NCBI RefSeq assembly: GCF_002305875.1
Contig: NZ_CP022098.1
Location: 3,472,001 to 3,536,000, forward strand
DNA: 64,000 bases
Reading direction: 5' to 3'
Source: Cystobacter fuscus
GTDB lineage: Bacteria; Myxococcota; Myxococcia; Myxococcales; Myxococcaceae
Shown here: positions 1 to 64,000 of the stretch, piece by piece
Layout: each line of letters begins with the position of its first letter
Numbering within the stretch: position 1 is the stretch's first letter
Notes under the pieces: generated by a model
Databases searched by the model: none
What the model was told of the DNA's origin: nothing
Seen by the model: only the letters and a program-made list of their open reading frames with translations
Program-made: the position numbers and the translations under genes

Positions 1-39
1 CGCGCAAGTCAAGCGAGAGGACTCCCAGCGGGCCAAGGC

Positions 40-43
<4 letters not shown>
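1..43 (+). CDS. C-terminal tail of an upstream gene (partial), possibly uppS
   Basis: An open frame enters from the left edge and ends in TGA at 41-43, giving the tail QVKREDSQRAKA. The stop overlaps the GTG start of cdsA as GTGA, the usual sign of translational coupling. In many proteobacteria uppS (undecaprenyl diphosphate synthase) lies directly upstream of cdsA. The identity is inferred from that order only, because 13 residues are too few to recognise a family. Confidence 0.35.
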
Positions 44-867
<824 letters not shown>

Positions 868-945
868 CATCGAATGTCCGCTCGCCTGGCGACCGGGCCT
901 CGAAGCGGATTGTCGTGCCGGAGGCCCACGGTTACTGTTGGGCCC

Positions 946-2580
946 ATGTTTCAAGATACCGCCCTGTTCATCCTGCTGCTCGGCGTGCTCGTCACCGTCC
1001 ACGAGCTGGGTCACTTCCTGGTGGCCAAGGCCTGTGGGGTGAAGGTCATCCGCTTCTCCATCGGCTTCGGGCCCAAGCTGTTCGCCTTCACCAAGGGGGA
1101 GACGGAGTACCAGGTGGCGCTCCTGCCCCTGGGCGGCTACGTGAAGATGGCCGGCGACGCGCCCCACGAGGAACTGGCGCCCGAGGACGCCGAGCGGGGC
1201 TTCCTCAACGCTCCGCCGTGGAAGCGCGCGCTCATCGTGGTGGCCGGGCCGGTCTTCAACCTCGTCTTCCCCATCCTCATCTACTTCTTCGTGTTCGTGG
1301 GCGCGCACGAGGCCACCTCCACCCGCGTGGGCTTCGTGGATCCGGCCATGCCCGCGGCCGTCGCCGGCATCCGCCCGGGTGACCGCATCACCGCGGTGGA
1401 GGGCGAGCCGGTGCGCACCTTCGAGGACCTGCGCGAGTCCTTCGTCGGCCGCTTCGATCGTCCCGTGCCCGTCACCATCGAGCGCGATGGTCAGTCGACG
1501 ACGCTCAACGTGACGCCGCGGAAGATCGTCGAGTCCAATGCCGTCGACTCGGTGGAGCGGGGCCAGATTGGCATCCAGCCCATCCGCAAGCCCGCGGTGC
1601 TGGGCGTGCCCGCGGGCTCGGTCGCCGCCCAGGCGGGATTCAAGAGCTTCGACCGTGTCCTGTCCGTCAACGGGGTGAACATCCCGGACGAGGCGGCGCT
1701 CCATGAGCAGCTGGCGAAGCTGCAGGGGCCGCTCGAGGTCACCGTGCAGCGCGTGCTGCCGGTGGAGGTGGGCGCGGTGACGGGCGGCGTGCCCTCGCTC
1801 ACCACGGTGAAGGTGGAGCGGCAGCCGGGTGGAGATGGTTTCTCCGCCCTGGGCGCCGAGCCCTCGGACATGTACGTGTCGGCCGTGTTCCCCGGCAGCG
1901 TGGCGGAGAAGGCCGGCCTGCGCGCGGGAGACCGGCTGGAGAGCTTCAACGGCGAGCCGCTGCGCTCCTTCAACGTCCTGGCCGGAGAGCTGAGCACCCT
2001 CAAGGAGAAGTCCTTCACGCTCTCCTGGCGCTCGGCCGAGGACGGGCAGGTGCACACCCAGCAGCTCGCCCAGGTGATGCGCACCAGCACGGACGAGCTG
2101 GGCCAGGAGTCCTCGCGGCTGGAGCTGGGCGTGCGGCCCTGGATGCCCTCCTCGGCGGAGCTGCTGCCAGTGGACACGGTGGTGGTGACGCTCGGCGTGG
2201 GCGAGGCGCTGCGCGAGGCCGTCGTCGTGGTGCCGAAGATCGTCGGTCAGATGGTGAAGGTCATCGGCGGGCTCGTCAGCGGCCAGGTGTCGACGAAGAC
2301 GCTCGGCGGCCCGGTGATGATGTACCAGCTGGCCTCCAAGAGCGCGGAGCAGGGCTGGGACAGCTTCCTGCACCTCATGGCCATCATCTCCATCAACCTC
2401 GGGGTGATGAACCTGCTGCCCATTCCCATCCTCGACGGCTTCCACCTGCTGTCGGCGTTCTGGGAGGCCATCCGCCGCCGCCCCATTCCGGTGCGCGTGC
2501 GCGAGATGGCCAACGTGGTCGGCCTCATCCTGCTCGTGGCGCTCATGGGCATGGCCTTCTTCAACGACATCACCCGGTAG
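946..2580 (+). CDS. rseP: RIP metalloprotease RseP (site-2 protease) with three PDZ-like domains
   Basis: This intramembrane zinc protease cleaves membrane-bound anti-sigma factors and other transmembrane substrates. The zinc motif HELGH is at residues 19-23 in the first membrane segment. The second motif, LDGFH, is at about 496-500 in the penultimate segment (NLLPIPILDG). The 544-residue product is about 90 longer than E. coli RseP. The extra length fits three PDZ-like modules, seen as PGDRI at about 145, FDRVL at about 237 and AGDRL at about 327, rather than two. The ATG at 946 is preferred over an upstream in-frame GTG at 874 because it begins directly at the first membrane helix. It lies between cdsA and an RlpA-like gene. 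Confidence 0.95.
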   Translation: MFQDTALFILLLGVLVTVHELGHFLVAKACGVKVIRFSIGFGPKLFAFTKGETEYQVALLPLGGYVKMAGDAPHEELAPEDAERGFLNAPPWKRALIVVAGPVFNLVFPILIYFFVFVGAHEATSTRVGFVDPAMPAAVAGIRPGDRITAVEGEPVRTFEDLRESFVGRFDRPVPVTIERDGQSTTLNVTPRKIVESNAVDSVERGQIGIQPIRKPAVLGVPAGSVAAQAGFKSFDRVLSVNGVNIPDEAALHEQLAKLQGPLEVTVQRVLPVEVGAVTGGVPSLTTVKVERQPGGDGFSALGAEPSDMYVSAVFPGSVAEKAGLRAGDRLESFNGEPLRSFNVLAGELSTLKEKSFTLSWRSAEDGQVHTQQLAQVMRTSTDELGQESSRLELGVRPWMPSSAELLPVDTVVVTLGVGEALREAVVVVPKIVGQMVKVIGGLVSGQVSTKTLGGPVMMYQLASKSAEQGWDSFLHLMAIISINLGVMNLLPIPILDGFHLLSAFWEAIRRRPIPVRVREMANVVGLILLVALMGMAFFNDITR

Positions 2581-2590
2581 GGAGGTGGGA

Positions 2591-3052
2591 ATGCGGCGGT
2601 TGTTCGTGGGAGTGTGCGTGGGGTTGGGGCTGCTGTCGGGTTGTGCCGCGCGTGCCACCCGGGGCGACGAGGACACGGCGGAGCGCGCTTCCGCCACGCG
2701 GGGCTACCTGGAGGAGGGACTCGCCTCCTACTACGCCGATCGCTACAACGGCCGGGCCACCGCCAGCGGCGAGAAGCTGGATCCGAAGAAGTACACCGCC
2801 GCCCACCCGAAGCTGCCCTTCGGCACGTGCCTGCGGGTGGTGAACATGGAGAACAACCGCTCGGTGGAGGTGCGCGTCAACGATCGGGGCCCCTACGTGA
2901 AGGGCCGGGTGGTGGACGTGTCGCACGTCGCGGCGAAGAAGCTGGAGCTCCTGGACAAGGGGCTCGCCCGGGTGCGGCTCTACCGCTGCGCGACCCGCAC
3001 CTCGCAGCTCGACGTGCAGCTCGACGTGCCCAACGAGTCGCGGGCGGGGTAG
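2591..3052 (+). CDS. RlpA-like septal ring lipoprotein (double-psi beta-barrel)
   Basis: This 153-residue protein has a lipoprotein signal (basic MRR, hydrophobic run, LLSGC). A single RlpA/DPBB domain follows, with GLASYYADRYNGRATASGEK, then LPFGTCLRVVN, then VRVNDRGPYVKGRVVDVS. RlpA proteins bind or cleave denuded peptidoglycan at the septum, and the Asp in NDRGP is the usual catalytic acid. There is no SPOR domain, so this is a short form. GGAGGT at 2581-2586 places the start at ATG 2591. The gene begins 10 bases after rseP, so the two are probably cotranscribed. Confidence 0.85.
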   Translation: MRRLFVGVCVGLGLLSGCAARATRGDEDTAERASATRGYLEEGLASYYADRYNGRATASGEKLDPKKYTAAHPKLPFGTCLRVVNMENNRSVEVRVNDRGPYVKGRVVDVSHVAAKKLELLDKGLARVRLYRCATRTSQLDVQLDVPNESRAG

Positions 3053-3063
3053 AAGCCCTCCCC

Positions 3064-3798
3064 ATGTTCCTCGCGCTCGACTCTTCCACCCTCACGTTGT
3101 CCCTGGCCCTGGTGGAGCGGGAGGGCGAGGCGCTTCGCGTCCTCGAACACCTGGTGGTGGCGCCGCCGCGCAAGCAGAGCGAGGCGCTCCCCGGTGTCGT
3201 GGGGGAAGTGCTCGCCCGTCATGGGGTGACGCTCGGCGCGCTGGAGGGGCTGGTGATTGGCCTCGGGCCGGGCTCCTTCACGGGGCTGCGCATTGGCCTG
3301 TCGTGCGTGAAGGGGCTCGCGTACGCGGCGCGGCTCAAGGTGGCCGGGGCCTCGTCGCTGGCGGCCGTGGCGCTGGAGGGGCCCGAGGGGCCGCCGCTCT
3401 TCGCCCTCGCGGTGGCGCGCAAGGACGACCTCTACCTGGGGCCCTACCGGCGCACGGGCCTGGGCGTGGAGGCCCTGGGCCCCGAGGAGGCCATGAGTCC
3501 CGAGGAGGTCGCCCAGCGCATGGCCGCCGAGCCCGAGGCGCTCGCCCTGGGACCCGCGCTGCCCGAGTACCGCGCGGCCCTGGAGCGCCTGGGCGTGGCC
3601 CCGTCGCGGCTGCTCGATGCGCCCACGTTCCCCTCGGCGGTGGCGCTCGCGCACCTGGCGCGGCTGCCCGAGGCGCAGTCGCTGGAGGCGCTCTTCGCGC
3701 TGGAGCCGCACTACGTCCGTGCCTCCGCGCCCGAGCTCAACCCCAAGTTCCCTCCGCTGCCCGGACCCGCGCCCACCGCGCGCCTCAAGGAAGACTGA
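3064..3798 (+). CDS. tsaB: tRNA threonylcarbamoyladenosine biosynthesis protein TsaB
   Basis: TsaB is the scaffold partner of TsaD and TsaE, which place t6A at position 37 of ANN-decoding tRNAs. The 244-residue ASKHA-fold protein opens with FLALDSSTLTLSLAL and carries the diagnostic motif GLGPGSFTGLRIGL at about 63-76. ATG 3064 is chosen because upstream in-frame codons lie inside the RlpA-like gene. It starts 12 bases after that gene and is likely in the same transcript. The length matches the family. Confidence 0.93.
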   Translation: MFLALDSSTLTLSLALVEREGEALRVLEHLVVAPPRKQSEALPGVVGEVLARHGVTLGALEGLVIGLGPGSFTGLRIGLSCVKGLAYAARLKVAGASSLAAVALEGPEGPPLFALAVARKDDLYLGPYRRTGLGVEALGPEEAMSPEEVAQRMAAEPEALALGPALPEYRAALERLGVAPSRLLDAPTFPSAVALAHLARLPEAQSLEALFALEPHYVRASAPELNPKFPPLPGPAPTARLKED

Positions 3799-3811
3799 CT
3801 CGGCGACGGAC

Positions 3812-4076
3812 TCAGGGGCCGGCGACGCCGAAGGCATCGTCGGGCATGAAGCTCAGGGTGATGCGCGCGCCGCCTCCGCCGATGGCTTGCGTGGCGTCCG
3901 GCCCGAAGTCGTAGGCGCGCAGGGACAGGGGCAGCTCCAGCCCCAGCGCCAGATGCCGGGACAGCCGGACGCGCCCGTCGAAGGTGACGTAGGTGATGGA
4001 CTCGAAGCCGCCCCGGGGCTCGGCGTACACGCCAGGCCCCCGTACTGCCCGCCCAGGAGCAGTCCCCGGACGTCCC
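3812..4076 (-). pseudogene. Frameshifted C-terminal fragment of an outer-membrane barrel protein
   Basis: This fragment occupies most of the 400-base gap between tsaB and the next gene. Reading on the minus strand, one frame encodes GDVRGLLLGGQYGG (about 4076-4037). A second frame continues with VYAEPRGGFESITYVTFDGR, then alternating strands such as LALGLELPLSLRAYDFGP, and stops at 3812. The frames join at about 4031-4036, where one missing base (ctgg[g]cgtgtac) would restore a single frame. Alternating hydrophobic and polar strands suggest the end of a beta-barrel. No start or N-terminal half is present. This is probably a decaying remnant; function and family are unknown. Confidence 0.4.
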
Positions 4077-4197
4077 CTCCATGAGTCGACGTTTGCCGGA
4101 AGCCCTCGGCGCCCGCGGGGAGAGCGGGGTGACATCCGGTGGGGGGGAGGCGAGAAGCGGGACCCACCGGGCCGGGGCTTGGGGTAAAGGGGGCGCC

Positions 4198-5226
4198 ATG
4201 AACGAGAACCTGCGAATCGCCGTGGTGGGCGCCACGGGCGTGGTGGGCCGGGAGGTGGTCTCCACGCTCTTCGACCGGGAGGTATCCGCCGAGCAGCTCA
4301 CCCTGCTGGCCTCGGAGCGCTCCGCGGGCGAGGAGCTGGACTACGGCGAGGAGACGCTCGAGGTGGAGAAGGTCTCGGCCGAGTCCTTCCGGGGAATGGG
4401 GCTGGTGCTCCTGGCCACTCCGGCGGAGGCCTCGCGCTCGCTCGCGCACCAGGCGCAGGCGGCGGGGGCGTGGGTGGTGGACGTGAGCTCCGCCTTCCGG
4501 GCCGACGGCGCCGTGCCGCTGGTGCTCCCCGGCTTCAACTCCGAGCTGCTGGAGGCGAACTTCAAGGGTCGCCTGGTGGCGTTGCCCTCGGCGGTGACGA
4601 CCGCGCTGGCGTGCATCCTCGAGCCGCTGCGTCAGGCGTTCGGCGTGGCCCAGGTGCAGGTGACGGCGATGATGGGGGCGTCCTCGGCGGGCAACGCGGG
4701 CGTGCGCGAGCTGGAGCAGCAGACGGCGGCGCTCCTGTCCGGGCGAGACCCCGAGGCGCACACCTTCCCCCAGCGCGTGGGCTTCAACCTGGTGCCCCAG
4801 GTGCGCCCCTTCCTCGCCAACTCGCCGTGGACGGAGGAGGAGGCGGGCTGGACGCTGGAGTGCGCGCGCCTCTTCGCGCCCCGGGGCGAGGTGCCCGTGG
4901 TGGCCGGCACCGCCGTGCAGGTGCCCACCTTCCACGGCCATGGCCTCAGCCTCCAGGTGCGCTTGAAGAAGCCCGCGCCGGTGGAGCAGGCCCGCGCCGC
5001 GCTCAAGGGCTCGCCCGCCCTCAAGGTGCTCGACTCCCCCGGGGAGAAGATCTACCCCATGCCCAGCCTCGTCACCGCGGACCCCACCGTCCATGTGGGC
5101 CGCCTGCGCTCCTTCCCCCAGGCCCCCGAGTGGCTCACCCTCTTCGCCACCGTGGACAACGCCGGCCGGGGCGCCGCCCTCAACCTCGTGGAGGCCGGTC
5201 TGCGGCTCGCCACGCGCCCCTCCTGA
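4198..5226 (+). CDS. Usg-like aspartate-semialdehyde dehydrogenase homolog lacking the catalytic Cys
   Basis: The 342-residue protein has the complete ASADH fold: nucleotide motif VVGATGVVGREV at 9-20, then the C-terminal dimerisation/catalytic region with FHGHGLSL. Genuine ASADHs have a PNCST active-site loop whose Cys forms the thioester with aspartyl phosphate. Here the aligned loop is LPSAVTTA, with Ala132 in place of Cys. The same loss is typical of the Usg-1 subgroup (E. coli Usg has VPDSLTS there). It is therefore unlikely to reduce aspartyl phosphate, and automatic annotation as asd would mislead. ATG 4198 immediately precedes the dinucleotide-binding strand. Its role is unknown. A short intergenic stretch with no obvious terminator follows. 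Confidence 0.85.
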   Translation: MNENLRIAVVGATGVVGREVVSTLFDREVSAEQLTLLASERSAGEELDYGEETLEVEKVSAESFRGMGLVLLATPAEASRSLAHQAQAAGAWVVDVSSAFRADGAVPLVLPGFNSELLEANFKGRLVALPSAVTTALACILEPLRQAFGVAQVQVTAMMGASSAGNAGVRELEQQTAALLSGRDPEAHTFPQRVGFNLVPQVRPFLANSPWTEEEAGWTLECARLFAPRGEVPVVAGTAVQVPTFHGHGLSLQVRLKKPAPVEQARAALKGSPALKVLDSPGEKIYPMPSLVTADPTVHVGRLRSFPQAPEWLTLFATVDNAGRGAALNLVEAGLRLATRPS

Positions 5227-5354
5227 CAATTTGGCAATGTCCTTTCGGCCCTCCCTGCCCATTTGACGGCGGGTGGGGGGGCCCGCTCCGGGCGCCGGAG
5301 GGGGCGGGGGCCGGATTCCTCCTGGCCCCTGGCTTGCTAGCCTCCTTCGCACCC

Positions 5355-6242
5355 ATGCGTACCTTCCTCCTCACGACCGCGTTGCTTCTGTCCTCCGCGG
5401 CTTCGGCTCAGGTGAAGTTCACGTTCGGCACCGCCAACAACGAGACGTTGAGCTTTGGCAAGGCCGACTGCTCGAATCCCGTGACCGTCACCTGGACGCG
5501 GACCATCCAGCCCTGCGACAGGCTCACCCTGTGGATCACCACGACGGGCTCGTGCCAGGGCGCAGCGGCCGACACCTCGAAGGGAGATGTCGCGCTGGAC
5601 GAGATCTCCCTGTCGACCTTTCAGGCCGCGACCCAGGGCACCTTCAATCTCGATCGCTCGCGGCTGCCCTTCGTCACGTCGGATGGCGGGGCGGCATGTG
5701 GCAGCCTCAATGAGGAGAAGACGTTCTCGCTGTGCGGAGCCACCAAACAGACCGACAACTTCTATGGCTGCAACTCCACGGTGGTGAACGCCACGGCGGC
5801 CCGGATCACCTACGATGGCAAGCCGCCCTCCGCGCCCACGCTCTCCGCGACGAGCGGCATGGACGGCGCCGCGAGCATCACCGTGAATGCCCCGTCGGAT
5901 GCCACGCGCGGGGTGGTGAGGATCCTGCTCAACGGAGAGGAGTTCCGGAAGGTCGAGTGGTCGCTGGGAAAGGGGGCCCTCCTGGTGGAGAACCTGGAGA
6001 ATGACGTCACCTACGAGGCCGACGCCACCGTCTTCGACGCCGCGGGCAACGAGAGCGAGCGGAGCTCGCCCGTGCAGGTCATCCCCACCAAGACGTATGG
6101 CTTCATGGAGCACTACGGCGATTCGGGTGGGCAGGAGGTGGGCTGTGGGGCGGTGGGGGGTGGGGTCGCGGGTGGCGCGATGCTGGCCGTTCTGGGTTTC
6201 TGGTTGTTCTCAAGGAGAAATCGTTCATGGCTCGAGCAGTAG
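5355..6242 (+). CDS. Exported protein with a MYXO-CTERM-like C-terminal anchor
   Basis: This 295-residue protein has a Sec signal (MRTFLLTTALLLSSAASA). A Cys-rich extracytoplasmic region follows, then a fibronectin-III-like segment at about 155-240 (PPSAPTLSAT...). The C-terminus shows QEVGCGAV, a hydrophobic run and SRRNR: Cys, membrane segment and basic tail, as in myxobacterial surface sorting signals. It overlaps the next gene, an outer-membrane barrel, by 16 bases. From memory, the pair matches two adjacent M. xanthus families named after MXAN_2561 and MXAN_2562; that assignment is not checked. A cell-surface role is inferred and no enzymatic motif is visible. Confidence 0.8.
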   Translation: MRTFLLTTALLLSSAASAQVKFTFGTANNETLSFGKADCSNPVTVTWTRTIQPCDRLTLWITTTGSCQGAAADTSKGDVALDEISLSTFQAATQGTFNLDRSRLPFVTSDGGAACGSLNEEKTFSLCGATKQTDNFYGCNSTVVNATAARITYDGKPPSAPTLSATSGMDGAASITVNAPSDATRGVVRILLNGEEFRKVEWSLGKGALLVENLENDVTYEADATVFDAAGNESERSSPVQVIPTKTYGFMEHYGDSGGQEVGCGAVGGGVAGGAMLAVLGFWLFSRRNRSWLEQ

Positions 6243-6982
6243 CCTTCGGTGTCGCGGTGCTCCTCGCCGCGCTCCCCGGCCAGGCCCAGGTGTATTCCGA
6301 CGCGCCCACCCAGTCGCCTCGTGGGGGATCCGTGGAGTTGCGGCTCGGCAGCTACCGCCCGCAGATCGACGGGGAGGAGGGGGTGAGCGGCGGTCCCTTC
6401 ACGGATATCTATGGTGAGGGGCGCTGGTGGCTCTTCGAATTGGAGTTGCAACGCTTCTTCTACCAGGGCATCGGCACGGCGGGGCTGAGCCTGTCGGTGG
6501 GCTACGCGGAGAAGTTCGGCTACGCCCTGACCAAGGACAAACAAACTCCGAGCTCGGAGCGGACGAGCTTCCACGTGGTGCCCCTGCACCTGCGGGGCGT
6601 CTACCGGTTCGACTATCCGGCGTTCCAGTGGGGCTTCCCGTTGATTCCCTACGTCAAGCCAGGGCTCGTCTTCGTCCCGTGGTGGGCCACCAAGGGCGGC
6701 AAGCTCGACGAGGCGCCCGCGACGGAGGGGTCGGAGGGGAGCGAGGGAACGCCCGCGCGCAAGGGCCGCGGTGTCCGGTTTGGCTGGGAAGTGGCCGTCG
6801 GTCTGTCCTTCATGCTCGACGTGCTGGAGCCGCGCTTCGCGCGCGACTTCGACTCGGACCTGGGCATCAACCACAGCTATATCTTCGCTGAGTACACGTA
6901 CTCGAAAGTGAACAGCTTTGGTCAGCCGGGTTTGAACTTGTCGGACTCCTACTGGATGTTCGGTCTGGCACTGGATTACTAG
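6227..6982 (+). CDS. Outer-membrane beta-barrel protein (MXAN_2562-like)
   Basis: The 251-residue product has a signal peptide ending AALPGQAQ and alternating amphipathic strands (VELRLGSYRPQ, AGLSLSVGYAEKFGY, HVVPLHLRGVYRF, GWEVAVGLSFML). It ends in an aromatic-rich strand, YWMFGLALDY, as expected for a barrel inserted by BAM. AAGGAG at about 6212 serves the ATG at 6227, which lies inside the end of the preceding MYXO-CTERM gene, so the two are translationally coupled. The next lipoprotein gene starts 8 bases after the stop. Ligand and function are unknown. Confidence 0.78.
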   Translation: MARAVAFGVAVLLAALPGQAQVYSDAPTQSPRGGSVELRLGSYRPQIDGEEGVSGGPFTDIYGEGRWWLFELELQRFFYQGIGTAGLSLSVGYAEKFGYALTKDKQTPSSERTSFHVVPLHLRGVYRFDYPAFQWGFPLIPYVKPGLVFVPWWATKGGKLDEAPATEGSEGSEGTPARKGRGVRFGWEVAVGLSFMLDVLEPRFARDFDSDLGINHSYIFAEYTYSKVNSFGQPGLNLSDSYWMFGLALDY

Positions 6983-6989
6983 GCCCTAC

Positions 6990-8822
6990 ATGACACTCCC
7001 TCCGTGCTCCTCCGTTCGGGCCCTGATGGCGGTTCTCGTGGTGGCCGTGGCACTGTCGGGTCCTGGTTGCCGCAGGGTGGTGAAGCCCGAGGCCGGAGGA
7101 GATCGCACGGTGGAGGCCGGAGTGCCGGTGGACTTCGGCGCCGGGGGTCAGGATGCCCCCGTGGTGTCCTGGGACTTCGGTGACGGCTCTCCGGTCCAGT
7201 CCGGCACGCGGGTGGTCCACGCCTTCGAGCGTCCGGGCACCTACGCGGTGCGGGCGCTGGACAGGGACGCGGTGCTGGCGAGCGCCACGCTGACGGTGGT
7301 GCCCCGGCCCGTGTTGCGCGCCATCCCGGATGACGCGGAGGTGGCCATCTTCTTTCCCCAACTGCGCGGCAACGTGGATCCGTTGATGGGCTTCATGTCG
7401 CAGCTGGTGGGCGAGTCCCAGGTGTTGCAGACGCTGGACTCGGTTCCCCTGCTGGCGCTGGTGCTGCGCGACGTGACGGGGGGGCAGGCGCGCATCGTGG
7501 ATCCGGACGAGGGCCTGGGCTTCTTCTCCCTGCCGCGCTTCGAGGGCTCCGTGGTGCTGCTGGGCGTGACGGACACCCAGGCCGCGGTGGACGCGGTGGT
7601 GAAGGAGGTGCAGTCGCGGGGCGCCCGGGTGATGAGGCGCGAGCCCCAGGGCACCGTCTTCCTGCGGCGGGACAATGGCATGTCGATGGTCGTTTTTCCG
7701 GATCGCGGCTACCTGTACGTCGTGGTGCCGGACGCGCCGGAGTCGGAGTCCGAGCAGGAGGAGGGCACGCCGCAGCAGGTGCTGGCGGAGGTGGGCGATG
7801 ACGGCCTCGCGGCGGTGGAGGAGGTGCGCGCGCACATCCAGGGCGCGAGTGGCTCGGGGCTCTCCGAGCAGCCGCTGCTCACGTCGCTGCGCGCGAAGGT
7901 GGGCGCGGGCCACGTGCACGTCTTCGCCCGTCCCGAGGGCAATGACGCCTCCGCGAGCATCCAGGGCCTGTGGGCGGCGCTGACGTTCCAGGATACCCGG
8001 GCGGACCTGGAGGGCTGGGTGGTGTCGGACAAGTCGCTCTTCCAGGGGGGGACGGCGCCGGGCTCGGAGCTGCTGGCCCGGGCGCCCCTGGGGCCCATCG
8101 CCGCGCTGACGGTGTCCCTGCCTCCCGAGACGCTGGCGAAGCTCGTCTTCGGTGCGCCCGGCTCGGAGCGCCGCGCGCAGACCGAGCAGCGCATGGCGCG
8201 CCAGGGGCTCGACGCGGCCGGCGTGCAGGGGATGCTGGGCGCGCTGCGCGGAGACCTGTCGTTGCTGGCCTACCTGGACGCGCCGGCCTTCTACCGCAAC
8301 CTGCTCAAGGGCGCCCGGGGTCCGGAGCCGCGCGGCAGCGTGTTGTTCCAGGCGGGGCTGGTGCGTTCCGAGCCGGTGCTGGAGTGGCTCACCGGGGTGC
8401 TCGAGTCGCGCGGGCAGCCCTTCGAGGTCCTCAAGGAAAAGGGCGCCACGCGCCTGCGCACGCGCGTGTTCGAGCAGCCGGTGGACGTCACCCTCACGGC
8501 GGACCGGCTGACGCTGCGCGGGGGCGAGTCGCTGGAGGCGCGCGCGCAGGGCGGGGTGGGGGAGGAGCTGCGCCAGCGCTTCGGGGCCCAGGGCTTCGAG
8601 CCGGGCCACCTGTCGGCCATGGTGGACATGGGCCGGGTGCGCTCCGAATTGGATTCACCCCGGGAGGTGCCCGGCGTGCCGCCGCAGCAGCTTCCCGTGG
8701 CGCGTGCCCTGGTGGGCACGTTGATCGATCAACTGCCGCCCATCGAGAGCCTCTTCCTCGACTTCGCGCCCGAGCAGGGGGGCGGCCGTTTCCGCATGAG
8801 CACCGTGTTGCGCTCGCGCTGA
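6990..8822 (+). CDS. PKD-domain lipoprotein of unknown function
   Basis: This 610-residue protein has a lipoprotein signal (LMAVLVVAVALSGPGC). Next comes one PKD-like domain at about 35-105, with the hallmark VVSWDFGDGSPVQSG...HAFERPGTYAV. A long region of about 500 residues without recognisable motifs follows; its repeated hydrophobic strand/helix alternation (VAIFFPQLRG, VVLLGVTDTQAAVDAVV) suggests a globular periplasmic or surface domain. It belongs to a three-gene operon with the MYXO-CTERM and barrel genes, and the moaDE gene starts 10 bases after it. A surface-assembly role is inferred from context. Confidence 0.75.
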   Translation: MTLPPCSSVRALMAVLVVAVALSGPGCRRVVKPEAGGDRTVEAGVPVDFGAGGQDAPVVSWDFGDGSPVQSGTRVVHAFERPGTYAVRALDRDAVLASATLTVVPRPVLRAIPDDAEVAIFFPQLRGNVDPLMGFMSQLVGESQVLQTLDSVPLLALVLRDVTGGQARIVDPDEGLGFFSLPRFEGSVVLLGVTDTQAAVDAVVKEVQSRGARVMRREPQGTVFLRRDNGMSMVVFPDRGYLYVVVPDAPESESEQEEGTPQQVLAEVGDDGLAAVEEVRAHIQGASGSGLSEQPLLTSLRAKVGAGHVHVFARPEGNDASASIQGLWAALTFQDTRADLEGWVVSDKSLFQGGTAPGSELLARAPLGPIAALTVSLPPETLAKLVFGAPGSERRAQTEQRMARQGLDAAGVQGMLGALRGDLSLLAYLDAPAFYRNLLKGARGPEPRGSVLFQAGLVRSEPVLEWLTGVLESRGQPFEVLKEKGATRLRTRVFEQPVDVTLTADRLTLRGGESLEARAQGGVGEELRQRFGAQGFEPGHLSAMVDMGRVRSELDSPREVPGVPPQQLPVARALVGTLIDQLPPIESLFLDFAPEQGGGRFRMSTVLRSR

Positions 8823-8832
8823 GGTTGCCGCC

Positions 8833-9498
8833 GTGTCCTCACTCACCATTCTCTATTTCGCCGCGGCGCGGGAGCGCGCGGGACTCGCGCGTGAGTCGCT
8901 GGAGGTGCCCGCCGGCACGCGGGTGGGGGAGGTGTTGAGCCTGCTGGCCTCGCGCCACCCCGGGCTCGCGCCGCTGCTGCCCCACCTGCGGGTGGCGGTG
9001 AACCAGGAGTTCTCCACGTCCGAGACCGAGGTGCCCCCGGGCGCCGAGGTGGCGTTGATTCCTCCCGTGGCGGGAGGCTCCGGTGGGTTGTTCCGGGTGG
9101 TGGACCGGCCGCTGCGCCTGGAGGAAGTGGTGGAGGCGGTGGCCAGCGAGGCGCTGGGGGGGCTGGTCACCTTCTCGGGGGCGGTGCGCAACCAGACGAA
9201 GGGCCGGCGCGTGGTGCGGCTGGAGTACGAGGCCTATCCGCCCATGGCGGAGAAGAAGCTGGCGGAGATTGGCGCCGAGGTGGCCGAGCGGTTCAACGGC
9301 ACGCGGCTGGCGATCGTGCACCGGGTGGGAACGCTGCATCCGGGCGAGCTGGCGGTGGTGATCGCCGCCGCGGCGCCCCACCGCAAGGAGGCGTTCCTCG
9401 GGTGCGAGCACGCGATTGAGCGGCTCAAGCAGGACGTGCCCATCTGGAAGAAGGAATTCTTCGAGGATGGTGAGGTGTGGGTGGGCCTGGGGCCCTGA
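8833..9498 (+). CDS. moaE: MoaD-MoaE fusion, molybdopterin synthase
   Basis: Both subunits of molybdopterin synthase are in one 221-residue chain. Residues 1-82 are a MoaD ubiquitin-like domain ending in VAGG (Gly81-Gly82), the tail normally adenylated by MoeB and thiocarboxylated. Residues about 87-221 are MoaE, with AAAPHRKEAFLGCEHAIERL and VPIWKKEFFEDG holding the catalytic lysines. The fusion turns precursor Z (cPMP) into molybdopterin. A MoaD tail must be free for sulfur loading. The mycobacterial fusion MoaX is reported to be cleaved after its Gly-Gly, and SGG after Gly82 may be a similar site. Start is GTG. A MoeB/ThiF gene and a rhodanese lie at the right edge. Confidence 0.93.
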   Translation: MSSLTILYFAAARERAGLARESLEVPAGTRVGEVLSLLASRHPGLAPLLPHLRVAVNQEFSTSETEVPPGAEVALIPPVAGGSGGLFRVVDRPLRLEEVVEAVASEALGGLVTFSGAVRNQTKGRRVVRLEYEAYPPMAEKKLAEIGAEVAERFNGTRLAIVHRVGTLHPGELAVVIAAAAPHRKEAFLGCEHAIERLKQDVPIWKKEFFEDGEVWVGLGP

Positions 9499-9564
9499 CG
9501 GGGGCGTCGTTTGAGCCATGGTCCCCGGCGAGAAACCGTGAGTATCTTCCGCGCCGGAGGCCAT

Positions 9565-10692
9565 ATGGGGTTCGAACTCGAGGTCGATAACTACCGCGCC
9601 CTGCGCAAGATTCGCTGGAAGGCGGAGGGTGTCTGCGCGCTCGTTGGACCCAATGGTAGCGGCAAGACGACCCTGCTGAGCGTGCTGCAATTTCTGAGGC
9701 ATGCGTGGATTCAGGACTTTGGAAGAGCACTGAATGCACACGGCGGTGCCCTCCTCTTTCGTCACCGGCAAGCATCCATCCATGAGCCAGTCCGGTTCGC
9801 ACTCGCTGTTGGAAGCGCCCGGTGGGAGGCCGAACCCTCTACGAGCTTGCTAGGTGTTGTTTTCCCAGTGCCCGAACGCCTTATCGTCGATAAGAAAGTC
9901 GTTGCGGAACAGCGAGCGGGTGAGTCGGGTTTTCGGGTTCTCGAGGAGAACAAGAACGCCGATGGTCAAAGTTTCCTGGCCTCTGTAGCGGTGGCCAGCC
10001 CGGAGCTGAGGAGCGCGATGGAGCCTCTGGCGGTCGCTCTGTCCGCCTCGGTTCTCTACAGCTTTGATGCCTTCTGGCAACTGAAGAGGGAAGGGTCAAG
10101 AGAGGGCACGGATGTCTGGCTCAGCCAGGACGGGCGTAATGCGTTCACGGTGATGCGCAACTGGATCGCGGGGAATAGAGCGTACCGGCCCCGTTGGGAG
10201 TGGGTGCGAAGTGGCCTGCGGGAGTGCTTTCCCGACTTGTTTGATGACCTTGACTTCGCGGTCGCTGGCCAGACTGTTGCCGCCCAGTTCTATGGACCTG
10301 GAGGCGGAGATCCGACACCGATGCACCTCGCTCCGAACGGGCTCCTCATGGCGCTTCTGATACTCTGCGCGGTCGCGTCAGCGGACCATGGCATGGTCTG
10401 CATCGACGAGCCGGAGAATGGTCTTCATCCGTATGCGATACAACGGCTCATCTCGCTCATGAGGGAGCGCGCTGAGGCGCGTGGGCTGACCATTGTGCTT
10501 GCTACTCACTCGCCGACGTTGCTGAACGAGTTCAACGACCAACTGGACCACGTCTTCATCATGGAGTCGGGGCATGAGTCCCTCCCCGTGAGGCTCGACC
10601 AGCACCAGAATCCGGAGTGGCTCCGGAACTTCGCGCTCGGCGACCTCTACATGAATCAGACGATCGCCCCGCAGGTCCAGCCGAAGACATGA
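9565..10692 (+). CDS. AAA family ATPase, OLD/SMC-like (ATPase of a two-gene cassette)
   Basis: This 375-residue ABC-like ATPase has Walker A GPNGSGKT at 28-35, a Walker B region VCIDEPENGLHP and the switch motif ATHSPTLL near the end. This is the architecture of the AAA_15/AAA_21 group that includes OLD, PARIS and Septu ATPases. The start at 9565 has GGAGG four bases upstream; an in-frame TTG at 9511 is less convincing. Base composition is visibly lower in GC than the flanks. The stop overlaps the next start (ATGA), coupling it to the TOPRIM-like partner. Defence or another DNA-directed role is inferred from the family and arrangement. Confidence 0.85.
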   Translation: MGFELEVDNYRALRKIRWKAEGVCALVGPNGSGKTTLLSVLQFLRHAWIQDFGRALNAHGGALLFRHRQASIHEPVRFALAVGSARWEAEPSTSLLGVVFPVPERLIVDKKVVAEQRAGESGFRVLEENKNADGQSFLASVAVASPELRSAMEPLAVALSASVLYSFDAFWQLKREGSREGTDVWLSQDGRNAFTVMRNWIAGNRAYRPRWEWVRSGLRECFPDLFDDLDFAVAGQTVAAQFYGPGGGDPTPMHLAPNGLLMALLILCAVASADHGMVCIDEPENGLHPYAIQRLISLMRERAEARGLTIVLATHSPTLLNEFNDQLDHVFIMESGHESLPVRLDQHQNPEWLRNFALGDLYMNQTIAPQVQPKT

Positions 10693-11576
10693 GCCGGGTG
10701 CAGCTCGTCGTGACCGGGGAGATGGAGCGGGTCGCGCTCGCGGCATCACTGCGCCACTCCTTCCCAGCGCATGAGCTGGACTTCCTGCCGACGCAGAAGG
10801 TGCAGGACTTCACCTCGAGCAGGTTGGGAAATCACCCGGGACGTGTACCGGGGCTGAAGACGCGCGCCCAGGAGATGGCTCAAGCGATCGTGTCGGCGTT
10901 TTCACCGGGCAGGTTCCTGAATGCCATTCCAGACCTGGTGCTGGCCGTCGACGATCTCGAACTGGTCAACGTGGACCAGCCGCACATCGTGACGACGTAT
11001 CTCGCGCGAGAACTCGAACTCACGCTCAAGGACAGGAAGTTCCTGCCGGCCGACGAGACGCGCGTGCGCGAGCTCCTTCGCCGCCGCGCCTCGTTCCACC
11101 TCTTCGTGCCCATGCCCGAGGCCTACTTCTACGCGGAGTCCGCCGCACTCACTCGCGCTGGAGCCAAGGCGGCGAGCCGATTCGACGTGGCCCAGCACGA
11201 TACGGAAGCCTTCGAGGTGGACGACCCCGCCTACCGTCAATGGCTCGAAAAGCGAGCGCCCAACGCGGTCGAGCCCCACCGACACCCCAAGCAGTACCTC
11301 CGGTACCTGTGCGATCCGAGCGCGAGTGCCGAGCGGGCCTATCGGGAGACCAAGGAAGGGGCGCTGGCCCTGGAAAAGCTTGCCTGGTCGGAGGTGACGG
11401 CTCGGCGGGCACGTGAGACCTACGCCCGAGCACTGCTCGAGGACTTCGCCGATGGCATCGGCGCGAACTGGCAGTCACCCGGCTCCGTCGCACCACTCAC
11501 CGCCCGGCGGAGCGGAGGGCTCCTCCGGAATCTCGCGCCGGCCGTGCCGCCGACGGCAGCCGTTCTCGGCCAGTAG
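10689..11576 (+). CDS. TOPRIM/DUF4276-like partner protein of the ATPase
   Basis: The 295-residue protein is translationally coupled to the ATPase through ATGA at 10689-10692. Its N-terminus reads VQLVVTGEMERVALAASL, reminiscent of the VEGxxE start of TOPRIM-like domains. LVLAVDDLELVN at about 85-96 resembles the following strand with acidic residues. Further acidic clusters occur (HLFVPMPEAYFYAE, FEVDDPAYRQWL). Such proteins are effector or nuclease partners of OLD-like ATPases in several anti-phage systems. I do not recognise a specific family, and the TOPRIM assignment is motif-level only. Gene composition then returns to the genome norm at the next gene. Confidence 0.6.
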   Translation: MSRVQLVVTGEMERVALAASLRHSFPAHELDFLPTQKVQDFTSSRLGNHPGRVPGLKTRAQEMAQAIVSAFSPGRFLNAIPDLVLAVDDLELVNVDQPHIVTTYLARELELTLKDRKFLPADETRVRELLRRRASFHLFVPMPEAYFYAESAALTRAGAKAASRFDVAQHDTEAFEVDDPAYRQWLEKRAPNAVEPHRHPKQYLRYLCDPSASAERAYRETKEGALALEKLAWSEVTARRARETYARALLEDFADGIGANWQSPGSVAPLTARRSGGLLRNLAPAVPPTAAVLGQ

Positions 11577-11612
11577 CCCAGAGCCGCCTCGTGGTGGAGC
11601 GCCTCGCTCATC

Positions 11613-12260
11613 TCAGTGGATGCCGAAGCTGCCAGGCAGCGTCCGCACGCCGGCGTCGGGCAGGGTTTCTGGGGCGAGGGGACGTGCCGGGGTGTCCACC
11701 CCGAGCCGCTTGCGCTCGGCCTGCTCCTTCTCGCGCGCGGCGGCGAGGGCGCGGGCGTTGGACTCCGCCATGTGCTCGGGCGAGTGCCCCGCGAGGATCA
11801 ACCCCACCGGGATGCTGAGCAGGAGGGCGAGCAGCATCGCGAGCAGACCCAGGTCGCGCGCGCCCAGTCCACTCGCGCGCTTGCCCGCCACCGAGGGGGC
11901 GAGCAGCAGGGACAGGTCTCCCTGGGACAGGCGCACCCGGTCCTCCGCGGTGAGCTCCACCCAGGCACTGGCCCCGGAGCGGCGCAGCTCCGTGTCGGGC
12001 ACCGGCTGGAAGGCCTCGCCTCGCCGGCTGCGCTCGACGCGCGAGGCGGGTGGCACGAAGACGCGGTAGCCCTCCGGGGTACGCTCGGCGATGAGGAAGG
12101 GCTCCTCCGGCAGGGTGAAGCCGTAGAGGGGCAGGGGCACCGTTTCATCCGGCGCGGCGAGCACGCGCGTCTGCTCGGGGCCGAAGTTCCAGGCCTCATT
12201 CCGGGTGGTTCCCCAATACAGCTCGCAGAACAGGCCGTCGTGGCTCGCCTTGGTCTTCAT
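11613..12260 (-). CDS. Single-pass membrane protein resembling the N-terminal part of GltG/AgmX-type proteins
   Basis: This 215-residue protein has an N-terminal beta-rich cytoplasmic domain of about 140 residues (GLFCELYWGTTRNEAWNFG, then FLIAERTPEGYRVFVPP), somewhat like the FHA-type domains of myxobacterial gliding proteins. One membrane helix follows (LGLLAMLLALLLSIPVGLIL), then about 45 mostly charged residues (AAAREKEQAERKRLG). The periplasmic TonB-like half of those motility proteins is missing, so it is either a short paralog or unrelated. ATG 12260 is chosen over upstream in-frame codons that lack a plausible coding N-terminus. It converges on the ATPase cassette and diverges from the terpene synthase. 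Confidence 0.6.
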   Translation of the reverse strand: MKTKASHDGLFCELYWGTTRNEAWNFGPEQTRVLAAPDETVPLPLYGFTLPEEPFLIAERTPEGYRVFVPPASRVERSRRGEAFQPVPDTELRRSGASAWVELTAEDRVRLSQGDLSLLLAPSVAGKRASGLGARDLGLLAMLLALLLSIPVGLILAGHSPEHMAESNARALAAAREKEQAERKRLGVDTPARPLAPETLPDAGVRTLPGSFGIH

Positions 12261-12638
12261 GGCGTGGGGGAGCATAGACGGCCCTTGTCTCCGTGGCTCC
12301 ATTCTATCGGTGCGATTCCTCCCCGCGAGCCGTCTCCTGGTTGCCCGGGGGACGAGCCCCGTGCGCCGTGGGCTGACTGTCCGGGCGGGCGGGCCCCCGC
12401 TCATCGTCACGGGACGTGGACTCGTTCAAGATGGCCATGGACTTTCACTCTCATGTCTCATCCGGGAGGTGATTCCTCGGAGGATGGGAATCAGGCGGCT
12501 CGGCTCTGGGATGTGAGGGCGCCGTGTGCTTTCTTGTTTTTCTCCCATTTACTCGTATTCCATGATGTGCTTGTTTGCCCGGCTTGCGCCCGGGAGGGGG
12601 GACGCCTGTTTCAATCCACCAGGATGAGGAGTTGCCAG
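12261..12638. other. 378-base divergent intergenic region
   Basis: It separates the starts of the minus-strand membrane protein and the plus-strand terpene synthase and should hold both promoters. GC falls sharply at about 12530-12575. A weak sigma-70-like pair, TTGTTT (12534) and TATTCC (about 12556), is visible, but both boxes match consensus at only three positions. I see no gene, strong hairpin or long repeat. Confidence 0.5.
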
Positions 12639-13688
12639 ATGGCAGCGAGTGCTGCGTTCCATTTCAATGACAAGCAGATGGTCGCGAGGGTTCCGCCGGA
12701 CCTGGGGACCGTCCGCCGGGAGCCCCGGTACGCGCGCGTCGACGCGCTCATCCAGACGCTGGTGGGAAGGGACGAGGCCGTCTTCGACATCCAGGTGGAT
12801 GGCACGCGGCACCGGATCGCCTGGCCCATCGACTTCTCCGAATTCCGTATCATCGCGAGCACCTATCCCGTGTCCCTGGACTTGAGCAGGCGCGGGCATT
12901 TTCCGGAGCTGGAGAAGCTCCGTGCGCACATGCTCCAAGGGGATTTCGATCTGCTCACCTATTACACGTGCAGCACGGTCTCTCCGCTCTACCTCCAGAA
13001 CAGTCAGGATCGGATGGACTGGTTCTTCGCCCTGGACTACTTCGTCGATGGGCCGTTGGTGCCGCCGGAGCTGCGCGAGGCGGTGGTACGCGACCTGTCG
13101 GCGTGGCTCGAGGACCGGCGCCACGTCAGCCGGCTGCCGTGGGTGAACATGATCAGCGCCCTGCTGCGCATCGTCCTGGAGGACATCGAGCGCGAGGGGC
13201 TCGACACCTCGCGCATCGTGCGGGAGATCCGCGGCTACTACGAGGGCTTCCTGCTGGAGTTCGACAAACAGGTGCCGCTCCCGCGCTACCTGGAGAACCG
13301 GGGCATGTCGATCGGCATGCGGCCGGAGCTCGAGTTCTGCTTCGCCTACCAGGGCAGGCCCCTGCCCGCGCGCGATCGGGACGCGGCCGAGCGGATGAAG
13401 CACGCCGCGGCCGACCTCGTCGCGTTGCAGAACGACGTGCTGTCCCTGCGCAAGGAGGAGGAGCAGGAGCAGGAGCACCTGCGCCTGAAGTCCTATTTCC
13501 CCATCAGCCACGAGTACGTGTCGTTCGCGAATGACTTCTACGCGGCCCGGTTCGGCGAGTTCCTGGCGATGCGTCCACGCGCCCCCGGTCCCCTGGAGGC
13601 TCTCTGGAAGATGTGCGGCCAGTGGATCTCCGGCAGTCTGCTGTGGCACCTCACCAGCCGGCGCTACGACCTGGGGCAGTTCCAGGTC

Positions 13689-13697
<9 letters not shown>
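12639..13697 (+). CDS. Class I terpene synthase (sesquiterpene cyclase-like)
   Basis: This 352-residue protein should ionise a prenyl diphosphate and cyclise it. The second metal-binding (NSE) motif is perfect: NDVLSLRKE at 265-273 fits NDxxSxxxE. The first Asp-rich motif is degenerate, DYFVD at 133-137, preserving the two outer Asp but not the second Asp of DDxxD. The C-terminal SRRY element near 340 may bind diphosphate. GATGAGGAG at 12623-12631 favours ATG 12639. There are no other terpene genes nearby, so it likely acts alone on FPP. Its stop lies inside the convergent histidine kinase gene (9-base overlap). Product unknown. Confidence 0.85.
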
Positions 13698-15353
<1,656 letters not shown>

Positions 15354-15532
15354 CCCCTCTTCATCCCCATTCCCTCCCAACCCTGGCCCCGGGAGTCCAT
15401 CAAACCGCTCCCGGGGTTTTCGCATCCGTTACCAATTCCATGACTTCGTGATTTTTCACGAAAAGGAAGACGAGCGCGAGAGCCGGTGAGCGGATGGCGT
15501 CGCGGGGAAGGCCGCCCGTTTGGAGCCAGGGC

Positions 15533-16759
15533 TCAGCGGGGAGCGCTCGCCGCCTCGGTCTTGGTGCAAGCGTTCGTCGGAGTGCTGGCGGCGGTGGTTC
15601 CGGAAGGCGTCGGTGGTGGGGCGGGGCAGTCGTCCACGTGGGAGGGGGTGCCGGGCCGGGTTCCCCCCGCGTTCTTCTCCCAGAGGAAGAGGGGGCTGTC
15701 ACCGGGCTCGCGCGCGTCGAGGCCCTGTTGGGCACGGCCCATGCGCTGGCGGAGATCCGCGAGCGACACCGTCAGCACCACGCCCAGCAGGGCGACGAAG
15801 CCCACCGCGTGCACCAGCGTCTCCACGCGCGCGGGCACCTTGCGGCCGCTGATCGACTCGATGAGCACGAACACGATGCGTCCCCCATCCAGCGAGGGCA
15901 GGGGGAGCAGGTGGAAGAAGGCGAGGGCCATGGACAGGTTGACCATCACCCGCAGGAAGGCGCCCAGGCCGCTGCCCGCCGCCCCCGAGGACTGCTTCAC
16001 CACGCCCAGCGGGTTGGCCAGGGCGATGCCCTGCGTGCCGCGCAGCAGCCGCTCCACCATGCGCGCGCCCTCGAGCACGAGGTTGCCCGTGTGCGCCAGT
16101 GCCTGCAGCAGCGCCTGGCCGGGCGCGTGCGCGCGGTACACGTACTGCTGGCTCACGCCAATGCGCCCCACGCCCCGCTCGTCCAGCCGGGGCCGCACCA
16201 CCACCTCGCGCTCCTCGCCCTGACGCTCGACGCCCAGGCGCAGCTCGCGTCCGGGCCGCCGCGCGATGAGCTCCACGAAGCCACTCCAGCTCTCCAGCGG
16301 CTCGCCATCCACGCTCACCAGCCGGTCGCCGGGCAGCAACTGGGCGCGCGCCGCCTCGGAGCCGGGGGTGATGGTGCCCACCGTGAGCGGCACCACGACG
16401 TGCGTGCCGGTGGTGTAGAGCGCGAAGAGGACCCCGAGCGCGAAGAGCGCGTTGGCCAGCGGCCCACCGAGCAGCACCAGCAGCCGCTTCCAGGGGCGCT
16501 GTGCCGGGAAGCTCGTGGAGTCCGTGGGCTCCAGGCCCGGTGCGTGGGGGTTCATCCCGTGGATGCGCACGGAGCCGCCCAGCGGCACCGCGCCCAGCGC
16601 GTAGTCCGTCCCCCGCCACCGCCAGGAGAGCACGGGCGGACCGAAGCCGAGCGTGTACCGCTCCACCCTCAGGCCCAACAGCCGGGCGGCCACCAGGTGA
16701 CCCAGTTCATGCAGCGCCACGAGCAGGCCGAGCGCGAGGAGCAGGGGAAGGTAGTGCAT
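15533..16759 (-). CDS. M50 family site-2 protease, RseP paralog
   Basis: This is the second intramembrane zinc protease in the window, 408 residues long. HELGH is at 17-21 in the first helix, a single PDZ domain is at about 125-190 (PGDRLVSVDGEPLES), and LPLPSLDGGRIV completes the metal site in the penultimate helix. Unlike the rseP at 946 it has one PDZ domain. It carries a Pro/Thr/Ala-rich tail of about 55 residues after the last helix, probably disordered. It begins 9 bases after a Nudix gene on the same strand. Substrates could be anti-sigma factors or signalling proteins, with no evidence on which. Confidence 0.9.
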   Translation of the reverse strand: MHYLPLLLALGLLVALHELGHLVAARLLGLRVERYTLGFGPPVLSWRWRGTDYALGAVPLGGSVRIHGMNPHAPGLEPTDSTSFPAQRPWKRLLVLLGGPLANALFALGVLFALYTTGTHVVVPLTVGTITPGSEAARAQLLPGDRLVSVDGEPLESWSGFVELIARRPGRELRLGVERQGEEREVVVRPRLDERGVGRIGVSQQYVYRAHAPGQALLQALAHTGNLVLEGARMVERLLRGTQGIALANPLGVVKQSSGAAGSGLGAFLRVMVNLSMALAFFHLLPLPSLDGGRIVFVLIESISGRKVPARVETLVHAVGFVALLGVVLTVSLADLRQRMGRAQQGLDAREPGDSPLFLWEKNAGGTRPGTPSHVDDCPAPPPTPSGTTAASTPTNACTKTEAASAPR

Positions 16760-16768
16760 CTGGGGGGC

Positions 16769-17191
16769 TCAGAGCTTGCGGCGCTGGCCGGTGCGCTTGT
16801 AGGTCAGGTAGTCGGCGAGGATGGTGCCATGGTCGAAGCACAGCTCGCGGGGCAGGGCGTCCACCGGGAAGGCCTTGGCCTCGGCGGCGTCATCCGCGCC
16901 CCGGGGCTCGCCCCGGGCCCGGCCGATGAAGACGGTGGAGAGGGTGTGCCGGCGGGGATCCCGGCTCGGGTCCGAGTAGGTGAAGAACTGCTCCACCAAC
17001 TCCACGTCCAGGCCCGTCTCCTCCTTCACCTCGCGCACCGCCGCCACGTCCAGGCGCTCGCCCTCGTCCACGAAGCCACCGGGCAGGGCCCAGCCCAGGG
17101 GCGGATTCTTGCGGCGGATGAGCACGACGCGCTCGCCGGCCAACTCGATGATGCAGTCCACGGTGGGCACGGGGTTCTTGTACGAGGCCAT
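16769..17191 (-). CDS. Nudix hydrolase (ADP-ribose/nucleoside diphosphate class)
   Basis: The 140-residue protein carries a complete Nudix box, [21 protein letters not shown] followed by TG, with the catalytic REVKEE. It hydrolyses nucleoside diphosphates linked to another moiety. The sequence [31 protein letters not shown] is typical of small ADP-ribose pyrophosphatase/NUDT-like enzymes, but the substrate cannot be fixed from sequence. ATG 17191 ([10 protein letters not shown]) is chosen over an upstream start that would add 51 Arg-rich residues. It is probably cotranscribed with the site-2 protease. Confidence 0.9.
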
Positions 17192-17264
17192 GGGGCGACA
17201 TTCTAACCCCTGGCCTCCCCATTGCACCGCGCATGTGGGCTCGCGCTGCGTTAGCCTGCTCGCC

Positions 17265-17759
17265 GTGGCCTCGCTCCCTCTGCTCCGCTGGTTCCTTCCG
17301 TGCACCCTGGCCCTGGGGCTGGGGGGTGGCTGTACCCGCGCCAACCTCCAGAACGAGGATCGCTATGAATTCACCACCACGGAGCTCATCCGGGATGACT
17401 GTGGCCTGCTCTCCTCGGAGGAGTCGCTCTGGGACGGCGAGCTGAAGATCGACGGCGATGTCGTGCGCATGACCTCTGACTGGCGGGGCCTGCAGCTCAT
17501 CGGCTTCGTGCTTCCCCGCGGCGAGTTCAACGATGACGCCTTCGTGCTCGATGGCAGCGAGTCCAGCGCGGCCATCACCCTGCGGGGCAAGCAGTGCCTC
17601 GTGGAGCAGGTGTGGATGCACCTGGAAGGCACGACGCAGTGCGCCACACGTTTCGACGGCGTGTTGAGCGTGCGCATCGAGCCGCGGGTGGAGCAGCCCG
17701 AGTGCGCCTGCCAGCTCTGGGTGAAGTACAGGGCAATTCAAGGCTCTGGGTGCCAGTAG
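17265..17759 (+). CDS. Small lipoprotein, unknown function
   Basis: This 164-residue protein has a GTG start and a lipoprotein signal ([18 protein letters not shown]). The mature part is rich in acidic residues and contains six Cys ([34 protein letters not shown]), suggesting disulfides. No family is recognised. It stands alone, diverging from the Nudix gene with 73 bases between starts, and is followed by acs after 75 bases. Confidence 0.7.
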
Positions 17760-17834
17760 GAAAGCTCTGCTTGAGACTCCGGACACGAGCCCTCTAGAAA
17801 GGGGGTATCCCGACACGTCACACCGGAGGAACGC

Positions 17835-19802
<1,968 letters not shown>

Positions 19803-19886
19803 CGCTTCCTCGCCTCCGGGCACCTCGTGGCCACGTCTGGCATGGCGTGGCCACGGGTGACGCCGAGACGGGGAGGAAGGACACGG

Positions 19887-20384
19887 ATGATGAGCGAGTC
19901 CCCGGATGTATTGGCGGTGGAGGTGTCGCGGCGCTGTCGTGAGAAGGGCGTGCGGTTGGTGCTGGTGGAGGCCTGTACGGGCGGCCTCGTGTGTGCACGG
20001 CTGACGGAGGTGCCGGGCGCGTCGTCCGTGGTGGAGCGCGGTTTCATCCCGTACTCGAACGAAGCCAAGGTGGAGCAGTTGGGCGTGCCGCTGGAGTTGC
20101 TCCAGGCGCATGGCTCGGTGAGCGCGGAGGCGGTGGAGGCGCTGGCCCACGCCGCGCTGGAGCGCTCCCGCGCGGACTGGGCGGTGGCGGAGACGGGCAT
20201 CGCGGGACCAACGGGAGGCACACCGCACAAGCCGGTGGGGCTGGCCTTCCTCGCGGTGATGCGCCGGGGTGGGCGGGCCGAGGTGGAGCGCCATGTCTTC
20301 ACGGGAGACCGGAGCGAGGTGCGCCGTGCCATCTCGAACCGCGTGATGGCCCTGCTGCTCGCTCGGCTGGAGTCCGAATCGTGA
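19887..20384 (+). CDS. pncC: Nicotinamide-nucleotide amidohydrolase (CinA C-terminal family)
   Basis: This enzyme deamidates NMN to nicotinate mononucleotide in NAD salvage. The 165-residue protein is a stand-alone CinA C-terminal domain, with VLVEACTGGLVCARLTEVPG (the TGG loop with the catalytic nucleophile region), GFIPYSNEAKVEQLGV, and AVAETGIAGPTGG. GGAGGAAGG at 19872-19880 selects ATG 19887. It follows acs on the same strand and is bordered downstream by pseudogene debris. The family assignment is firm; the NMN activity is family knowledge. Confidence 0.9.
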   Translation: MMSESPDVLAVEVSRRCREKGVRLVLVEACTGGLVCARLTEVPGASSVVERGFIPYSNEAKVEQLGVPLELLQAHGSVSAEAVEALAHAALERSRADWAVAETGIAGPTGGTPHKPVGLAFLAVMRRGGRAEVERHVFTGDRSEVRRAISNRVMALLLARLESES

Positions 20385-20548
20385 GTTTGCCCAGGACGAG
20401 TTCCAATTGCGGCACCATGCCCAACAGCAGATGCCCTTGCCCGGGCTTGTGCAACTCATGCACGACGGAGGACTTGCCAATGCCCGAGTAGCCGCGGACC
20501 AGCACCCACTCCAGCCGGCCGCGCCCCGCCTTGCGGCCCGTTCATCGA
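20385..20548 (-). pseudogene. Deleted remnant of a Ser/Thr kinase-AAA-histidine kinase giant
   Basis: On the minus strand a frame reads GRLEWVLVRGYSGIGKSSVV, then HELHKP, GQGHLLLGMVPQLELVLGK, and then runs into pncC sequence. The first part is the Walker A region of the AAA module in the 1793-residue kinase encoded at 21617-26998 (SSGVGKSALVQELHKP). The second matches its LLDVVPDLERIVG, which in the intact protein lies about 60 residues further on. The remnant is therefore a short piece of a paralog carrying a clean in-frame internal deletion. It has no start, kinase domain or histidine kinase domain and cannot be functional. Confidence 0.75.
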
Positions 20549-20582
20549 AGGAGTAGTCGCGCCTCCTCACGGAGGAGGCACC

Positions 20583-20797
20583 ATGCGAATCATCGTTATT
20601 GGCGCAACGGGCACCATCGGTCGGGAGGTCGTGCGGGCACTGTCCGGACGGCACGAGGTCATCGAGGTGGCCCGGAAGGGTGGATGCCTCGGGGCATCCG
20701 CATCAACGTGGTGAGCCCGCCGTGGGTGGATGGTTCGCCCCGGGTTGGGTGTCGGGAATGGGTGCCAAATGAATCGTTCCGACATCTCTCCTGCTAG
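20583..20797 (+). pseudogene. Short-chain dehydrogenase gene with a large internal deletion
   Basis: GGAGG and an ATG at 20583 begin MRIIVIGATGTIGREVVRAL, a perfect NAD(P)-binding SDR start, continuing SGRHEVIEVARKG. After about 34 codons the sequence jumps, in another frame, to PRGIRINVVSPPWV, the conserved SDR segment normally about 120 residues further on, then degenerates to a stop at 20797. The catalytic Ser-Tyr-Lys region is absent. About 350 bases were lost with a frameshift. The retained ends are well conserved, so the event looks recent. It abuts the kinase remnant, so two deletion scars lie side by side. Confidence 0.75.
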
Positions 20798-20975
20798 GAG
20801 TTGTCTGGCAGTTTACTTCCGAGGATGTGTCAAACCAGACTTTCGCTGTTTTCAGCTAGCCGAGCGCCGCAGTTCATGCAACCCTCGGCTGAAGCTGTGC
20901 ATGGGGTGGTCCACTCCACCGAGGTTGGTTGGGAGTGCAGACAGGTAACGCAATGAAGCGCCGGGGATCAAGGCA

Positions 20976-21059
20976 ATGTATCCGTCAGGCCTGACACGAT
21001 TGTTGGCGCTGCTGGCGGCCTTGGCAATTGGTGGCGCGCTCTTTCTTGTTCCCATCTAA
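20976..21059 (+). CDS. Possible 27-residue hydrophobic peptide
   Basis: The short ORF MYPSGLTRLLALLAALAIGG (then ALFLVPI) is one membrane-spanning or signal-like helix preceded by a single Arg. It starts 48 bases before the end of the preceding 560-base decayed patch and 49 bases upstream of the orphan gene at 21108. It could be a small membrane protein, a toxin-like peptide, or the detached signal peptide of a lost secreted protein. CAAGGC is only a weak ribosome site. No homolog is recognised. Confidence 0.3.
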   Translation: MYPSGLTRLLALLAALAIGGALFLVPI

Positions 21060-21107
21060 CCCTAGACTTCGCCTCCAGAGCAAGAAACCGAAAGGCTCGG
21101 CGCCGCC

Positions 21108-21503
21108 ATGCCCTATATCCCAGACTTCGACACAGAGGCAGTCCTCCACATTCTCAACTCAATCATCCAGAAGCACCCAGAGGGATCACCGGAGAGAGAC
21201 GCAATCGAGCTTGCGCAGATTGCATTGATCTACCCCCGCCACATCCGGAAAGAGGATGACTTTCGCAGGTTCTACAGGGACGTTTATGATCCCTCATTCA
21301 AGCTAAAAGTCTCCCATGAGTTTTCAACACGGGAAGAGGCGGATGAATGGCTAGCCAGCGGGAAGGCAGAGGACGCAGAGCGCGTCAGAATCGCTGGAAA
21401 GGGTTTCATGGTTGTCCGACTGCCTGGGAGGTCTACGTTCATGAGCGCACCCCTTGAAGGGGAAGAGGAGGAAACAGACGAATCAGGGGAGGGCTCCGAG
21501 TAG
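21108..21503 (+). CDS. Small acidic orphan protein, unknown function
   Basis: This 131-residue protein has a mostly helical N-terminus (FDTEAVLHILNSIIQKHPEG, then SPERDAIELAQIALIY). A mixed region follows (HEFSTREEADEWLASG, then GKGFMVVRLPGRSTFM) and a strongly acidic tail (EGEEEETDESGEGSE). Codon use and GC content are clearly lower than in neighbours, suggesting horizontal acquisition. It has no signal or membrane segment and may be an immunity-type cytosolic protein, but that is a guess from size, charge and context. A rho-independent terminator follows at 21605. Confidence 0.7.
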   Translation: MPYIPDFDTEAVLHILNSIIQKHPEGSPERDAIELAQIALIYPRHIRKEDDFRRFYRDVYDPSFKLKVSHEFSTREEADEWLASGKAEDAERVRIAGKGFMVVRLPGRSTFMSAPLEGEEEETDESGEGSE

Positions 21504-21604
21504 GCGATAGTCTGGTGAGGGCGGATGCTGGAGCCGCCAGCAGTGAGCGCTTTGGTCTTGTCCAAGCGGATCGAGTTACAGTCTCATCCACCCCATCGCT
21601 CCCT

Positions 21605-21637
21605 GCCCCCATCGATTCAGTATGTGGGGGCTTTTTT
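21605..21637 (+). terminator. Rho-independent terminator
   Basis: A 7-bp stem (GCCCCCA at 21605-21611 with TGGGGGC at 21625-21631) and a 13-base loop are followed immediately by six T. It ends the orphan gene at 21108-21503. The element overlaps the last codons of the convergent giant kinase gene, which is unusual. Confidence 0.8.
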
Positions 21638-24600
21638 CATTTCAAGCCCATTCGTGCGGGTCAGCGGGTGGTGGGGCAGCTCGATGATGGCCTCGGTGAA
21701 CTCGCCTTCGCGAGACTCCAGGCGCAGGCTGCCCTGGTGGGTCCCCACGATGATGTCGTGGCTGATGGACAGACCCAGTCCCGTGCCCTCTCCGGGCGGC
21801 TTGGTGGTGAAGAACGGGTCGAACACCCGGTTCAGGTGGGCCGCGGGAATGCCGGTGCCGTTGTCGCGGATGCGCACCTCGACGTGCTCGCCCAGGTTCC
21901 GGGTGGTGATGTCCAGGCGGGGCGTGAAGGTCATGCCCAGCGCGAGCTTCTTCTGGCGCAGCGCATGGCTCGCGTTGGCCACCAGGTTGATGAACACGCG
22001 GCTGAGCTCCGAGCGCACCAGCTCCACCGCGCCCAGGCTCGCGTCGTAGTTCACGTGCACTTCGGGGGTGATCTCCCGGACTCCGCTGCGCAGGCCGTGC
22101 TGCAGGAGGGTGAGACTCTCGGCGAGCACGGCGTTGAGATCCGAGGGCTCCCGCTCACTGGCGGCGGCGCGGGAGTGGAGCAACATGCCATTGATGATCT
22201 GGTTGGCACGCTGGCCGTGCTCGTGAATTTTCTGGGTGTTCTGTCGCATCGTCGCCAGCGTGCTGCTCATGTCCTCATGGATGCCTGGCTCCATCCGGTA
22301 TCGCTGTGAGTCGAGGCTCGTGCTCAGGTCCTCGGTGAGCTCGCCCAGCAGCTCGCTGAAGTTGTTGATGAAGTTGAGGGGGTTCTTCAGCTCGTGCGCG
22401 ATACCGGCGGTGATCGAGCCCAGTGACGCGAGCTTCTCCTGGGCCACGAGCTGCTGCTGGGTGTCACGCAGCTGGCGCAGGGTCTGGCCGAGCTCCTCGT
22501 TCTTGGTCTGGAGTTCGTGCGTGCGCTGCTCCACCTTCTGCTCGAGGGTCCGGCTGTAGTCCTCCAGCTGATCATAGAGCAGCGCGTTCTGCAGCGAGAG
22601 GGCCGCCTGGGCCAGGAGCGTGCGCAGCACCTCGAGCCGGTCGGCGGTGAACGCTCCGTCCGTCAGGTGGTTCTCCAGGTAGAGCAGGGCCACGCGCTTG
22701 CCCTGGGTGACGAGGGGGGCACACAGCACGGAGCGCGCGGCGTGCTGGACCACATAGGTGTCGGTGGTGAAGCGGCCCTCGGCCGCGGCGTTGTCGAGCA
22801 CCACGCTCTCGCCCGTGCGGACCACGTAGTGGACGATGGCCGAGGACAATCGTTCATCTCCCTCGAACGGTGCGGGGAGCGGGGCGGAGGCAGGGCCCGA
22901 CAGCGAGCGCTCGGCCACGATCGCCAGTCGTCCGTGCCGCTCCATGAGGAGCAGCCCGCGCTGGGCCCCCGCGTTCTCGATGGCGAACCGCATCAACGTG
23001 TCGACCAGCCGCTCGAGGACGAGCTCCCCCGAGAGGGCCTGGGCCGCCTTGAGCACCGTGGACGCGTCGAGGGCGGAGGTGCTGCCACGGCTCGAGTGGC
23101 TCGGGGCCTCGGAGCTGGAGGGGTTGGCGTCCGCCCGACGGGTGAACACCTGGGGGTAGCGCTGCTCCAGGTCGGCGACCTTGGCCTCGGCTCCCCAGCG
23201 GCGGTAGGCATTGGCCGCGTCGAGCAGGCAGTCGCGGGCGAGCCGCTCGCGCCCGAGCGAGAGGTAGAACTCCCCAGCGAGTTCGTGCGCGAGCGCCACG
23301 TCGTTGAGGTAGCGGTTCTTCAAGGCATTGGCAGCGGCCTCCTCATACAGGTGGCTGGCGGCTACCGTGTCTCCTCTCAGGCGGGCCCGCTCCGCCTCGA
23401 CGAGTTGGTAGCGGTGCAGCAGGTTCATGGGCCCGTGGTCCGCCCAGTGCTTCATCTTCCTCTGGTTCTGCTCCACTTTCTCCAGAAGTCGCTCCTGCTC
23501 CTCGGGTGGCGCGGTGCGACATCGCAATAGCCATACCAGTGCGCTGTAGTAGTGGAAGATCACGAACGACACCGTGCCGAGCGACGACTGGATGTAGCTC
23601 TCCGCGTCCTCCGCCACCCGGGTCTCCGCCTGACGGAAGAAGCACTCCAGCATGAGCTTCTGGACGTAGATGAGCGACTCCATGTGGGCGTTCTGGTTCG
23701 TGCGGATCTGGGACAGCTGGTCTTCGTGGAAGACCGCTCCAACGAGCCGCGTCGGCTCCACCGCACGTCCCATGAGGTTGAGGCAGGCCTGCATCGCGAT
23801 GCGGATGACCAGGGTGGCATATTTCAGCTCGTAGCGGTTGACGAGTGCCAGATTGCGCTCCTGCTCATGAAGCACCATGTCCAGAGGATCTCCCTGGTAG
23901 ACGATCCTCATGCTGAGGCGCGCGGCGCCGTGTGCCATGAACTCGAACTCACCGCTCTCCTGTGCGAGCTGCGTACTCTCGAGCAGGAGTGGGTCGCTCG
24001 CTCGCCAGTGGGTCTTCCAATGCGTGAAGCCCGCGACGAGCTGGAGGAGCTTCGCCTTGTACCGCTTCGAATCCGCGTGCGTGGGGAATTGCAACACCAG
24101 CCGCCCACACCTCGTGGCGGCGTCCAGGTCCCCGAGGAACACCGCCAATGCCATTCCAATGCTGCCGAGAAAGTAGGGCATCTCGGGTGACCGGCCATGT
24201 CGCAGACATAACTGGAGCGCCTCGAGCTGGACCGCCAGGCTCAGGGTGGGTTGTGTATTGAAGAGCGGTGTGGCCAGCATCATCCCGATGCGCGAGACCG
24301 CCAGCCACTGCGGCTCGTGCGTGAGTGGCATTTCCAGCAGGTCGCGATCCGTCTTGGCCGCCAGCAGCTCGCGCATGGCCTGAACCTGTGCGAGGAGCTC
24401 CGGCATCGAGATGTTCCTGGGGAGGTTCACCCCCAGCATCTCCATGGCGCGATAGCCATGCTCCACGCTTTGCTGGGGCTCGTTGCGTATGATGGCGAAG
24501 TGGGCCAGCGTCTCGTAGACCCGGATCTTCTCGAGCGGTGTACGCGCCCGCGCCAGCAGCAGCTCGGAGATGGCCTGGCTGCGCTCGAGGCGGGCGTTGG

Positions 24601-26998
24601 CGAACTCCGCATCCATCGCCTCGGCGTGCAGCTCGAAGCTCAGCTCATGGTGCTTCTCCCACGCGTCCCCTGGCAGAAGGGCGATGCCCGCGGTGAAGAA
24701 GCGGAGTGCGGGCTCGAACGCCGCCGAGTTCCTGGCCTTGCGGCCCGCGAGCAGGTTGAGGCGTGCCGTCTCGTAGCGCTCCTCGGGCGAGTGTTCGATA
24801 CCGAGTCCCCGGTTGAGTTGGTGGACGATGTCGAAGAGGCGGTCGTCGCGCTGCTCCTCTGGGGTGGCCGCGAGCAGCAATCGGCCGATCCGCAGGTGCA
24901 GGGCCGCGCGTTGCTCCTCGGGGATGAGCGCGTAGGCCGCCTGCTGGACGCGATCGTGCAGGAACTTGTAGGTGGTGTCCTGGCTCCCCTCCTGTTCGGT
25001 GCGCTTCCACCGCTCGTCCACGGGGAGCACCAGCCCCACTTCGATGGCTTGATGCAGCTCGGTCGCCAGTTGCGCGGTGGGGCTCTGGCGCACGATGGCG
25101 AGCGTGGCCAGGTCGAAGCGGGCGCCCAGGCACGCCGCGAGCTGGAGCACCTCCTGCGTCGAGGAGGGCAGTCGCTGGATGCTTCGGCTCATCAGCTCGA
25201 CGACATTGGCGGTGATGCCCCGCTCCCGGATGGACTGGAGGTCCCATTTCCACGTGAAGCGCTTCGGATCGAAGTCGATGAGGGTTTCCTCGTAGAGGAT
25301 GCGCAGCCACTGGCCGAGGAAGAACGGGTTGCCCTCCGTGCGCTCGTGGGCCAGTCGCGCCAGGGGCCGCGCTCGCTCTGGCTCGCAGTGCAGCGTGTCC
25401 CCCACGAGCTGCTCCACGTGGGCGAGCCCCAGCGGTGCGAGCGTCAGCGAGGTGAGCCGGGTTCCCTCCACGCCAGGTGCCTCCAGCATCATCCGCAGCG
25501 GGTGGGTTCCATCGACCTCGTTGTCCCGATAGGCCCCGATGATGAGCAGATGGCGGCAGTCCGGATCCGTCAGGAGCGTCTGGAGCAGATTGAGCGAGGG
25601 GCGGTCCGCCCATTGGAGGTCGTCCAGGAAGAGCACCAGGGGGTGGTTTTCGGTGGCCAGCGCCTGGGCGAAGCGTTGGAAGACGAGGTGGAAGCGCAGC
25701 TGGGTCTCGGTGGGGGGCAGGCCCGGGGTGGACGGCTGGGGGCCGACGATGCGCTCGAGATCCGGAACGACATCGAGGAGCACCTGACCACTCCCTCCGA
25801 GCGCCTGGGTGAGCCGTTGGCGCCAGTGCTCCAACCTCTCGGGTTTCTCGGTCAGCAGTTGCCGCACGATGTCCGTGAAGGCCTGGACGAGTGAGGCATA
25901 GGGGATGTCGCGCTGGAGCTGATCGAACTTGCCCGAGGCGAAGGTGCCATGCCGCCGGACCACCGGCTTGTGGAGCTCCTGGACGAGTGCGCTCTTGCCC
26001 ACCCCCGAGGAGCCCGCCACCAGCAGCAGCTCGGCTCGGCCGTGCGCGGCGCGCTCGAACGTCTCCAGGAGCACGGCCACCTCGGCTTCGCGGCCGTAGA
26101 GCCTTTGGGGCAAGAGGAAGCGGTTGGAGACATCCTGGTGTCCGGGCGAGAAGTCTGGGGGCTCACCTCCGGGCGCGCCCAGATGCGCGAGGCACAGCTC
26201 CAGGTCCGCTTTGACGCCCAGGGCACTCTGGTAGCGCTCCTCGGCCGTCTTGGCCAGCAGCTTCATCACCACGTCCGAGACGGTACGCGGAATGGTCGGG
26301 TCCACCTCGTGGGGTGGTACGGGCCGCTGGGCGATGTGCAGGTGGACGAACTCCACCGCGTCCGCCGCCTGGAAGGGCACGTGGCCCAGGAGCAGCTCGT
26401 AGAGGGTGATGCCCAGCGAGTACAGGTCCGCGCGGTGGTCGACGGCGCGGTTCATCCGCCCGGTTTGCTCGGGGGAGAGGTAGCGCAGGGTGCCCTCGAG
26501 CACGTTGGGACTCTGCAGGCTGGGGTTCTCGCGCGAGATCATCGTCGAGAGCCCGAAGTCGATGAGCCACACCTCGTCGAGAGTGGGCGAGACGATGATG
26601 TTGGAGGGATTGAGATCCTTGTGGACGATGTGCCGTCCGTGGAGGGCGGCGAGCGCGGTGGCGATGCGCGCGCCGAGCCAGAGCGCTTCCTCCAGGGGCA
26701 GGCGGCGTGCGCCGAGCCGCGCACTGAGTGCCCGGGCGCCCCGATCCTCCATGACGATGGCCCAGCTGCTTTGTACCGGCTCCAGGCCGAGGATGCCCAC
26801 GCCGCCGTGTCCCGAGGCCACGCGGGCGAGCTCATACTCGCGCCGCAAACGGGTCACGGCCTCGGCGCTGGGGTACTCGTCACCCAGCAGTTTGAGGATG
26901 ACGGCGGCCCCATCGCTCGTCCGATAGGCACTGTAGATGCTCGAGCGCTCGCTGCGGTGCAAGAGGTGGTTCAGGGCATAACCAACGAGCGGGAACAT
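21617..26998 (-). CDS. Giant hybrid Ser/Thr kinase - AAA ATPase - GAF - histidine kinase
   Basis: The 1793-residue cytoplasmic signalling protein has four modules. Residues 1-270 are a Ser/Thr kinase with HKDLNPSN at 126-133 and DFG at 147-149; the Gly-rich loop is poorly conserved. An AAA/STAND ATPase with GSSGVGKS at 329-336 comes next, then a long helical (TPR-like) region of about 600 residues. A GAF domain (about 1320-1470) and coiled coil lead to a histidine kinase with GIAHELKNPLNF (His1535), NLVANASHAL and GEGTGLGLSIS. There is no receiver. This layout is common in myxobacteria and cyanobacteria. ATG 26998 follows a GGAG. A deleted paralog fragment lies at 20385. Confidence 0.92.
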   Translation of the reverse strand: MFPLVGYALNHLLHRSERSSIYSAYRTSDGAAVILKLLGDEYPSAEAVTRLRREYELARVASGHGGVGILGLEPVQSSWAIVMEDRGARALSARLGARRLPLEEALWLGARIATALAALHGRHIVHKDLNPSNIIVSPTLDEVWLIDFGLSTMISRENPSLQSPNVLEGTLRYLSPEQTGRMNRAVDHRADLYSLGITLYELLLGHVPFQAADAVEFVHLHIAQRPVPPHEVDPTIPRTVSDVVMKLLAKTAEERYQSALGVKADLELCLAHLGAPGGEPPDFSPGHQDVSNRFLLPQRLYGREAEVAVLLETFERAAHGRAELLLVAGSSGVGKSALVQELHKPVVRRHGTFASGKFDQLQRDIPYASLVQAFTDIVRQLLTEKPERLEHWRQRLTQALGGSGQVLLDVVPDLERIVGPQPSTPGLPPTETQLRFHLVFQRFAQALATENHPLVLFLDDLQWADRPSLNLLQTLLTDPDCRHLLIIGAYRDNEVDGTHPLRMMLEAPGVEGTRLTSLTLAPLGLAHVEQLVGDTLHCEPERARPLARLAHERTEGNPFFLGQWLRILYEETLIDFDPKRFTWKWDLQSIRERGITANVVELMSRSIQRLPSSTQEVLQLAACLGARFDLATLAIVRQSPTAQLATELHQAIEVGLVLPVDERWKRTEQEGSQDTTYKFLHDRVQQAAYALIPEEQRAALHLRIGRLLLAATPEEQRDDRLFDIVHQLNRGLGIEHSPEERYETARLNLLAGRKARNSAAFEPALRFFTAGIALLPGDAWEKHHELSFELHAEAMDAEFANARLERSQAISELLLARARTPLEKIRVYETLAHFAIIRNEPQQSVEHGYRAMEMLGVNLPRNISMPELLAQVQAMRELLAAKTDRDLLEMPLTHEPQWLAVSRIGMMLATPLFNTQPTLSLAVQLEALQLCLRHGRSPEMPYFLGSIGMALAVFLGDLDAATRCGRLVLQFPTHADSKRYKAKLLQLVAGFTHWKTHWRASDPLLLESTQLAQESGEFEFMAHGAARLSMRIVYQGDPLDMVLHEQERNLALVNRYELKYATLVIRIAMQACLNLMGRAVEPTRLVGAVFHEDQLSQIRTNQNAHMESLIYVQKLMLECFFRQAETRVAEDAESYIQSSLGTVSFVIFHYYSALVWLLRCRTAPPEEQERLLEKVEQNQRKMKHWADHGPMNLLHRYQLVEAERARLRGDTVAASHLYEEAAANALKNRYLNDVALAHELAGEFYLSLGRERLARDCLLDAANAYRRWGAEAKVADLEQRYPQVFTRRADANPSSSEAPSHSSRGSTSALDASTVLKAAQALSGELVLERLVDTLMRFAIENAGAQRGLLLMERHGRLAIVAERSLSGPASAPLPAPFEGDERLSSAIVHYVVRTGESVVLDNAAAEGRFTTDTYVVQHAARSVLCAPLVTQGKRVALLYLENHLTDGAFTADRLEVLRTLLAQAALSLQNALLYDQLEDYSRTLEQKVEQRTHELQTKNEELGQTLRQLRDTQQQLVAQEKLASLGSITAGIAHELKNPLNFINNFSELLGELTEDLSTSLDSQRYRMEPGIHEDMSSTLATMRQNTQKIHEHGQRANQIINGMLLHSRAAASEREPSDLNAVLAESLTLLQHGLRSGVREITPEVHVNYDASLGAVELVRSELSRVFINLVANASHALRQKKLALGMTFTPRLDITTRNLGEHVEVRIRDNGTGIPAAHLNRVFDPFFTTKPPGEGTGLGLSISHDIIVGTHQGSLRLESREGEFTEAIIELPHHPLTRTNGLEMKKAPTY

Positions 26999-27088
26999 CC
27001 TGACTCCAGGTCTGAGGACGGGGCCCGTGAGCATAGAACGAGATGGAAGCCCGATTGAGGGGGCCCTCGAGGTACGCCAGGCGCGTGA

Positions 27089-27120
27089 GGTGTCCGGCCC
27101 GTCACTGGGGGCCGGACACC
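27089..27120 (-). terminator. Strong hairpin, probable terminator of the rnhB operon
   Basis: A perfect 12-bp inverted repeat, GGTGTCCGGCCC (27089-27100) and GGGCCGGACACC (27109-27120), encloses an 8-base loop. It lies 23 bases downstream of the minus-strand gene ending at 27143 and upstream of the giant kinase promoter region. There is no T tract, so termination may be inefficient or rho-dependent. Confidence 0.6.
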
Positions 27121-27142
27121 CGGGGTGCACGCGCCGTCGTGT

Positions 27143-27775
27143 TCAGCGCTGCTTCAGGTGGGTGATGCCCGCGTCGAGCAGCGCGGCCACGCCCCGCCGC
27201 ACGACGTGGACCACTTTGTGTCGATGGGGAGTGCCCGGCTGGGTGTAGTGGGTGCTCACCTTGTGGTGCAGCTCCGTGGCGCCCCAGATGAGCACCAGGT
27301 CCGCCCATTCCAGGTCGCCCTGGGCCTGGGTGCCCGTGCGCCGCTCGGTGCCATCCACCATGCGCAGATCCAACCGGCCGCCGAGCTTGGCCTTCAACTC
27401 CTCGCGCACCGCGGGCGAGCCGCCCACCACCACCACCCGGCGCACCGCGTGCTGGTGACACGTCTGGAGGAAGGCCACCTCGGCCCGGTGGTTGTTCGAG
27501 CCGCCACAGTGCTCGCAGTGGCTTCGGGGCTCCACCGGCAGGGGCTCGCGGCCGCTGGCCCGTGCCGCCTGCTGGCACTCCGCGGCGGTGCACACGCGGT
27601 AGAAGCGCTCGAGGAGGAGCTGCTCGCCCCGGGGCAGCTTGGGTTCACTCAGGCGCGTCTTGCCTGGGCGGGTGAGGCCCGCCTCCTCCAGAATCGCCCG
27701 GGCCCGGCTCCGGGACGTCGCCGAGGTGATGCCCCGCTCGGCGAACCAACCGTCGATGTCTCGGTCCGCGCTCAT
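27143..27775 (-). CDS. DUF2325-like protein, unknown function
   Basis: The 210-residue protein has an N-terminal helical part with a Cys pair and HCEHCGGSNNH, a likely metal-binding knuckle. A Rossmann-like C-terminal half follows: RRVVVVGGSPAVREELKAKL, then DLRMVDGTERR, then WADLVLIWGATELHHKVSTH. This pattern fits DUF2325, small proteins of unknown function. ATG 27775 overlaps the rnhB stop (ATGA), so translation is coupled to RNase HII. A nucleic-acid link is suggested only by that neighbour. Confidence 0.7.
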   Translation of the reverse strand: MSADRDIDGWFAERGITSATSRSRARAILEEAGLTRPGKTRLSEPKLPRGEQLLLERFYRVCTAAECQQAARASGREPLPVEPRSHCEHCGGSNNHRAEVAFLQTCHQHAVRRVVVVGGSPAVREELKAKLGGRLDLRMVDGTERRTGTQAQGDLEWADLVLIWGATELHHKVSTHYTQPGTPHRHKVVHVVRRGVAALLDAGITHLKQR

Positions 27776-28623
27776 ATGGGATCGGGTCCTGGGAAGAGTT
27801 CGCCTTGAGGGGAAGGAGGCACGGGCAGGCCGAGGGCCTCCCGCACGGGCGCGAAGCTGCGGCGGTGGATGGGCAGCACGCCCCGCTCGCGGATGGCCTG
27901 GACGTGCGAGGCCGTGGGATAGCCCTTGTGCTCGGCGAGCCCATAGCCCGGATAGAGCATGTCCAGCTCCCGCATCGTCCGGTCGCGCGTCGTCTTCGCC
28001 AGCACCGACGCCGCCGCGATGCTCAGCGACAGGGCGTCGCCCTTGATGATGCCGCGCTGGGGCAGCGTGCACTCGGGGATGGTGAAGGCGTCCAGCAGGA
28101 CGAACGTGGGTTGGATGCCCAGGCCCTGGAGCGCGCGGTGCATCGCGAGCAGGCTCGCCCGGCGGATGTTGAGCCGATCGATCTCCTCGGGCTCCGCCTG
28201 GCCCACGGCCCACGCCACCGCGCCCTGCTTGATGGCCTCCGCCAGTTCATCCCGGCGGGCCTCGTCGGCGATCTTCTTCGAGTCGTCCAGCCCCTCCAGC
28301 TTCCAGCCCCGCGGGAGGATGGCCGCCGCGGCCACCACGGGTCCGGCGAGCGGGCCCCGGCCGGCCTCGTCCACGCCCGCCACGTGCGTATGGCCCTGCT
28401 CCCACAGCTCCGTCTCGAAGCGCAGCAGGTGGCGCAGGCGCTGGCCCTCCGAGCGGTTCTTCCCCTGCTGCTGGCGCAGACGGCGGGCGAGCGCGCGGGC
28501 GCCCTGTCGGGTGTCCGCCTCCAGGGCCTCCAACAGTCCTTGGGGAATGGAACGGGCTTGGGTGACGAACCGCTCGGTCAACTCCGCCACGGAACAACAC
28601 AGGAGATCTTGAACGCTGGACAT
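27772..28623 (-). CDS. rnhB: Ribonuclease HII
   Basis: RNase HII removes misincorporated ribonucleotides and RNA primers from DNA. The 283-residue protein has the catalytic start GVDEAGRGPLAGPVVAAAAI at about 80-99, LDDSKK, LLDAF, the GDALSLSIAAASVLAKTTRD block and YGLAEHKGYPT. Family members are usually about 200 residues. Here about 75 residues of charged helix precede the catalytic domain (TRQGARALARRLRQQQGK), possibly a binding extension. ATG 28623 is chosen because upstream sequence is non-coding in character. Confidence 0.94.
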   Translation of the reverse strand: MSSVQDLLCCSVAELTERFVTQARSIPQGLLEALEADTRQGARALARRLRQQQGKNRSEGQRLRHLLRFETELWEQGHTHVAGVDEAGRGPLAGPVVAAAAILPRGWKLEGLDDSKKIADEARRDELAEAIKQGAVAWAVGQAEPEEIDRLNIRRASLLAMHRALQGLGIQPTFVLLDAFTIPECTLPQRGIIKGDALSLSIAAASVLAKTTRDRTMRELDMLYPGYGLAEHKGYPTASHVQAIRERGVLPIHRRSFAPVREALGLPVPPSPQGELFPGPDPI

Positions 28624-28691
28624 GACGTCCGAACCTAGCGAGTCACGCGGTCCGGAACAAATGCCGTTGGAGGAGCCGGCCGCCCGAGGGC

Positions 28692-29078
28692 TCAGGGGCG
28701 CAGGTGCAACTGGACCGAGCCGGGCTCGGGGTAGCAGTGGCACTCATCGCACGTCCACTTCACCTCGGCCGAGTCGCTGGGCCGGGTGCCGGCGAGGGCC
28801 GTCAGCACGACCCGGCCCGGACCGATGTCCTCGTGCACCGCCGTGGTGACGCCCCGCTCGGTGGTGGTGCTGGTGATGGAGTGACCCGTCTCCGTGTTGG
28901 TGGCCGTGACGACGGCGCCGCCCACCGGGCCGCCCTGTGCGTCCACCACCTCCACGCGCAGGGTGACGGGGTTGCCCGTACAGGGGTCCACTTCGATGTT
29001 GGGTACCCGCAGCCCCCCGTCGCAGGCGGAGAGGTACGCGAGGCCCAGAACCATCCACATGGCACGTGCTCGGTGCAT
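28692..29078 (-). CDS. Small lipoprotein with carboxypeptidase-regulatory-like fold
   Basis: This 128-residue product has a lipobox (MWMVLGLAYLSAC). An Ig-like segment follows (VTLRVEVVDAQGGPVGGAVV, TATNTETG, VVLTALAGTR), as in CarboxypepD_reg/transthyretin-like domains. The C-terminal WTCDECHCYPEPG has a Cys cluster. It may share the fold of the 898-residue repeat protein upstream. The start among the Met codons at 29099, 29078 and 29060 is uncertain. Function unknown. Confidence 0.65.
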   Translation of the reverse strand: MHRARAMWMVLGLAYLSACDGGLRVPNIEVDPCTGNPVTLRVEVVDAQGGPVGGAVVTATNTETGHSITSTTTERGVTTAVHEDIGPGRVVLTALAGTRPSDSAEVKWTCDECHCYPEPGSVQLHLRP

Positions 29079-29122
29079 GGACAGGGAGTGCGCACGCACG
29101 GGGCCGGGCGCAAGCGGACCTG

Positions 29123-30565
29123 TCAGGAGGTGGGCGGAAGTCGGACCCGGGCGAAGCGCGAGGCGTCCGTGTCCGGGTAGCGCTCGACGATGTAGCGGTA
29201 GACCTCCTGGGCCCGCCCCGGCTCCTGCATGCGCTCGCCGAGCACGCGCGCCAGGAGCACCAGGGCGCGGGGGGCGAGTGGATCCTCCGGGGCGGAGTCC
29301 GCGGCGGCCTCCAGCGCGCGCACCGCGAGGGCATGCTGCTGTTGGCTCGCCGCCGCTTGTCCGACGAAGAGGTGCACCGCGGGGGGGAGGGCGGCGCGGG
29401 GCAGGAAGTGGATCTCGGCGTAGAGCGCGAGGGCGCGGGGGATGTCACGGGCGCTGACGGCCTGGGTCAGCTCCTGGATGCGCAGCTCGGGGGGCGGGGC
29501 GGTCTCCGCCTCGGGCAGGCCCAGGCCCTCCACGCGCAGGGTGGTGCTCGGGGCCGCGCCGGGCAGCACGGGAGTGAGATACTCGGACGACGCCCCGTAC
29601 CCGAGGGCATCCCCCCGGGTGTGGAGCAGCAGCCCGAGCACGTGCGCCATCAACAGGGGCACGGGCAGCTCGACGAGCTCGGCGAGCCAGCGTGTCAGCA
29701 GCCCCAGGTCCAGGGCGCGCAGGCTCGCGCCGAGGGCGTACGTCACCAGCCCCGCGAGCCCCAGGACGAACAGGACGCCCAGCGTGGTGGTGTAGTCGCG
29801 CCCGAGGCGCAGCATGGCGCGCACGCCGCGCACGGGGTTGATCATCTCCAGGAAGGGGGCGCCGATGGCTCCCTGGATGAGGCCCATGGGCAGGTAGACG
29901 AGGCCGGCCAGTCCCAGCACCCACACGATGGGGTCCTCGCGCAGTTGTTCCCAGGGCAGGGCGTGGAAGGTGCCCGTCGCGTAGAACATGGGATCGTCGG
30001 ACAGGCGCGAGATGTACGCGTGCGCGTCCCAGCCGCTGAAGCAGACGAGGTAGACGCCGAAGGGGAGCCACACGGCGCTGGTGGCGACGAGGCCGCGCAG
30101 CGAGGGCTGGAGCCAGTCGGAGATGAGATCGTTGTATTCGGGCAGGGGGATGTCGGTCTCGCCCCGGGCGCTCGCCCGGAGGATGGCGAAGAAGCAGCCC
30201 CAGAAGACGCCGAACAGCAGCACCGCCGGAGCCAGCCGCGCGAGGATGAATGACGCCCGGGTGAGGAAGGCCAGCAGCGTGAGGATCGTCCCGATGGCCA
30301 GGAGCATGGCCAGGGCGTGGCGGTTGAGCAGGTAGCGCACCGCGGTGCGCATCCGCTCCGCGAGCGGTTGTTGCCGCGAGCGGTGGACGAGCAGTGTCTC
30401 CGCCTGTTGTCCGCAGGCGCGGCAGGCGATCAGGTCCACGGTGGAGATGCGCCGGGCCTCGACGCACTCCGGGCAGAGGAAGTCGGCACACCCCACGCAG
30501 CGCCAACCGGCGGTGGCGGTGGGGTGGCGCTTGCAGCGGGCGGGCGGCGGAGACAACGGGCTCAA
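29123..30565 (-). CDS. Membrane protein with N-terminal Zn ribbon and C-terminal helical repeats
   Basis: The 480-residue protein opens with a B-box-like zinc ribbon (CKRHPTATAGWRCVGCADFL, then CPECVEARR, then ACRACG). Six or so membrane helices follow in a DUF4013-like arrangement (TILTLLAFLT, APAVLLFGVFWGCFFAI, VLGLAGLVYLPMG, LGVLFVLGLAGLVTYALG). A cytoplasmic TPR-like tail begins at about 370 (ALALYAEIHFLPRAA, ALEAAADSAPEDPLAPRALV). The TTG start overlaps the upstream stop as TTGA, coupling it to the repeat protein. Function is unknown; a bacterial membrane scaffold is possible. Confidence 0.75.
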   Translation of the reverse strand: MSPLSPPPARCKRHPTATAGWRCVGCADFLCPECVEARRISTVDLIACRACGQQAETLLVHRSRQQPLAERMRTAVRYLLNRHALAMLLAIGTILTLLAFLTRASFILARLAPAVLLFGVFWGCFFAILRASARGETDIPLPEYNDLISDWLQPSLRGLVATSAVWLPFGVYLVCFSGWDAHAYISRLSDDPMFYATGTFHALPWEQLREDPIVWVLGLAGLVYLPMGLIQGAIGAPFLEMINPVRGVRAMLRLGRDYTTTLGVLFVLGLAGLVTYALGASLRALDLGLLTRWLAELVELPVPLLMAHVLGLLLHTRGDALGYGASSEYLTPVLPGAAPSTTLRVEGLGLPEAETAPPPELRIQELTQAVSARDIPRALALYAEIHFLPRAALPPAVHLFVGQAAASQQQHALAVRALEAAADSAPEDPLAPRALVLLARVLGERMQEPGRAQEVYRYIVERYPDTDASRFARVRLPPTS

Positions 30566-33258
30566 GGTTTGCTTCCCACGGGGGGCGTGGGAGTCGTTGT
30601 CTGGGATGCCTCCAACACGCCCAGTTGGACTTGCTCGCCTGGTTGCAGGGAGAAGGTGCGACTGGCGAGTATCTGGAAGCGCTCGGCCGAACCGCTGATG
30701 ACGAGGAGCCGGTTGGGCCCGGAGGGGAGCCGTTGCACGAGGAAGCGCCCCTGGGCGTCGGTGCGCGGACCCTCGCGGCTGATCAACGCGAGCACGTTGT
30801 CGAAGGTACTCACCCCGGACTCGGATTTGACGAGGACGTCATAGCCCTGGAGTGGCTGATGCGTCGCCGCATCGAGCACCGTGCCCGAGACGGAGCCCCA
30901 GGGCACCAGCTCGAGTTCCACCGGCGTGGAGCCGATCCCCACCTCCACGGTGCGCAGCGCGCTCCCCTCGTCCGAGGTCACTCCAATCGAGTACCGGCCA
31001 GGCACGACCCCGGGGATGCTGAACTCACCGGACCCGTCTTTCCCCTGGAACTGGTATTGCGAGGGCCCCTGGGCGGTGAGGACGAACTGGCGCACGGGAC
31101 TCCCCGCACGCCGGACGCTCCCGCGCAGCTTCAGGCCCGGAACGAGCCGGACCTCGAGCCGCTCCTGGCGGCCCTGCCGCAGTTCGCTCCGCACGAGCCC
31201 CTGTTCTCCTGTCTCGGGCGCGAAGCCCGCGATCTCGTAAGCACCGCAGCGCAGATGCTCCATCTGGAAGGAGCCGTCGGGGCCGCTGAGCGCCACACGC
31301 GCCGGGTCTTGCGTGGAGCGCCCGGCGGCAGCCGCTGGCTTCACGCTGACCCATGCGTCCGGTTGGGCGCCTCCGGTGGATGCCTGAATCCTTCCGAGCA
31401 CCCCGCAGCCGCGGCTCTCGACGACGACGGTCTGCCCGGTGAGGTGTTGCCCGGCGGCCAGGAGGATGCGGCTTCCCCCGGTGGGCGCGCGCACTTCCAG
31501 GGCTCCCGTGGAGTCCTCCGCCTCGAGGCGGTAGGAGGCCGCCGCCAGGCCCGTCAACCTGAAGTGGCCGTCCTCCTCCGACATGCCTCCAGAAATGCCC
31601 GCGGGGAGCCGGCCTTCGAAACCCTGGCCACGGGGCTCCGCGACGGCGCGGATCGACACGTTGGGGACCGCGCGCCCCTGCTCGTCCACCACCCGGCCCT
31701 CGATACGTCCTCCTGGCGAGACCTGGATGAGGGTGTGCTCGGGGTCTCCACTTCCGACGTCCACCTGGGCGCTGCCTCGTCCTCCCTCGAGGGTGGTGGC
31801 CACCAGGGTGAACGCGCCAGGAGGAACGCCGCTCAGCTCGAATGCGCCTTCCCGCGTGGAGCGGGTCCGCAGGTTGAAGACGGTCATCGCCGTCAGCATG
31901 GAGCCCTGACTCTCGCGGCGTGGCTCGATGGTGATCCACGCCTCCGCCGCCGGCTCCACGCGCCCGCGCACCGTGGCGCCGGTGTCCACCTCGACGCGCA
32001 CGTCCGTGACGGAGGTGTCCTTGACCGTGACCATGGGGCTGAGAAGCCGTGGCACGAAGTTTCCGCCCGTGGTGATGAGCCGGTAGCGCCCGGCCCCTGG
32101 AACCAGGAGCTGGAACGCTCCCTGCTCGTCCGAGGGAGTGGACTCCCGGGCCGACTCCTGGGTCTCCGTGTGCAGGGCGGACACGTGGGCACCAGCCACG
32201 GGCGTGCCACTGCCTTTCTGGACCACCTGTCCGGAGATGCTCAGGGCGCGGTCGACGAGCAGCACGATGTCCCGCGCCTGCGCGGCGATGCCCAGGTCGA
32301 CCGGGACCGGCTCGGACAGGAAGCCGGGGCTGGTGGCGCGCAAGCGCACCCTTCCCGATGGAAGTTGCCGGATGACGAAGTTGCCGGAGTCGTCGGTGAG
32401 GACCGCCGGGGGGAGCTCCGCATCCAGGGAGAAGCTGCCCTTGGGGCTATCGCCCAGCGACCAGCTCACCCGTGCCCCGGCGACGGGATGACCTCCCTCG
32501 CGGGTGAGGACCCGGCCCTGGATGGACGCCGCGGGCGTGAGCAGGAAGTCTTGTTTGCGGGGGACGTTCTCCATCCGGACCGTCGCGGCTCCGTCCGTGT
32601 AGTCCGGATGGGATGCGGTGAGGCCATAGACGCCCGCGTCGAGCCAGAGCTGGTATTGCCCGTTCGCGTCCGTCCATGAAGCGGGCCGGGGGCCCGTGCG
32701 GCCGAACTCGGGCGCGGGAACCTGCTCGACGGCGACGACCCGCGCGCCGGCGATGGGCCCTCCGCCGACATCCAACACCGTGCCCCGGAGCTCGACTCCG
32801 CCTGACTGCAGCTGGAAGTCCACCGTCTGGGGAGGACCGAGTGGCGATACAGCCAGGAGCCGCTGCGCCGGCCGGTAGCCAGGGGCGGTGGCCGACAGGG
32901 CATAGCTCCCCCCGGGCAGTTGACACAGTGCCCAGCGGCCCTGCCCATCCGCCCGCGCCAGCGAGGGCTCTCCAGTGGCCTGTTGGGGAGTGGCGCTGAC
33001 CGTGGCGCCCGCGAGCGCCTGGCCGGATGTCGTGCTCACCCGTCCAGACACCGCGCAACCCCCTGTCGCCGGGAGGCGCGAAGCGGCTGGCCCGGGCTCG
33101 GTCCGCGGCCTTTCATCCGCTCGCTTCCGTTCGACGGTGGGACGCTCCGGCGCGGCGGGTTCGGGCTGGAAGGCCATCCACAGGGCAATCCCGGCCAGGA
33201 GCACCACTCCGAACGCCACCAGGAGAGTTCGTCCGCGTGTCATGCCGTCCTTCTTCAT
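30562..33258 (-). CDS. Large exported protein of tandem carboxypeptidase-regulatory-like domains
   Basis: The 898-residue protein has one N-terminal membrane anchor (GRTLLVAFGVVLLAGIALWM) and a charged linker. About eight to nine repeats of 80-90 residues follow with the CarboxypepD_reg pattern, for example VSGRVSTTSGQALAGATVSA, then GQGRWALCQLPGGSYALSA; also VRGTV/IQGRV/ISGQV openings and DGSFQMEHLRCGAYEI-type closings. The domains are probably periplasmic or surface-exposed and adhesive or structural. ATG 33258 overlaps the JmjC gene stop (ATGA) and the stop overlaps the next gene start, so three genes are coupled. Its tie to the peptide cluster is by gene order only. Confidence 0.8.
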   Translation of the reverse strand: MKKDGMTRGRTLLVAFGVVLLAGIALWMAFQPEPAAPERPTVERKRADERPRTEPGPAASRLPATGGCAVSGRVSTTSGQALAGATVSATPQQATGEPSLARADGQGRWALCQLPGGSYALSATAPGYRPAQRLLAVSPLGPPQTVDFQLQSGGVELRGTVLDVGGGPIAGARVVAVEQVPAPEFGRTGPRPASWTDANGQYQLWLDAGVYGLTASHPDYTDGAATVRMENVPRKQDFLLTPAASIQGRVLTREGGHPVAGARVSWSLGDSPKGSFSLDAELPPAVLTDDSGNFVIRQLPSGRVRLRATSPGFLSEPVPVDLGIAAQARDIVLLVDRALSISGQVVQKGSGTPVAGAHVSALHTETQESARESTPSDEQGAFQLLVPGAGRYRLITTGGNFVPRLLSPMVTVKDTSVTDVRVEVDTGATVRGRVEPAAEAWITIEPRRESQGSMLTAMTVFNLRTRSTREGAFELSGVPPGAFTLVATTLEGGRGSAQVDVGSGDPEHTLIQVSPGGRIEGRVVDEQGRAVPNVSIRAVAEPRGQGFEGRLPAGISGGMSEEDGHFRLTGLAAASYRLEAEDSTGALEVRAPTGGSRILLAAGQHLTGQTVVVESRGCGVLGRIQASTGGAQPDAWVSVKPAAAAGRSTQDPARVALSGPDGSFQMEHLRCGAYEIAGFAPETGEQGLVRSELRQGRQERLEVRLVPGLKLRGSVRRAGSPVRQFVLTAQGPSQYQFQGKDGSGEFSIPGVVPGRYSIGVTSDEGSALRTVEVGIGSTPVELELVPWGSVSGTVLDAATHQPLQGYDVLVKSESGVSTFDNVLALISREGPRTDAQGRFLVQRLPSGPNRLLVISGSAERFQILASRTFSLQPGEQVQLGVLEASQTTTPTPPVGSKP

Positions 33259-34580
33259 ACGTGCGGCGCGGGTGTCGGGCTCTCCACCGGGGTGGTGAGC
33301 TGTTCGCCCTCGCGGCGCAGCAGCCCCCGTGTCAGCAGGGTCTCGAGCACTTCGATGCCCTGCTTCATGGAGATGTCTCCCCACTGCTCCACCTCGGCCA
33401 CGGTGAAGCGCTGGCGGGCCGCGATGCCGCGCACGAGGGACAACGCCTCTCCGGGCAGGAGCACCTCGGTATTGCAGCCATAGACATACACGAACTGGGT
33501 CCCGTCCGGTCCGGGCTTCCTCACGTAGGAGAGGGGATAGGGTTCGGTGCGCACCAGCACATCCTCCGGCTTCAGGGGTGAGGTGGGCGCCTGGCCGTCC
33601 AGCGAGACGTAGGGACTGCTGGTGACCGCGCGCCGCCAGATGCGCTCCAGCTCGACCCCGCGGGAGGACAGCTTGCCGAGCAGGTCACGCAGCTCGCCCA
33701 GGCGCGCGGTGATGAACTGCTCCACCTCCAGGGGGATTTCACCGGGCCGCGTCTGCTCCAGGGGGGTGGCGGGCAGGATGGCGCGCCACTCCAGCTTCTC
33801 GCTGAGCAGGCGCTCGATTTCCGGGAAGAGCAATTGCAGCATGCCGACCGTCTCGAAGGCCATGTTGAGCGCGAGCGATTCCCCGCTGGCCTTCGCGTTG
33901 TGCCATGTGCCGGGCGGCAGGTAGAGCAGATCCCCGGGCTCGAGCAGCACCTCTTCGAACTGGCTCTCGTCCGGGGTGGGCACGTCCAGCTTCTGCCGTC
34001 TGTTGTTGTGCTCACCGTGCCGTATCTGGCCATCCTTCTGGACGAGCGCGTTGGCGAGCGGGTAGTTCGTCGCGGGAAGCCGCGAGTACAGCCAACGCTT
34101 GCTGCCGGAGATCTGGATGATCGTCGCATGGCGCGCGTCGTAGTGGGTGTCCAGGCCCTCTCCATCCGGTGAGAGGTAGCAGTTGAAGCGCACCGGCGTG
34201 GCCAGGTTCATCTGGCGTTTGATGTGCGCGGCGAACTCCGCGAGCACCGCGTCTCCCGCGGTGATGTCATTGACGCAGACGGTGGTCCGGGAGGCGAGCG
34301 CCTCGCGGACCTGGGTCGGCTCGATCTCGATGCCCGCCTGAAGGTCGTGGCGGTTGCGCCATAGCGCCCGGATCGAGAAGGGCGCGGGCTTCCGCTTGTC
34401 GAAGCCCACGCGCAAGATGGCTCGGTCGAACCGCTCCCGATCGAAGAGCCGGGCGAACTTGGTGGGCGTTCCTCGGACGTAGAGGGGCTTCTTCTCCCAG
34501 TACTCGGAGAGGAACTCCTTCGGGCTGACCGGGTACAGGAACTCCGCGAGTTCCCTGCCCGAACCGTTGCTCATGCTCAT
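33255..34580 (-). CDS. JmjC/cupin-domain Fe(II)-dependent oxygenase-like protein
   Basis: The 441-residue protein has an N-terminal ROXA/JmjC-like region (FLSEYWEKKPLYVRG, typical of cupin_4 proteins). The metal-binding double-stranded beta-helix contains THYDARHATIIQISGSKRWL (HxD pair) and the distal His in PPGTWHNAKASGESLALNM. These supply the 2-His-1-carboxylate Fe(II) site of 2-oxoglutarate oxygenases such as ribosomal hydroxylases. The C-terminal 150 residues are a winged-helix-like region. GAGGTGG precedes ATG 34580. It lies directly after the ABC exporter of the peptide cluster, so hydroxylation of the peptide is an attractive inference, not shown. Confidence 0.85.
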   Translation of the reverse strand: MSMSNGSGRELAEFLYPVSPKEFLSEYWEKKPLYVRGTPTKFARLFDRERFDRAILRVGFDKRKPAPFSIRALWRNRHDLQAGIEIEPTQVREALASRTTVCVNDITAGDAVLAEFAAHIKRQMNLATPVRFNCYLSPDGEGLDTHYDARHATIIQISGSKRWLYSRLPATNYPLANALVQKDGQIRHGEHNNRRQKLDVPTPDESQFEEVLLEPGDLLYLPPGTWHNAKASGESLALNMAFETVGMLQLLFPEIERLLSEKLEWRAILPATPLEQTRPGEIPLEVEQFITARLGELRDLLGKLSSRGVELERIWRRAVTSSPYVSLDGQAPTSPLKPEDVLVRTEPYPLSYVRKPGPDGTQFVYVYGCNTEVLLPGEALSLVRGIAARQRFTVAEVEQWGDISMKQGIEVLETLLTRGLLRREGEQLTTPVESPTPAPHV

Positions 34581-34625
34581 GAAACCACCTCATGCGTGAA
34601 AGAGGATCGACGCAGTGGAGTTTCC

Positions 34626-34644
34626 CCTCGCCGGGGAGGCGAGG
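34626..34644 (-). repeat. Small hairpin between the ABC and JmjC genes
   Basis: A perfect 7-bp inverted repeat (CCTCGCC, 5-base loop, GGCGAGG) lies in the 74-base gap after the ABC transporter stop. Without a T tract it could be a weak attenuator or an mRNA processing element dosing the downstream genes. Short GC hairpins arise by chance in such DNA. Confidence 0.3.
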
Positions 34645-34654
34645 CAGCCTAGCA

Positions 34655-36517
34655 TCAACCCAGGGTGCGCAGCATGGGCTGCGCGGGAGTTTCCTGTGCC
34701 GCGAGGTCGTCGACATAGGGTGCGGCCTGCAGCCGGAACAGCCGGGCGTAGGGGCCCTCCGCCCGCAGGAGCGATTCGTGATCACCCTGCTCGACAATCC
34801 TTCCCTTCTCGAGCACGACGATGCGATCCGCCACGCGCGTCGATGACAGCCGGTGGGTGATGAAGACGACGGCGCGGCCACGCCCCAATTCCCGGAGCCG
34901 GTGGAACAGATCATGCTCCTGGCGCGCGTCCAGGGCGGAGGAGGGCTCGTCGAGGATGAGCAGTGGTGCCGCCCGGACGAAGGCGCGGGCCACGGCGATC
35001 CGCTGCCACTGGCCGGAGGAGAGTTGAACGCCGTCCTCGAACGCGCGCCCGAGCATCGTGTTCACGCCCTCGGGCAGTCCCGCCACCACGTCATCCAGGC
35101 CCGCGGCACGCAAGGCCGCCGCGAGCTGGTCGGCGCGTGCCTCGTTGCCCAACAGGACGTTGTCTCTCAGGCTGAGCTCGAAGCGCGCGAAGTCCTGCCA
35201 CACCACGCTCACGAGCGAGCGGTACTCGTCGGGATCGAACTGGCGCAGATCCGTGCCATCCAGGGTCATCACCCCTTCGGATGGATCATAGAGCCGGGCC
35301 AGCAGCTTCACGAGCGTCGTCTTGCCGGAGCCGTTTTCTCCCACGATGGAGACCACCTCGCCGGGCCGCAGGCTCAGGTTGATGTCGTGCAGCGTGGGCT
35401 GCTCGGCTCCCGGGTAGTGGAAGCCCACCTGGCGCAGTTCCACCGCTTGCTGGATGTCCCGGGGGGGAGTGACGCGCGGGGCCCGCTCCTGGAGCGTGGG
35501 CTGGAGCCGCAGGAACTCGAAATAGCGGCTCAGGAACAGGTTGTGCTCGAACGCGCTCGACAAGGACGTCAGCACCGAGGACAGGTGGAGCTGGAGCGTC
35601 TGGAGGGCCGCCACCCCCATGGTCAGCGTGCCCAGGGACAGCCGTCCGCTGAGTGCTTCCATCGCGAGCGCCGCATAGGCACCGTAATAGGCGAGCCGGG
35701 ACAGGACTCGCCCTCCGAGCCCCAGGCGCGCGTTTTGCGAGGCGAGCGCGCGGTCCTCCGCGAGGAACGTCTTCAACCGCTCCCGCATGTGCCCCAGCAG
35801 CCAGGGCGCCACGCCGAACACACGCATTTCCTTGGCGAGTGTGCCGTCGGTGAGGATGCCCTGGTAGTAGGCGAGACGGCGGCCCAGGGGACTGCGCATG
35901 TCCATCAGTCCGAACTTGCGCGCGACCCCCCGGAATTGGAACCGCATCTCGGGAATGCACGCCAGCAGCACGAGCACCAGGGCCGCCGGGAAGAGGCCGA
36001 CCACGAGCATTGCCTGGGCCACCAGGGCCGCCAGGGACTGCATCCCCCGGAGCGTCTCCCGGTACAGCACCATGGGGCGGAAGCCCACCTCGCGCGTCGC
36101 CTTCTCGAGCTGGTCGTAGAAGTGGGGAGTGTCGAAGTGCGCCAGGTCGAGCGAGGCCGCCTTCGCGAGCACCGAGAGCGTGGCATGGGCCTCGACCTTG
36201 CGCCCCAGTCCATCGTTCACGTACTCCGCGAGCGCCTGGAACAGCTCCCGGGAGATCGCGAGCAGGGCCATCAGCCCGATCCATCCCAGCACTCGGTACA
36301 GGTTCTCCTCCGAGGGCTGGGCGATGCCCGCCGCGACTCCGTCCACCACGTTCTTGGAGGCCCACAACAGGCCCGTGGGAATGCAGGCTCCCATCAGCAG
36401 GAGCACGGAGGCCAGGAGCGTTCCGGTGGGATCCGTGTTCCATACCAGCCGCAGCACGCGCCAGACGAACGCGAGCGTGAGTGGCGCCTGCGTGCTCGGT
36501 CTTCCGGTCGATGCCAA
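34655..36517 (-). CDS. ABC transporter, fused permease and ATPase (peptide exporter type)
   Basis: The 620-residue half-transporter has five to six membrane helices in residues 20-300. The ATPase from about 375 has Walker A GENGSGKT, signature LSSGQWQRIAVARA (LSSGQ rather than LSGGQ) and Walker B LLILDEPSSALD, then the H-loop ITHRLSS. There is no N-terminal C39 peptidase, so it would not itself remove a leader. Start is TTG after GGAAGGGG. Sitting between an ATP-grasp ligase and a JmjC protein in a precursor-headed operon, it most likely exports the modified peptides or gives self-protection. Confidence 0.9.
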   Translation of the reverse strand: MASTGRPSTQAPLTLAFVWRVLRLVWNTDPTGTLLASVLLLMGACIPTGLLWASKNVVDGVAAGIAQPSEENLYRVLGWIGLMALLAISRELFQALAEYVNDGLGRKVEAHATLSVLAKAASLDLAHFDTPHFYDQLEKATREVGFRPMVLYRETLRGMQSLAALVAQAMLVVGLFPAALVLVLLACIPEMRFQFRGVARKFGLMDMRSPLGRRLAYYQGILTDGTLAKEMRVFGVAPWLLGHMRERLKTFLAEDRALASQNARLGLGGRVLSRLAYYGAYAALAMEALSGRLSLGTLTMGVAALQTLQLHLSSVLTSLSSAFEHNLFLSRYFEFLRLQPTLQERAPRVTPPRDIQQAVELRQVGFHYPGAEQPTLHDINLSLRPGEVVSIVGENGSGKTTLVKLLARLYDPSEGVMTLDGTDLRQFDPDEYRSLVSVVWQDFARFELSLRDNVLLGNEARADQLAAALRAAGLDDVVAGLPEGVNTMLGRAFEDGVQLSSGQWQRIAVARAFVRAAPLLILDEPSSALDARQEHDLFHRLRELGRGRAVVFITHRLSSTRVADRIVVLEKGRIVEQGDHESLLRAEGPYARLFRLQAAPYVDDLAAQETPAQPMLRTLG

Positions 36518-36553
36518 GAACGAACCCCTTCCGGGCGACTTCCGCCCAGCCTG

Positions 36554-37540
36554 TCAGCCCATCCCGCCGCGGACCAGCATGGCGGCGAGGGCATCGGAGA
36601 TGGGCAGCTCCGTGGCATCCTCGATCCAGGCGTACATCCCGGTGGGATTCATCTCCAGGAAGACATACTCGCCCTCGGGCGTGAAGATCATGTCGATCGC
36701 CGAGTAGGCCAGCCCGAACTCCCGCGTTATCGCCAGGCAGGACTCGGCGACCTTGGGGGGCAGCGCGTGGACGCGGTACGAGATCTTCACCGACTCATTC
36801 CAGGTCTTCCGGTAGTCGATGGTCGTCGCCTCGTGGTTCTGTGAATGCAGCTCCGCGGCGAAGACCTCGTTGCCGACGATGGTGATGCGGACCTCGAACC
36901 TCTTGGGCACGTAGGCCTGGAGGATGGCCGGACAGAACTGGAGCTGGTCGAGCTCGGAGATGTCCTTCTCGCTCAGGATATTGGTGTAGATCATCCGCGG
37001 AGGCGTCGCGGAATCACCGTTCTTCTCGATCAACACCGGCAGGCCGATGGCCTTGTAGGCGACCCTGGCATGCTGTGCGCAGAAGGCCTTGGCGTCCTCG
37101 GGAGAATTGGTGACCAGCGTGGGCGGCACCCGGAGGCCAAGCCGTGGCGCGAGCGCGAGCTGGCGGGGCTTGTCATTCGCGGCATGGTTGCGGTCGTTCA
37201 CGTTGACCATGAACGCGCGCTCCTGCAGGACGCGATAGGCGCTGTGCATCACGGTCTGGCACTGGTGATGGATGAACTTCGACTCCGGCGCGGAGATGCC
37301 CTCGGGCAGATCATACTCCCCGTACTTCCACAACCACGCCGAGCGCACGCTGGACAAGTCAATCCGCTTGCCCGAGCCATTCACGAAGAACGCGGTCGTT
37401 TGATCCGAGCCAAGCGCGACCCGTGCCTTCCGCGGATAGTCGTTCGTGTTGAAGCGGACCCAGGGCTGACCCATCTTGGTGAGTCGCCGGATGACTCGGT
37501 CGGCAGTGGGCTCCCAGGCATTCGTGGTGATGAGGATCAT
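36554..37540 (-). CDS. MvdD-like ATP-grasp RiPP maturase (graspetide ligase)
   Basis: This 328-residue protein belongs to the microviridin-type ATP-grasp group. It opens with MILITTNAWEPTADRVIRRL and VRFNTNDYP, has ATP-binding lysines around VAYKAIG, LQAYVPKRFEVRITIVGNEV, and the Mg-binding end GEYVFLEMNPTGMYAWIE, in which Glu and Asn ligate Mg. These enzymes phosphorylate Asp/Glu side chains of a precursor and join them to Thr/Ser (ester) or Lys (amide). ATG 37540 is clear from the conserved start, though the ribosome site is weak. Two precursor genes lie 115 and 456 bases upstream on the same strand; there is no second ligase, unlike the MdnB/MdnC pair. Confidence 0.92.
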   Translation of the reverse strand: MILITTNAWEPTADRVIRRLTKMGQPWVRFNTNDYPRKARVALGSDQTTAFFVNGSGKRIDLSSVRSAWLWKYGEYDLPEGISAPESKFIHHQCQTVMHSAYRVLQERAFMVNVNDRNHAANDKPRQLALAPRLGLRVPPTLVTNSPEDAKAFCAQHARVAYKAIGLPVLIEKNGDSATPPRMIYTNILSEKDISELDQLQFCPAILQAYVPKRFEVRITIVGNEVFAAELHSQNHEATTIDYRKTWNESVKISYRVHALPPKVAESCLAITREFGLAYSAIDMIFTPEGEYVFLEMNPTGMYAWIEDATELPISDALAAMLVRGGMG

Positions 37541-37654
37541 AGGGTGGGGCTCAACTGCTGCTCTGTGCGTGCACTGGGAGCGGTCCACCCGCGCATACCG
37601 TGGGGGCCCCACGTCTCGCGACGGGCCGGCCACCGGGGGTGAACCGCCTGGCGG

Positions 37655-37888
37655 CTAGGGAACAAAGTCGGCGTCGAGGTACAACTTGCCGTTGATGTAA
37701 TCAACCGTGCTGGTGCCCCCGATCGGTATGTCGCTCTCATCGGCGGAGGAGGCGATGTGCTGCAAGACGAAGCCGTCGACTTCTGGTGCGTACTCCGCTG
37801 CCACCTGGCTTCCCTTCATGCACTCCTCGAAGCGTTTGAAGAACAGGGCTGGGACCGCGGCGCTCGTGGTGCTGGCATCAGTTCGCAT
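37655..37888 (-). CDS. Graspetide-like precursor peptide B
   Basis: The 77-residue peptide has an AAGGAG ribosome site before ATG 37888. The leader holds PALFFKRFEE at 13-22 and EYAPEVDGF at 32-40, nearly identical to peptide A. PALFFKRFEE resembles the PFFARFL helix that microviridin ligases bind. The C-terminal core GGTSTVDYINGKLYLDADFV ends with P and offers Thr59, Ser60, Thr61 and Lys68 as donors and Asp63, Asp72 and Asp74 as acceptors. The shared end is Lys then a DADF tail. Modification topology cannot be told from sequence. It lies directly upstream of the ATP-grasp gene. Confidence 0.82.
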   Translation of the reverse strand: MRTDASTTSAAVPALFFKRFEECMKGSQVAAEYAPEVDGFVLQHIASSADESDIPIGGTSTVDYINGKLYLDADFVP

Positions 37889-37995
37889 GGCCGCTCCTTG
37901 GAGGAGAATCATGTCAAGAGTCGACCAGCCCACGTGCTTGCCGGAACGGCGCGAACACGATCGGCTGGTCTCCTCGTCAGGCGATTCGTCGGTGA

Positions 37996-38238
37996 CTAGA
38001 AGTCCGCGTCGGCGTCGGCATCCCACTTGCCGCCACTGCTGTAGGTGCCGCTGGCGCTGCCGCTGCCGTCGTCCGGCAACTGCTCGAGATCATCCTGGGC
38101 CGCGGTGAGCCGGAAGACGAGGCCGTCGACTTCCGGAGAGTACTCGTAGGCGCCGATGCTCTGGCGCATGGGCTCCTCGAAACGCTTGAAGAAGAGGGCG
38201 GGGGACACGGCGGGGGTGGTGCTGATCTCAGTCTGCAT
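37996..38238 (-). CDS. Graspetide-like precursor peptide A
   Basis: This 80-residue peptide is the first gene of the operon, with GGAGG nine bases before ATG 38238. The leader contains PALFFKRFEE at 13-22 and EYSPEVDGL at 32-40, aligning without gaps to peptide B over about 40 residues. The core SGTYSSGGKWDADADADF closes the protein: Thr65, Ser67, Ser68 and Lys71 are possible donors, and Asp73, 75, 77 and 79 possible acceptors. The alternating Asp-Ala run is unlike the TxKxPSD microviridin core, so the ring pattern may be new. Leader conservation with core divergence is typical of RiPP precursors. Confidence 0.82.
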   Translation of the reverse strand: MQTEISTTPAVSPALFFKRFEEPMRQSIGAYEYSPEVDGLVFRLTAAQDDLEQLPDDGSGSASGTYSSGGKWDADADADF

Positions 38239-38287
38239 GAATCCTCCGGGGGACTTCACTCAGCTGCATTGTCCGTAAAGCGACATC

Positions 38288-38316
38288 AAGATACGCTATT
38301 GGATTAGATGGATCAA
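38288..38316 (-). promoter_or_regulatory. Predicted sigma-70-type promoter of the peptide operon
   Basis: On the minus strand, TTGATC (38316-38311) and TATCTT (38293-38288) are separated by exactly 17 bases, each matching consensus at four of six positions. It lies in an AT-rich island unlike its surroundings, 50 bases before the start of precursor A. Transcription would begin near 38281, giving a leader of about 40 bases. Confidence 0.5.
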
Positions 38317-38519
38317 TCATGAATGTGAATTTTATTCGTACTCCTGGAAAAGCCAGGAACGACGGACCCGGGCCCGGGCGGCCGCCCGCGACGTCTCGTC
38401 GTCCCGTCGCTTCTCGGTCCAGCGTGATGGGTCAGAACACGTAGGGGGCGCGCCTGGCCCGGTCTGTCTTCCCAGGGCGCTGGTGCAGGAGGCGGAAGGC
38501 GGCCTTGGCTTCCTTTGGG

Positions 38520-38993
38520 TTACCGCTCCCAGTGTCGATGCTCCAGCCGGTAGACCTCCAGGGAACGTTGGAGGGGAGCCAGCAGCCACAGATGGCTCAC
38601 GCCCTCGCGGCCATAGGCCTTCATCTTCTTCTCCCGATCCAGCACCGCCGTGGAAGGCGAGAGCACCTCGCAGACCCAGTCGGGGGCCAGGGTGACGGCC
38701 GCTGTGTGGGGCATCTCCGGCATGCGTTCCCGGCGCCAACCCGCGAGGTCCGGTACCAGGGCGTCATTCCCCAGGTGCAACTCGGGCTCGCTCAGGATGA
38801 TCCAACCACCGGGGCCCTCCTCGCCCAGGTCGAAGGGTTTTCCCAACAGCATTCCGAGTCGAGAAGTGGCCCTTGCATATAGCGGGGCCGGGCGGGGGCT
38901 CACGTACAGCTCGCCATCGACGATCTCTCCCACTCGATGGGGAGGGACTGTCTCCAGGTCTTCGAAGGAGGCCCCGCGCTTCGACCCGCTCAT
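38520..38993 (-). CDS. Uma2-family (DUF820) endonuclease-like protein, C-terminally truncated
   Basis: The 157-residue product carries the PD-(D/E)xK-like Uma2 core: EIVDGELYVSPRPAPLYARA, then PELHLGNDALVPDLAGWRRE, then WVCEVLSPSTAVLDREKKMK (acidic metal ligands and Lys) and VSHLWLLAP. Uma2 proteins normally continue about 30-35 residues after LEVYRL through a WxLLG...EPF segment. Here the frame stops at HWER. The catalytic core is retained, but the missing end suggests an eroded copy. An alternative in-frame GTG lies at 39002. Uma2 genes are abundant and often mobile in myxobacteria, with unknown function. Confidence 0.75.
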   Translation of the reverse strand: MSGSKRGASFEDLETVPPHRVGEIVDGELYVSPRPAPLYARATSRLGMLLGKPFDLGEEGPGGWIILSEPELHLGNDALVPDLAGWRRERMPEMPHTAAVTLAPDWVCEVLSPSTAVLDREKKMKAYGREGVSHLWLLAPLQRSLEVYRLEHRHWER

Positions 38994-39025
38994 GGCGGCC
39001 ACCCATGGCCGTTGCTCAAGTCATG

Positions 39026-39060
39026 ACCCATGAAGTCATCATGAAGATGACCTCATGGGT
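39026..39060. repeat. Long imperfect palindrome between the M61 and Uma2 genes
   Basis: ACCCATGA (39026-39033) pairs with TCATGGGT (39053-39060). Inside it GTCATC (39035-39040) pairs with GATGAC (39046-39051), leaving a 5-base loop and one mismatch: 14 of 15 positions paired. It sits 58 bases after the M61 peptidase stop and 33 bases upstream of the Uma2 start, so it may be a terminator or an operator. No T run follows. Confidence 0.5.
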
Positions 39061-39117
39061 AATCAAGCTGAACCCAACAGCTCAAGTCACCCACTGGAGG
39101 CTCGGGGACTCGGCCCG

Positions 39118-40884
39118 CTACCCCGGCTCTTCCCAGGGCGTACCGAGCCATGCCTGGTAGGCGGCCTTCTGCGCGTCCGTGGGCTTGTCCATGCGCGCGA
39201 GCCACACGGCATCCGCGGGCTTCTGGCCGAGCACCACGGGCACCTCCACCAGCTTGTCCCGGCGGAACACCGTGACGCGCACCGTGTCCCCGGGGGACTT
39301 GTCCTCGCAGCGCGTGAGCAGCGCCCCGGTGTCCACGCGCCAGCCGTCGAGCGCCACCAGCTCGTCGTCCACGTACAGCCCCGCCTCCTGCGCGGGCGAG
39401 CCCTCCAGCACCGCGGAGAAGGTGGTGCCTCCCTTGGGCATCACCCCCAGCCACCCCTTGGGCCGGCCCTCTCCCTTGGTGCGCGGGGGCGGGCTGCCAC
39501 CCCGGTCGTTGGTGGACTCGCGCGGGCGCAGCCTCACCTCCAGGCCCACGTGGGCGAAGGGCGACAGGTCCAGCTCCTGCGTGGTGCGCAGTGCCCGGTC
39601 GAAGAAGGCCGACAGATCCTGTCCCGCCACCTCCGCGGCCGCCGCCTCCACGCCGTCCTCGGGCACGCCGGAGCCGTCTCCGTAGCGCTTCCACAACAGC
39701 CGCATCAGATCATCCAGGCCCCGCGCGTTGCCCGTGAGGCGGCGCAGCTCCAGGTCCAACAACACCGCCACCACCTCGCCCTTGAGGTAGTAGGAGATGG
39801 CGCTGTTGGGCGAGTGCTCGTCCGGGCGGTAGTGCTTCACCCAGCACACGAGCGAGGACTCGGCCAGGGTCTGCACCTTGCGGCCCGGCGTGGCCTGGAG
39901 CGCCGAGAGCGTCTCGCCCAGGCGCGTGAGGTAGCGGCTCGCGCTCATCAGCCCCGCGCGCAGCACGAAGAGGTTGTCGTAGTACGAGGTGACGCCCTCG
40001 AAGGCCCACAGGAGCGAGGTGTAGTTCTCCTGCGAGTAGTCGAAGGGCACGAGCGCCCGGGGCTTCACCCGCTTGACGTTCCACAGGTGGAAGTACTCGT
40101 GCGCCGCGAGCGTGAGGAAGTCCTCCCAGCCCCGCGCGCTCTGCAGGCCCACGCGCGGAAAGAGCAGCGCCGTGGACGCGCCGTGCTCCAGGCCCCCGCG
40201 TCCCTTGTCCGTGAGATAGACGAGGAACAGGTAGCGCCGGTGGGGCAGCCCGCCGAACAGCCGCGCCTGGGTCTCGCACACGCGCTGGAGATCCGTGCAC
40301 ATGCGCGAGCCATCCGGCACCGCGTCTCCCCACACCACCACCTCGTGCGGCACGCCCGCGGCGGTGAAGGTGAGCGGCGTGTGGGGCCCCACCTCGAAGG
40401 GGCTGTCCACCAGCTCGTCGTAGTCGCTCGCGACGAAGACCTCTCCCCGGCGCTCCAGCGCGGTGAAGGTCCGCCATCCCTCGGGGGCCTCCACGGTGAC
40501 GTGGTGCTCCAGGCCCCGCGTGGCCTCGGTGTAGAGGAAGAGCGTGGCGCCGTTGAAGTAGCCGTGGCTGCCGTCCAGGTGGCTGGTGCGCACCGACAGC
40601 TCGTGCGCGTAGACGCGATAGCGCAGCGTCACCGGGCGGCCCCTCGACTCGACGCGCCAGGTGCGCTTGTCCTCGCGCCGCACCGCGAGGCGCTCGCCGT
40701 CGGGGTCCGTGGCGCTCACGTCCTGGAGCTGGCGCGCGAACTCGCGCACCAGGTAGCTGCCGGGAGTCCACACCGGCAGCACCGCGGCGAGCGGCTCCGG
40801 CGCCGCGGGGAAGGTGGCCTCCACCTCGAAGAGGTGCGAGTGCGGGCGGAGCATCGAGACGCGATAGTGGACCGCTTCCGGCAT
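39118..40884 (-). CDS. M61 glycyl aminopeptidase-like protease with PDZ domain
   Basis: The 588-residue protein has the M61 N-terminal beta domain (VLPVWTPGSYLVREFARQ) and a gluzincin site HEYFH at 262-266, with the third ligand Glu296 in LLWAFEGVTSYY. A helical domain contains SYYLKGEVVAVLLDLELR, and a PDZ domain starts at about 470 (GWLGVMPKGG, then GSPAQEAGLYVDDELVALDG). M61 enzymes release N-terminal Gly or Ala. No signal peptide is seen, so it is probably cytosolic. It starts 33 bases after rsmB on the same strand. Confidence 0.93.
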   Translation of the reverse strand: MPEAVHYRVSMLRPHSHLFEVEATFPAAPEPLAAVLPVWTPGSYLVREFARQLQDVSATDPDGERLAVRREDKRTWRVESRGRPVTLRYRVYAHELSVRTSHLDGSHGYFNGATLFLYTEATRGLEHHVTVEAPEGWRTFTALERRGEVFVASDYDELVDSPFEVGPHTPLTFTAAGVPHEVVVWGDAVPDGSRMCTDLQRVCETQARLFGGLPHRRYLFLVYLTDKGRGGLEHGASTALLFPRVGLQSARGWEDFLTLAAHEYFHLWNVKRVKPRALVPFDYSQENYTSLLWAFEGVTSYYDNLFVLRAGLMSASRYLTRLGETLSALQATPGRKVQTLAESSLVCWVKHYRPDEHSPNSAISYYLKGEVVAVLLDLELRRLTGNARGLDDLMRLLWKRYGDGSGVPEDGVEAAAAEVAGQDLSAFFDRALRTTQELDLSPFAHVGLEVRLRPRESTNDRGGSPPPRTKGEGRPKGWLGVMPKGGTTFSAVLEGSPAQEAGLYVDDELVALDGWRVDTGALLTRCEDKSPGDTVRVTVFRRDKLVEVPVVLGQKPADAVWLARMDKPTDAQKAAYQAWLGTPWEEPG

Positions 40885-40917
40885 TCCGTTCTCTCCAGGG
40901 ACTGCGCCCGGGAGAGG

Positions 40918-42321
40918 TTACTTCGCGCGCACGAGGATGGCCCCGAAGAATCCATCCGTGCCGTGCAGGTGCGGGGCGAGCCGCAGGTAGGGGCCCTTGC
41001 TCACCCTGGCCCCCAACTCCGCTCCCAGTTCCTCGGCCACCGGACGCACCGTGTAGTCCGGGTGCCGCGAGAGGAAGTCCTCCACCACGGCCTCGTTCTC
41101 CTCGGGCAGCACGCTGCACGTGCCGTAGATGAGCCGCCCGCCGGGCTTCACCAGCCGGGAGAAGCGCTCGAGCAGCCGCTTCTGCCGCGCCACGTGCTCC
41201 ACCAGCATCTCGGGCGTGAGGCGGTAGCGCGCGTCCGGCTTGCGGCGCAGGGTGCCCGTGCCGCTGCACGGCGCGTCCACCAGCACCCGGTCCGCCTTGC
41301 CCAGAAGGGGCGCGAGCGCCGCGTCCACCTCGGGGCCGTCCGCGGGGATGAGCTGGGCGCGCACGTTGTGCACGCCCGCCCGGCGCGTGCGCTTGCGCAA
41401 GTCCTCCATGCGCCCCTCCTCGACGTCCAGCGCGTACAGGTCGCCCCGGTTCTTCATCTGCACGGCGAGCTGGAGCGTCTTGCCGCCCGCGCCCGCGCAC
41501 GCGTCCACCACCTTGGTGGGCGGCGCGTCCACGAGCAGGCCCAACAGCTGGCTGCCCTCGTCCTGCAGCTCGAAGGCTCCGTCGCGGAACGCCTCGAGCG
41601 AGAAGGCATTGGTGCGTGTGTCGAGGATGAGCCCGAGCGGCGACAGCGGGGTGGGCTGGGTGCTCACGCCCTCCTTCTCGAGCAGCTCGCGCACCCGCTC
41701 GCGGTCTCCCTTGAGGCCATTGACGCGGGCGGTGAGCGGCGCGCGCTCGTTCATCGCCTCGGCGGCGCGCTCGGCGTCCGGGCCGAACGCCTCGCGGAAG
41801 CGCGCCGCGAGGAAGTCCGGCAGCGAGGCGGCGATGGGGAAGCGCTTGTCGGGGGGCAGCGCCTCCAGGGTCCGGGCGGCCCGTGCGAGTCCGGACAGCG
41901 CGCCCGCGCCCAGGCCAGACTGCACCGCCGAGCGCTCCACCTCTTCCAGGGACTCGCCATGCAGCACGCGCGAGGCGGCCAGGCGCAGCACGTCCTGACG
42001 CGTACGGTCCAGGCGGGAGAAGCCCGGGTGGGCGTGCTCGAGGAGGAAGTCCACGGTGCGCTGGCGGCGAAGCAGGGCGTACACCCGCTCGGCCACGGCG
42101 CGGCGCTCGTTGGAGTAGAGGTTCTTCTTGTGGCGCAGGGTGTAGTCCAGGGCCCGGTCCGCCAGGCGGCCCTCGTGGCGGATGAAGCCATAGGCTTCCA
42201 GGCTCGCCTGGAGGACGAGATCCTCGCGCACGGGGCGGATCGCGCGAACGCCTTCGGAGGCGGCGGACGGCTCACGGCGGGACTGGGGGGCCCTGGGGGA
42301 GGGGCGGGGGTTCTTCTTCAT
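40918..42321 (-). CDS. rsmB: 16S rRNA m5C967 methyltransferase RsmB
   Basis: The enzyme methylates C967 of 16S rRNA with SAM. The 467-residue protein has an NusB-like RNA-binding N-terminal domain (residues about 40-170) and a Rossmann methyltransferase. The SAM motif is VVDACAGAGGKTLQLAV, with the two conserved Cys in VDAPCSGTGTLRRKPDARYR and YGTCSVLPEENEAVV. A basic 30-residue N-terminal extension (PRPSPRAPQSRREPS) is present. ATG 42321 was chosen because it begins the MKKN start before that extension. Confidence 0.94.
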   Translation of the reverse strand: MKKNPRPSPRAPQSRREPSAASEGVRAIRPVREDLVLQASLEAYGFIRHEGRLADRALDYTLRHKKNLYSNERRAVAERVYALLRRQRTVDFLLEHAHPGFSRLDRTRQDVLRLAASRVLHGESLEEVERSAVQSGLGAGALSGLARAARTLEALPPDKRFPIAASLPDFLAARFREAFGPDAERAAEAMNERAPLTARVNGLKGDRERVRELLEKEGVSTQPTPLSPLGLILDTRTNAFSLEAFRDGAFELQDEGSQLLGLLVDAPPTKVVDACAGAGGKTLQLAVQMKNRGDLYALDVEEGRMEDLRKRTRRAGVHNVRAQLIPADGPEVDAALAPLLGKADRVLVDAPCSGTGTLRRKPDARYRLTPEMLVEHVARQKRLLERFSRLVKPGGRLIYGTCSVLPEENEAVVEDFLSRHPDYTVRPVAEELGAELGARVSKGPYLRLAPHLHGTDGFFGAILVRAK

Positions 42322-42472
42322 GAAAGGCTCCGGAGGCCCGGGGTGTGCGGGCCCGCGCTGTCGGCACGCAGGCGCATCGCATCCCGGGCGCTCGATGACA
42401 AGGGCGGAGACAGGGGCGGAGGCGCTCCGGGGGCCTTCCCGGGTGCCGAGGGGCCGCCCCCCGCCTTCCCGG

Positions 42473-43894
42473 TCAACGCCGGCGGCGGCGCAGGGCGCTG
42501 GCGAGCACCCACATCCCGGCCGGCAGCAGCGTCATCGCCGGGGTGGCCGAGCAGCCCGGGGCGGTCTCGGCCGGATCCTCCTCGCCTGGCACTGCCCCTG
42601 GGGGGGTCTGGGTGCTTCCCCCGAGGGGCGGCTGGCCCGGCGTGGACGGCGCGGGGGTCGGGTTCGTCGGGGAGGGCGCACCCGGAGTGGTCGGGGCCTC
42701 CTGGGCGGGGGGCGTGGGCTCGGGCGGGAGATCCTTGGTGAGGGTGAAGCTGTCCATCATCTTGCCCGAGGGGGTGAGCATCTGGGCGGTGAGGGTGCCG
42801 TCCTCGACCCGCACGTCCAGATAGCCGTGGTCCGAGTTGTTGCGCAGCACGGACCAGGACGGCTTGCTCGCGATGCTGAGTTCGCGCAGCTTCGCGCCGC
42901 CGCTGCCCACCACGAGGTAGACGGGAGCCGTGGCGCCCGAAGGGGCCACCTCGTTGCCGCGCATGGGCCGGGAGCGCTCGTAGTTGTGATCATGCCCGGT
43001 GAGCACCAGGTCCACCCCGTACTTCTCGAAGAGGGGGGCGAACTCCCGGCGCATCTTCAACTGCGAGCCGTGATCCCCGCTGCTCCAGGGCGGGTGGTGG
43101 AAGAAGACGATCTTCCAGGGGGCGGTGCTGGCGGCCAGGTCCTGCTCCACCCACTTCTTCTGCGCCTCGAAGGTGCAACGGTCGGCCGAGGACAGGCCGA
43201 TGGCGCAGTTGGAGTCGATCGCCACGAAGTGCACATGGCCCCAGTCGAAGGAGTAGTAGTACTCGCCGCCGCTCTGGCTGGTGGGCAGGTAGAGGTTGTC
43301 GAAGTAGGGCTGGCCCCTGTTGGTCTCGTACTCGTGGTTGCCCGGGACGGCGAAGAAGGGCACCTGCGCGAGCAGGGGAGCCATGGGCTCGAAGAGGTTG
43401 TGCTGGAACTCGGCCTCGGTGCCCATCTCGTAGGCGTTGTCCCCGAGCGCCAGGAAGAGCTGCGGCTTGCGGCCGAGCATGGCCCGGGACACGTCGCGCT
43501 GATCCTGGTTGTTCGAGCCGAAGTCACCCACGGTGGTGAAGTGCACGCTGCGGGTGCCGGGCACGGGCGCGGTGGAGAACGTCACCGGGCTGGTGCGCGA
43601 GCCGCAGGCGTCCACGACATAGGTGTACTCGGTGCCGGGCTCCAGGCCGTCGAGCACCACGGCCTGTTGCGTCTGGGCGGTGGGCGCGGTGACGGACAGA
43701 TCCGTGCTCCCATGAGTGCCATAGCGCACCGTGGCGGCACACGCCGTATCCAGCCGGAAGGCCACCATGGCGGTGTCCGGTCCCACGCGTTGCAGGTAGG
43801 GGTCGCGCGTGAGCTTCGCGGCGCTCGCACCGCTCGCGGTGAGGGTGAGCGCCACGGTCATCATGCTGAGCGCCAGGGAGTACAGTCGGTGCAT
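42473..43894 (-). CDS. Surface-anchored metallophosphoesterase (purple acid phosphatase-like) with MYXO-CTERM
   Basis: The 473-residue exported phosphatase has a signal peptide (LYSLALSMMTVALTLTASGASA) and a fibronectin-like N-terminal domain (residues 30-125). The calcineurin-like catalytic domain contains TTVGDFGSNN, LALGDNAY, VPGNHEYETN, FFHHPPWSSGDHG and LTGHDHNYERSRP, all metal-site blocks. A Pro/Thr/Gly-rich linker leads to the anchor APGCSATPAMTLLPAGMWVL, then ALRRRRR. AGGAGG supports ATG 43894. It probably releases phosphate from external substrates. Confidence 0.93.
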   Translation of the reverse strand: MHRLYSLALSMMTVALTLTASGASAAKLTRDPYLQRVGPDTAMVAFRLDTACAATVRYGTHGSTDLSVTAPTAQTQQAVVLDGLEPGTEYTYVVDACGSRTSPVTFSTAPVPGTRSVHFTTVGDFGSNNQDQRDVSRAMLGRKPQLFLALGDNAYEMGTEAEFQHNLFEPMAPLLAQVPFFAVPGNHEYETNRGQPYFDNLYLPTSQSGGEYYYSFDWGHVHFVAIDSNCAIGLSSADRCTFEAQKKWVEQDLAASTAPWKIVFFHHPPWSSGDHGSQLKMRREFAPLFEKYGVDLVLTGHDHNYERSRPMRGNEVAPSGATAPVYLVVGSGGAKLRELSIASKPSWSVLRNNSDHGYLDVRVEDGTLTAQMLTPSGKMMDSFTLTKDLPPEPTPPAQEAPTTPGAPSPTNPTPAPSTPGQPPLGGSTQTPPGAVPGEEDPAETAPGCSATPAMTLLPAGMWVLASALRRRRR

Positions 43895-44052
43895 GAGTCC
43901 TCCTGTCCGGGTCATCCGGACTCGGAGGTGAACCGTCCATCACCTCACATCCATTCAGGGGCAAGCCCCGGATCCCCCCAGCGCCCGCCCGCCTGGCCGT
44001 GGGCCGTGGAGCGATCGAGCGGATGCCCGCTCCCGTCCCCTCGTGGGGCTGC

Positions 44053-44856
44053 TCAGCTCACGCTCTCGGCGCTGTAGCGGGCGACGCGGCCCGAGCGCAC
44101 CGCCTCATGGTAGATGCGCATGAAGAAGACGCAGGCGAGCAGGAGGCAGAGCAGTGCGAGCCCCACTCCCGCGAGCAACGCCCCGCCGGAGAAGTGGCCG
44201 CCCATGGCGATCGCCCGCATGCCCTCGAAGACGTAGGAGGGCGGGAAGAGCAGTGAGAGGAGCTGCATCCACTCCGGCAGCGTGGCGCGGGGGTAGAAGA
44301 CACACGCGAAGGGCGACACCATGGCGGGGATGGGCCAGATGAGCCACTCGGCGGCGGGGCCGAGTCGCAGCACCACGGCGCTGCCGAAGACGCCGAGCGC
44401 GATGCCGTACAGGAAGAGCACGAGCAGGAAGGGCACCAGCAGCACGCCGTAGGTGAACAGCGACAGGCCGAACGCCGCGCCCGCCACGGCGACCATGACG
44501 ACCAGGCCGATGCTGCTCGTCGTGATGCTCGAGAGCACCAGGCCGCTGATGTACTCGGAGGTCGACAGGGGGGTGGCGAAGAGGTTGAGGAAGTTGCGCG
44601 ACCAGACGTCCTCGAAGAACGCCATCGTCACGCCCTGCATGGCGCGGGTGAGGAAGTTCCACAGCAGCACCGTGCCCAGCAGCGAGGTGACGAAGTCCAG
44701 GCCGGAGTCGGTGACGGTGTTGAGGTAGCGCGTGATGAAGCCCCACAGGACGACATCGATGGCCACCCAGATGAAGAGCGGGAGGATGCGCGCGGGGCTG
44801 CCCCTCAAGAGATAGAACTGGCGCAGCACGATGGCGGCGATGCGGGAGGGATTCAT
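44053..44856 (-). CDS. ABC-2 type transporter permease
   Basis: This 267-residue inner-membrane protein has six hydrophobic segments (FIWVAIDVVLWGF, GTVLLWNFLTRA, IGLVVMVAVAGAAFGL, LLVPFLLVLFLYGIAL, LIWPIPAMVSPFACV, ALLAGVGLALLCLLLACVFF), the ABC-2 permease fold. Its ATG overlaps the stop of the ATPase gene (ATGA), so the two form one exporter. NodJ/DrrB-type exporters of lipids, polysaccharide or drugs share this layout; the substrate is unknown. Confidence 0.9.
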   Translation of the reverse strand: MNPSRIAAIVLRQFYLLRGSPARILPLFIWVAIDVVLWGFITRYLNTVTDSGLDFVTSLLGTVLLWNFLTRAMQGVTMAFFEDVWSRNFLNLFATPLSTSEYISGLVLSSITTSSIGLVVMVAVAGAAFGLSLFTYGVLLVPFLLVLFLYGIALGVFGSAVVLRLGPAAEWLIWPIPAMVSPFACVFYPRATLPEWMQLLSLLFPPSYVFEGMRAIAMGGHFSGGALLAGVGLALLCLLLACVFFMRIYHEAVRSGRVARYSAESVS

Positions 44857-45617
44857 GACGGGTCACCTCGCGCCACGGTGATGAACAGCTCCTCGAGCGT
44901 GGTCTTGCCGTACTGGCCGGGCAGCGCCCGGGGGTCGCCCTGGAGGACGATCCTCCCGTGCGAGACGATGAGCACCCGGTCGCAGACTTCCTCCACCTCG
45001 TACATGTTGTGGGACGTCCACAGCACGCCGCCCTCGTCCCGGGTGGCGAAGTCCCGGATGCGGGCGCGGATGTCTCGCGCCGTCACGGGATCCAACGACG
45101 CGGTCGGCTCGTCGAGCAGCAGCAGGGCGGGGCGGTTGATGAGCGCCTTGGCCAGGGTCACCCGCGTCTGCTCTCCCGAGGAGAGCACCCCGCAGCGCAC
45201 GTCTCGGAAGCGCGTGAGATCCAACTGGGTGAGGAGCTCCTCGATGCGCTCGGACAGCCGATTCACACCATAGAGCAGGCCGAAGGTGCGCAGGTTCTGC
45301 TGGACGGTGAGGTTGCCGGGCAGCGGCGCGTAGATGGCGGCGAAGTTCGTGTGCGCGAGCGCCCGGGTGCGGTGCCGCGCCAGGTCCACTCCCTCGATGT
45401 GGATGGAGCCCGAGCTGGGCTCGAGCAGCCCGAGCACCATGTTGATGGTGGTCGTCTTGCCCGCGCCGTTGCTGCCGAGCAGCCCGACGATTTCATGGCG
45501 GCCCACGTCGAAGGAGAGCCCGTCGACGGCGACGGTGGCTCCGTATTGCTTGCGCAGCTCCACGACGGACAGGACCTTCGCGGGGGCGGCGGACTGCGGA
45601 GGGGGGGACGTCTTCAC
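44853..45617 (-). CDS. ABC transporter ATP-binding protein
   Basis: The 254-residue nucleotide-binding subunit has Walker A GSNGAGKTT, Q-loop, signature VLSSGEQTRVTLAKA, Walker B LLLLDEPTASLD and the switch TSHNMYEVE. It drives the ABC-2 permease translated by overlap downstream. Start is GTG at 45617. A MYXO-CTERM protease gene ends just beyond, so this two-gene exporter forms its own unit. Confidence 0.93.
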   Translation of the reverse strand: MKTSPPPQSAAPAKVLSVVELRKQYGATVAVDGLSFDVGRHEIVGLLGSNGAGKTTTINMVLGLLEPSSGSIHIEGVDLARHRTRALAHTNFAAIYAPLPGNLTVQQNLRTFGLLYGVNRLSERIEELLTQLDLTRFRDVRCGVLSSGEQTRVTLAKALINRPALLLLDEPTASLDPVTARDIRARIRDFATRDEGGVLWTSHNMYEVEEVCDRVLIVSHGRIVLQGDPRALPGQYGKTTLEELFITVARGDPS

Positions 45618-45671
45618 GCGGTCTGCTCTACGCCCGAACGCGCCCCGGGGATAGCGGGGATGTTCAACGCA

Positions 45672-45710
45672 CGGCCCTCCCCTTTCCGAGAAGAGGAAAG
45701 GGGAGGGCCG
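45672..45710 (-). terminator. Strong hairpin terminator after M36 protease 1
   Basis: A perfect 16-bp stem (CGGCCCTCCCCTTTCC, 45672-45687, with its complement 45695-45710) with a 7-base loop lies 8 bases downstream of the protease stop. It is among the longest perfect inverted repeats in the window. No T tract follows on either strand. Confidence 0.7.
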
Positions 45711-45717
45711 GAACGTC

Positions 45718-48700
45718 TCAGTTCACCCGGCGGCGGCGGGCCAGGGCGAGCAGCCCCAGGCCGAGCAGGCCCAGGGGGGCCTCGGCGCCGGTGGAGCAGC
45801 CACACTTCGGCGGCTCGGGCTGAGGCTGGGGCTCGGGATCCGGGTTGGTCACGGGCTTGGGAGTGACGGTGACGGAGACGAAGGCGGGCTCACTGTCGAG
45901 GGAGCCGTCCTTGACCACGAGGCTGAAGCGCAGCGGGGTCTGGGCCTCCACGTCCGGAGCGGTGAAGGACGGGGTGGCGGTGTCCGCGCCGGTGAGCGTC
46001 ACGGGCGTCCCCTCCACCTGGGTCCAGGTATAGGTGAGCGCGTCACCGTCGGGGTCCGAGCTGGCGGTGCCGTTGAGTTTCGCCTGGGCGCCCGTCTCGA
46101 CGGAGAGGGCCTCACCGGCGTGGGCGGTGGGGGCGCGGTTGACGTTGCGCACCGTGACGTCCACGGAGGAGCGGGTCGTCGTCTGGCCGTCGCTCACCAG
46201 CAACAGGAAGGTGAGCGTCTCGTCGAGGGTGACTTCGGGCGCGGTGAAGGTGGCCTGCGGCGTGAGGGCATTGGTCAGGGCCACCGGCGTGCCGGATTGC
46301 TGCACCCAGGCGTAGGTGAGCTTGTCACCGTCCTCGTCGCTCGCCGAGCCCATCAGCGTGTAGCTGGAGCGCTCGTCCACGACACCCGCGATGCCCGCGT
46401 TGACGGTGGGCGCGCGGTTCACGTTCGTCACCGTCACCGTCACCGTGTCGGTGACCGTGCTGCTCTTGTTGGTGACGGACAGCTTGAACACCAGGTTGGT
46501 GTTGGCGGTCACCTCGGGAGCGGTGAAGGACGGCGTGAGCGTGGCCGCGTCCGTGAGCGTCACCGTGGGGCCGGACGTCTGCGTCCACGTGTAGGTGAGC
46601 GAGCCGCCGTTGGGGTCCCTCGCGCTGCCCTGGAGCGTCAGCTTCGCGCGCTCCCCCACCTGCAGATCCGGGCCGGCCGAGATGACGGGAGCCTGGGGGC
46701 TCACGCACACATTGTCATCCTCGCTCACGGTGGTGAAGGGGGTGTTGGTGATGCCGCTGAACTCCAGATCGTCCACCAGCCAGCCGTCCGCTCCGGTGTT
46801 GACGTCCGAGCCGACGCGGAAGCGCAGCCGCACCGTCTTGCCCGCGTACGCCGTGCCGAGATCCAGCGTGGCGGGGATGAGGGCGGGGAAGCCCGGGCTC
46901 TTGCCGGAGATGGCGTTACGGCCATCGAGCGGATTGAGGTTGTCCTCCGCGCTCTCGAGCGTCGCGGTGTACAGGGACTGGCCGACGTCCACCCACGTCT
47001 GTCCATCATCCTCGCTCAGTTCGATGACGGCGCCGTCGAAGTAGATGTCCTCGGTGCCGGTGATGGCGGCGGAGTACCACTCGAAGCTCCAGGCCTGCTT
47101 GAACTTGAGGACGAGGGGCTCGGTGGCGCTCACCATGAGAGGCGGGGTGGTGAGGCGCATGTCGCTCGGCCCGTTCTCGTTCACCGCGTAGAAGAGGTTG
47201 TTGGTGACCGTGGGGTACTGGAAGACTTCCCAGTCCACGTTGTCCAGGCGGTCATCATGCGTGAAGGTCCAGGGCGGGTTGCTGGACTGCACGTCCTCGA
47301 TCCGCTGGGACTCGGGCTCCTCGTCGTAGTTGGCCATCACGGTCAGGGTGCCCGTGCGGTCGCCGGGCCGGGTGAGCTTTCCCTGGTGCGTGGTGACGAC
47401 GAAGTTCAGCCACTGGCGCGTCGTCGCGCCCTGGAGCGACACCGGGACGGTCACCTCCGCCTCCTGCAGCACGTTCAGGGCCGGCACCTGCACCTGGCCG
47501 CCGTTGCCCAGCGTCACGCCGAAGGTGGGCGAGGTCACGGTGGCGGTCGTCACCTCGGTGCGGGTGGGACCCAGGTTGCGCACCTTGATGCGCAGCAGGC
47601 CCATCTCGCCGTTGTCGAGGATGGCGTCCCCGTCGCACGCCTGGGTGGGGGCATCCACGGAGATGGAGACGACCGCGACGTCCGCGGTCGTGTCGTAGCT
47701 CTCCACGACGCCCACGTGGTTGGTGGACAGGCGGTCCGGCGCCTTGGCTCCCACGCCCGCGCCACGCCGGGCGAAGGCACTCCAGAAGCGCTGTCCATCC
47801 GCGGGATCCGAGGCGTAGGTCGCCGCGATGAGCGCGTCACGCGCCTCGAGGAAGGTGGGCATCGCGGGCGTGAGCTTGTAGCCGTTGACCAGGTACTGCT
47901 TCATGCGGTCCTGCGCGTCCTGGAAGGGATGGGCGCGCAGCAGCGACACGTAGCAGTCCCACAGCATCGTGGCCCAGATCTCACCCGAGTTGTGGTACTC
48001 CGCGTTGGTGGAGAAGGGCGTGATGGGCGCCGAGGTGGGCAGGGTCTCCGCGTTGGAGATGTGCTTGAAGGTGAGCGCGTTCTTGCTCATGTCCGCCGAG
48101 TAGGTCACGCGCCGGATGCCGAAGAAGGTGCTGTCGTCGGACATGCCGCCGCGCGTGGCGTACTCGGCCGCGGCATAGGCTCCGTTCCAGTCGGCGTTGG
48201 AGGGGACGTTGATGTCCTCCGCGCGCACCATCATCAGCAGGGCGGTGAAGTCCGCCCAGCCCTCGCCCATGGACCTGCCCTGGTTGTTGCTCAGGCCGGA
48301 CCCGTTCCAGATGAGGCGGTTGCTGATGTAGTGGCCCCACTCGTGCGCCACGATGCCGTTGTCGATCGTTCCGTCCGGATCGAGGAGCCGTACGCTGTAG
48401 AGCCGCGCGGTGAGCCCGGGGAGCGCGGCCTTGAGCTCCTGGCCCGTGGTGCGCGTGACGATCTGGGTGGGAATGGTGATGCTCGCATCCTTGCTGCCGG
48501 ACGACTGGACGACGTCCACGGTGTTCACCCAGAGGACGCCGATGGCACCGGCGTTCTGTGCGTTCTTGATCTGCTGGGGGATGGTGCAGGAGGTGCTGGT
48601 GCTGCGGTCGACGAGGGCGATCTTCCCGGCCACCTCGGCGGCGTTGGTCAGGGGAGCGCAGGCCTTGGTGTCGGACGGAGTGCCGCTGGCCGTGAGCACG

Positions 48701-50280
48701 ACCTCCGCGCTCACGTTGTACTCCTGCGGGCCGGCGGCGACGGTGCCCACCGGGTAATTGCGCGGGGTGCCCCCGGGGACGCTCGTCTCCAGGTGCGTGT
48801 CGAGGTTGTCGAAGATGTACATCTGCATGCGCGGGGACGCACCGTCCGCCGGCGTCGACATGTTCGCGTTGTTGCGCCCGCTGTAGTCCTGCGCCTGGGC
48901 TTGGATGGCGTCACCGCCCAGGCCGCCGCGGCTGAAGTTGTCCTGCTGGGCGTTGCCCGAGGCCTCGTCGAAGCCCACGTCGTAGAACCAGTCGTGCAGC
49001 CAGTTGTTCACGAAGAACAGCTGCGTGGTGGCCGCCTGGATCTGCTCCGCGTTGGCATAGGGCTGGATGCTCAGGTCCATGCTCCGGTCGAACACGCCCG
49101 GAGCCGTCATCGTGGCACGCAGGTCACCCTGGCTGAAGCCGTCCGGCGCGACGAGGTCCGCGTACGCGTCCACGTTGTTGCCCTGGGTCTGCGTGGCGCC
49201 GTCCGCCAGCCAGGGATCGTTCTGGCTGAAGGGCGCGTTCTGGAGGGTGACGAGCGAGGGAGCCACGAACGCCGGCGGGGCGAAGGTGTAAGGCTTGCCC
49301 GTGGGGTGGGGCGTGGCGACGCCGCCCGCGGGTCCATCCAGTGGGAGATAGGGCGGCGTGGTCTCCGCCCAGACGCGGTAGGAGAAGTTCGCGTGCGCGG
49401 TGAGGTTGTTGCGCATGAGCAGCCGGCCATCGGCCGCGGACACGACGTAGGCGTAGTAGTCCGAATCGGAGCTCTCCGCCGGGGCCGTGTTGAGCTCCAG
49501 GTAGTAGGCGGGCACGAGCCCGGTGGGCAGGGGGAAGAACACGGGCCTGGCGCGCGCGGGGATGACGAGGCCCTCGGCGAGCGGACGCGCGTAGGGGGCG
49601 AGCTGGTAGTGGGTGTACGGAGTCTGCTCGTTCGCGCGGACGCTCGCCCGCGTGAGCAGGCTGCCATCCAGGGGGGCTCCGGTCAGGTCGCGGTAGGCCA
49701 GGGAGATGGCCTGGGGAGCCGTCAACTGGTAGCGCAGGCTCGAGACCCGGGCGGCGGACGTGGTCGCGGACGCGTGCGGGGACAGGTTGCCGCTGAGGGC
49801 CACGACCTCGTTGTTCGCGTCGAGGAGGACCTTGAGCCCCTGGCGGAACACCTCCACGCCGTCCACCTGCTGGGCGAAGGTGACGATGGACACGCCGCGC
49901 GCGTCACGGCTGACGGAGGCCACGCTCGCACCGGCCTCGGTGAGCGACTTGTGGCCGTACAGCGACAGGTACTCCGCGAGCTGCTCGCGCGCGGCCAGCT
50001 CGGGCTTCATGCCCGCCAGTTGCGTGCGCAGCGACCGGGCCTCGGACTTCCTTCCATTCGCCCAGACGAAGGTGGGCAGGTTGCGCTGCTCGTCCAGGTG
50101 GGTAACGCGTGCGCCCAGTGTCTTTCCCAGCCGCGGGCTCGTGCCCGGTGAGGGCGCGGCTCGCAGCGAGGAGGGGGGGGCGTCTTGCAGCACTTCGTAG
50201 TTCGGCAGGTCTCGCGCCGTGGCGCCCGTGCTCGCGAGCGCCAGTGCCAGACTCGACCACTTGAAAAACAACCTTGTCAC
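45718..50280 (-). CDS. Secreted M36 (fungalysin) metalloprotease 1 with PA domain, three PKD/Ig-like repeats and MYXO-CTERM
   Basis: The 1520-residue product has a GTG start after GGAAGGAG and a signal peptide (WSSLALALASTGATA). It has an FTP/PepSY propeptide (about 70-260) and a PA domain inserted ahead of the catalytic site (ACAPLTNAAEVAGKIALVDR, about 540-600). The zinc motif is HEWGHYISN, His646-His650. A jelly-roll region follows, then three repeats of about 90 residues (VISAGPDLQVGERAKLTLQG type, each with LTYTWTQ) and the anchor CGCSTGAEAPLGLLGLGLLA, then RRRR. It probably digests prey or extracellular protein at the cell surface. It is a tandem paralog of the next gene. Confidence 0.93.
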   Translation of the reverse strand: MTRLFFKWSSLALALASTGATARDLPNYEVLQDAPPSSLRAAPSPGTSPRLGKTLGARVTHLDEQRNLPTFVWANGRKSEARSLRTQLAGMKPELAAREQLAEYLSLYGHKSLTEAGASVASVSRDARGVSIVTFAQQVDGVEVFRQGLKVLLDANNEVVALSGNLSPHASATTSAARVSSLRYQLTAPQAISLAYRDLTGAPLDGSLLTRASVRANEQTPYTHYQLAPYARPLAEGLVIPARARPVFFPLPTGLVPAYYLELNTAPAESSDSDYYAYVVSAADGRLLMRNNLTAHANFSYRVWAETTPPYLPLDGPAGGVATPHPTGKPYTFAPPAFVAPSLVTLQNAPFSQNDPWLADGATQTQGNNVDAYADLVAPDGFSQGDLRATMTAPGVFDRSMDLSIQPYANAEQIQAATTQLFFVNNWLHDWFYDVGFDEASGNAQQDNFSRGGLGGDAIQAQAQDYSGRNNANMSTPADGASPRMQMYIFDNLDTHLETSVPGGTPRNYPVGTVAAGPQEYNVSAEVVLTASGTPSDTKACAPLTNAAEVAGKIALVDRSTSTSCTIPQQIKNAQNAGAIGVLWVNTVDVVQSSGSKDASITIPTQIVTRTTGQELKAALPGLTARLYSVRLLDPDGTIDNGIVAHEWGHYISNRLIWNGSGLSNNQGRSMGEGWADFTALLMMVRAEDINVPSNADWNGAYAAAEYATRGGMSDDSTFFGIRRVTYSADMSKNALTFKHISNAETLPTSAPITPFSTNAEYHNSGEIWATMLWDCYVSLLRAHPFQDAQDRMKQYLVNGYKLTPAMPTFLEARDALIAATYASDPADGQRFWSAFARRGAGVGAKAPDRLSTNHVGVVESYDTTADVAVVSISVDAPTQACDGDAILDNGEMGLLRIKVRNLGPTRTEVTTATVTSPTFGVTLGNGGQVQVPALNVLQEAEVTVPVSLQGATTRQWLNFVVTTHQGKLTRPGDRTGTLTVMANYDEEPESQRIEDVQSSNPPWTFTHDDRLDNVDWEVFQYPTVTNNLFYAVNENGPSDMRLTTPPLMVSATEPLVLKFKQAWSFEWYSAAITGTEDIYFDGAVIELSEDDGQTWVDVGQSLYTATLESAEDNLNPLDGRNAISGKSPGFPALIPATLDLGTAYAGKTVRLRFRVGSDVNTGADGWLVDDLEFSGITNTPFTTVSEDDNVCVSPQAPVISAGPDLQVGERAKLTLQGSARDPNGGSLTYTWTQTSGPTVTLTDAATLTPSFTAPEVTANTNLVFKLSVTNKSSTVTDTVTVTVTNVNRAPTVNAGIAGVVDERSSYTLMGSASDEDGDKLTYAWVQQSGTPVALTNALTPQATFTAPEVTLDETLTFLLLVSDGQTTTRSSVDVTVRNVNRAPTAHAGEALSVETGAQAKLNGTASSDPDGDALTYTWTQVEGTPVTLTGADTATPSFTAPDVEAQTPLRFSLVVKDGSLDSEPAFVSVTVTPKPVTNPDPEPQPQPEPPKCGCSTGAEAPLGLLGLGLLALARRRRVN

Positions 50281-50433
50281 TTCGGGGGCTCCTTCCCATG
50301 GACGACGCACCGTGGCCACTGCTCCACCACGTCCCCGGGAGGCACCCGCTCCAGTACTTGGAGCGATAACGGTTCTCCTCCCAGCGGTAAAGTGTCGACA
50401 GGTTGAAGTTTAGAGCCAATCCCCTTGTATCGC

Positions 50434-53400
50434 CTAACGCGTGGGTTCGGGTCGTTTGTACCGCGCAATTCCTGTCAAAAGAGAAGAGGCGGAAGGAGCC
50501 GGAGAACGAGCCGTTTTCGACCGGCGGCGGCGCGCCAGGGTGAGCAGTGCCAGACCCATCAGGCCCAGGGGGGCCTCGGCGCCAGTGGAGCAGCCACAGC
50601 GCGGCGGCTCCGGGTTCGGGGTGGGCGCGCGGTTCCCGTCCGTCACGGTCACGGAGACCGTGTCAGTGGCCGTGTCGCTGCCGTTGGAGATGGACAGCTG
50701 GAACACCAGGGGGGTGTTGGCGCTCACCTCGGGGGCGACGAAGGAGGGCGTGAGCGTGTCGGCCTCCGAGAGCGTCACCTCCGGGCCGGACAGTTGCGTC
50801 CACGCGGAGGTGAGGGGACCGTCGTCCGCATCCGTGGCGGTGCCGTGGAGCGTCAGGCTCGTGTGCTCCGCCACTTCCACGTCCTCGCCGGCCGAGATGA
50901 CGGGAGGCGGAGGCTTCACGCACACCCCATCCTCCGCGTGGATGGCGGTGAAGGGCGTGTTCGTGAGGCCGCTGAACTCCAGGTCATCCAACAACCAGCC
51001 GTTGGCCCCGGTGTTCTGGTTCGAGCCAACGCGGAAGCGCAGCCGCACCGTCTTGCCCGCGTAGGCCGTCCCGAGGTCCAACCTGGAGGAGAGGAAGGCG
51101 GGGAAGTTCGTGCTCTGGCCCACGAAGGCCCCGCGGCCATCGAGCGGGTTGAGGTTGCCCTCGTAGCTGGCGAGCGTGCCGTTGTAGAGGGCCTCGCCCA
51201 CGTCCTTCCACGTCCGTCCATCGTCCTCGCTCAGCTCGATGACGGCGCCGTCGTAGTTCATGCCGACGCCCACTTCGAAGTCCCAGGCCTGCTTGAACTC
51301 GAGGACGAGGGGCTCGGTGGTGCTCACCTGGAGGGGCGGGGAGGTGAGGCGCATGTCGCTCGGCCCGTTCACGTCCCTCGCGTGGAAGACGTGGTTGCCG
51401 GTGGCCGTGGGGTACTCCAGGGGGGTCCAGTTCACGTTGACGCCGTGGTCGTCATTCGTGGCGGTCCAGGGCGGGTTGCTCGACTCCACGTCCTCGGTGG
51501 TCGTGGAGGCGGGCTTCTCGTCGTAGTTGGCTCCCACTCGCCGTGTGGCCTCGCGGTTGCCTGGACGGGACGGGTCTTCCTGGCGCGTGGTGACGGTGAA
51601 GCTCAGTTGCTGGCGCCCCGTCGCGCCCTGGAGCGACACGGGGAGGGTGACCTCCGTCTCCTCCAACCTGTCCAGGGCTGGCACCTGCACCTGGCCGCCA
51701 TGGCCCAGCGTCACCCCCGGGCTGGAGGAGGTGACGGTGGCGAGGGTCTGCTCGGTGCGGATGGCATCCAGGTTGCGCAGCTTGATGCGCAGCAGGCCCG
51801 TCTCGCCGTTGTCGAGGATGTTGTCCCGGTCACACGTCTTGGACACGGCCTCCACGGAGAGGGAGACGACCGTCACGTCCGCCGTGACGTCGTAGCTCTC
51901 CACGACGCCGACATGGTCCCAGGAGGTGCGGTCCGGCGCCACCGCGCCCACGCCCGCGCCACGCCGGGCGAAGGCCTCCCAGAAGCGGCGTCCATCCTCG
52001 GCGGAGGCGGCGGAGGCCGCCGCGATGAGCGCGTCTCGTGCTTCCAAGAAGGTGGGCGTGGCGGGCGTCAGCTTGTAGCCGTTGACCAGGTACTGCTTCA
52101 TGCGGTGTTGGGCCTCCCCGAAGGGGTGGGCGCGCAGCAGTGACACGTAGCAGTCCCACAGCATCGTGGCCCAGATCTCACCCGAGTTGTGGGCCTCCGC
52201 GTTGGTGGAGAAGGGCGTGGTGGATGCCGGGGCGGGCAGCGGCTCTCCGTTGGCGATATGCCGGAAGGTGAGCGCGTTCCTGGCCATGTCCGCCGAGTAG
52301 GTCACGCGCCGGAGGCCGAAGAAGGTGCTGTCCTCGGACATGCCGCCCCGTGTGGCGTACCCGGCCACGGCGTAGGCGCCGTTCCAGTGGGCGTTGGCGG
52401 GGACGTGGATGTCCTCCGGGCGCGTCATCATCAGCAGGGCGGTGAAGTCCGCCCAGCCCTCGCCCAGGGACTTGCCCTGGTTGTTGGTCAGGCCGGACGC
52501 GTTCCAGACGAGGCGGTTGCTGATGTAGTGGCCCCACTCGTGCGCTGCGACGCTGTTGTCGAGCGTGCCATCCAGGTCGGGGACCAGGACGCGGTGGAGC
52601 TTCGTGGTGAGGTCGGGGAGCGTGGCCCGGAGCCTGTCGCCATCCGCCTGCGTGATGTACAGCGAGGGGAGGGTGATGTCCGGAGCGATATCCGCGGCTT
52701 CCAAGGCGCCGGACGTGTTGTTCGCGATGATGACGCCCACGGCTCCGGCTCTCTGCGCGTTGCGGATCTTCTGCACGAAGGTGCAGCCGCCGCGGTCGAT
52801 GAAGGCGAGCTTCCCGGCCACCTGCGCGGCGTTGGTCAGCGCTTCGCAAGCCGTGGTGCTCGAGTCGCCGCTGGCCGCGAGCACGACCTGGCCGCCCAGG
52901 TCGAACGACTGTGGGCCGAAGTTGGCGTTACCCACCGCGTATCTGCCCGCGACGCTCGCGGGCGCGGTCACCTCCAGGTACTGGTCATCCAATGTCTCCT
53001 CGGGGCCGTCGAAGATGAACATCTGCATCTGCGGGGACGCACCGTCCGCCGGCGTCGACATGTTCCCGTTGTTGCGGCCGTCGTAGTCCTGTGCCTCGGC
53101 ATGGATGGGGTCATGTTGCAGGCCGCCGCGGCCGAAGTTGTCCTGCTGGGCGTTGCCCGAGGCCTCGTCGAAGCCCACGTCGTAGAACCAGTCGTGCAGC
53201 CAGTTGTTCATGTAGAACAGCTGCGTGGTGGCCGCCTGGATCTGCCCCGCGTTGGCGGAGGGCTGGAGGCTGAAATCCGTGCTCCGGTCGAACACGCCCG
53301 GGGCCGTCACCGTGGCGCGGAAGTCCCCCGCGCCGAAGCCGTCCGGATAGACGAGGTCCGCGTAGGCGTCCACGTTGTTGCCCCGCGTCTCCGTGGCGCC

Positions 53401-54462
53401 GTCCGGCAGCCAGGGATCGTTCCGGCTGAAGGGGGCGTTTCGCAGGGTGACGAGTGAGGGGGCCACGTAGGGCGGCGGGGCGAAGGTGTAAGGCTTGCCC
53501 GTGGGGTGGGGCGTGGCGACGCCGCCCGCGGGTCCATCCAGCGGGGTATAGGGCTGCGTGGTCTCCGCCCAGACGCGGTAGCTGAAGTCCGTGTGCGCCG
53601 TGAGGTTGTTGCGCATGAGCAGCCGGCCGTCGACCGCGGACACGATGTAGGCGTAGTAGTCCGACTCCCGGCTCCCGGCCGGGGCCGTGTTGAGCTCCAG
53701 GTAGTAGGCGGGCACGAGCCCGGTGGGCAGGGGGAAGAACACGGGCCTGGCGCGCGCGGGGATGACGAGGCCCTCGGCCAGCGGACGCGCGTAGGGGGCG
53801 AGCTGGTAGTGGGTGTACGGGTCGTTGTCGTCCACGCGGAGGCCGGCCCGCGTGAGCAGGCTGCCATCCAGGGGGGCTCCGGTCAGGTCGCGGTAGGCCA
53901 GGGAGATGGCCTGGGGGGCCGTCAACTGGTGGCGCGGGCCCGGGGCCCGGGCGGCGGACGTGGTCGCGGAGATGTACGGGGACAGGTTGCCGCTGAGGGC
54001 CACGACCTCGTTGTTCGCGTCGAGGAGGACCTTGAGCCCCTGGCGGAACACCTCCACGCCGTCCACCTGCTGGGCGAAGGTGACGATGGACACGCCGCGC
54101 GCGTCACGGCTGATGGAGGAGACGTCCGCACCCGCCTCGGTGAGCGACTCGTGGCCATACAGGGACACGTACTCGTCGAGCTGCTCGCGCGCGGCCAGCT
54201 CGGGCTTCATGCTCGCCAGCCGCGTGCGCGGCGACCGGGCCTCGGACTTCCTTCCATTCGCCCAGACGAAGGTGGGCAGGTCGCGCTGCGCGTCCCGGTG
54301 GGCGACTCGTGCGTCCGTCGCCTCCGGTAGCAGTTGCTTGTTCGCGCGCGGTGAGGGCGGGAGGTCCTGCAGCACTTCGTAATTCGGCGGCTCTCGCGCC
54401 GTGGCGCCCGTGCTCGCGAGCGCCAGTGCCAGACTCGACCACTTGAAAACCAACCGTGTCAC
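50434..54462 (-). CDS. Secreted M36 metalloprotease 2, tandem paralog with one PKD/Ig-like repeat and an extended C-terminus
   Basis: The 1342-residue protein is close to the neighbouring protease over the signal, propeptide, PA domain and catalytic HEWGHYISN (His641-His645). It has a GTG start with the same GGAAGGAG. Only one PKD/Ig-like repeat remains, cut at NRAPTPNP. After the anchor CGCSTGAEAPLGLMGLALLT, then ARRRR, the frame continues for 27 residues (SKTARSPAPSASSLLTGIAR) instead of stopping. MYXO-CTERM signals normally end within a few residues of the Arg cluster, so a lost stop codon is likely. Sorting may be affected. Confidence 0.92.
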   Translation of the reverse strand: MTRLVFKWSSLALALASTGATAREPPNYEVLQDLPPSPRANKQLLPEATDARVAHRDAQRDLPTFVWANGRKSEARSPRTRLASMKPELAAREQLDEYVSLYGHESLTEAGADVSSISRDARGVSIVTFAQQVDGVEVFRQGLKVLLDANNEVVALSGNLSPYISATTSAARAPGPRHQLTAPQAISLAYRDLTGAPLDGSLLTRAGLRVDDNDPYTHYQLAPYARPLAEGLVIPARARPVFFPLPTGLVPAYYLELNTAPAGSRESDYYAYIVSAVDGRLLMRNNLTAHTDFSYRVWAETTQPYTPLDGPAGGVATPHPTGKPYTFAPPPYVAPSLVTLRNAPFSRNDPWLPDGATETRGNNVDAYADLVYPDGFGAGDFRATVTAPGVFDRSTDFSLQPSANAGQIQAATTQLFYMNNWLHDWFYDVGFDEASGNAQQDNFGRGGLQHDPIHAEAQDYDGRNNGNMSTPADGASPQMQMFIFDGPEETLDDQYLEVTAPASVAGRYAVGNANFGPQSFDLGGQVVLAASGDSSTTACEALTNAAQVAGKLAFIDRGGCTFVQKIRNAQRAGAVGVIIANNTSGALEAADIAPDITLPSLYITQADGDRLRATLPDLTTKLHRVLVPDLDGTLDNSVAAHEWGHYISNRLVWNASGLTNNQGKSLGEGWADFTALLMMTRPEDIHVPANAHWNGAYAVAGYATRGGMSEDSTFFGLRRVTYSADMARNALTFRHIANGEPLPAPASTTPFSTNAEAHNSGEIWATMLWDCYVSLLRAHPFGEAQHRMKQYLVNGYKLTPATPTFLEARDALIAAASAASAEDGRRFWEAFARRGAGVGAVAPDRTSWDHVGVVESYDVTADVTVVSLSVEAVSKTCDRDNILDNGETGLLRIKLRNLDAIRTEQTLATVTSSSPGVTLGHGGQVQVPALDRLEETEVTLPVSLQGATGRQQLSFTVTTRQEDPSRPGNREATRRVGANYDEKPASTTTEDVESSNPPWTATNDDHGVNVNWTPLEYPTATGNHVFHARDVNGPSDMRLTSPPLQVSTTEPLVLEFKQAWDFEVGVGMNYDGAVIELSEDDGRTWKDVGEALYNGTLASYEGNLNPLDGRGAFVGQSTNFPAFLSSRLDLGTAYAGKTVRLRFRVGSNQNTGANGWLLDDLEFSGLTNTPFTAIHAEDGVCVKPPPPVISAGEDVEVAEHTSLTLHGTATDADDGPLTSAWTQLSGPEVTLSEADTLTPSFVAPEVSANTPLVFQLSISNGSDTATDTVSVTVTDGNRAPTPNPEPPRCGCSTGAEAPLGLMGLALLTLARRRRSKTARSPAPSASSLLTGIARYKRPEPTR

Positions 54463-54555
54463 TCCGGGGGCTCCTTCCCACGGGCGCGCACCGCCTGGAG
54501 CCAACCCGCCTGTGCGTGAGCCTATCCCCCTGTTGGTTTCACCAGCAAAATGGCG

Positions 54556-54584
54556 GGGACGCCACCCCGGAGGGAGGGCGTCCC
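54556..54584 (-). terminator. Hairpin after the lipoprotein of the VTC operon
   Basis: GGGACGCC (54556-54563) pairs with GGCGTCCC (54577-54584) around a 13-base loop, 17 bases downstream of the minus-strand stop at 54601. It has no T tract and is a plausible weak terminator between the lipoprotein and protease 2. Confidence 0.45.
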
Positions 54585-54600
54585 GAGGAGCCGGAGCGAC

Positions 54601-55353
54601 TCAGGGCTTCTTGATGTCGAAGGAGACGAGTTCCTCGAGCCGCTCGCCGTCCTCCTTGACCTTGCCGATGCCGGGCACGAGCCAGTAGGTGCGGTCATCG
54701 TCCGGCTTCACCTTGTCACCGCGCTTGCGCTCCAGGCGGATGGCGTTGGTGAAGGTGCCGGCGGGGGTGGTGACGGTCTCGTTCACGCCCACGACGCGCC
54801 AGACGTAGGTCTTGTCCTTGTCCTCCGGGGTGCCATCGTCGGCGAGCGTCAGCTCGCGGACGTCCGAGGTGTAGCTCCAGCCCAGGGCCCGTGGTTTGGA
54901 GAGCGCCTTGACGGTGGCGGGATTCCAGGTCGTCACCTGCGACACCTTGCCCTGCTTGCGGTCCTCCTCGCGCAGGCGCACCACCGTCCCGTCCAGCTCG
55001 AGCTGCCAGGACATCTCCTCCTTGTTGGGCTGGGTGCTGAGCACGGCCACGGCCTTCATGGTCGTCTCGGGCACCACCTGCTCGCCCAGCACCTCCACGC
55101 GCTTCTCGAAGGTGCCCTTGGAGGGCTCCTGGATGCGGTACGTCCAGGAGGAGCCCTGGGTGAGGGGCCACAGGGTGGTGAGGGCTGGCTGCCCGTCCTC
55201 GCCCCCGGTGCCCGCCGGGATGTCCGGCAGCGTCACCGTTCCATCCGGATTCGTCACGCTGGGATTGTTGCTCTGCCCGGGCAGACTGCCGCCCTCGCCA
55301 CAGCCCACCCAGCATCCCGCCGCCACCAGTACCGCCCAACTCCAGCGCTTCAT
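54601..55353 (-). CDS. Lipoprotein of the VTC/DUF4956 cluster
   Basis: The 250-residue protein has a lipobox (AVLVAAGCWVGC) and a mature domain of beta-strand character (WPLTQGSSWTYRIQEPSKGT, GEQVVPETTMKAVAVLST, TYVWRVVGVNETVTTPAGTF). This resembles the periplasmic lipoprotein-like domains that open with a WPL-GxxWxY motif in myxobacteria. ATG 55353 overlaps the DUF4956 stop (ATGA). AGGAGGAG precedes it. It ends the five-gene run 54601-59590. Function unknown; an envelope role is likely. Confidence 0.75.
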   Translation of the reverse strand: MKRWSWAVLVAAGCWVGCGEGGSLPGQSNNPSVTNPDGTVTLPDIPAGTGGEDGQPALTTLWPLTQGSSWTYRIQEPSKGTFEKRVEVLGEQVVPETTMKAVAVLSTQPNKEEMSWQLELDGTVVRLREEDRKQGKVSQVTTWNPATVKALSKPRALGWSYTSDVRELTLADDGTPEDKDKTYVWRVVGVNETVTTPAGTFTNAIRLERKRGDKVKPDDDRTYWLVPGIGKVKEDGERLEELVSFDIKKP

Positions 55354-56057
55354 GCCCGCTCCTCCTGGCCGCCCTTGCGGGCGGGCAGCTCCATCCACCT
55401 GAGTCCACGCACGGGTCCACCCGCGGCGCCACTCAGCGTGGCCGCGAGCGCTCCCGGCTCCTTCTCCTCGACTTCCAGCTCCAACCGGCGCCCGTCGAAG
55501 TCCAGGGCGCAGCTGCGCACCAGCACGTTGCGCCCGTGCAACGTCTTGCGCAGGAACTCCTCGGCGCGCACCAAGTCATCCGCCTGTGCCGACACGAGCA
55601 GCCGCTGCCTGGGGCCGTCGGCCTCCTTCTTCTCGAACGACTCCAGCACCCACAACAGCGCGCCGACGAACACGGTGCCCACCCCGGCGAGCCCCAGGCT
55701 GCCGTGGCCGCAGGCCATGCCCAGGCCGATCACCAGGAAGAGGATGGCGGCATCGCGCGGATCCTTCAGCCCCGAGCGGAAGCGCACGAAGCCGCCCAGG
55801 CCCACCAGTCCGAAGGCCTTGGCCATGCTGTTGCCGATGACGGCGGTGATGACGGCCGCCGCCGTGCACAGGAGGATCTGCGCCTGCACCATGTCCGCCT
55901 TGGGCAGGGCGCGGCCCGTGAGGAGTCTCCACGGCCGCAGGGACAACACCGTGCCCAGGAGCACCGCCGCCACCAGGCGTGGCACCATCATCCCCGCGTC
56001 CTTGAGGGAGACGCCGGAGGCCACGTCCTGGGTGAAATCCGTGAGGAACGACTCCAT
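55350..56057 (-). CDS. DUF4956 membrane protein
   Basis: This 235-residue protein has about four membrane helices in its first half (LVAAVLLGTVLSL, ILLCTAAAVITAVIG, AAILFLVIGLGMACGHGSLG, GTVFVGALLWVLESF) with a loop FVRFRSGLKDPRD. A cytosolic C-terminal domain of about 90 residues follows (FLRKTLHGRNVLVRSCALDF). DUF4956 proteins occur beside VTC-type polyphosphate polymerase genes in several phyla, the same context as here. Starts at ATG 56057 and overlaps the lipoprotein start. Function unknown; transport or membrane tethering is inferred. Confidence 0.85.
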   Translation of the reverse strand: MESFLTDFTQDVASGVSLKDAGMMVPRLVAAVLLGTVLSLRPWRLLTGRALPKADMVQAQILLCTAAAVITAVIGNSMAKAFGLVGLGGFVRFRSGLKDPRDAAILFLVIGLGMACGHGSLGLAGVGTVFVGALLWVLESFEKKEADGPRQRLLVSAQADDLVRAEEFLRKTLHGRNVLVRSCALDFDGRRLELEVEEKEPGALAATLSGAAGGPVRGLRWMELPARKGGQEERA

Positions 56058-56076
56058 GGTGGTGGTCTCTCCCGCT

Positions 56077-57783
56077 CTAGAGCGTGGGCTGGGGGTGGTC
56101 GCCGTCGTGAGCGCGCGGTGTGGTGCGCTCCTGGGGCAGGGTGGCCGTGTGGGCGGCGGCGACGAGGGCATAGGCCTTGTGCAGCACCGGCAGCCGGGCC
56201 CCGGTCTGCTCCAGGGCCTGGAGGATGAGGGCCTCGGCGCGCTCCGTCAGGGGCAGGCCCTGCAGCGAGGAGAGCACCGTGGCCGGCCAGCGCTTCACGT
56301 GGGCCTCGCGCAACTGCCAGGCGCGCGCGTCGTCCATTCCGTCCACCGAGTCCAGGGCCTCCTTGGTGAGGGGCGCCCCCGTTTCGCGCAGGGCCCACGC
56401 CTCGGGCGTGTCGAGCCCGGTGAGCGAGCGCAGCACGACCTTGCGGGCCTTGTCCTGGAGCGCCTCGCGCAGCTCGCGCGCGAAGGGCGTGTCCAGGCCC
56501 GTGGTGCTGCGCAGCACCGCCAGGCGGTTGTGGCCGAGCAGGCGCTCGCGCAGGGCGTCCGCCTGGGCCGAGGCGAGCCCCGAGAGGCTGCGCGCCACGT
56601 CGCCGTACAAGCCCCGCTTCATGCCCAGCTCCCGCACACCCCAGGCCGTCTCGTCGTCCAGCCCGGCCAGGCCGCACAGCACGTCCGCCAGGTGGCCCTC
56701 GCCCAGGGCGCGCTCGCGCAGGGACCAGGCCGAGGGCGAGTCGTCGCGCTTGAGGCCGGAGAGCACTTCCGCGGGCGCCTGCTCATAGAGGCGCTCGCGC
56801 AGGGCCCTGGCCTGGGGCGAGGGGGTGGTGTCGATGCTCGCGGCCACGTCGCGCGGCACCACCTCCGCCAGCAGCTCGCGCAGCGCCCATGCCGGCTCGT
56901 CGTCCAGTCCGTTGAGGCTGCGCACCGTGAGGCCCGGGAAGCGCTCCACGAAGCCCAGGCGCCGCTGGTGCGCGCTGAAGCCGGGCAGGCCCCCCAATAG
57001 CCACACCGCGAGCTGCGGCTCGCGCACCTCCAGTCCGTCCATCACCCGGAAGAAGTGCTCCTCCACCTCGTCGAGCGAGCGCGGCACCGGTGCCGGCGCG
57101 GGGCGCTCGGGGGCGAGGGTCGGGCGGGGATGTTCCCGGCCTTCCAGCCGCGCCACCACCGCGTCCACCAGGCGCTGCTCCAGCACGTGCAGGGGCAGAT
57201 CGTTGTTCTCGATGACGAGCCAGCGCGAGGGCTCCTGGCGAGCCATCTCCCGGAAGGCCTCGCGCATGCGCACGGCGAGGCCCGCGCCGGCGAGGCCCTT
57301 GCGGCTGTCGTTGTCCAGGGCGCGCTCGCCCTTGCTCTTGCCCAGGCGCTTGCGCAGCCGCGCCAGCTCCGGCTCCACGTCCACGAGGATGACGAGGTCC
57401 GGCCACAGGCCCCGCGAGGCCAGCTCGCACGGGGCCTGGAGCGACTCGAGCGCCAGGCCGCGTCCGCCACCGGTGAGGGCGAGCTGCGAGTAGAGGTAGC
57501 GGTCGCTGATGCACACCTCGCCGCGCGCGAGCGCCGGGGCGATGACCTCCTCGAGCTGCTGCGCGTCGCGGGCGAGGTTGAGGAAGAACTCGGTGCGCGG
57601 TGACATCTCCAGCAGGGAGGCGTCGCGCGTGAGTTCCCGGATGCGGCGGGCCACGGGCGAGCGCAGCTCACCGCCCTCGCGCGCGTGCGCCACCTTGTAG
57701 CCCAGGCGGCTCAGCCTCGCCGCGAGGAGGTTGGACAGGGTCGTCTTTCCGCTGCCGTCGATGCCTTCGAAGTCGATGAACAC
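56077..57783 (-). CDS. tmk: Thymidylate kinase-like domain fused to a long helical repeat array
   Basis: Residues 1-215 are a thymidylate kinase domain with P-loop EGIDGSGKTTLS at 6-17, CISDRYLYSQLAL and the LID-like GGGRGL. Residues about 235-540 are about ten repeats of 28-30 residues built on GLD...AWALRE (for example LDTPEAWALRE, LDDETAWGVRE, DSPSAWSLRE). Normal thymidylate kinase is about 210 residues, so the fusion is 568 with a HEAT-like tail. GTG start at 57783. It lies between VTC and DUF4956 genes. It could be the essential dTMP kinase with a scaffold, or a nucleotide/polyphosphate kinase, since PPK2 enzymes share this fold; which is unresolved. Confidence 0.85.
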   Translation of the reverse strand: MFIDFEGIDGSGKTTLSNLLAARLSRLGYKVAHAREGGELRSPVARRIRELTRDASLLEMSPRTEFFLNLARDAQQLEEVIAPALARGEVCISDRYLYSQLALTGGGRGLALESLQAPCELASRGLWPDLVILVDVEPELARLRKRLGKSKGERALDNDSRKGLAGAGLAVRMREAFREMARQEPSRWLVIENNDLPLHVLEQRLVDAVVARLEGREHPRPTLAPERPAPAPVPRSLDEVEEHFFRVMDGLEVREPQLAVWLLGGLPGFSAHQRRLGFVERFPGLTVRSLNGLDDEPAWALRELLAEVVPRDVAASIDTTPSPQARALRERLYEQAPAEVLSGLKRDDSPSAWSLRERALGEGHLADVLCGLAGLDDETAWGVRELGMKRGLYGDVARSLSGLASAQADALRERLLGHNRLAVLRSTTGLDTPFARELREALQDKARKVVLRSLTGLDTPEAWALRETGAPLTKEALDSVDGMDDARAWQLREAHVKRWPATVLSSLQGLPLTERAEALILQALEQTGARLPVLHKAYALVAAAHTATLPQERTTPRAHDGDHPQPTL

Positions 57784-57789
57784 GGTTGC

Positions 57790-58506
57790 TCAGCCCTCCG
57801 CGATGCCGTCCGCGACGAATTCGTGGACCCTCGCCATTCCCTCGGCGAACTTGCTGTACGCCGGTTTGCACCCGGGGTTGAGCGCCGCCAGCCACTCGGG
57901 CAGCTCCGCTCCCAGGTGCTTCACCTCCACCACCACGCGTCCGTCCAGTGCGAGCGGCGCTCCCAGCCGCTCCGCGCTCAAGGCCGTCTGGCCGAGCGCA
58001 AGTTGTGTCGTCACCCGGTGAAAGCCAATCTCCCGATCCACCGTCACGCGCCAGGACTGGGAGAACTGGTACACGTGGCGCTGGTAGGTCACCGCGAGCA
58101 CCGGCCTCAGGCTGCCCCCGGCGATGAGCGGCAGCAGGCCCGCCCCGCCGCGCATCACCTGTCCGAAGCGCGTGCGTGGCACCCACACCCGGCGCTTCTG
58201 GGTGACGCCATTGCGCTCGCGCTTGACCTCGAGCACCACGCGCTCCTCGCCCGGCATGGCCCCCAGGTCCGGCGCGTACTCCTTGGTACGCACCTTGAGA
58301 CAATCCATGGGGGTGTGCAGCGAGCGCAGCGTGAGCGGATGGCCCGGCTTGTCGAAGTAGACGGAGGTGATGCGCGTGGGCTCGGGCGGCGGAGCGTCCA
58401 GCATGCCCGACAGGCGCGCGCACAGGGCGAGCGCGTCCTCGCGGTGCAGGATGAGCTTGAACTCCCGGCGCAGTTTGGTGACTTCTCCTTCAGCGAACTG
58501 GATCAT
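57790..58506 (-). CDS. VTC-domain polyphosphate polymerase-like protein
   Basis: The 238-residue protein has the VTC/CYTH-like tunnel core: RREFKLILHREDALALCARL, TSVYFDKPGHPLTLRS, the basic KVRTKEYAPD, VVLEVKRERNGVTQKRRVWV, and GRVVVEVKHLG, where Arg/Lys and Glu residues line the tunnel. Yeast Vtc4 with this fold makes polyphosphate from ATP. The next two genes encode the kinase-repeat fusion and DUF4956, fitting a polyphosphate context. ATG 58506 is preferred; upstream in-frame sequence looks non-coding. No membrane segment is seen. Confidence 0.88.
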   Translation of the reverse strand: MIQFAEGEVTKLRREFKLILHREDALALCARLSGMLDAPPPEPTRITSVYFDKPGHPLTLRSLHTPMDCLKVRTKEYAPDLGAMPGEERVVLEVKRERNGVTQKRRVWVPRTRFGQVMRGGAGLLPLIAGGSLRPVLAVTYQRHVYQFSQSWRVTVDREIGFHRVTTQLALGQTALSAERLGAPLALDGRVVVEVKHLGAELPEWLAALNPGCKPAYSKFAEGMARVHEFVADGIAEG

Positions 58507-58525
58507 GGTGCGCCCTCGCGTGCCG

Positions 58526-59590
58526 TCAGAAGCGGGTGGCCAGCTGGAGTGAGTATTCGAGGCCCGCGAGCTCATCCCCGGGACGCAGCGCGTGCTCGGC
58601 CTGGAGCTGGGCCTTGAAGTGCCGCGAGTAGAGGAGGTTGAGGCCGCCCACGAGCGCGTAGCCGCGCGCCTTCAACGGGCCGGTGAGCTGCAGCAGCTCC
58701 GCGCCCGCCACCGGCTGCAGCGCCCAGCCGTCCAGGCCCAGGGGCAGCATGAAGCTGGCCAGTCCCATCTGCCCCATGAAGGGCCCCACGGCGAGTCGTC
58801 CGGTGACGTACTCGCCCGACAACTCCAGTCCGCCCAGCCGCAGCGACGCGTCCGCCGCCAGGGCGTGGTGGCGCGTGCCATCGAAGACCTCGGTCAGGTA
58901 GGTGCTCGCGCCGAGCGTGAGCGCCTTGAAGGGGCGCATGCTCACGCGCAGCGCCGCGTCCTCGCCCAGGCGCGTGCCCGACGCGTCCTTGGCGCCCTCG
59001 AAGACGCCGCCGGAGATCCGCAGCTTCCACGCCTCCTTGAGGTTCACCTCACCCATGAGCCCCAGGCGCCGGCCGCCCAGCTTGTGGGTGTCCTCGAGAT
59101 AGTCGGCCACGAGGCCGCGGTTCATCACCGGCAGGTCCCAGCGCGACTCCAGCTCGCGCTCCAGGAAGGGCGACTTGAACTGGCCGCCGTACAGCCGCAG
59201 TTGCTTGGAGCCGTCGGCCACGCGCACGAAGGCGTCCTTGAGCATCGACTTGGAGGAGAGGTCCGCGGTCACCTCGGCCTCCACGTACGGCAGCGAGGCC
59301 GCCAGTCCCACGCGCGCGGACTGCAGGGACAGCGAGCGCGTGTACTGCTCACGCTCGTCCGCGCTCATCCGCGCGAACACCCGCCCGAAGGGCCGCACCT
59401 GGAAGCCCCGGTCGTCTTCCTTGCGCAGGCCATCGCCGCCCTCGGACACCGGCTGCCGCGTGGGCACCTCGGGGGGGGTGGGGGGTTCGAGCTTCTCGAT
59501 GGGCTCCTGCGCCCAACCCCGTGCTCCCATCAGCAGGAGCGTGGCGATGAGTGCCCGACGCCCCCCCGTGCTCCAGTTCCCCCTGCCCAT
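58526..59590 (-). CDS. Outer-membrane porin, OprP/OprO-like
   Basis: The 354-residue protein has a signal peptide (LIATLLLMGARGWA), a Pro-rich acidic linker and a beta-barrel of repeated strands (VGLAASLPYVEAEVTADLSS, KLRISGGVF, ALTLGASTYLTEVF, LGGLELSGEYVTGRL). It closes with YSLQLATRF; a terminal Phe is the BAM signal. Segments such as LYGGQFKSPFLERELESRWD, then PVMNRGLVADYL, resemble phosphate-selective porins O and P. Being upstream of the VTC gene, it could supply phosphate or pyrophosphate. It heads the five-gene set; the ATG overlaps nothing. Confidence 0.78.
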   Translation of the reverse strand: MGRGNWSTGGRRALIATLLLMGARGWAQEPIEKLEPPTPPEVPTRQPVSEGGDGLRKEDDRGFQVRPFGRVFARMSADEREQYTRSLSLQSARVGLAASLPYVEAEVTADLSSKSMLKDAFVRVADGSKQLRLYGGQFKSPFLERELESRWDLPVMNRGLVADYLEDTHKLGGRRLGLMGEVNLKEAWKLRISGGVFEGAKDASGTRLGEDAALRVSMRPFKALTLGASTYLTEVFDGTRHHALAADASLRLGGLELSGEYVTGRLAVGPFMGQMGLASFMLPLGLDGWALQPVAGAELLQLTGPLKARGYALVGGLNLLYSRHFKAQLQAEHALRPGDELAGLEYSLQLATRF

Positions 59591-59762
59591 GTCCGCGCCT
59601 CCCCGACCCGATCCGGCACGGGCAGTTGCAACAGGGGTGCCTGCCCGTGAAGCCGTCTGGGGGACGACACTCGCCTCGTTCCGCCGTCCAAAAGCCGTCG
59701 GGACAAGGGGGGCCTGGGGCCTCGAGGTCGTCGCGGGCGCCCGCCTTCGAGGGGGCGGCGTC

Positions 59763-59798
59763 TGTCGAAATTACGGCCCGGGTTGTCGAAAATTACGG
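59763..59798. repeat. Tandem imperfect direct repeat TGTCGAAATTACGG
   Basis: TGTCGAAATTACGG (59763-59776) and TGTCGAAAATTACGG (59784-59798) are separated by seven bases and lie at the 3-prime end of the exported protein gene. The second copy contains its TAA stop. The AT-rich core contrasts with the surroundings. It may be a duplication or a protein binding site. The rest of the 200-base gap to the porin shows no gene. Confidence 0.4.
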
Positions 59799-60440
59799 TT
59801 CGCCCGGCGCGGGTGACTCCGGCGTCGCATGGATCTGCGGCGGAGGCGCCTCCCCAGCATCGGTCCCGGGGGAGGGGGGCGCCGGAGGCTCGGCCCGCTC
59901 CGTCCGCAGCATGCCCCGCACCGTGTACCCCAGCAGCGCCAGCAGCCCCACGCCCAACAGCCCCCAGCCCACCAGGCGCGACACGGGCGAGTCGCTCACC
60001 TCGAGGGGCGCGTGGAGTGCCTTGGTGCGTGTCGTCCGGAAGCCCACATCGAGCACATGGGGACCGGTGGCCTCGGGGACGAAGGTGTATTCCCAGTGGC
60101 GCTCGCCGCGCTTGACGGTGACGCTCTGGCCGTGGGTGGCGCCGGCCGGGCGCAGGGTGAGGACGAGGGGCCCGGTGAAGGGGGCGCCCTCGAAGCTGCC
60201 CACGTCGAGGCTGACATGGAGCGGCTGGCCCGCGCGGGGGGGCACGGGGCGGAGGCTGCCTTGGAGCCGCTCCTCGGTGTCCGACCAGGAGAGCTCCCAG
60301 GCCTCCTCATGGGGGGAGACCTCGATGGCGTCCCGGCGCTGCCGGCTGTCGTCTCCGGGGTGGGCCAGGGCGGAGGAGGCGAGCCACAGGCTCGTCATGA
60401 GGGGGAACAGGCGGTTTCCAACGGGTCGTCTTTGCCTCAT
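59793..60440 (-). CDS. Exported membrane-anchored protein with FixH/YtkA-like domain
   Basis: The 215-residue protein has a signal peptide (FPLMTSLWLASSALA) and a beta-sandwich-like domain (LQGSLRPVPPRAGQPLHVSL, then FTGPLVLTLRPAGATHGQS, then GPHVLDVGFRTTRT) with Gly and Pro spacing as in FixH or YtkA-like domains. A membrane helix (VGWGLLGVGLLALLGYTV) follows, then a basic RTERA and a Pro-rich cytosolic tail. The gene diverges from the Ser/Thr kinase with only 76 bases between starts. ATG 60440 follows a suitable signal. Metal delivery is a possibility, not established. Confidence 0.65.
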   Translation of the reverse strand: MRQRRPVGNRLFPLMTSLWLASSALAHPGDDSRQRRDAIEVSPHEEAWELSWSDTEERLQGSLRPVPPRAGQPLHVSLDVGSFEGAPFTGPLVLTLRPAGATHGQSVTVKRGERHWEYTFVPEATGPHVLDVGFRTTRTKALHAPLEVSDSPVSRLVGWGLLGVGLLALLGYTVRGMLRTERAEPPAPPSPGTDAGEAPPPQIHATPESPAPGEP

Positions 60441-60515
60441 CCCATGGGGTCGCCTAAGATGAACCACCCTGAACTCTCTCACTTCGCGCTTGCTCCCCCC
60501 GGCGAGCTACCCGGG

Positions 60516-62858
60516 ATGAACCCTCAACTCTTTGGGAAATATCAGCTCATCAAGAAGCTCGCCACTGGCGGCATGGCCGAGGTGTGGCTCGCGCGCCAGC
60601 GGGGCATCGAGGGGTTCGCCAAGAACGTGGTGGTCAAGCGCATCCTGCCGCACCTGGCGGAGGACGCGGAATTCGTCGAGATGTTCCGCAACGAAGCGCT
60701 CATCGCCGCCAAGTTCAACCACCCCAACATCGCCCAGGTGTACGAGTTCGGTGAGGCCAACGGCACCTACTTCATCGCCATGGAGTACATCCACGGCGAG
60801 GACCTGGGGCGGGTGCTGCGCAAGGCGTACAACGCGGGGGGGTGGATCGCCCAGCCGCTGGCCATCCGCATCGTCGCCGCGGCGTGCGAGGGCCTGTACT
60901 ACGCGCACACGCGCACGGACGACGCGGGCCGGCCGCTGAAGGTGGTGCACCGCGACATCTCGCCGCAGAACATCCTCATCAGCTTCGACGGCTCGGTGAA
61001 GCTGGTGGACTTCGGCATCGCCAAGGCGGCGGACCAGGCGTCCATGACGAAGTCGGGCGCCATCAAGGGCAAGTTCGCGTACATGGCGCCCGAGCAGGCC
61101 GCGGGCAAGCCGCTGGACAGCCGCGCGGACATCTTCGCCATCGGGCTGGTGCTCTACGAGATGCTCACCAGCAACCGCCCCCTCAAGCGCGACATGGAGC
61201 TGGCCACGCTCCAGGCGGCGCTCGAGTGCAACATCATGCCGCCTTCCCAGGTGGCGGACGTGCCGGCGGAGCTGGACACGGTGGTGATGCGGGCGCTGGC
61301 CAAGGCCGCGGATGATCGCTACCGCGACGCGCGCCAGCTCCAGCTCGCCCTGGAGGAGTTCCTCGTCAGCCAGCGCTGGGTGGCCGGCTCGGTGCAGATC
61401 TCCGAGCTGATGGAGGCCCTGTTCGCGGACCGGCTGGAAGAGGAGCGGCGCAGCGGCAACCCGGAGCCGCGCGGCGAGGAGTCCGCCACGGCGGCGCCCG
61501 CGGCGCCCGAGTTCCCGGAGCCTTCCGCTCCGCCCCCGCGCAGCACGTCCCGCACGATGCAGCGGGCCTCCGCCTCGGCACCTCCTCCCGCGCCCGAGAT
61601 GGACTGGGAAGCCCCTCCGGGCGAGATGCAGCCGCCGGCGCGGCGCACCTCCATGCGCACGCCCGCGAGCAAGCGCCCGGAGTCGAGCACGCTCCCGGTG
61701 ACGGCCGAGCCGGAGGCCGAGGAGTGGGAGGCTCCGCCCTCCACGGAGGTGGCGTCGCGCCGCCGCGCCCCCTCGGAGTCCATCCGTCGGCCCGCGCCGA
61801 GCTCCGCGTCCATGGCGCGCGCGTCCGGCCGCCAGGAAGCCGCCCGGGGCACGCCCACGGAGATGCCCGGCGCGCGGCGTCCCAACTCCGACGTCGCCAT
61901 TCCCCGCCGCTCGGGCAGTCGCGTGGGGGAGCCGGCCGTGGAGCCGGAGGTCCGGCGCTCCTCGCCCGCGGCCCTGGCCATCCCTCCGCGTGTGCGCACG
62001 CCTCCCGAGGAGGAGGATCCCGAGCGCACGATGCTGCCGCCTCCCGAGCCGGAGCCGGTGCGGCGTCGCACGGGCTCACAGCCCGCGGCCGTGGCCCCGG
62101 CGGAGCCCTCCGTCCGCCGGCGCACGGGCATCCGCCCGGAGGTGGCCGAGCCGGCTCCCGTGCGTCGCCGCACGTCCTCCGTGCCCACGGCGCGCGCGGT
62201 GGTGGACGACGAGGACAGCGTTCCGGAGGCCAAGGCCGAGGTGCCGGCTCCCGTGCGCTCGCGGAGCCTGCCCCTGCCGAAGCTGCTGGGTGGCGTCGTG
62301 GTGGTGGCGCTGGTGGGCGCGGGGCTCGTCTTCCACAAACCGCTGCTGGAGATGCTCGGCAGCACGGCCATGGACGGCCAGGGCATCTACATCTCGCTGG
62401 AGACGAACATCCCCGTCGAGGTCTCCGTGAGACACAACGCGCGCTGCGGCAGCTCGTCGCCCATCACGTCCCTGGGCAGCACGCCCCTGCGGGATGTGTC
62501 GGGCGCCCACCTGCAGGACACGCTCATCCTGGAGAACAAGCAGCTTGGCATCTCCAAGCAGCTCGAGGTCCCCTTCGGCGAGCCCAACGAGCACAAGCAA
62601 CTGCCTCCCGTGGAGTTCAAGACGGGCAAGGTCCGGCTCAAGCTCATGCCCGCGAAGGTCTCGGGGGTGGAGATCTTCCGGGATGGGCAGAAGCTCGGCC
62701 TCTACAGCCCGGGCCTGGGGTTGGATCTGGTGGAGGGCGATCACCACCTCATCCTACAGGGGCCCTCGCTCAAGGAGCCGGTGCAGGTGGACGTGACGGT
62801 GAGGGGCCACGAGACCGTGGATCAGCCGGTGGACGTGAGGGAGTACCTGCAGCAGTAG
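60516..62858 (+). CDS. Ser/Thr protein kinase with transmembrane helix and PEGA-like C-terminus
   Basis: The 780-residue kinase has an N-terminal catalytic domain (residues 8-280) with LATGGMAEVWLA, VVKRIL, VHRDISPQNIL and DFGIAKA. A disordered Pro/Arg/Ser-rich stretch of about 290 residues follows, with repeats of VRRRTG (about 515-555). A membrane helix at about 590-608 (LLGGVVVVALVGAGLVF) precedes a periplasmic end containing a PEGA-type motif (GVEIFRDGQKLGLYSPGLGL). ATG 60516 starts at the usual kinase N-terminus; in-frame ATG codons at 60444 and 60459 are alternatives. It is of the myxobacterial receptor kinase type; the ligand is unknown. Confidence 0.93.
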   Translation: MNPQLFGKYQLIKKLATGGMAEVWLARQRGIEGFAKNVVVKRILPHLAEDAEFVEMFRNEALIAAKFNHPNIAQVYEFGEANGTYFIAMEYIHGEDLGRVLRKAYNAGGWIAQPLAIRIVAAACEGLYYAHTRTDDAGRPLKVVHRDISPQNILISFDGSVKLVDFGIAKAADQASMTKSGAIKGKFAYMAPEQAAGKPLDSRADIFAIGLVLYEMLTSNRPLKRDMELATLQAALECNIMPPSQVADVPAELDTVVMRALAKAADDRYRDARQLQLALEEFLVSQRWVAGSVQISELMEALFADRLEEERRSGNPEPRGEESATAAPAAPEFPEPSAPPPRSTSRTMQRASASAPPPAPEMDWEAPPGEMQPPARRTSMRTPASKRPESSTLPVTAEPEAEEWEAPPSTEVASRRRAPSESIRRPAPSSASMARASGRQEAARGTPTEMPGARRPNSDVAIPRRSGSRVGEPAVEPEVRRSSPAALAIPPRVRTPPEEEDPERTMLPPPEPEPVRRRTGSQPAAVAPAEPSVRRRTGIRPEVAEPAPVRRRTSSVPTARAVVDDEDSVPEAKAEVPAPVRSRSLPLPKLLGGVVVVALVGAGLVFHKPLLEMLGSTAMDGQGIYISLETNIPVEVSVRHNARCGSSSPITSLGSTPLRDVSGAHLQDTLILENKQLGISKQLEVPFGEPNEHKQLPPVEFKTGKVRLKLMPAKVSGVEIFRDGQKLGLYSPGLGLDLVEGDHHLILQGPSLKEPVQVDVTVRGHETVDQPVDVREYLQQ

Positions 62859-62865
62859 GGCCCCG

Positions 62866-63198
62866 TCAGTAGCGGGGCAGGCTCGGGTCCACCGTGCGCG
62901 AGTAGAGATCGATTCCTCCGCGCAGGGACACGGCGTCCAGGCCGTGCGCCCTCAGGTAGGCGGTGCCATCCAGGCTGCGCACGCCGTGGTGGCAGTAGAC
63001 GACGATGGGCCGGCCGCGGAAGGCCTCCAACTCCTGGGCGCGCTCGTCCAGTTCCGGCAGCGGAATGAGCACCGAGCGGGGCAGCGCCACGTGGGCGTGC
63101 TCCTCGGGAAAGCGCACGTCGAGCAGCACGGGGTGGGACTCGGGGGGCCCCGCGAGCCGGGCGGCGAGGGTGGTGGGATCGATTTCCGGGATGGGCAT
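62866..63198 (-). CDS. Rhodanese-like sulfurtransferase
   Basis: The 110-residue single-domain rhodanese has VLLDVRFPEEHAHVALPRSV, GRPIVVYCHHGVRS with active-site Cys in the CHHGVRS loop, and GGIDLYSRTVDP. It sits 14 bases downstream of the MoeB-like gene. In many organisms a rhodanese domain is fused to the MoeB C-terminus (MoeZ/MOCS3); here it is separate. It probably supplies persulfide sulfur for MoaD-type tail thiocarboxylation. Confidence 0.88.
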   Translation of the reverse strand: MPIPEIDPTTLAARLAGPPESHPVLLDVRFPEEHAHVALPRSVLIPLPELDERAQELEAFRGRPIVVYCHHGVRSLDGTAYLRAHGLDAVSLRGGIDLYSRTVDPSLPRY

Positions 63199-63212
63199 GG
63201 GGACTCTTCCTG

Positions 63213-64000
63213 TCAGGCGGACGAGGCGCAGAAGCGTTCGTAGTCGATGAGCTCCACCTTGGCGCCGGGCGCGCACACGGGGCAGCGCGGATCCCTGCGC
63301 AGCTTGAGCTCCTGGAACCGGGTGCCGAGCGCGTCGAAGGTGAGCAGGCGCCCCACGAGTGGCTCTCCCACGCCGAGCAACAGCTTGAGGGCCTCGTTGG
63401 CCTGGAAGAGGCCGATGATGCCGGGCAGCACGCCGAGCACGCCGGCCTCGGCGCAGGAGGGGGCGAGCTCCGGAGGCGGCGGGGTGGGGTAGAGGCAGCG
63501 GTAGCAGGGGCCCTGGCCGGGGACGAAGGTGGTGACCTGGCCCTCGAAGCGGAAGATGGAGCCGTGGAGGTTGGGCAGGCCGAGCAGGACGCAGGCGTCG
63601 TTGAGCAGGTAGCGCGTGGGGAAGTTGTCCCCGCCGTCGAGCACCAGATCGAAGCCCTCGAGGATGCGCAGGGCGTTGTCGGAGGTGAGGCGCTCGCGGA
63701 AGGGCACCACCTTCACGTCGGGGTTGAGCGCCTCGAGGGCCACGCGGGCGCTCTCCACCTTGGGCTGGCCGGCGCGCTCGTGGGTGTGGAGCACCTGGCG
63801 CTGCAGGTTGCTCAGGTCCACCACGTCCGCGTCCACGAGCCCCAGCGTGCCCACGCCGGCGGCGGCCAGGTAGAGCGCGGCGGGCGAGCCCAGGCCGCCC
63901 GCGCCGAGCAGCAGCACCTTGGAGCCGAGCAGCTTCGCCTGACCCTCCTCACCCACCTCCGGGAGGATGAGGTGGCGGCGGTAGCGCTCCTTCTGGGCCG
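63213..64000 (-). CDS. moeB: MoeB/ThiF-type E1-like adenylyltransferase (partial, start outside window)
   Basis: The coding frame runs off the right edge; the visible 262 codons begin QKERYRRHLILPEVGEEGQA, the true MoeB N-terminus, so only a few residues are missing. It has nucleotide motif LLLGAGGLGSP, ADVVDLSNLQRQ, GGDNFPTRYLLND, the zinc pairs CYRC and CPVC, and PSCAEAGVLGVLPGIIG with the conserved Cys. The enzyme adenylates the C-terminal Gly of MoaD or ThiS. The MoaD-MoaE fusion at 8833 is a candidate partner. Confidence 0.93.
   Translation of the reverse strand, partial: AQKERYRRHLILPEVGEEGQAKLLGSKVLLLGAGGLGSPAALYLAAAGVGTLGLVDADVVDLSNLQRQVLHTHERAGQPKVESARVALEALNPDVKVVPFRERLTSDNALRILEGFDLVLDGGDNFPTRYLLNDACVLLGLPNLHGSIFRFEGQVTTFVPGQGPCYRCLYPTPPPPELAPSCAEAGVLGVLPGIIGLFQANEALKLLLGVGEPLVGRLLTFDALGTRFQELKLRRDPRCPVCAPGAKVELIDYERFCASSA

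Follow-up and report, generated by a model that had tools for sequence, protein, structure and literature searches.

A graspetide-type gene cassette with a JmjC oxygenase as predicted tailoring enzyme in Cystobacter fuscus

The window analyzed here is a stretch of 64,000 nucleotides from the soil bacterium Cystobacter fuscus (contig NZ_CP022098.1, positions 3,472,001 to 3,536,000), in which five open frames, all on the minus strand, occupy positions 33255-38316. These frames encode two short precursors, an ATP-grasp ligase, an ABC protein and a JmjC protein (Table 1), in agreement with an earlier note, made from the sequence alone, that placed all genes of the cluster on one strand. The locus was compared with three further genomes from the genus: G074 contains the same cluster, G073 lacks exactly window positions 30551-38428, and in G075 the matching flanks stop at 30537 and restart at 39117. 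In this comparison the cassette genes occur together or are missing together, and because the gap in G073 spans exactly 30551-38428, the adjacent repeat protein appears, from this genome comparison, to belong to the cassette as its sixth gene. The five genes of the earlier note are thus all present, but the boundaries that it gave are too narrow, the cluster running to about 30551. The repeat protein matches PF13620 (carboxypeptidase-regulatory-like) in 9 stretches and contains one hydrophobic segment near the N-terminus. The TGA/ATG overlap between the JmjC and repeat-protein genes of the window is missing in G074, so translational coupling was dropped as a candidate and the later ATG (33243) seems the likelier start of the repeat protein. 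The single promoter-like element claimed in the note was not recovered: a consensus scan for sigma-70-like sites, which does not reach other promoter types, found none in 30400-38700 (shuffle mean 0.5).

Table 1. Features of the cassette (window positions)
Feature	Position	Strand	Remarks
Precursor A	37996..38238	-	80 aa; ATG preceded by GGAGG site; homologous to precursor B
PALFFKRFEE leader motif, residues 13-22 of precursor A	38173..38202	-	resembles microviridin leader PFFARFL
Predicted core of precursor A at its C-terminus, GGKWDADADADF	37999..38034	-	identical in G074
Precursor B	37655..37888	-	77 aa; ATG preceded by AAGGAG site; homologous to precursor A
Predicted core of precursor B at its C-terminus, NGKLYLDADFVP	37658..37693	-	identical in G074
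ATP-grasp ligase, graspetide type	36554..37540	-	328 aa; PF21068, TIGR04187 and PDB matches
ABC transporter, exporter-like by matches	34655..36517	-	Pfam/NCBIfam matches
JmjC (PF08007) oxygenase	33255..34580	-	441 aa; intact HxD...H site
Winged-helix/RRE-like domain of JmjC protein (residues 341-423)	33312..33560	-	domain model pLDDT 83.5
Repeat protein, start codon uncertain (33258 or 33243)	30562..33243	-	PF13620; absent with the cluster in G073
Cassette extent	30551..38428	.	stretch missing from genome G073

The two precursors are homologous (local alignment score 149, compared to a maximum of 48 among 500 shuffles) and recur in G074 with 89% (precursor A) and 92% (precursor B) protein identity, which bears out the description of two related short frames with good ribosome sites. 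Both contain the PALFFKRFEE motif, which by eye resembles PFFARFL, the leader motif of microviridins (PMC8939145). The leader motif and the C-termini are unchanged between the two species, whereas the linker varies. The predicted cores contain residues of the donor (Ser/Thr/Lys) and acceptor (Asp/Glu) types expected of graspetides, and each includes KxxxD once (KWDAD and KLYLD); in core A, Asp occupies positions +2, +4, +6 and +8 relative to the Lys. When the precursors were searched against 195 genomes from the phylum, only G000 and G074 gave convincing scores; 74 of these genomes had a match with an E value of 1 or less, the next best (G053, E 8e-4, 33%) lying inside a 769-codon frame.

The ligase matches PF21068 (MvdD pre-ATP-grasp; 39 bits, cut-off 27) and reaches 239, 203 and 198 bits with the TIGR04187, MvdD and MvdC models, respectively, each under the curated cut-off (350 for TIGR04187). 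A PDB search retrieved the 'ATP grasp ligase' entries 5ig9 and 5ig8 (E 8e-45 and 2e-42), which we take to be MdnC- and MdnB-type ligases; another solved relative, 7m4s, is named AMdnB, and the DYRK and ExNP stretches of the ligase align with those of 5ig9. The ligase assignment in the earlier note is confirmed by these matches. Its ABC exporter is ABC-type by the ATPase domain, but since Pfam matches neither the membrane part nor a C39 peptidase domain, a function in export can only be suggested. The sub-threshold ligase scores would fit an inactive cassette, or a ligase that makes no crosslink and, for example, only adds amino acids. The same holds for the dN/dS of 0.71 for precursor A (0.32 for precursor B; window versus G074, both on few changes), for the result of the promoter scan, and for the Pfam search, which detected no leader protease among the cassette proteins. 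Given that the frames are open in both species, with dN/dS of 0.21-0.27 for the four large genes, and that the two ligase stretches align with 5ig9, we regard such inactivity as very improbable.

The JmjC assignment also stands, with a PF08007 score of 74 bits (cut-off 22). The motif region, aligned to MINA, contains the metal site H146-x-D148 and H227; N133 and K161 are candidate 2-oxoglutarate contacts, presumably as is typical of this enzyme type. H146, D148, K161 and H227 are invariant in all eight aligned JmjC proteins. The full-length model was poor (mean pLDDT 42, 5 sequences), and residues 325-430 were folded alone instead. The resulting domain model consists of strands 17-20, 27-32, 38-43 and 48-52 and helices 53-63, 70-73 and 81-93, that is, one strand more than the strict beta3-alpha3 order of RiPP recognition elements (RREs). 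Structure comparison identified MINA53 as the best match (4bu2; Z 10.6, rmsd 2.4, 86 aligned residues), followed by NO66 (Z 8.8), the PbtF RRE (7.4) and PqqD (6.6), with the RRE entries ranking behind MINA53 and NO66 at Z 6.2-7.4, a range that calls for caution. The C-terminal domain thus models as a MINA53/NO66-type winged helix and shows some resemblance to RiPP recognition domains. An HMM comparison of this domain in the JmjC clade of the window with other long JmjC proteins gave no significant match (best E 0.046). Judged by eye, other long JmjC proteins also end in a winged helix.

The five nearest JmjC homologs outside graspetide cassettes (62-66% identity, from Myxococcus/Corallococcus-type genomes) are all located in class II lanthipeptide-type clusters. 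LanM is seen in four of the five stretches, the fifth contig ending first, and the precursor from one cluster matches TIGR03898 with 65 bits (cut-off 23.5). The lanthipeptide cores are of the form AASCDWCSC, without Lys. A more distant relative, with 35% identity, adjoins YcaO, SagB and C39-ABC genes. The RiPP marker references were taken from the window and from stretches L067, L069 and L071, which therefore match by construction, so that only the 20 further stretches (L107-L126) give an independent look. In these, a marker, identified as a BLAST match to the references, is found beside 11 of the 12 long JmjC genes (6 LanM, 5 C39-ABC alone) and beside none of the 14 short ones. On its own, a C39-ABC gene makes a weak marker; family models confirmed only the LanM of L112 (TIGR03897, 815 bits), and the C39-ABC of L116 scores below the NCBIfam cut-off. 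The p-value of a Fisher test on the marker counts is disregarded here, since that test enters L071 twice and takes related genes as independent. The JmjC genes without markers sit across a tree split with support 100/99, and the contrast between long and short genes is this single split, not repeated evidence.

Among the matches listed, the JmjC clade of the window adjoins a graspetide ligase in two closely related genomes of 145. A scan of 84,980 species, each represented by a single genome, with two sequence patterns yielded 35 candidate stretches and 4 confirmed JmjC relatives, all in lanthipeptide-type genomes known from our other searches; given the strictness of both patterns, distant relatives would escape them. 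Matches on plasmids come from 40 records and all cover less than 80% of the query; the best ones listed are at most 28% identical. The graspetide JmjC protein branches from within the lanthipeptide set, with support that is modest in both trees (91/89 in one, 84/91 in a second). A topology that unites the five lanthipeptide rows in a single clade is not rejected (p-AU 0.09) and the tree giving 91/89 carries a long-branch warning, for which reasons we make no claim on the direction of transfer.

These observations are best accommodated by a graspetide-type RiPP cassette in which the JmjC hydroxylase is a tailoring enzyme, a reading to which we assign a probability of about 0.7. The placement of all nearest JmjC homologs in other RiPP-type clusters and the unity of the cassette support it; the occurrence of this JmjC clade beside a graspetide ligase in just two of the genomes listed, the ligase scores under the NCBIfam cut-offs and the lack of a cassette protease count against it. 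The leader helix with PALFFKRFEE would bind the ligase, which would crosslink side chains within the conserved C-terminal GK...DAD core, with Lys or Ser/Thr as donors and Asp as acceptors. The JmjC enzyme, predicted to be a bacterial MINA53/NO66-like 2-oxoglutarate oxygenase whose lineage occurs next to genes of several RiPP classes, would hydroxylate a residue of the core, either ahead of crosslinking or following it, and the ABC protein would export the product. The likeliest target is Asp, because it is, to our knowledge, the one residue type with a precedent for RiPP hydroxylation among those common to these cores and the AASCDWCSC cores; the Lys of KxxxD comes second. The JmjC oxidation proposed in the earlier note is accordingly supported at the level of gene context, the bonds and the hydroxylation being predictions. 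A JmjC protein that leaves the peptide unoxidised, either as a carried-along ribosomal-oxygenase-like enzyme or as a partner whose sole role is ligase activation, appears quite unlikely, considering the RiPP-type contexts of its nearest homologs, the position of the marker-less genes across the tree split, the joint presence or absence of the cassette genes, and the conserved active site. What speaks for it is that the nearest solved winged-helix relatives (MINA53, NO66, YcfD-like) are listed as ribosomal-protein hydroxylases, and that CorC, the corallotide oxygenase, activates the ligase CorB in addition to its own reaction.

If the cassette works as a graspetide system with JmjC tailoring, a JmjC hydroxylase joins the graspetide toolbox, and 62-66% identical enzymes beside two unrelated peptide scaffolds constitute a natural experiment: comparison of both enzyme sets would reveal whether leader or core is what a RiPP oxygenase recognizes, and whether the enzyme is transferable to new scaffolds. 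One could then also test for a kinship in function, beyond that in fold, between the ribosomal-oxygenase winged helix and the domains with which RiPP enzymes bind leaders. A further, tentative extension is that one JmjC clade with a leader-reading winged helix is a transferable module swapped among graspetides, class II lanthipeptides and azole-forming RiPPs, performing the same hydroxylation, probably of Asp, in chemically unrelated scaffolds and here producing a hydroxylated crosslink in the GK...DAD core. We consider this possible but somewhat doubtful. Between graspetide and lanthipeptide precursors, the leaders show no detectable similarity (92 to 479 of 500 shuffles score as high in eight comparisons), so a single common mode of leader reading is unsupported by sequence.

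Among known systems, the cassette resembles the microviridins (group 1) in the PFFARFL-like leader and in the ligase, the best solved relatives of which we take to be microviridin-type. Microviridins have a TxKxPSD core, two ligases and an acetyltransferase; the cassette lacks such a core and encodes one ligase, with JmjC in place of the acetyltransferase. Corallotide (graspetide group 15, reported only from Corallococcus; PMC13097080) is, like the product predicted here, encoded by a myxobacterial cluster with a 2-oxoglutarate oxygenase and a KxxxD core. It differs in the PF13640 oxygenase CorC, which also activates CorB (PMC13097080), in the large precursor with five repeats and in the beta-lactamase-like partner. 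The locus described here combines a PF08007 JmjC protein, 77- and 80-residue precursors with one KxxxD each, an ABC transporter and a repeat protein, and no beta-lactamase match was found among the cassette proteins. A variant of the graspetide reading that we deem unlikely is convergent corallotide-like chemistry, in which the ligase forms a single (i, i+4) macrolactam from Lys to Asp at KWDAD and KLYLD, and with a JmjC enzyme that hydroxylates the crosslinked Lys and may also activate the ligase as CorC does. KxxxD, modified five times in corallotide, is indeed present in both cores, corallotide is the nearest known parallel as a myxobacterial graspetide with an oxygenase, and the JmjC enzyme BipG hydroxylates a basic side chain, that of Orn. 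However, the spacing of Asp in core A makes KxxxD there nearly forced, the lanthipeptide cores encoded next to the closest JmjC homologs contain no Lys, and CorC belongs to a different family.

Returning to graspetide formation with JmjC tailoring as the preferred reading, MINA53, NO66 and YcfD share with the cassette enzyme a JmjC catalytic domain followed by a C-terminal winged helix; their listed substrates are ribosomal proteins, whereas the JmjC gene here sits in a RiPP cassette. Oxygenases are already known in graspetide clusters (CorC, SmaO/SmaX; PMC13097080), and BipG (JmjC) of biphenomycin and the related PbsQ are described as JmjC or related cupin-like oxygenases that hydroxylate a residue of a RiPP precursor (PMC12707348, PMC12257519). 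The rarity implied in the earlier note is therefore weaker than stated. The BipG and PbsQ systems are built on other RiPP chemistry (MNIO, radical SAM, arginase); the target there is Orn, made by an arginase of which no counterpart was found in the cassette. PF08007 proteins with an RRE-like domain, as in the cassette, have been noted, together with bacterial homologs that are about 30% identical and occur in RiPP-like contexts; the main text of that report does not use the word graspetide, and its section on these JmjC proteins gives no function for them (PMC12710340). In the open-licence literature, we found no report of JmjC paired with graspetides. The combination of a JmjC protein with a graspetide cassette looks new, but parallels are known for every type of component.

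The Cystobacter fuscus genome (12.35 Mb, one contig) carries a series of minus-strand genes encoding, in order, precursors A and B, an ATP-grasp ligase, an ABC transporter, a JmjC protein and, as the last gene, a protein with repeated carboxypeptidase-regulatory-like domains (repeat protein), with gaps of 107, 114, 36 and 74 bases among the first five. Sequence comparisons suggest that these genes form a graspetide-type cassette that is present or absent as a unit and includes a JmjC tailoring enzyme whose lineage is tied to RiPP-type clusters.

Coordinates of the cassette and of other features (window positions unless another stretch is named)
Feature	Location	Remark
Precursor A	37996-38238	minus
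Precursor B	37655-37888	minus
ATP-grasp ligase	36554-37540	minus
ABC transporter	34655-36517	minus
JmjC protein	33255-34580	minus
Repeat protein	30562 to about 33243	minus; stop codon at low end, 30562
Missing from G073	30551-38428	match stops at 30550, restarts at 38429 after 48 unmatched bases
Break against G075		match stops at 30537, restarts at 39117
Between precursors and Uma2-like gene	38521-38529	L065 (in G074) 14611-17746
Adjacent large genes	45718-50280; 50434-54462	
Tandem ATP-grasp pair	G000:C1:2660400-2662346	window's genome
YcaO/SagB cluster	L071 3683-19552	G074
LanM cluster	L112 4609-14390	G078
ATP-grasp/LanB-type pair	L077 1073-13951	G083

The genus is represented by four genomes; two of them, the window's and G074, have the cluster, and all have both flanks, a pattern that may reflect gain in one line or loss in the other. 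The segment missing from G073 comprises the whole repeat-protein gene and extends to a point 190 bases before precursor A, and the repeat protein was detected in two of the 91 family genomes, again the window's and G074 (strict threshold of E < 1e-100, with ten candidates scored in each genome). For these two reasons, the repeat protein probably belongs to the cassette; the five minus-strand genes listed in the earlier note stand, but the set was incomplete. The single promoter-like element proposed there was not recovered: a consensus scan of 30400-38700 yielded no sigma-70-like site. Between the precursors and a Uma2-like gene, G074 exceeds the window by about 3.1 kb, and at the same point G073 shows a few hundred bases without a match. 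Elsewhere in the window, two adjacent large genes with the near-identical N-terminus MTRLxFKWSSLALALASTGATAR apparently represent a tandem duplication.

The precursors are homologous to each other, are preceded by Shine-Dalgarno sites and align to their G074 counterparts without frame damage; judged by these features, which agree with the initial description of two homologous short ORFs with ribosome sites, they are real genes. The two species do not differ in the leader motif PALFFKRFEE, in the PEVDG block or in the final twelve residues, but do in the intervening stretch, and alignment by eye reveals GKxxxDxD common to both cores in both species. Between the window and G074, dN/dS is 0.71 for precursor A, with 11.5 changes that alter the amino acid and 4.5 that are silent, and 0.32 for precursor B, with 7 and 6 such changes. 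The four larger genes give values of 0.21-0.27 (753 codons for the repeat protein).

The ligase matches the MvdD pre-ATP-grasp domain over the Pfam cut-off and the NCBIfam maturase models under their curated cut-offs (TIGR04187, 239 of 350 bits), in line with its original assignment to the microviridin class. Among solved structures, it best matches the ATP-grasp ligases 5ig9 and 5ig8, which are of the MdnC/MdnB type, followed by CdnC and AMdnB. MirB and CorB carry the TIGR04187 annotation (PMC13097080). The PALFFKRFEE leader is similar to the ligase-binding leader of microviridins (PMC8939145), and the enzyme would link donors to acceptors within the C-terminal core. A tandem ATP-grasp gene pair, about 30% identical to this ligase, lies elsewhere in the genome, and similar adjacent pairs recur in several family genomes.

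The JmjC protein belongs to PF08007 (74 bits, cut-off 22), and N133, H146, D148, K161 and H227 are invariant in all eight aligned proteins. Its motif region can be aligned to the one in MINA, and the best solved relatives by sequence are YxbC (E 2e-17), MINA, a YcfD-like enzyme and NO66. A model of the C-terminal domain on its own, built from five sequences (pLDDT 83.5, pTM 0.74), matches the winged helix in MINA53 (Foldseek E 4e-4, Z 10.6) and in NO66 (Z 8.8). RiPP domains follow in the model comparison, namely the PbtF RRE (7.4), TigE (7.3), a McbBCD-complex chain (7.1), MccB (7.0), TruD and PqqD (6.6 each) and TbiB1 (6.2), Z values which, being under 8, may reflect only a common arrangement; non-RiPP proteins such as GdmN (7.1) rank among them. 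A survey describes RRE-like domains fused to PF08007 JmjC domains, and homologues in bacteria, about 30% identical, that lie in RiPP-like contexts (PMC12710340).

In a search of 145 genomes of the order, the JmjC protein of G074 (95% identity) is followed by five homologues at 63-66% (62-66% by BLAST). All five lie near genes for a precursor ending AASCDWCSC and for glycosyltransferase-like, FAD-oxidase-like and C39-type ABC transporter proteins (by look-alike sequence), and LanM is visible in four stretches, the fifth contig ending first. Family tests on proteins of two of these stretches, L067 and L069, gave LanM (TIGR03897, 541 bits over 304), the precursor (TIGR03898, 65 over 23.5), and Peptidase_C39, Glyco_transf_28 and FAD_binding_4 over cut-off. 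In G074, a relative with 35% identity adjoins genes for YcaO (PF02624, 88 bits over 25.7), for SagB-type dehydrogenases and for a C39-ABC protein; this cluster also contains a candidate 49-aa precursor without a family match.

The next 20 regions by E-value (down to 4.4e-11; G088, a 3.7 kb contig, left out) were searched by BLAST for a RiPP-type marker, LanM or C39-ABC. It accompanies 11 of 12 long JmjC genes (375 aa or more; L113 is the exception), in three LanM clusters where the JmjC genes come in pairs and in five cases whose sole marker is C39-ABC, and none of 14 short ones (one contig just 5 kb). In a tree of 30 proteins, all 11 marker-less genes included (of 15), long L113 among them, share one side of a branch (100/99), so that the contrast is one old split. 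The graspetide JmjC pair falls among the lanthipeptide homologues (91/89), but the data do not reject a tree with one lanthipeptide clade (p-AU 0.09). The main weight falls on the JmjC lineage having remained with RiPP-type clusters through a change of peptide chemistry. No leader similarity was detectable between graspetide and lanthipeptide precursors, which argues against a single shared way of reading leaders, unless specificity travelled along with the domain.

The LanM clusters L112, L119 and L122 (G078, G095, G100) have two PhyH-type genes and two JmjC genes in succession and encode a 41-42 aa peptide ending EGSCTWGANCGK that no NCBIfam model matches, with putatively up to four hydroxylases per small lanthipeptide (families tested in L112). 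L116, L117, L120, L123 and L126 contain similar clusters of HlyD-like, C39-ABC-like, second ABC-type and JmjC genes, in which no precursor or core-modifying enzyme was recognised. In L077, genes for an ATP-grasp maturase and a full LanB-type dehydratase adjoin each other, and the opposite strand carries two PF08007 genes some 6 kb from them; this is possibly a hybrid cluster and a second, looser JmjC-ATP-grasp neighborhood.

The JmjC enzyme would hydroxylate a core residue. Asp, Ala and Ser are common to the window's precursors and the AASCDWCSC cores, and Asp is favored, at odds judged slightly under even, because it is common to both core types and has a RiPP precedent in SmaO, which beta-hydroxylates Asp of a graspetide precursor (PMC13097080). 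Lys is a less likely target, for which corallotide speaks: KWDAD and KLYLD in the window's cores share the spacing of corallotide KIVAD, which is closed to an isopeptide before CorC hydroxylates the Lys (PMC13097080), but in core A the KxxxD spacing is nearly forced by four Asp residues.

BipG, a JmjC-type enzyme, hydroxylates Orn in the biphenomycin pathway (PMC12707348), and the related cupin-like protein PbsQ is likewise a hydroxylase of a RiPP pathway (PMC12257519). Graspetide-pathway oxygenases include CorC, SmaO and SmaX (PMC13097080); dioxygenases are also mentioned there for a supplement figure, which may hold a JmjC case. The words oxygenase, cupin and Jmj are absent from the main text of PMC8939145, and no description of a graspetide cluster with a JmjC gene was recognised among the matches listed from the open-licence literature. 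Thus, JmjC enzymes in RiPP pathways and oxygenases in graspetide pathways are already known, and the combination of a predicted JmjC tailoring enzyme with a graspetide-type cassette appears to be new.
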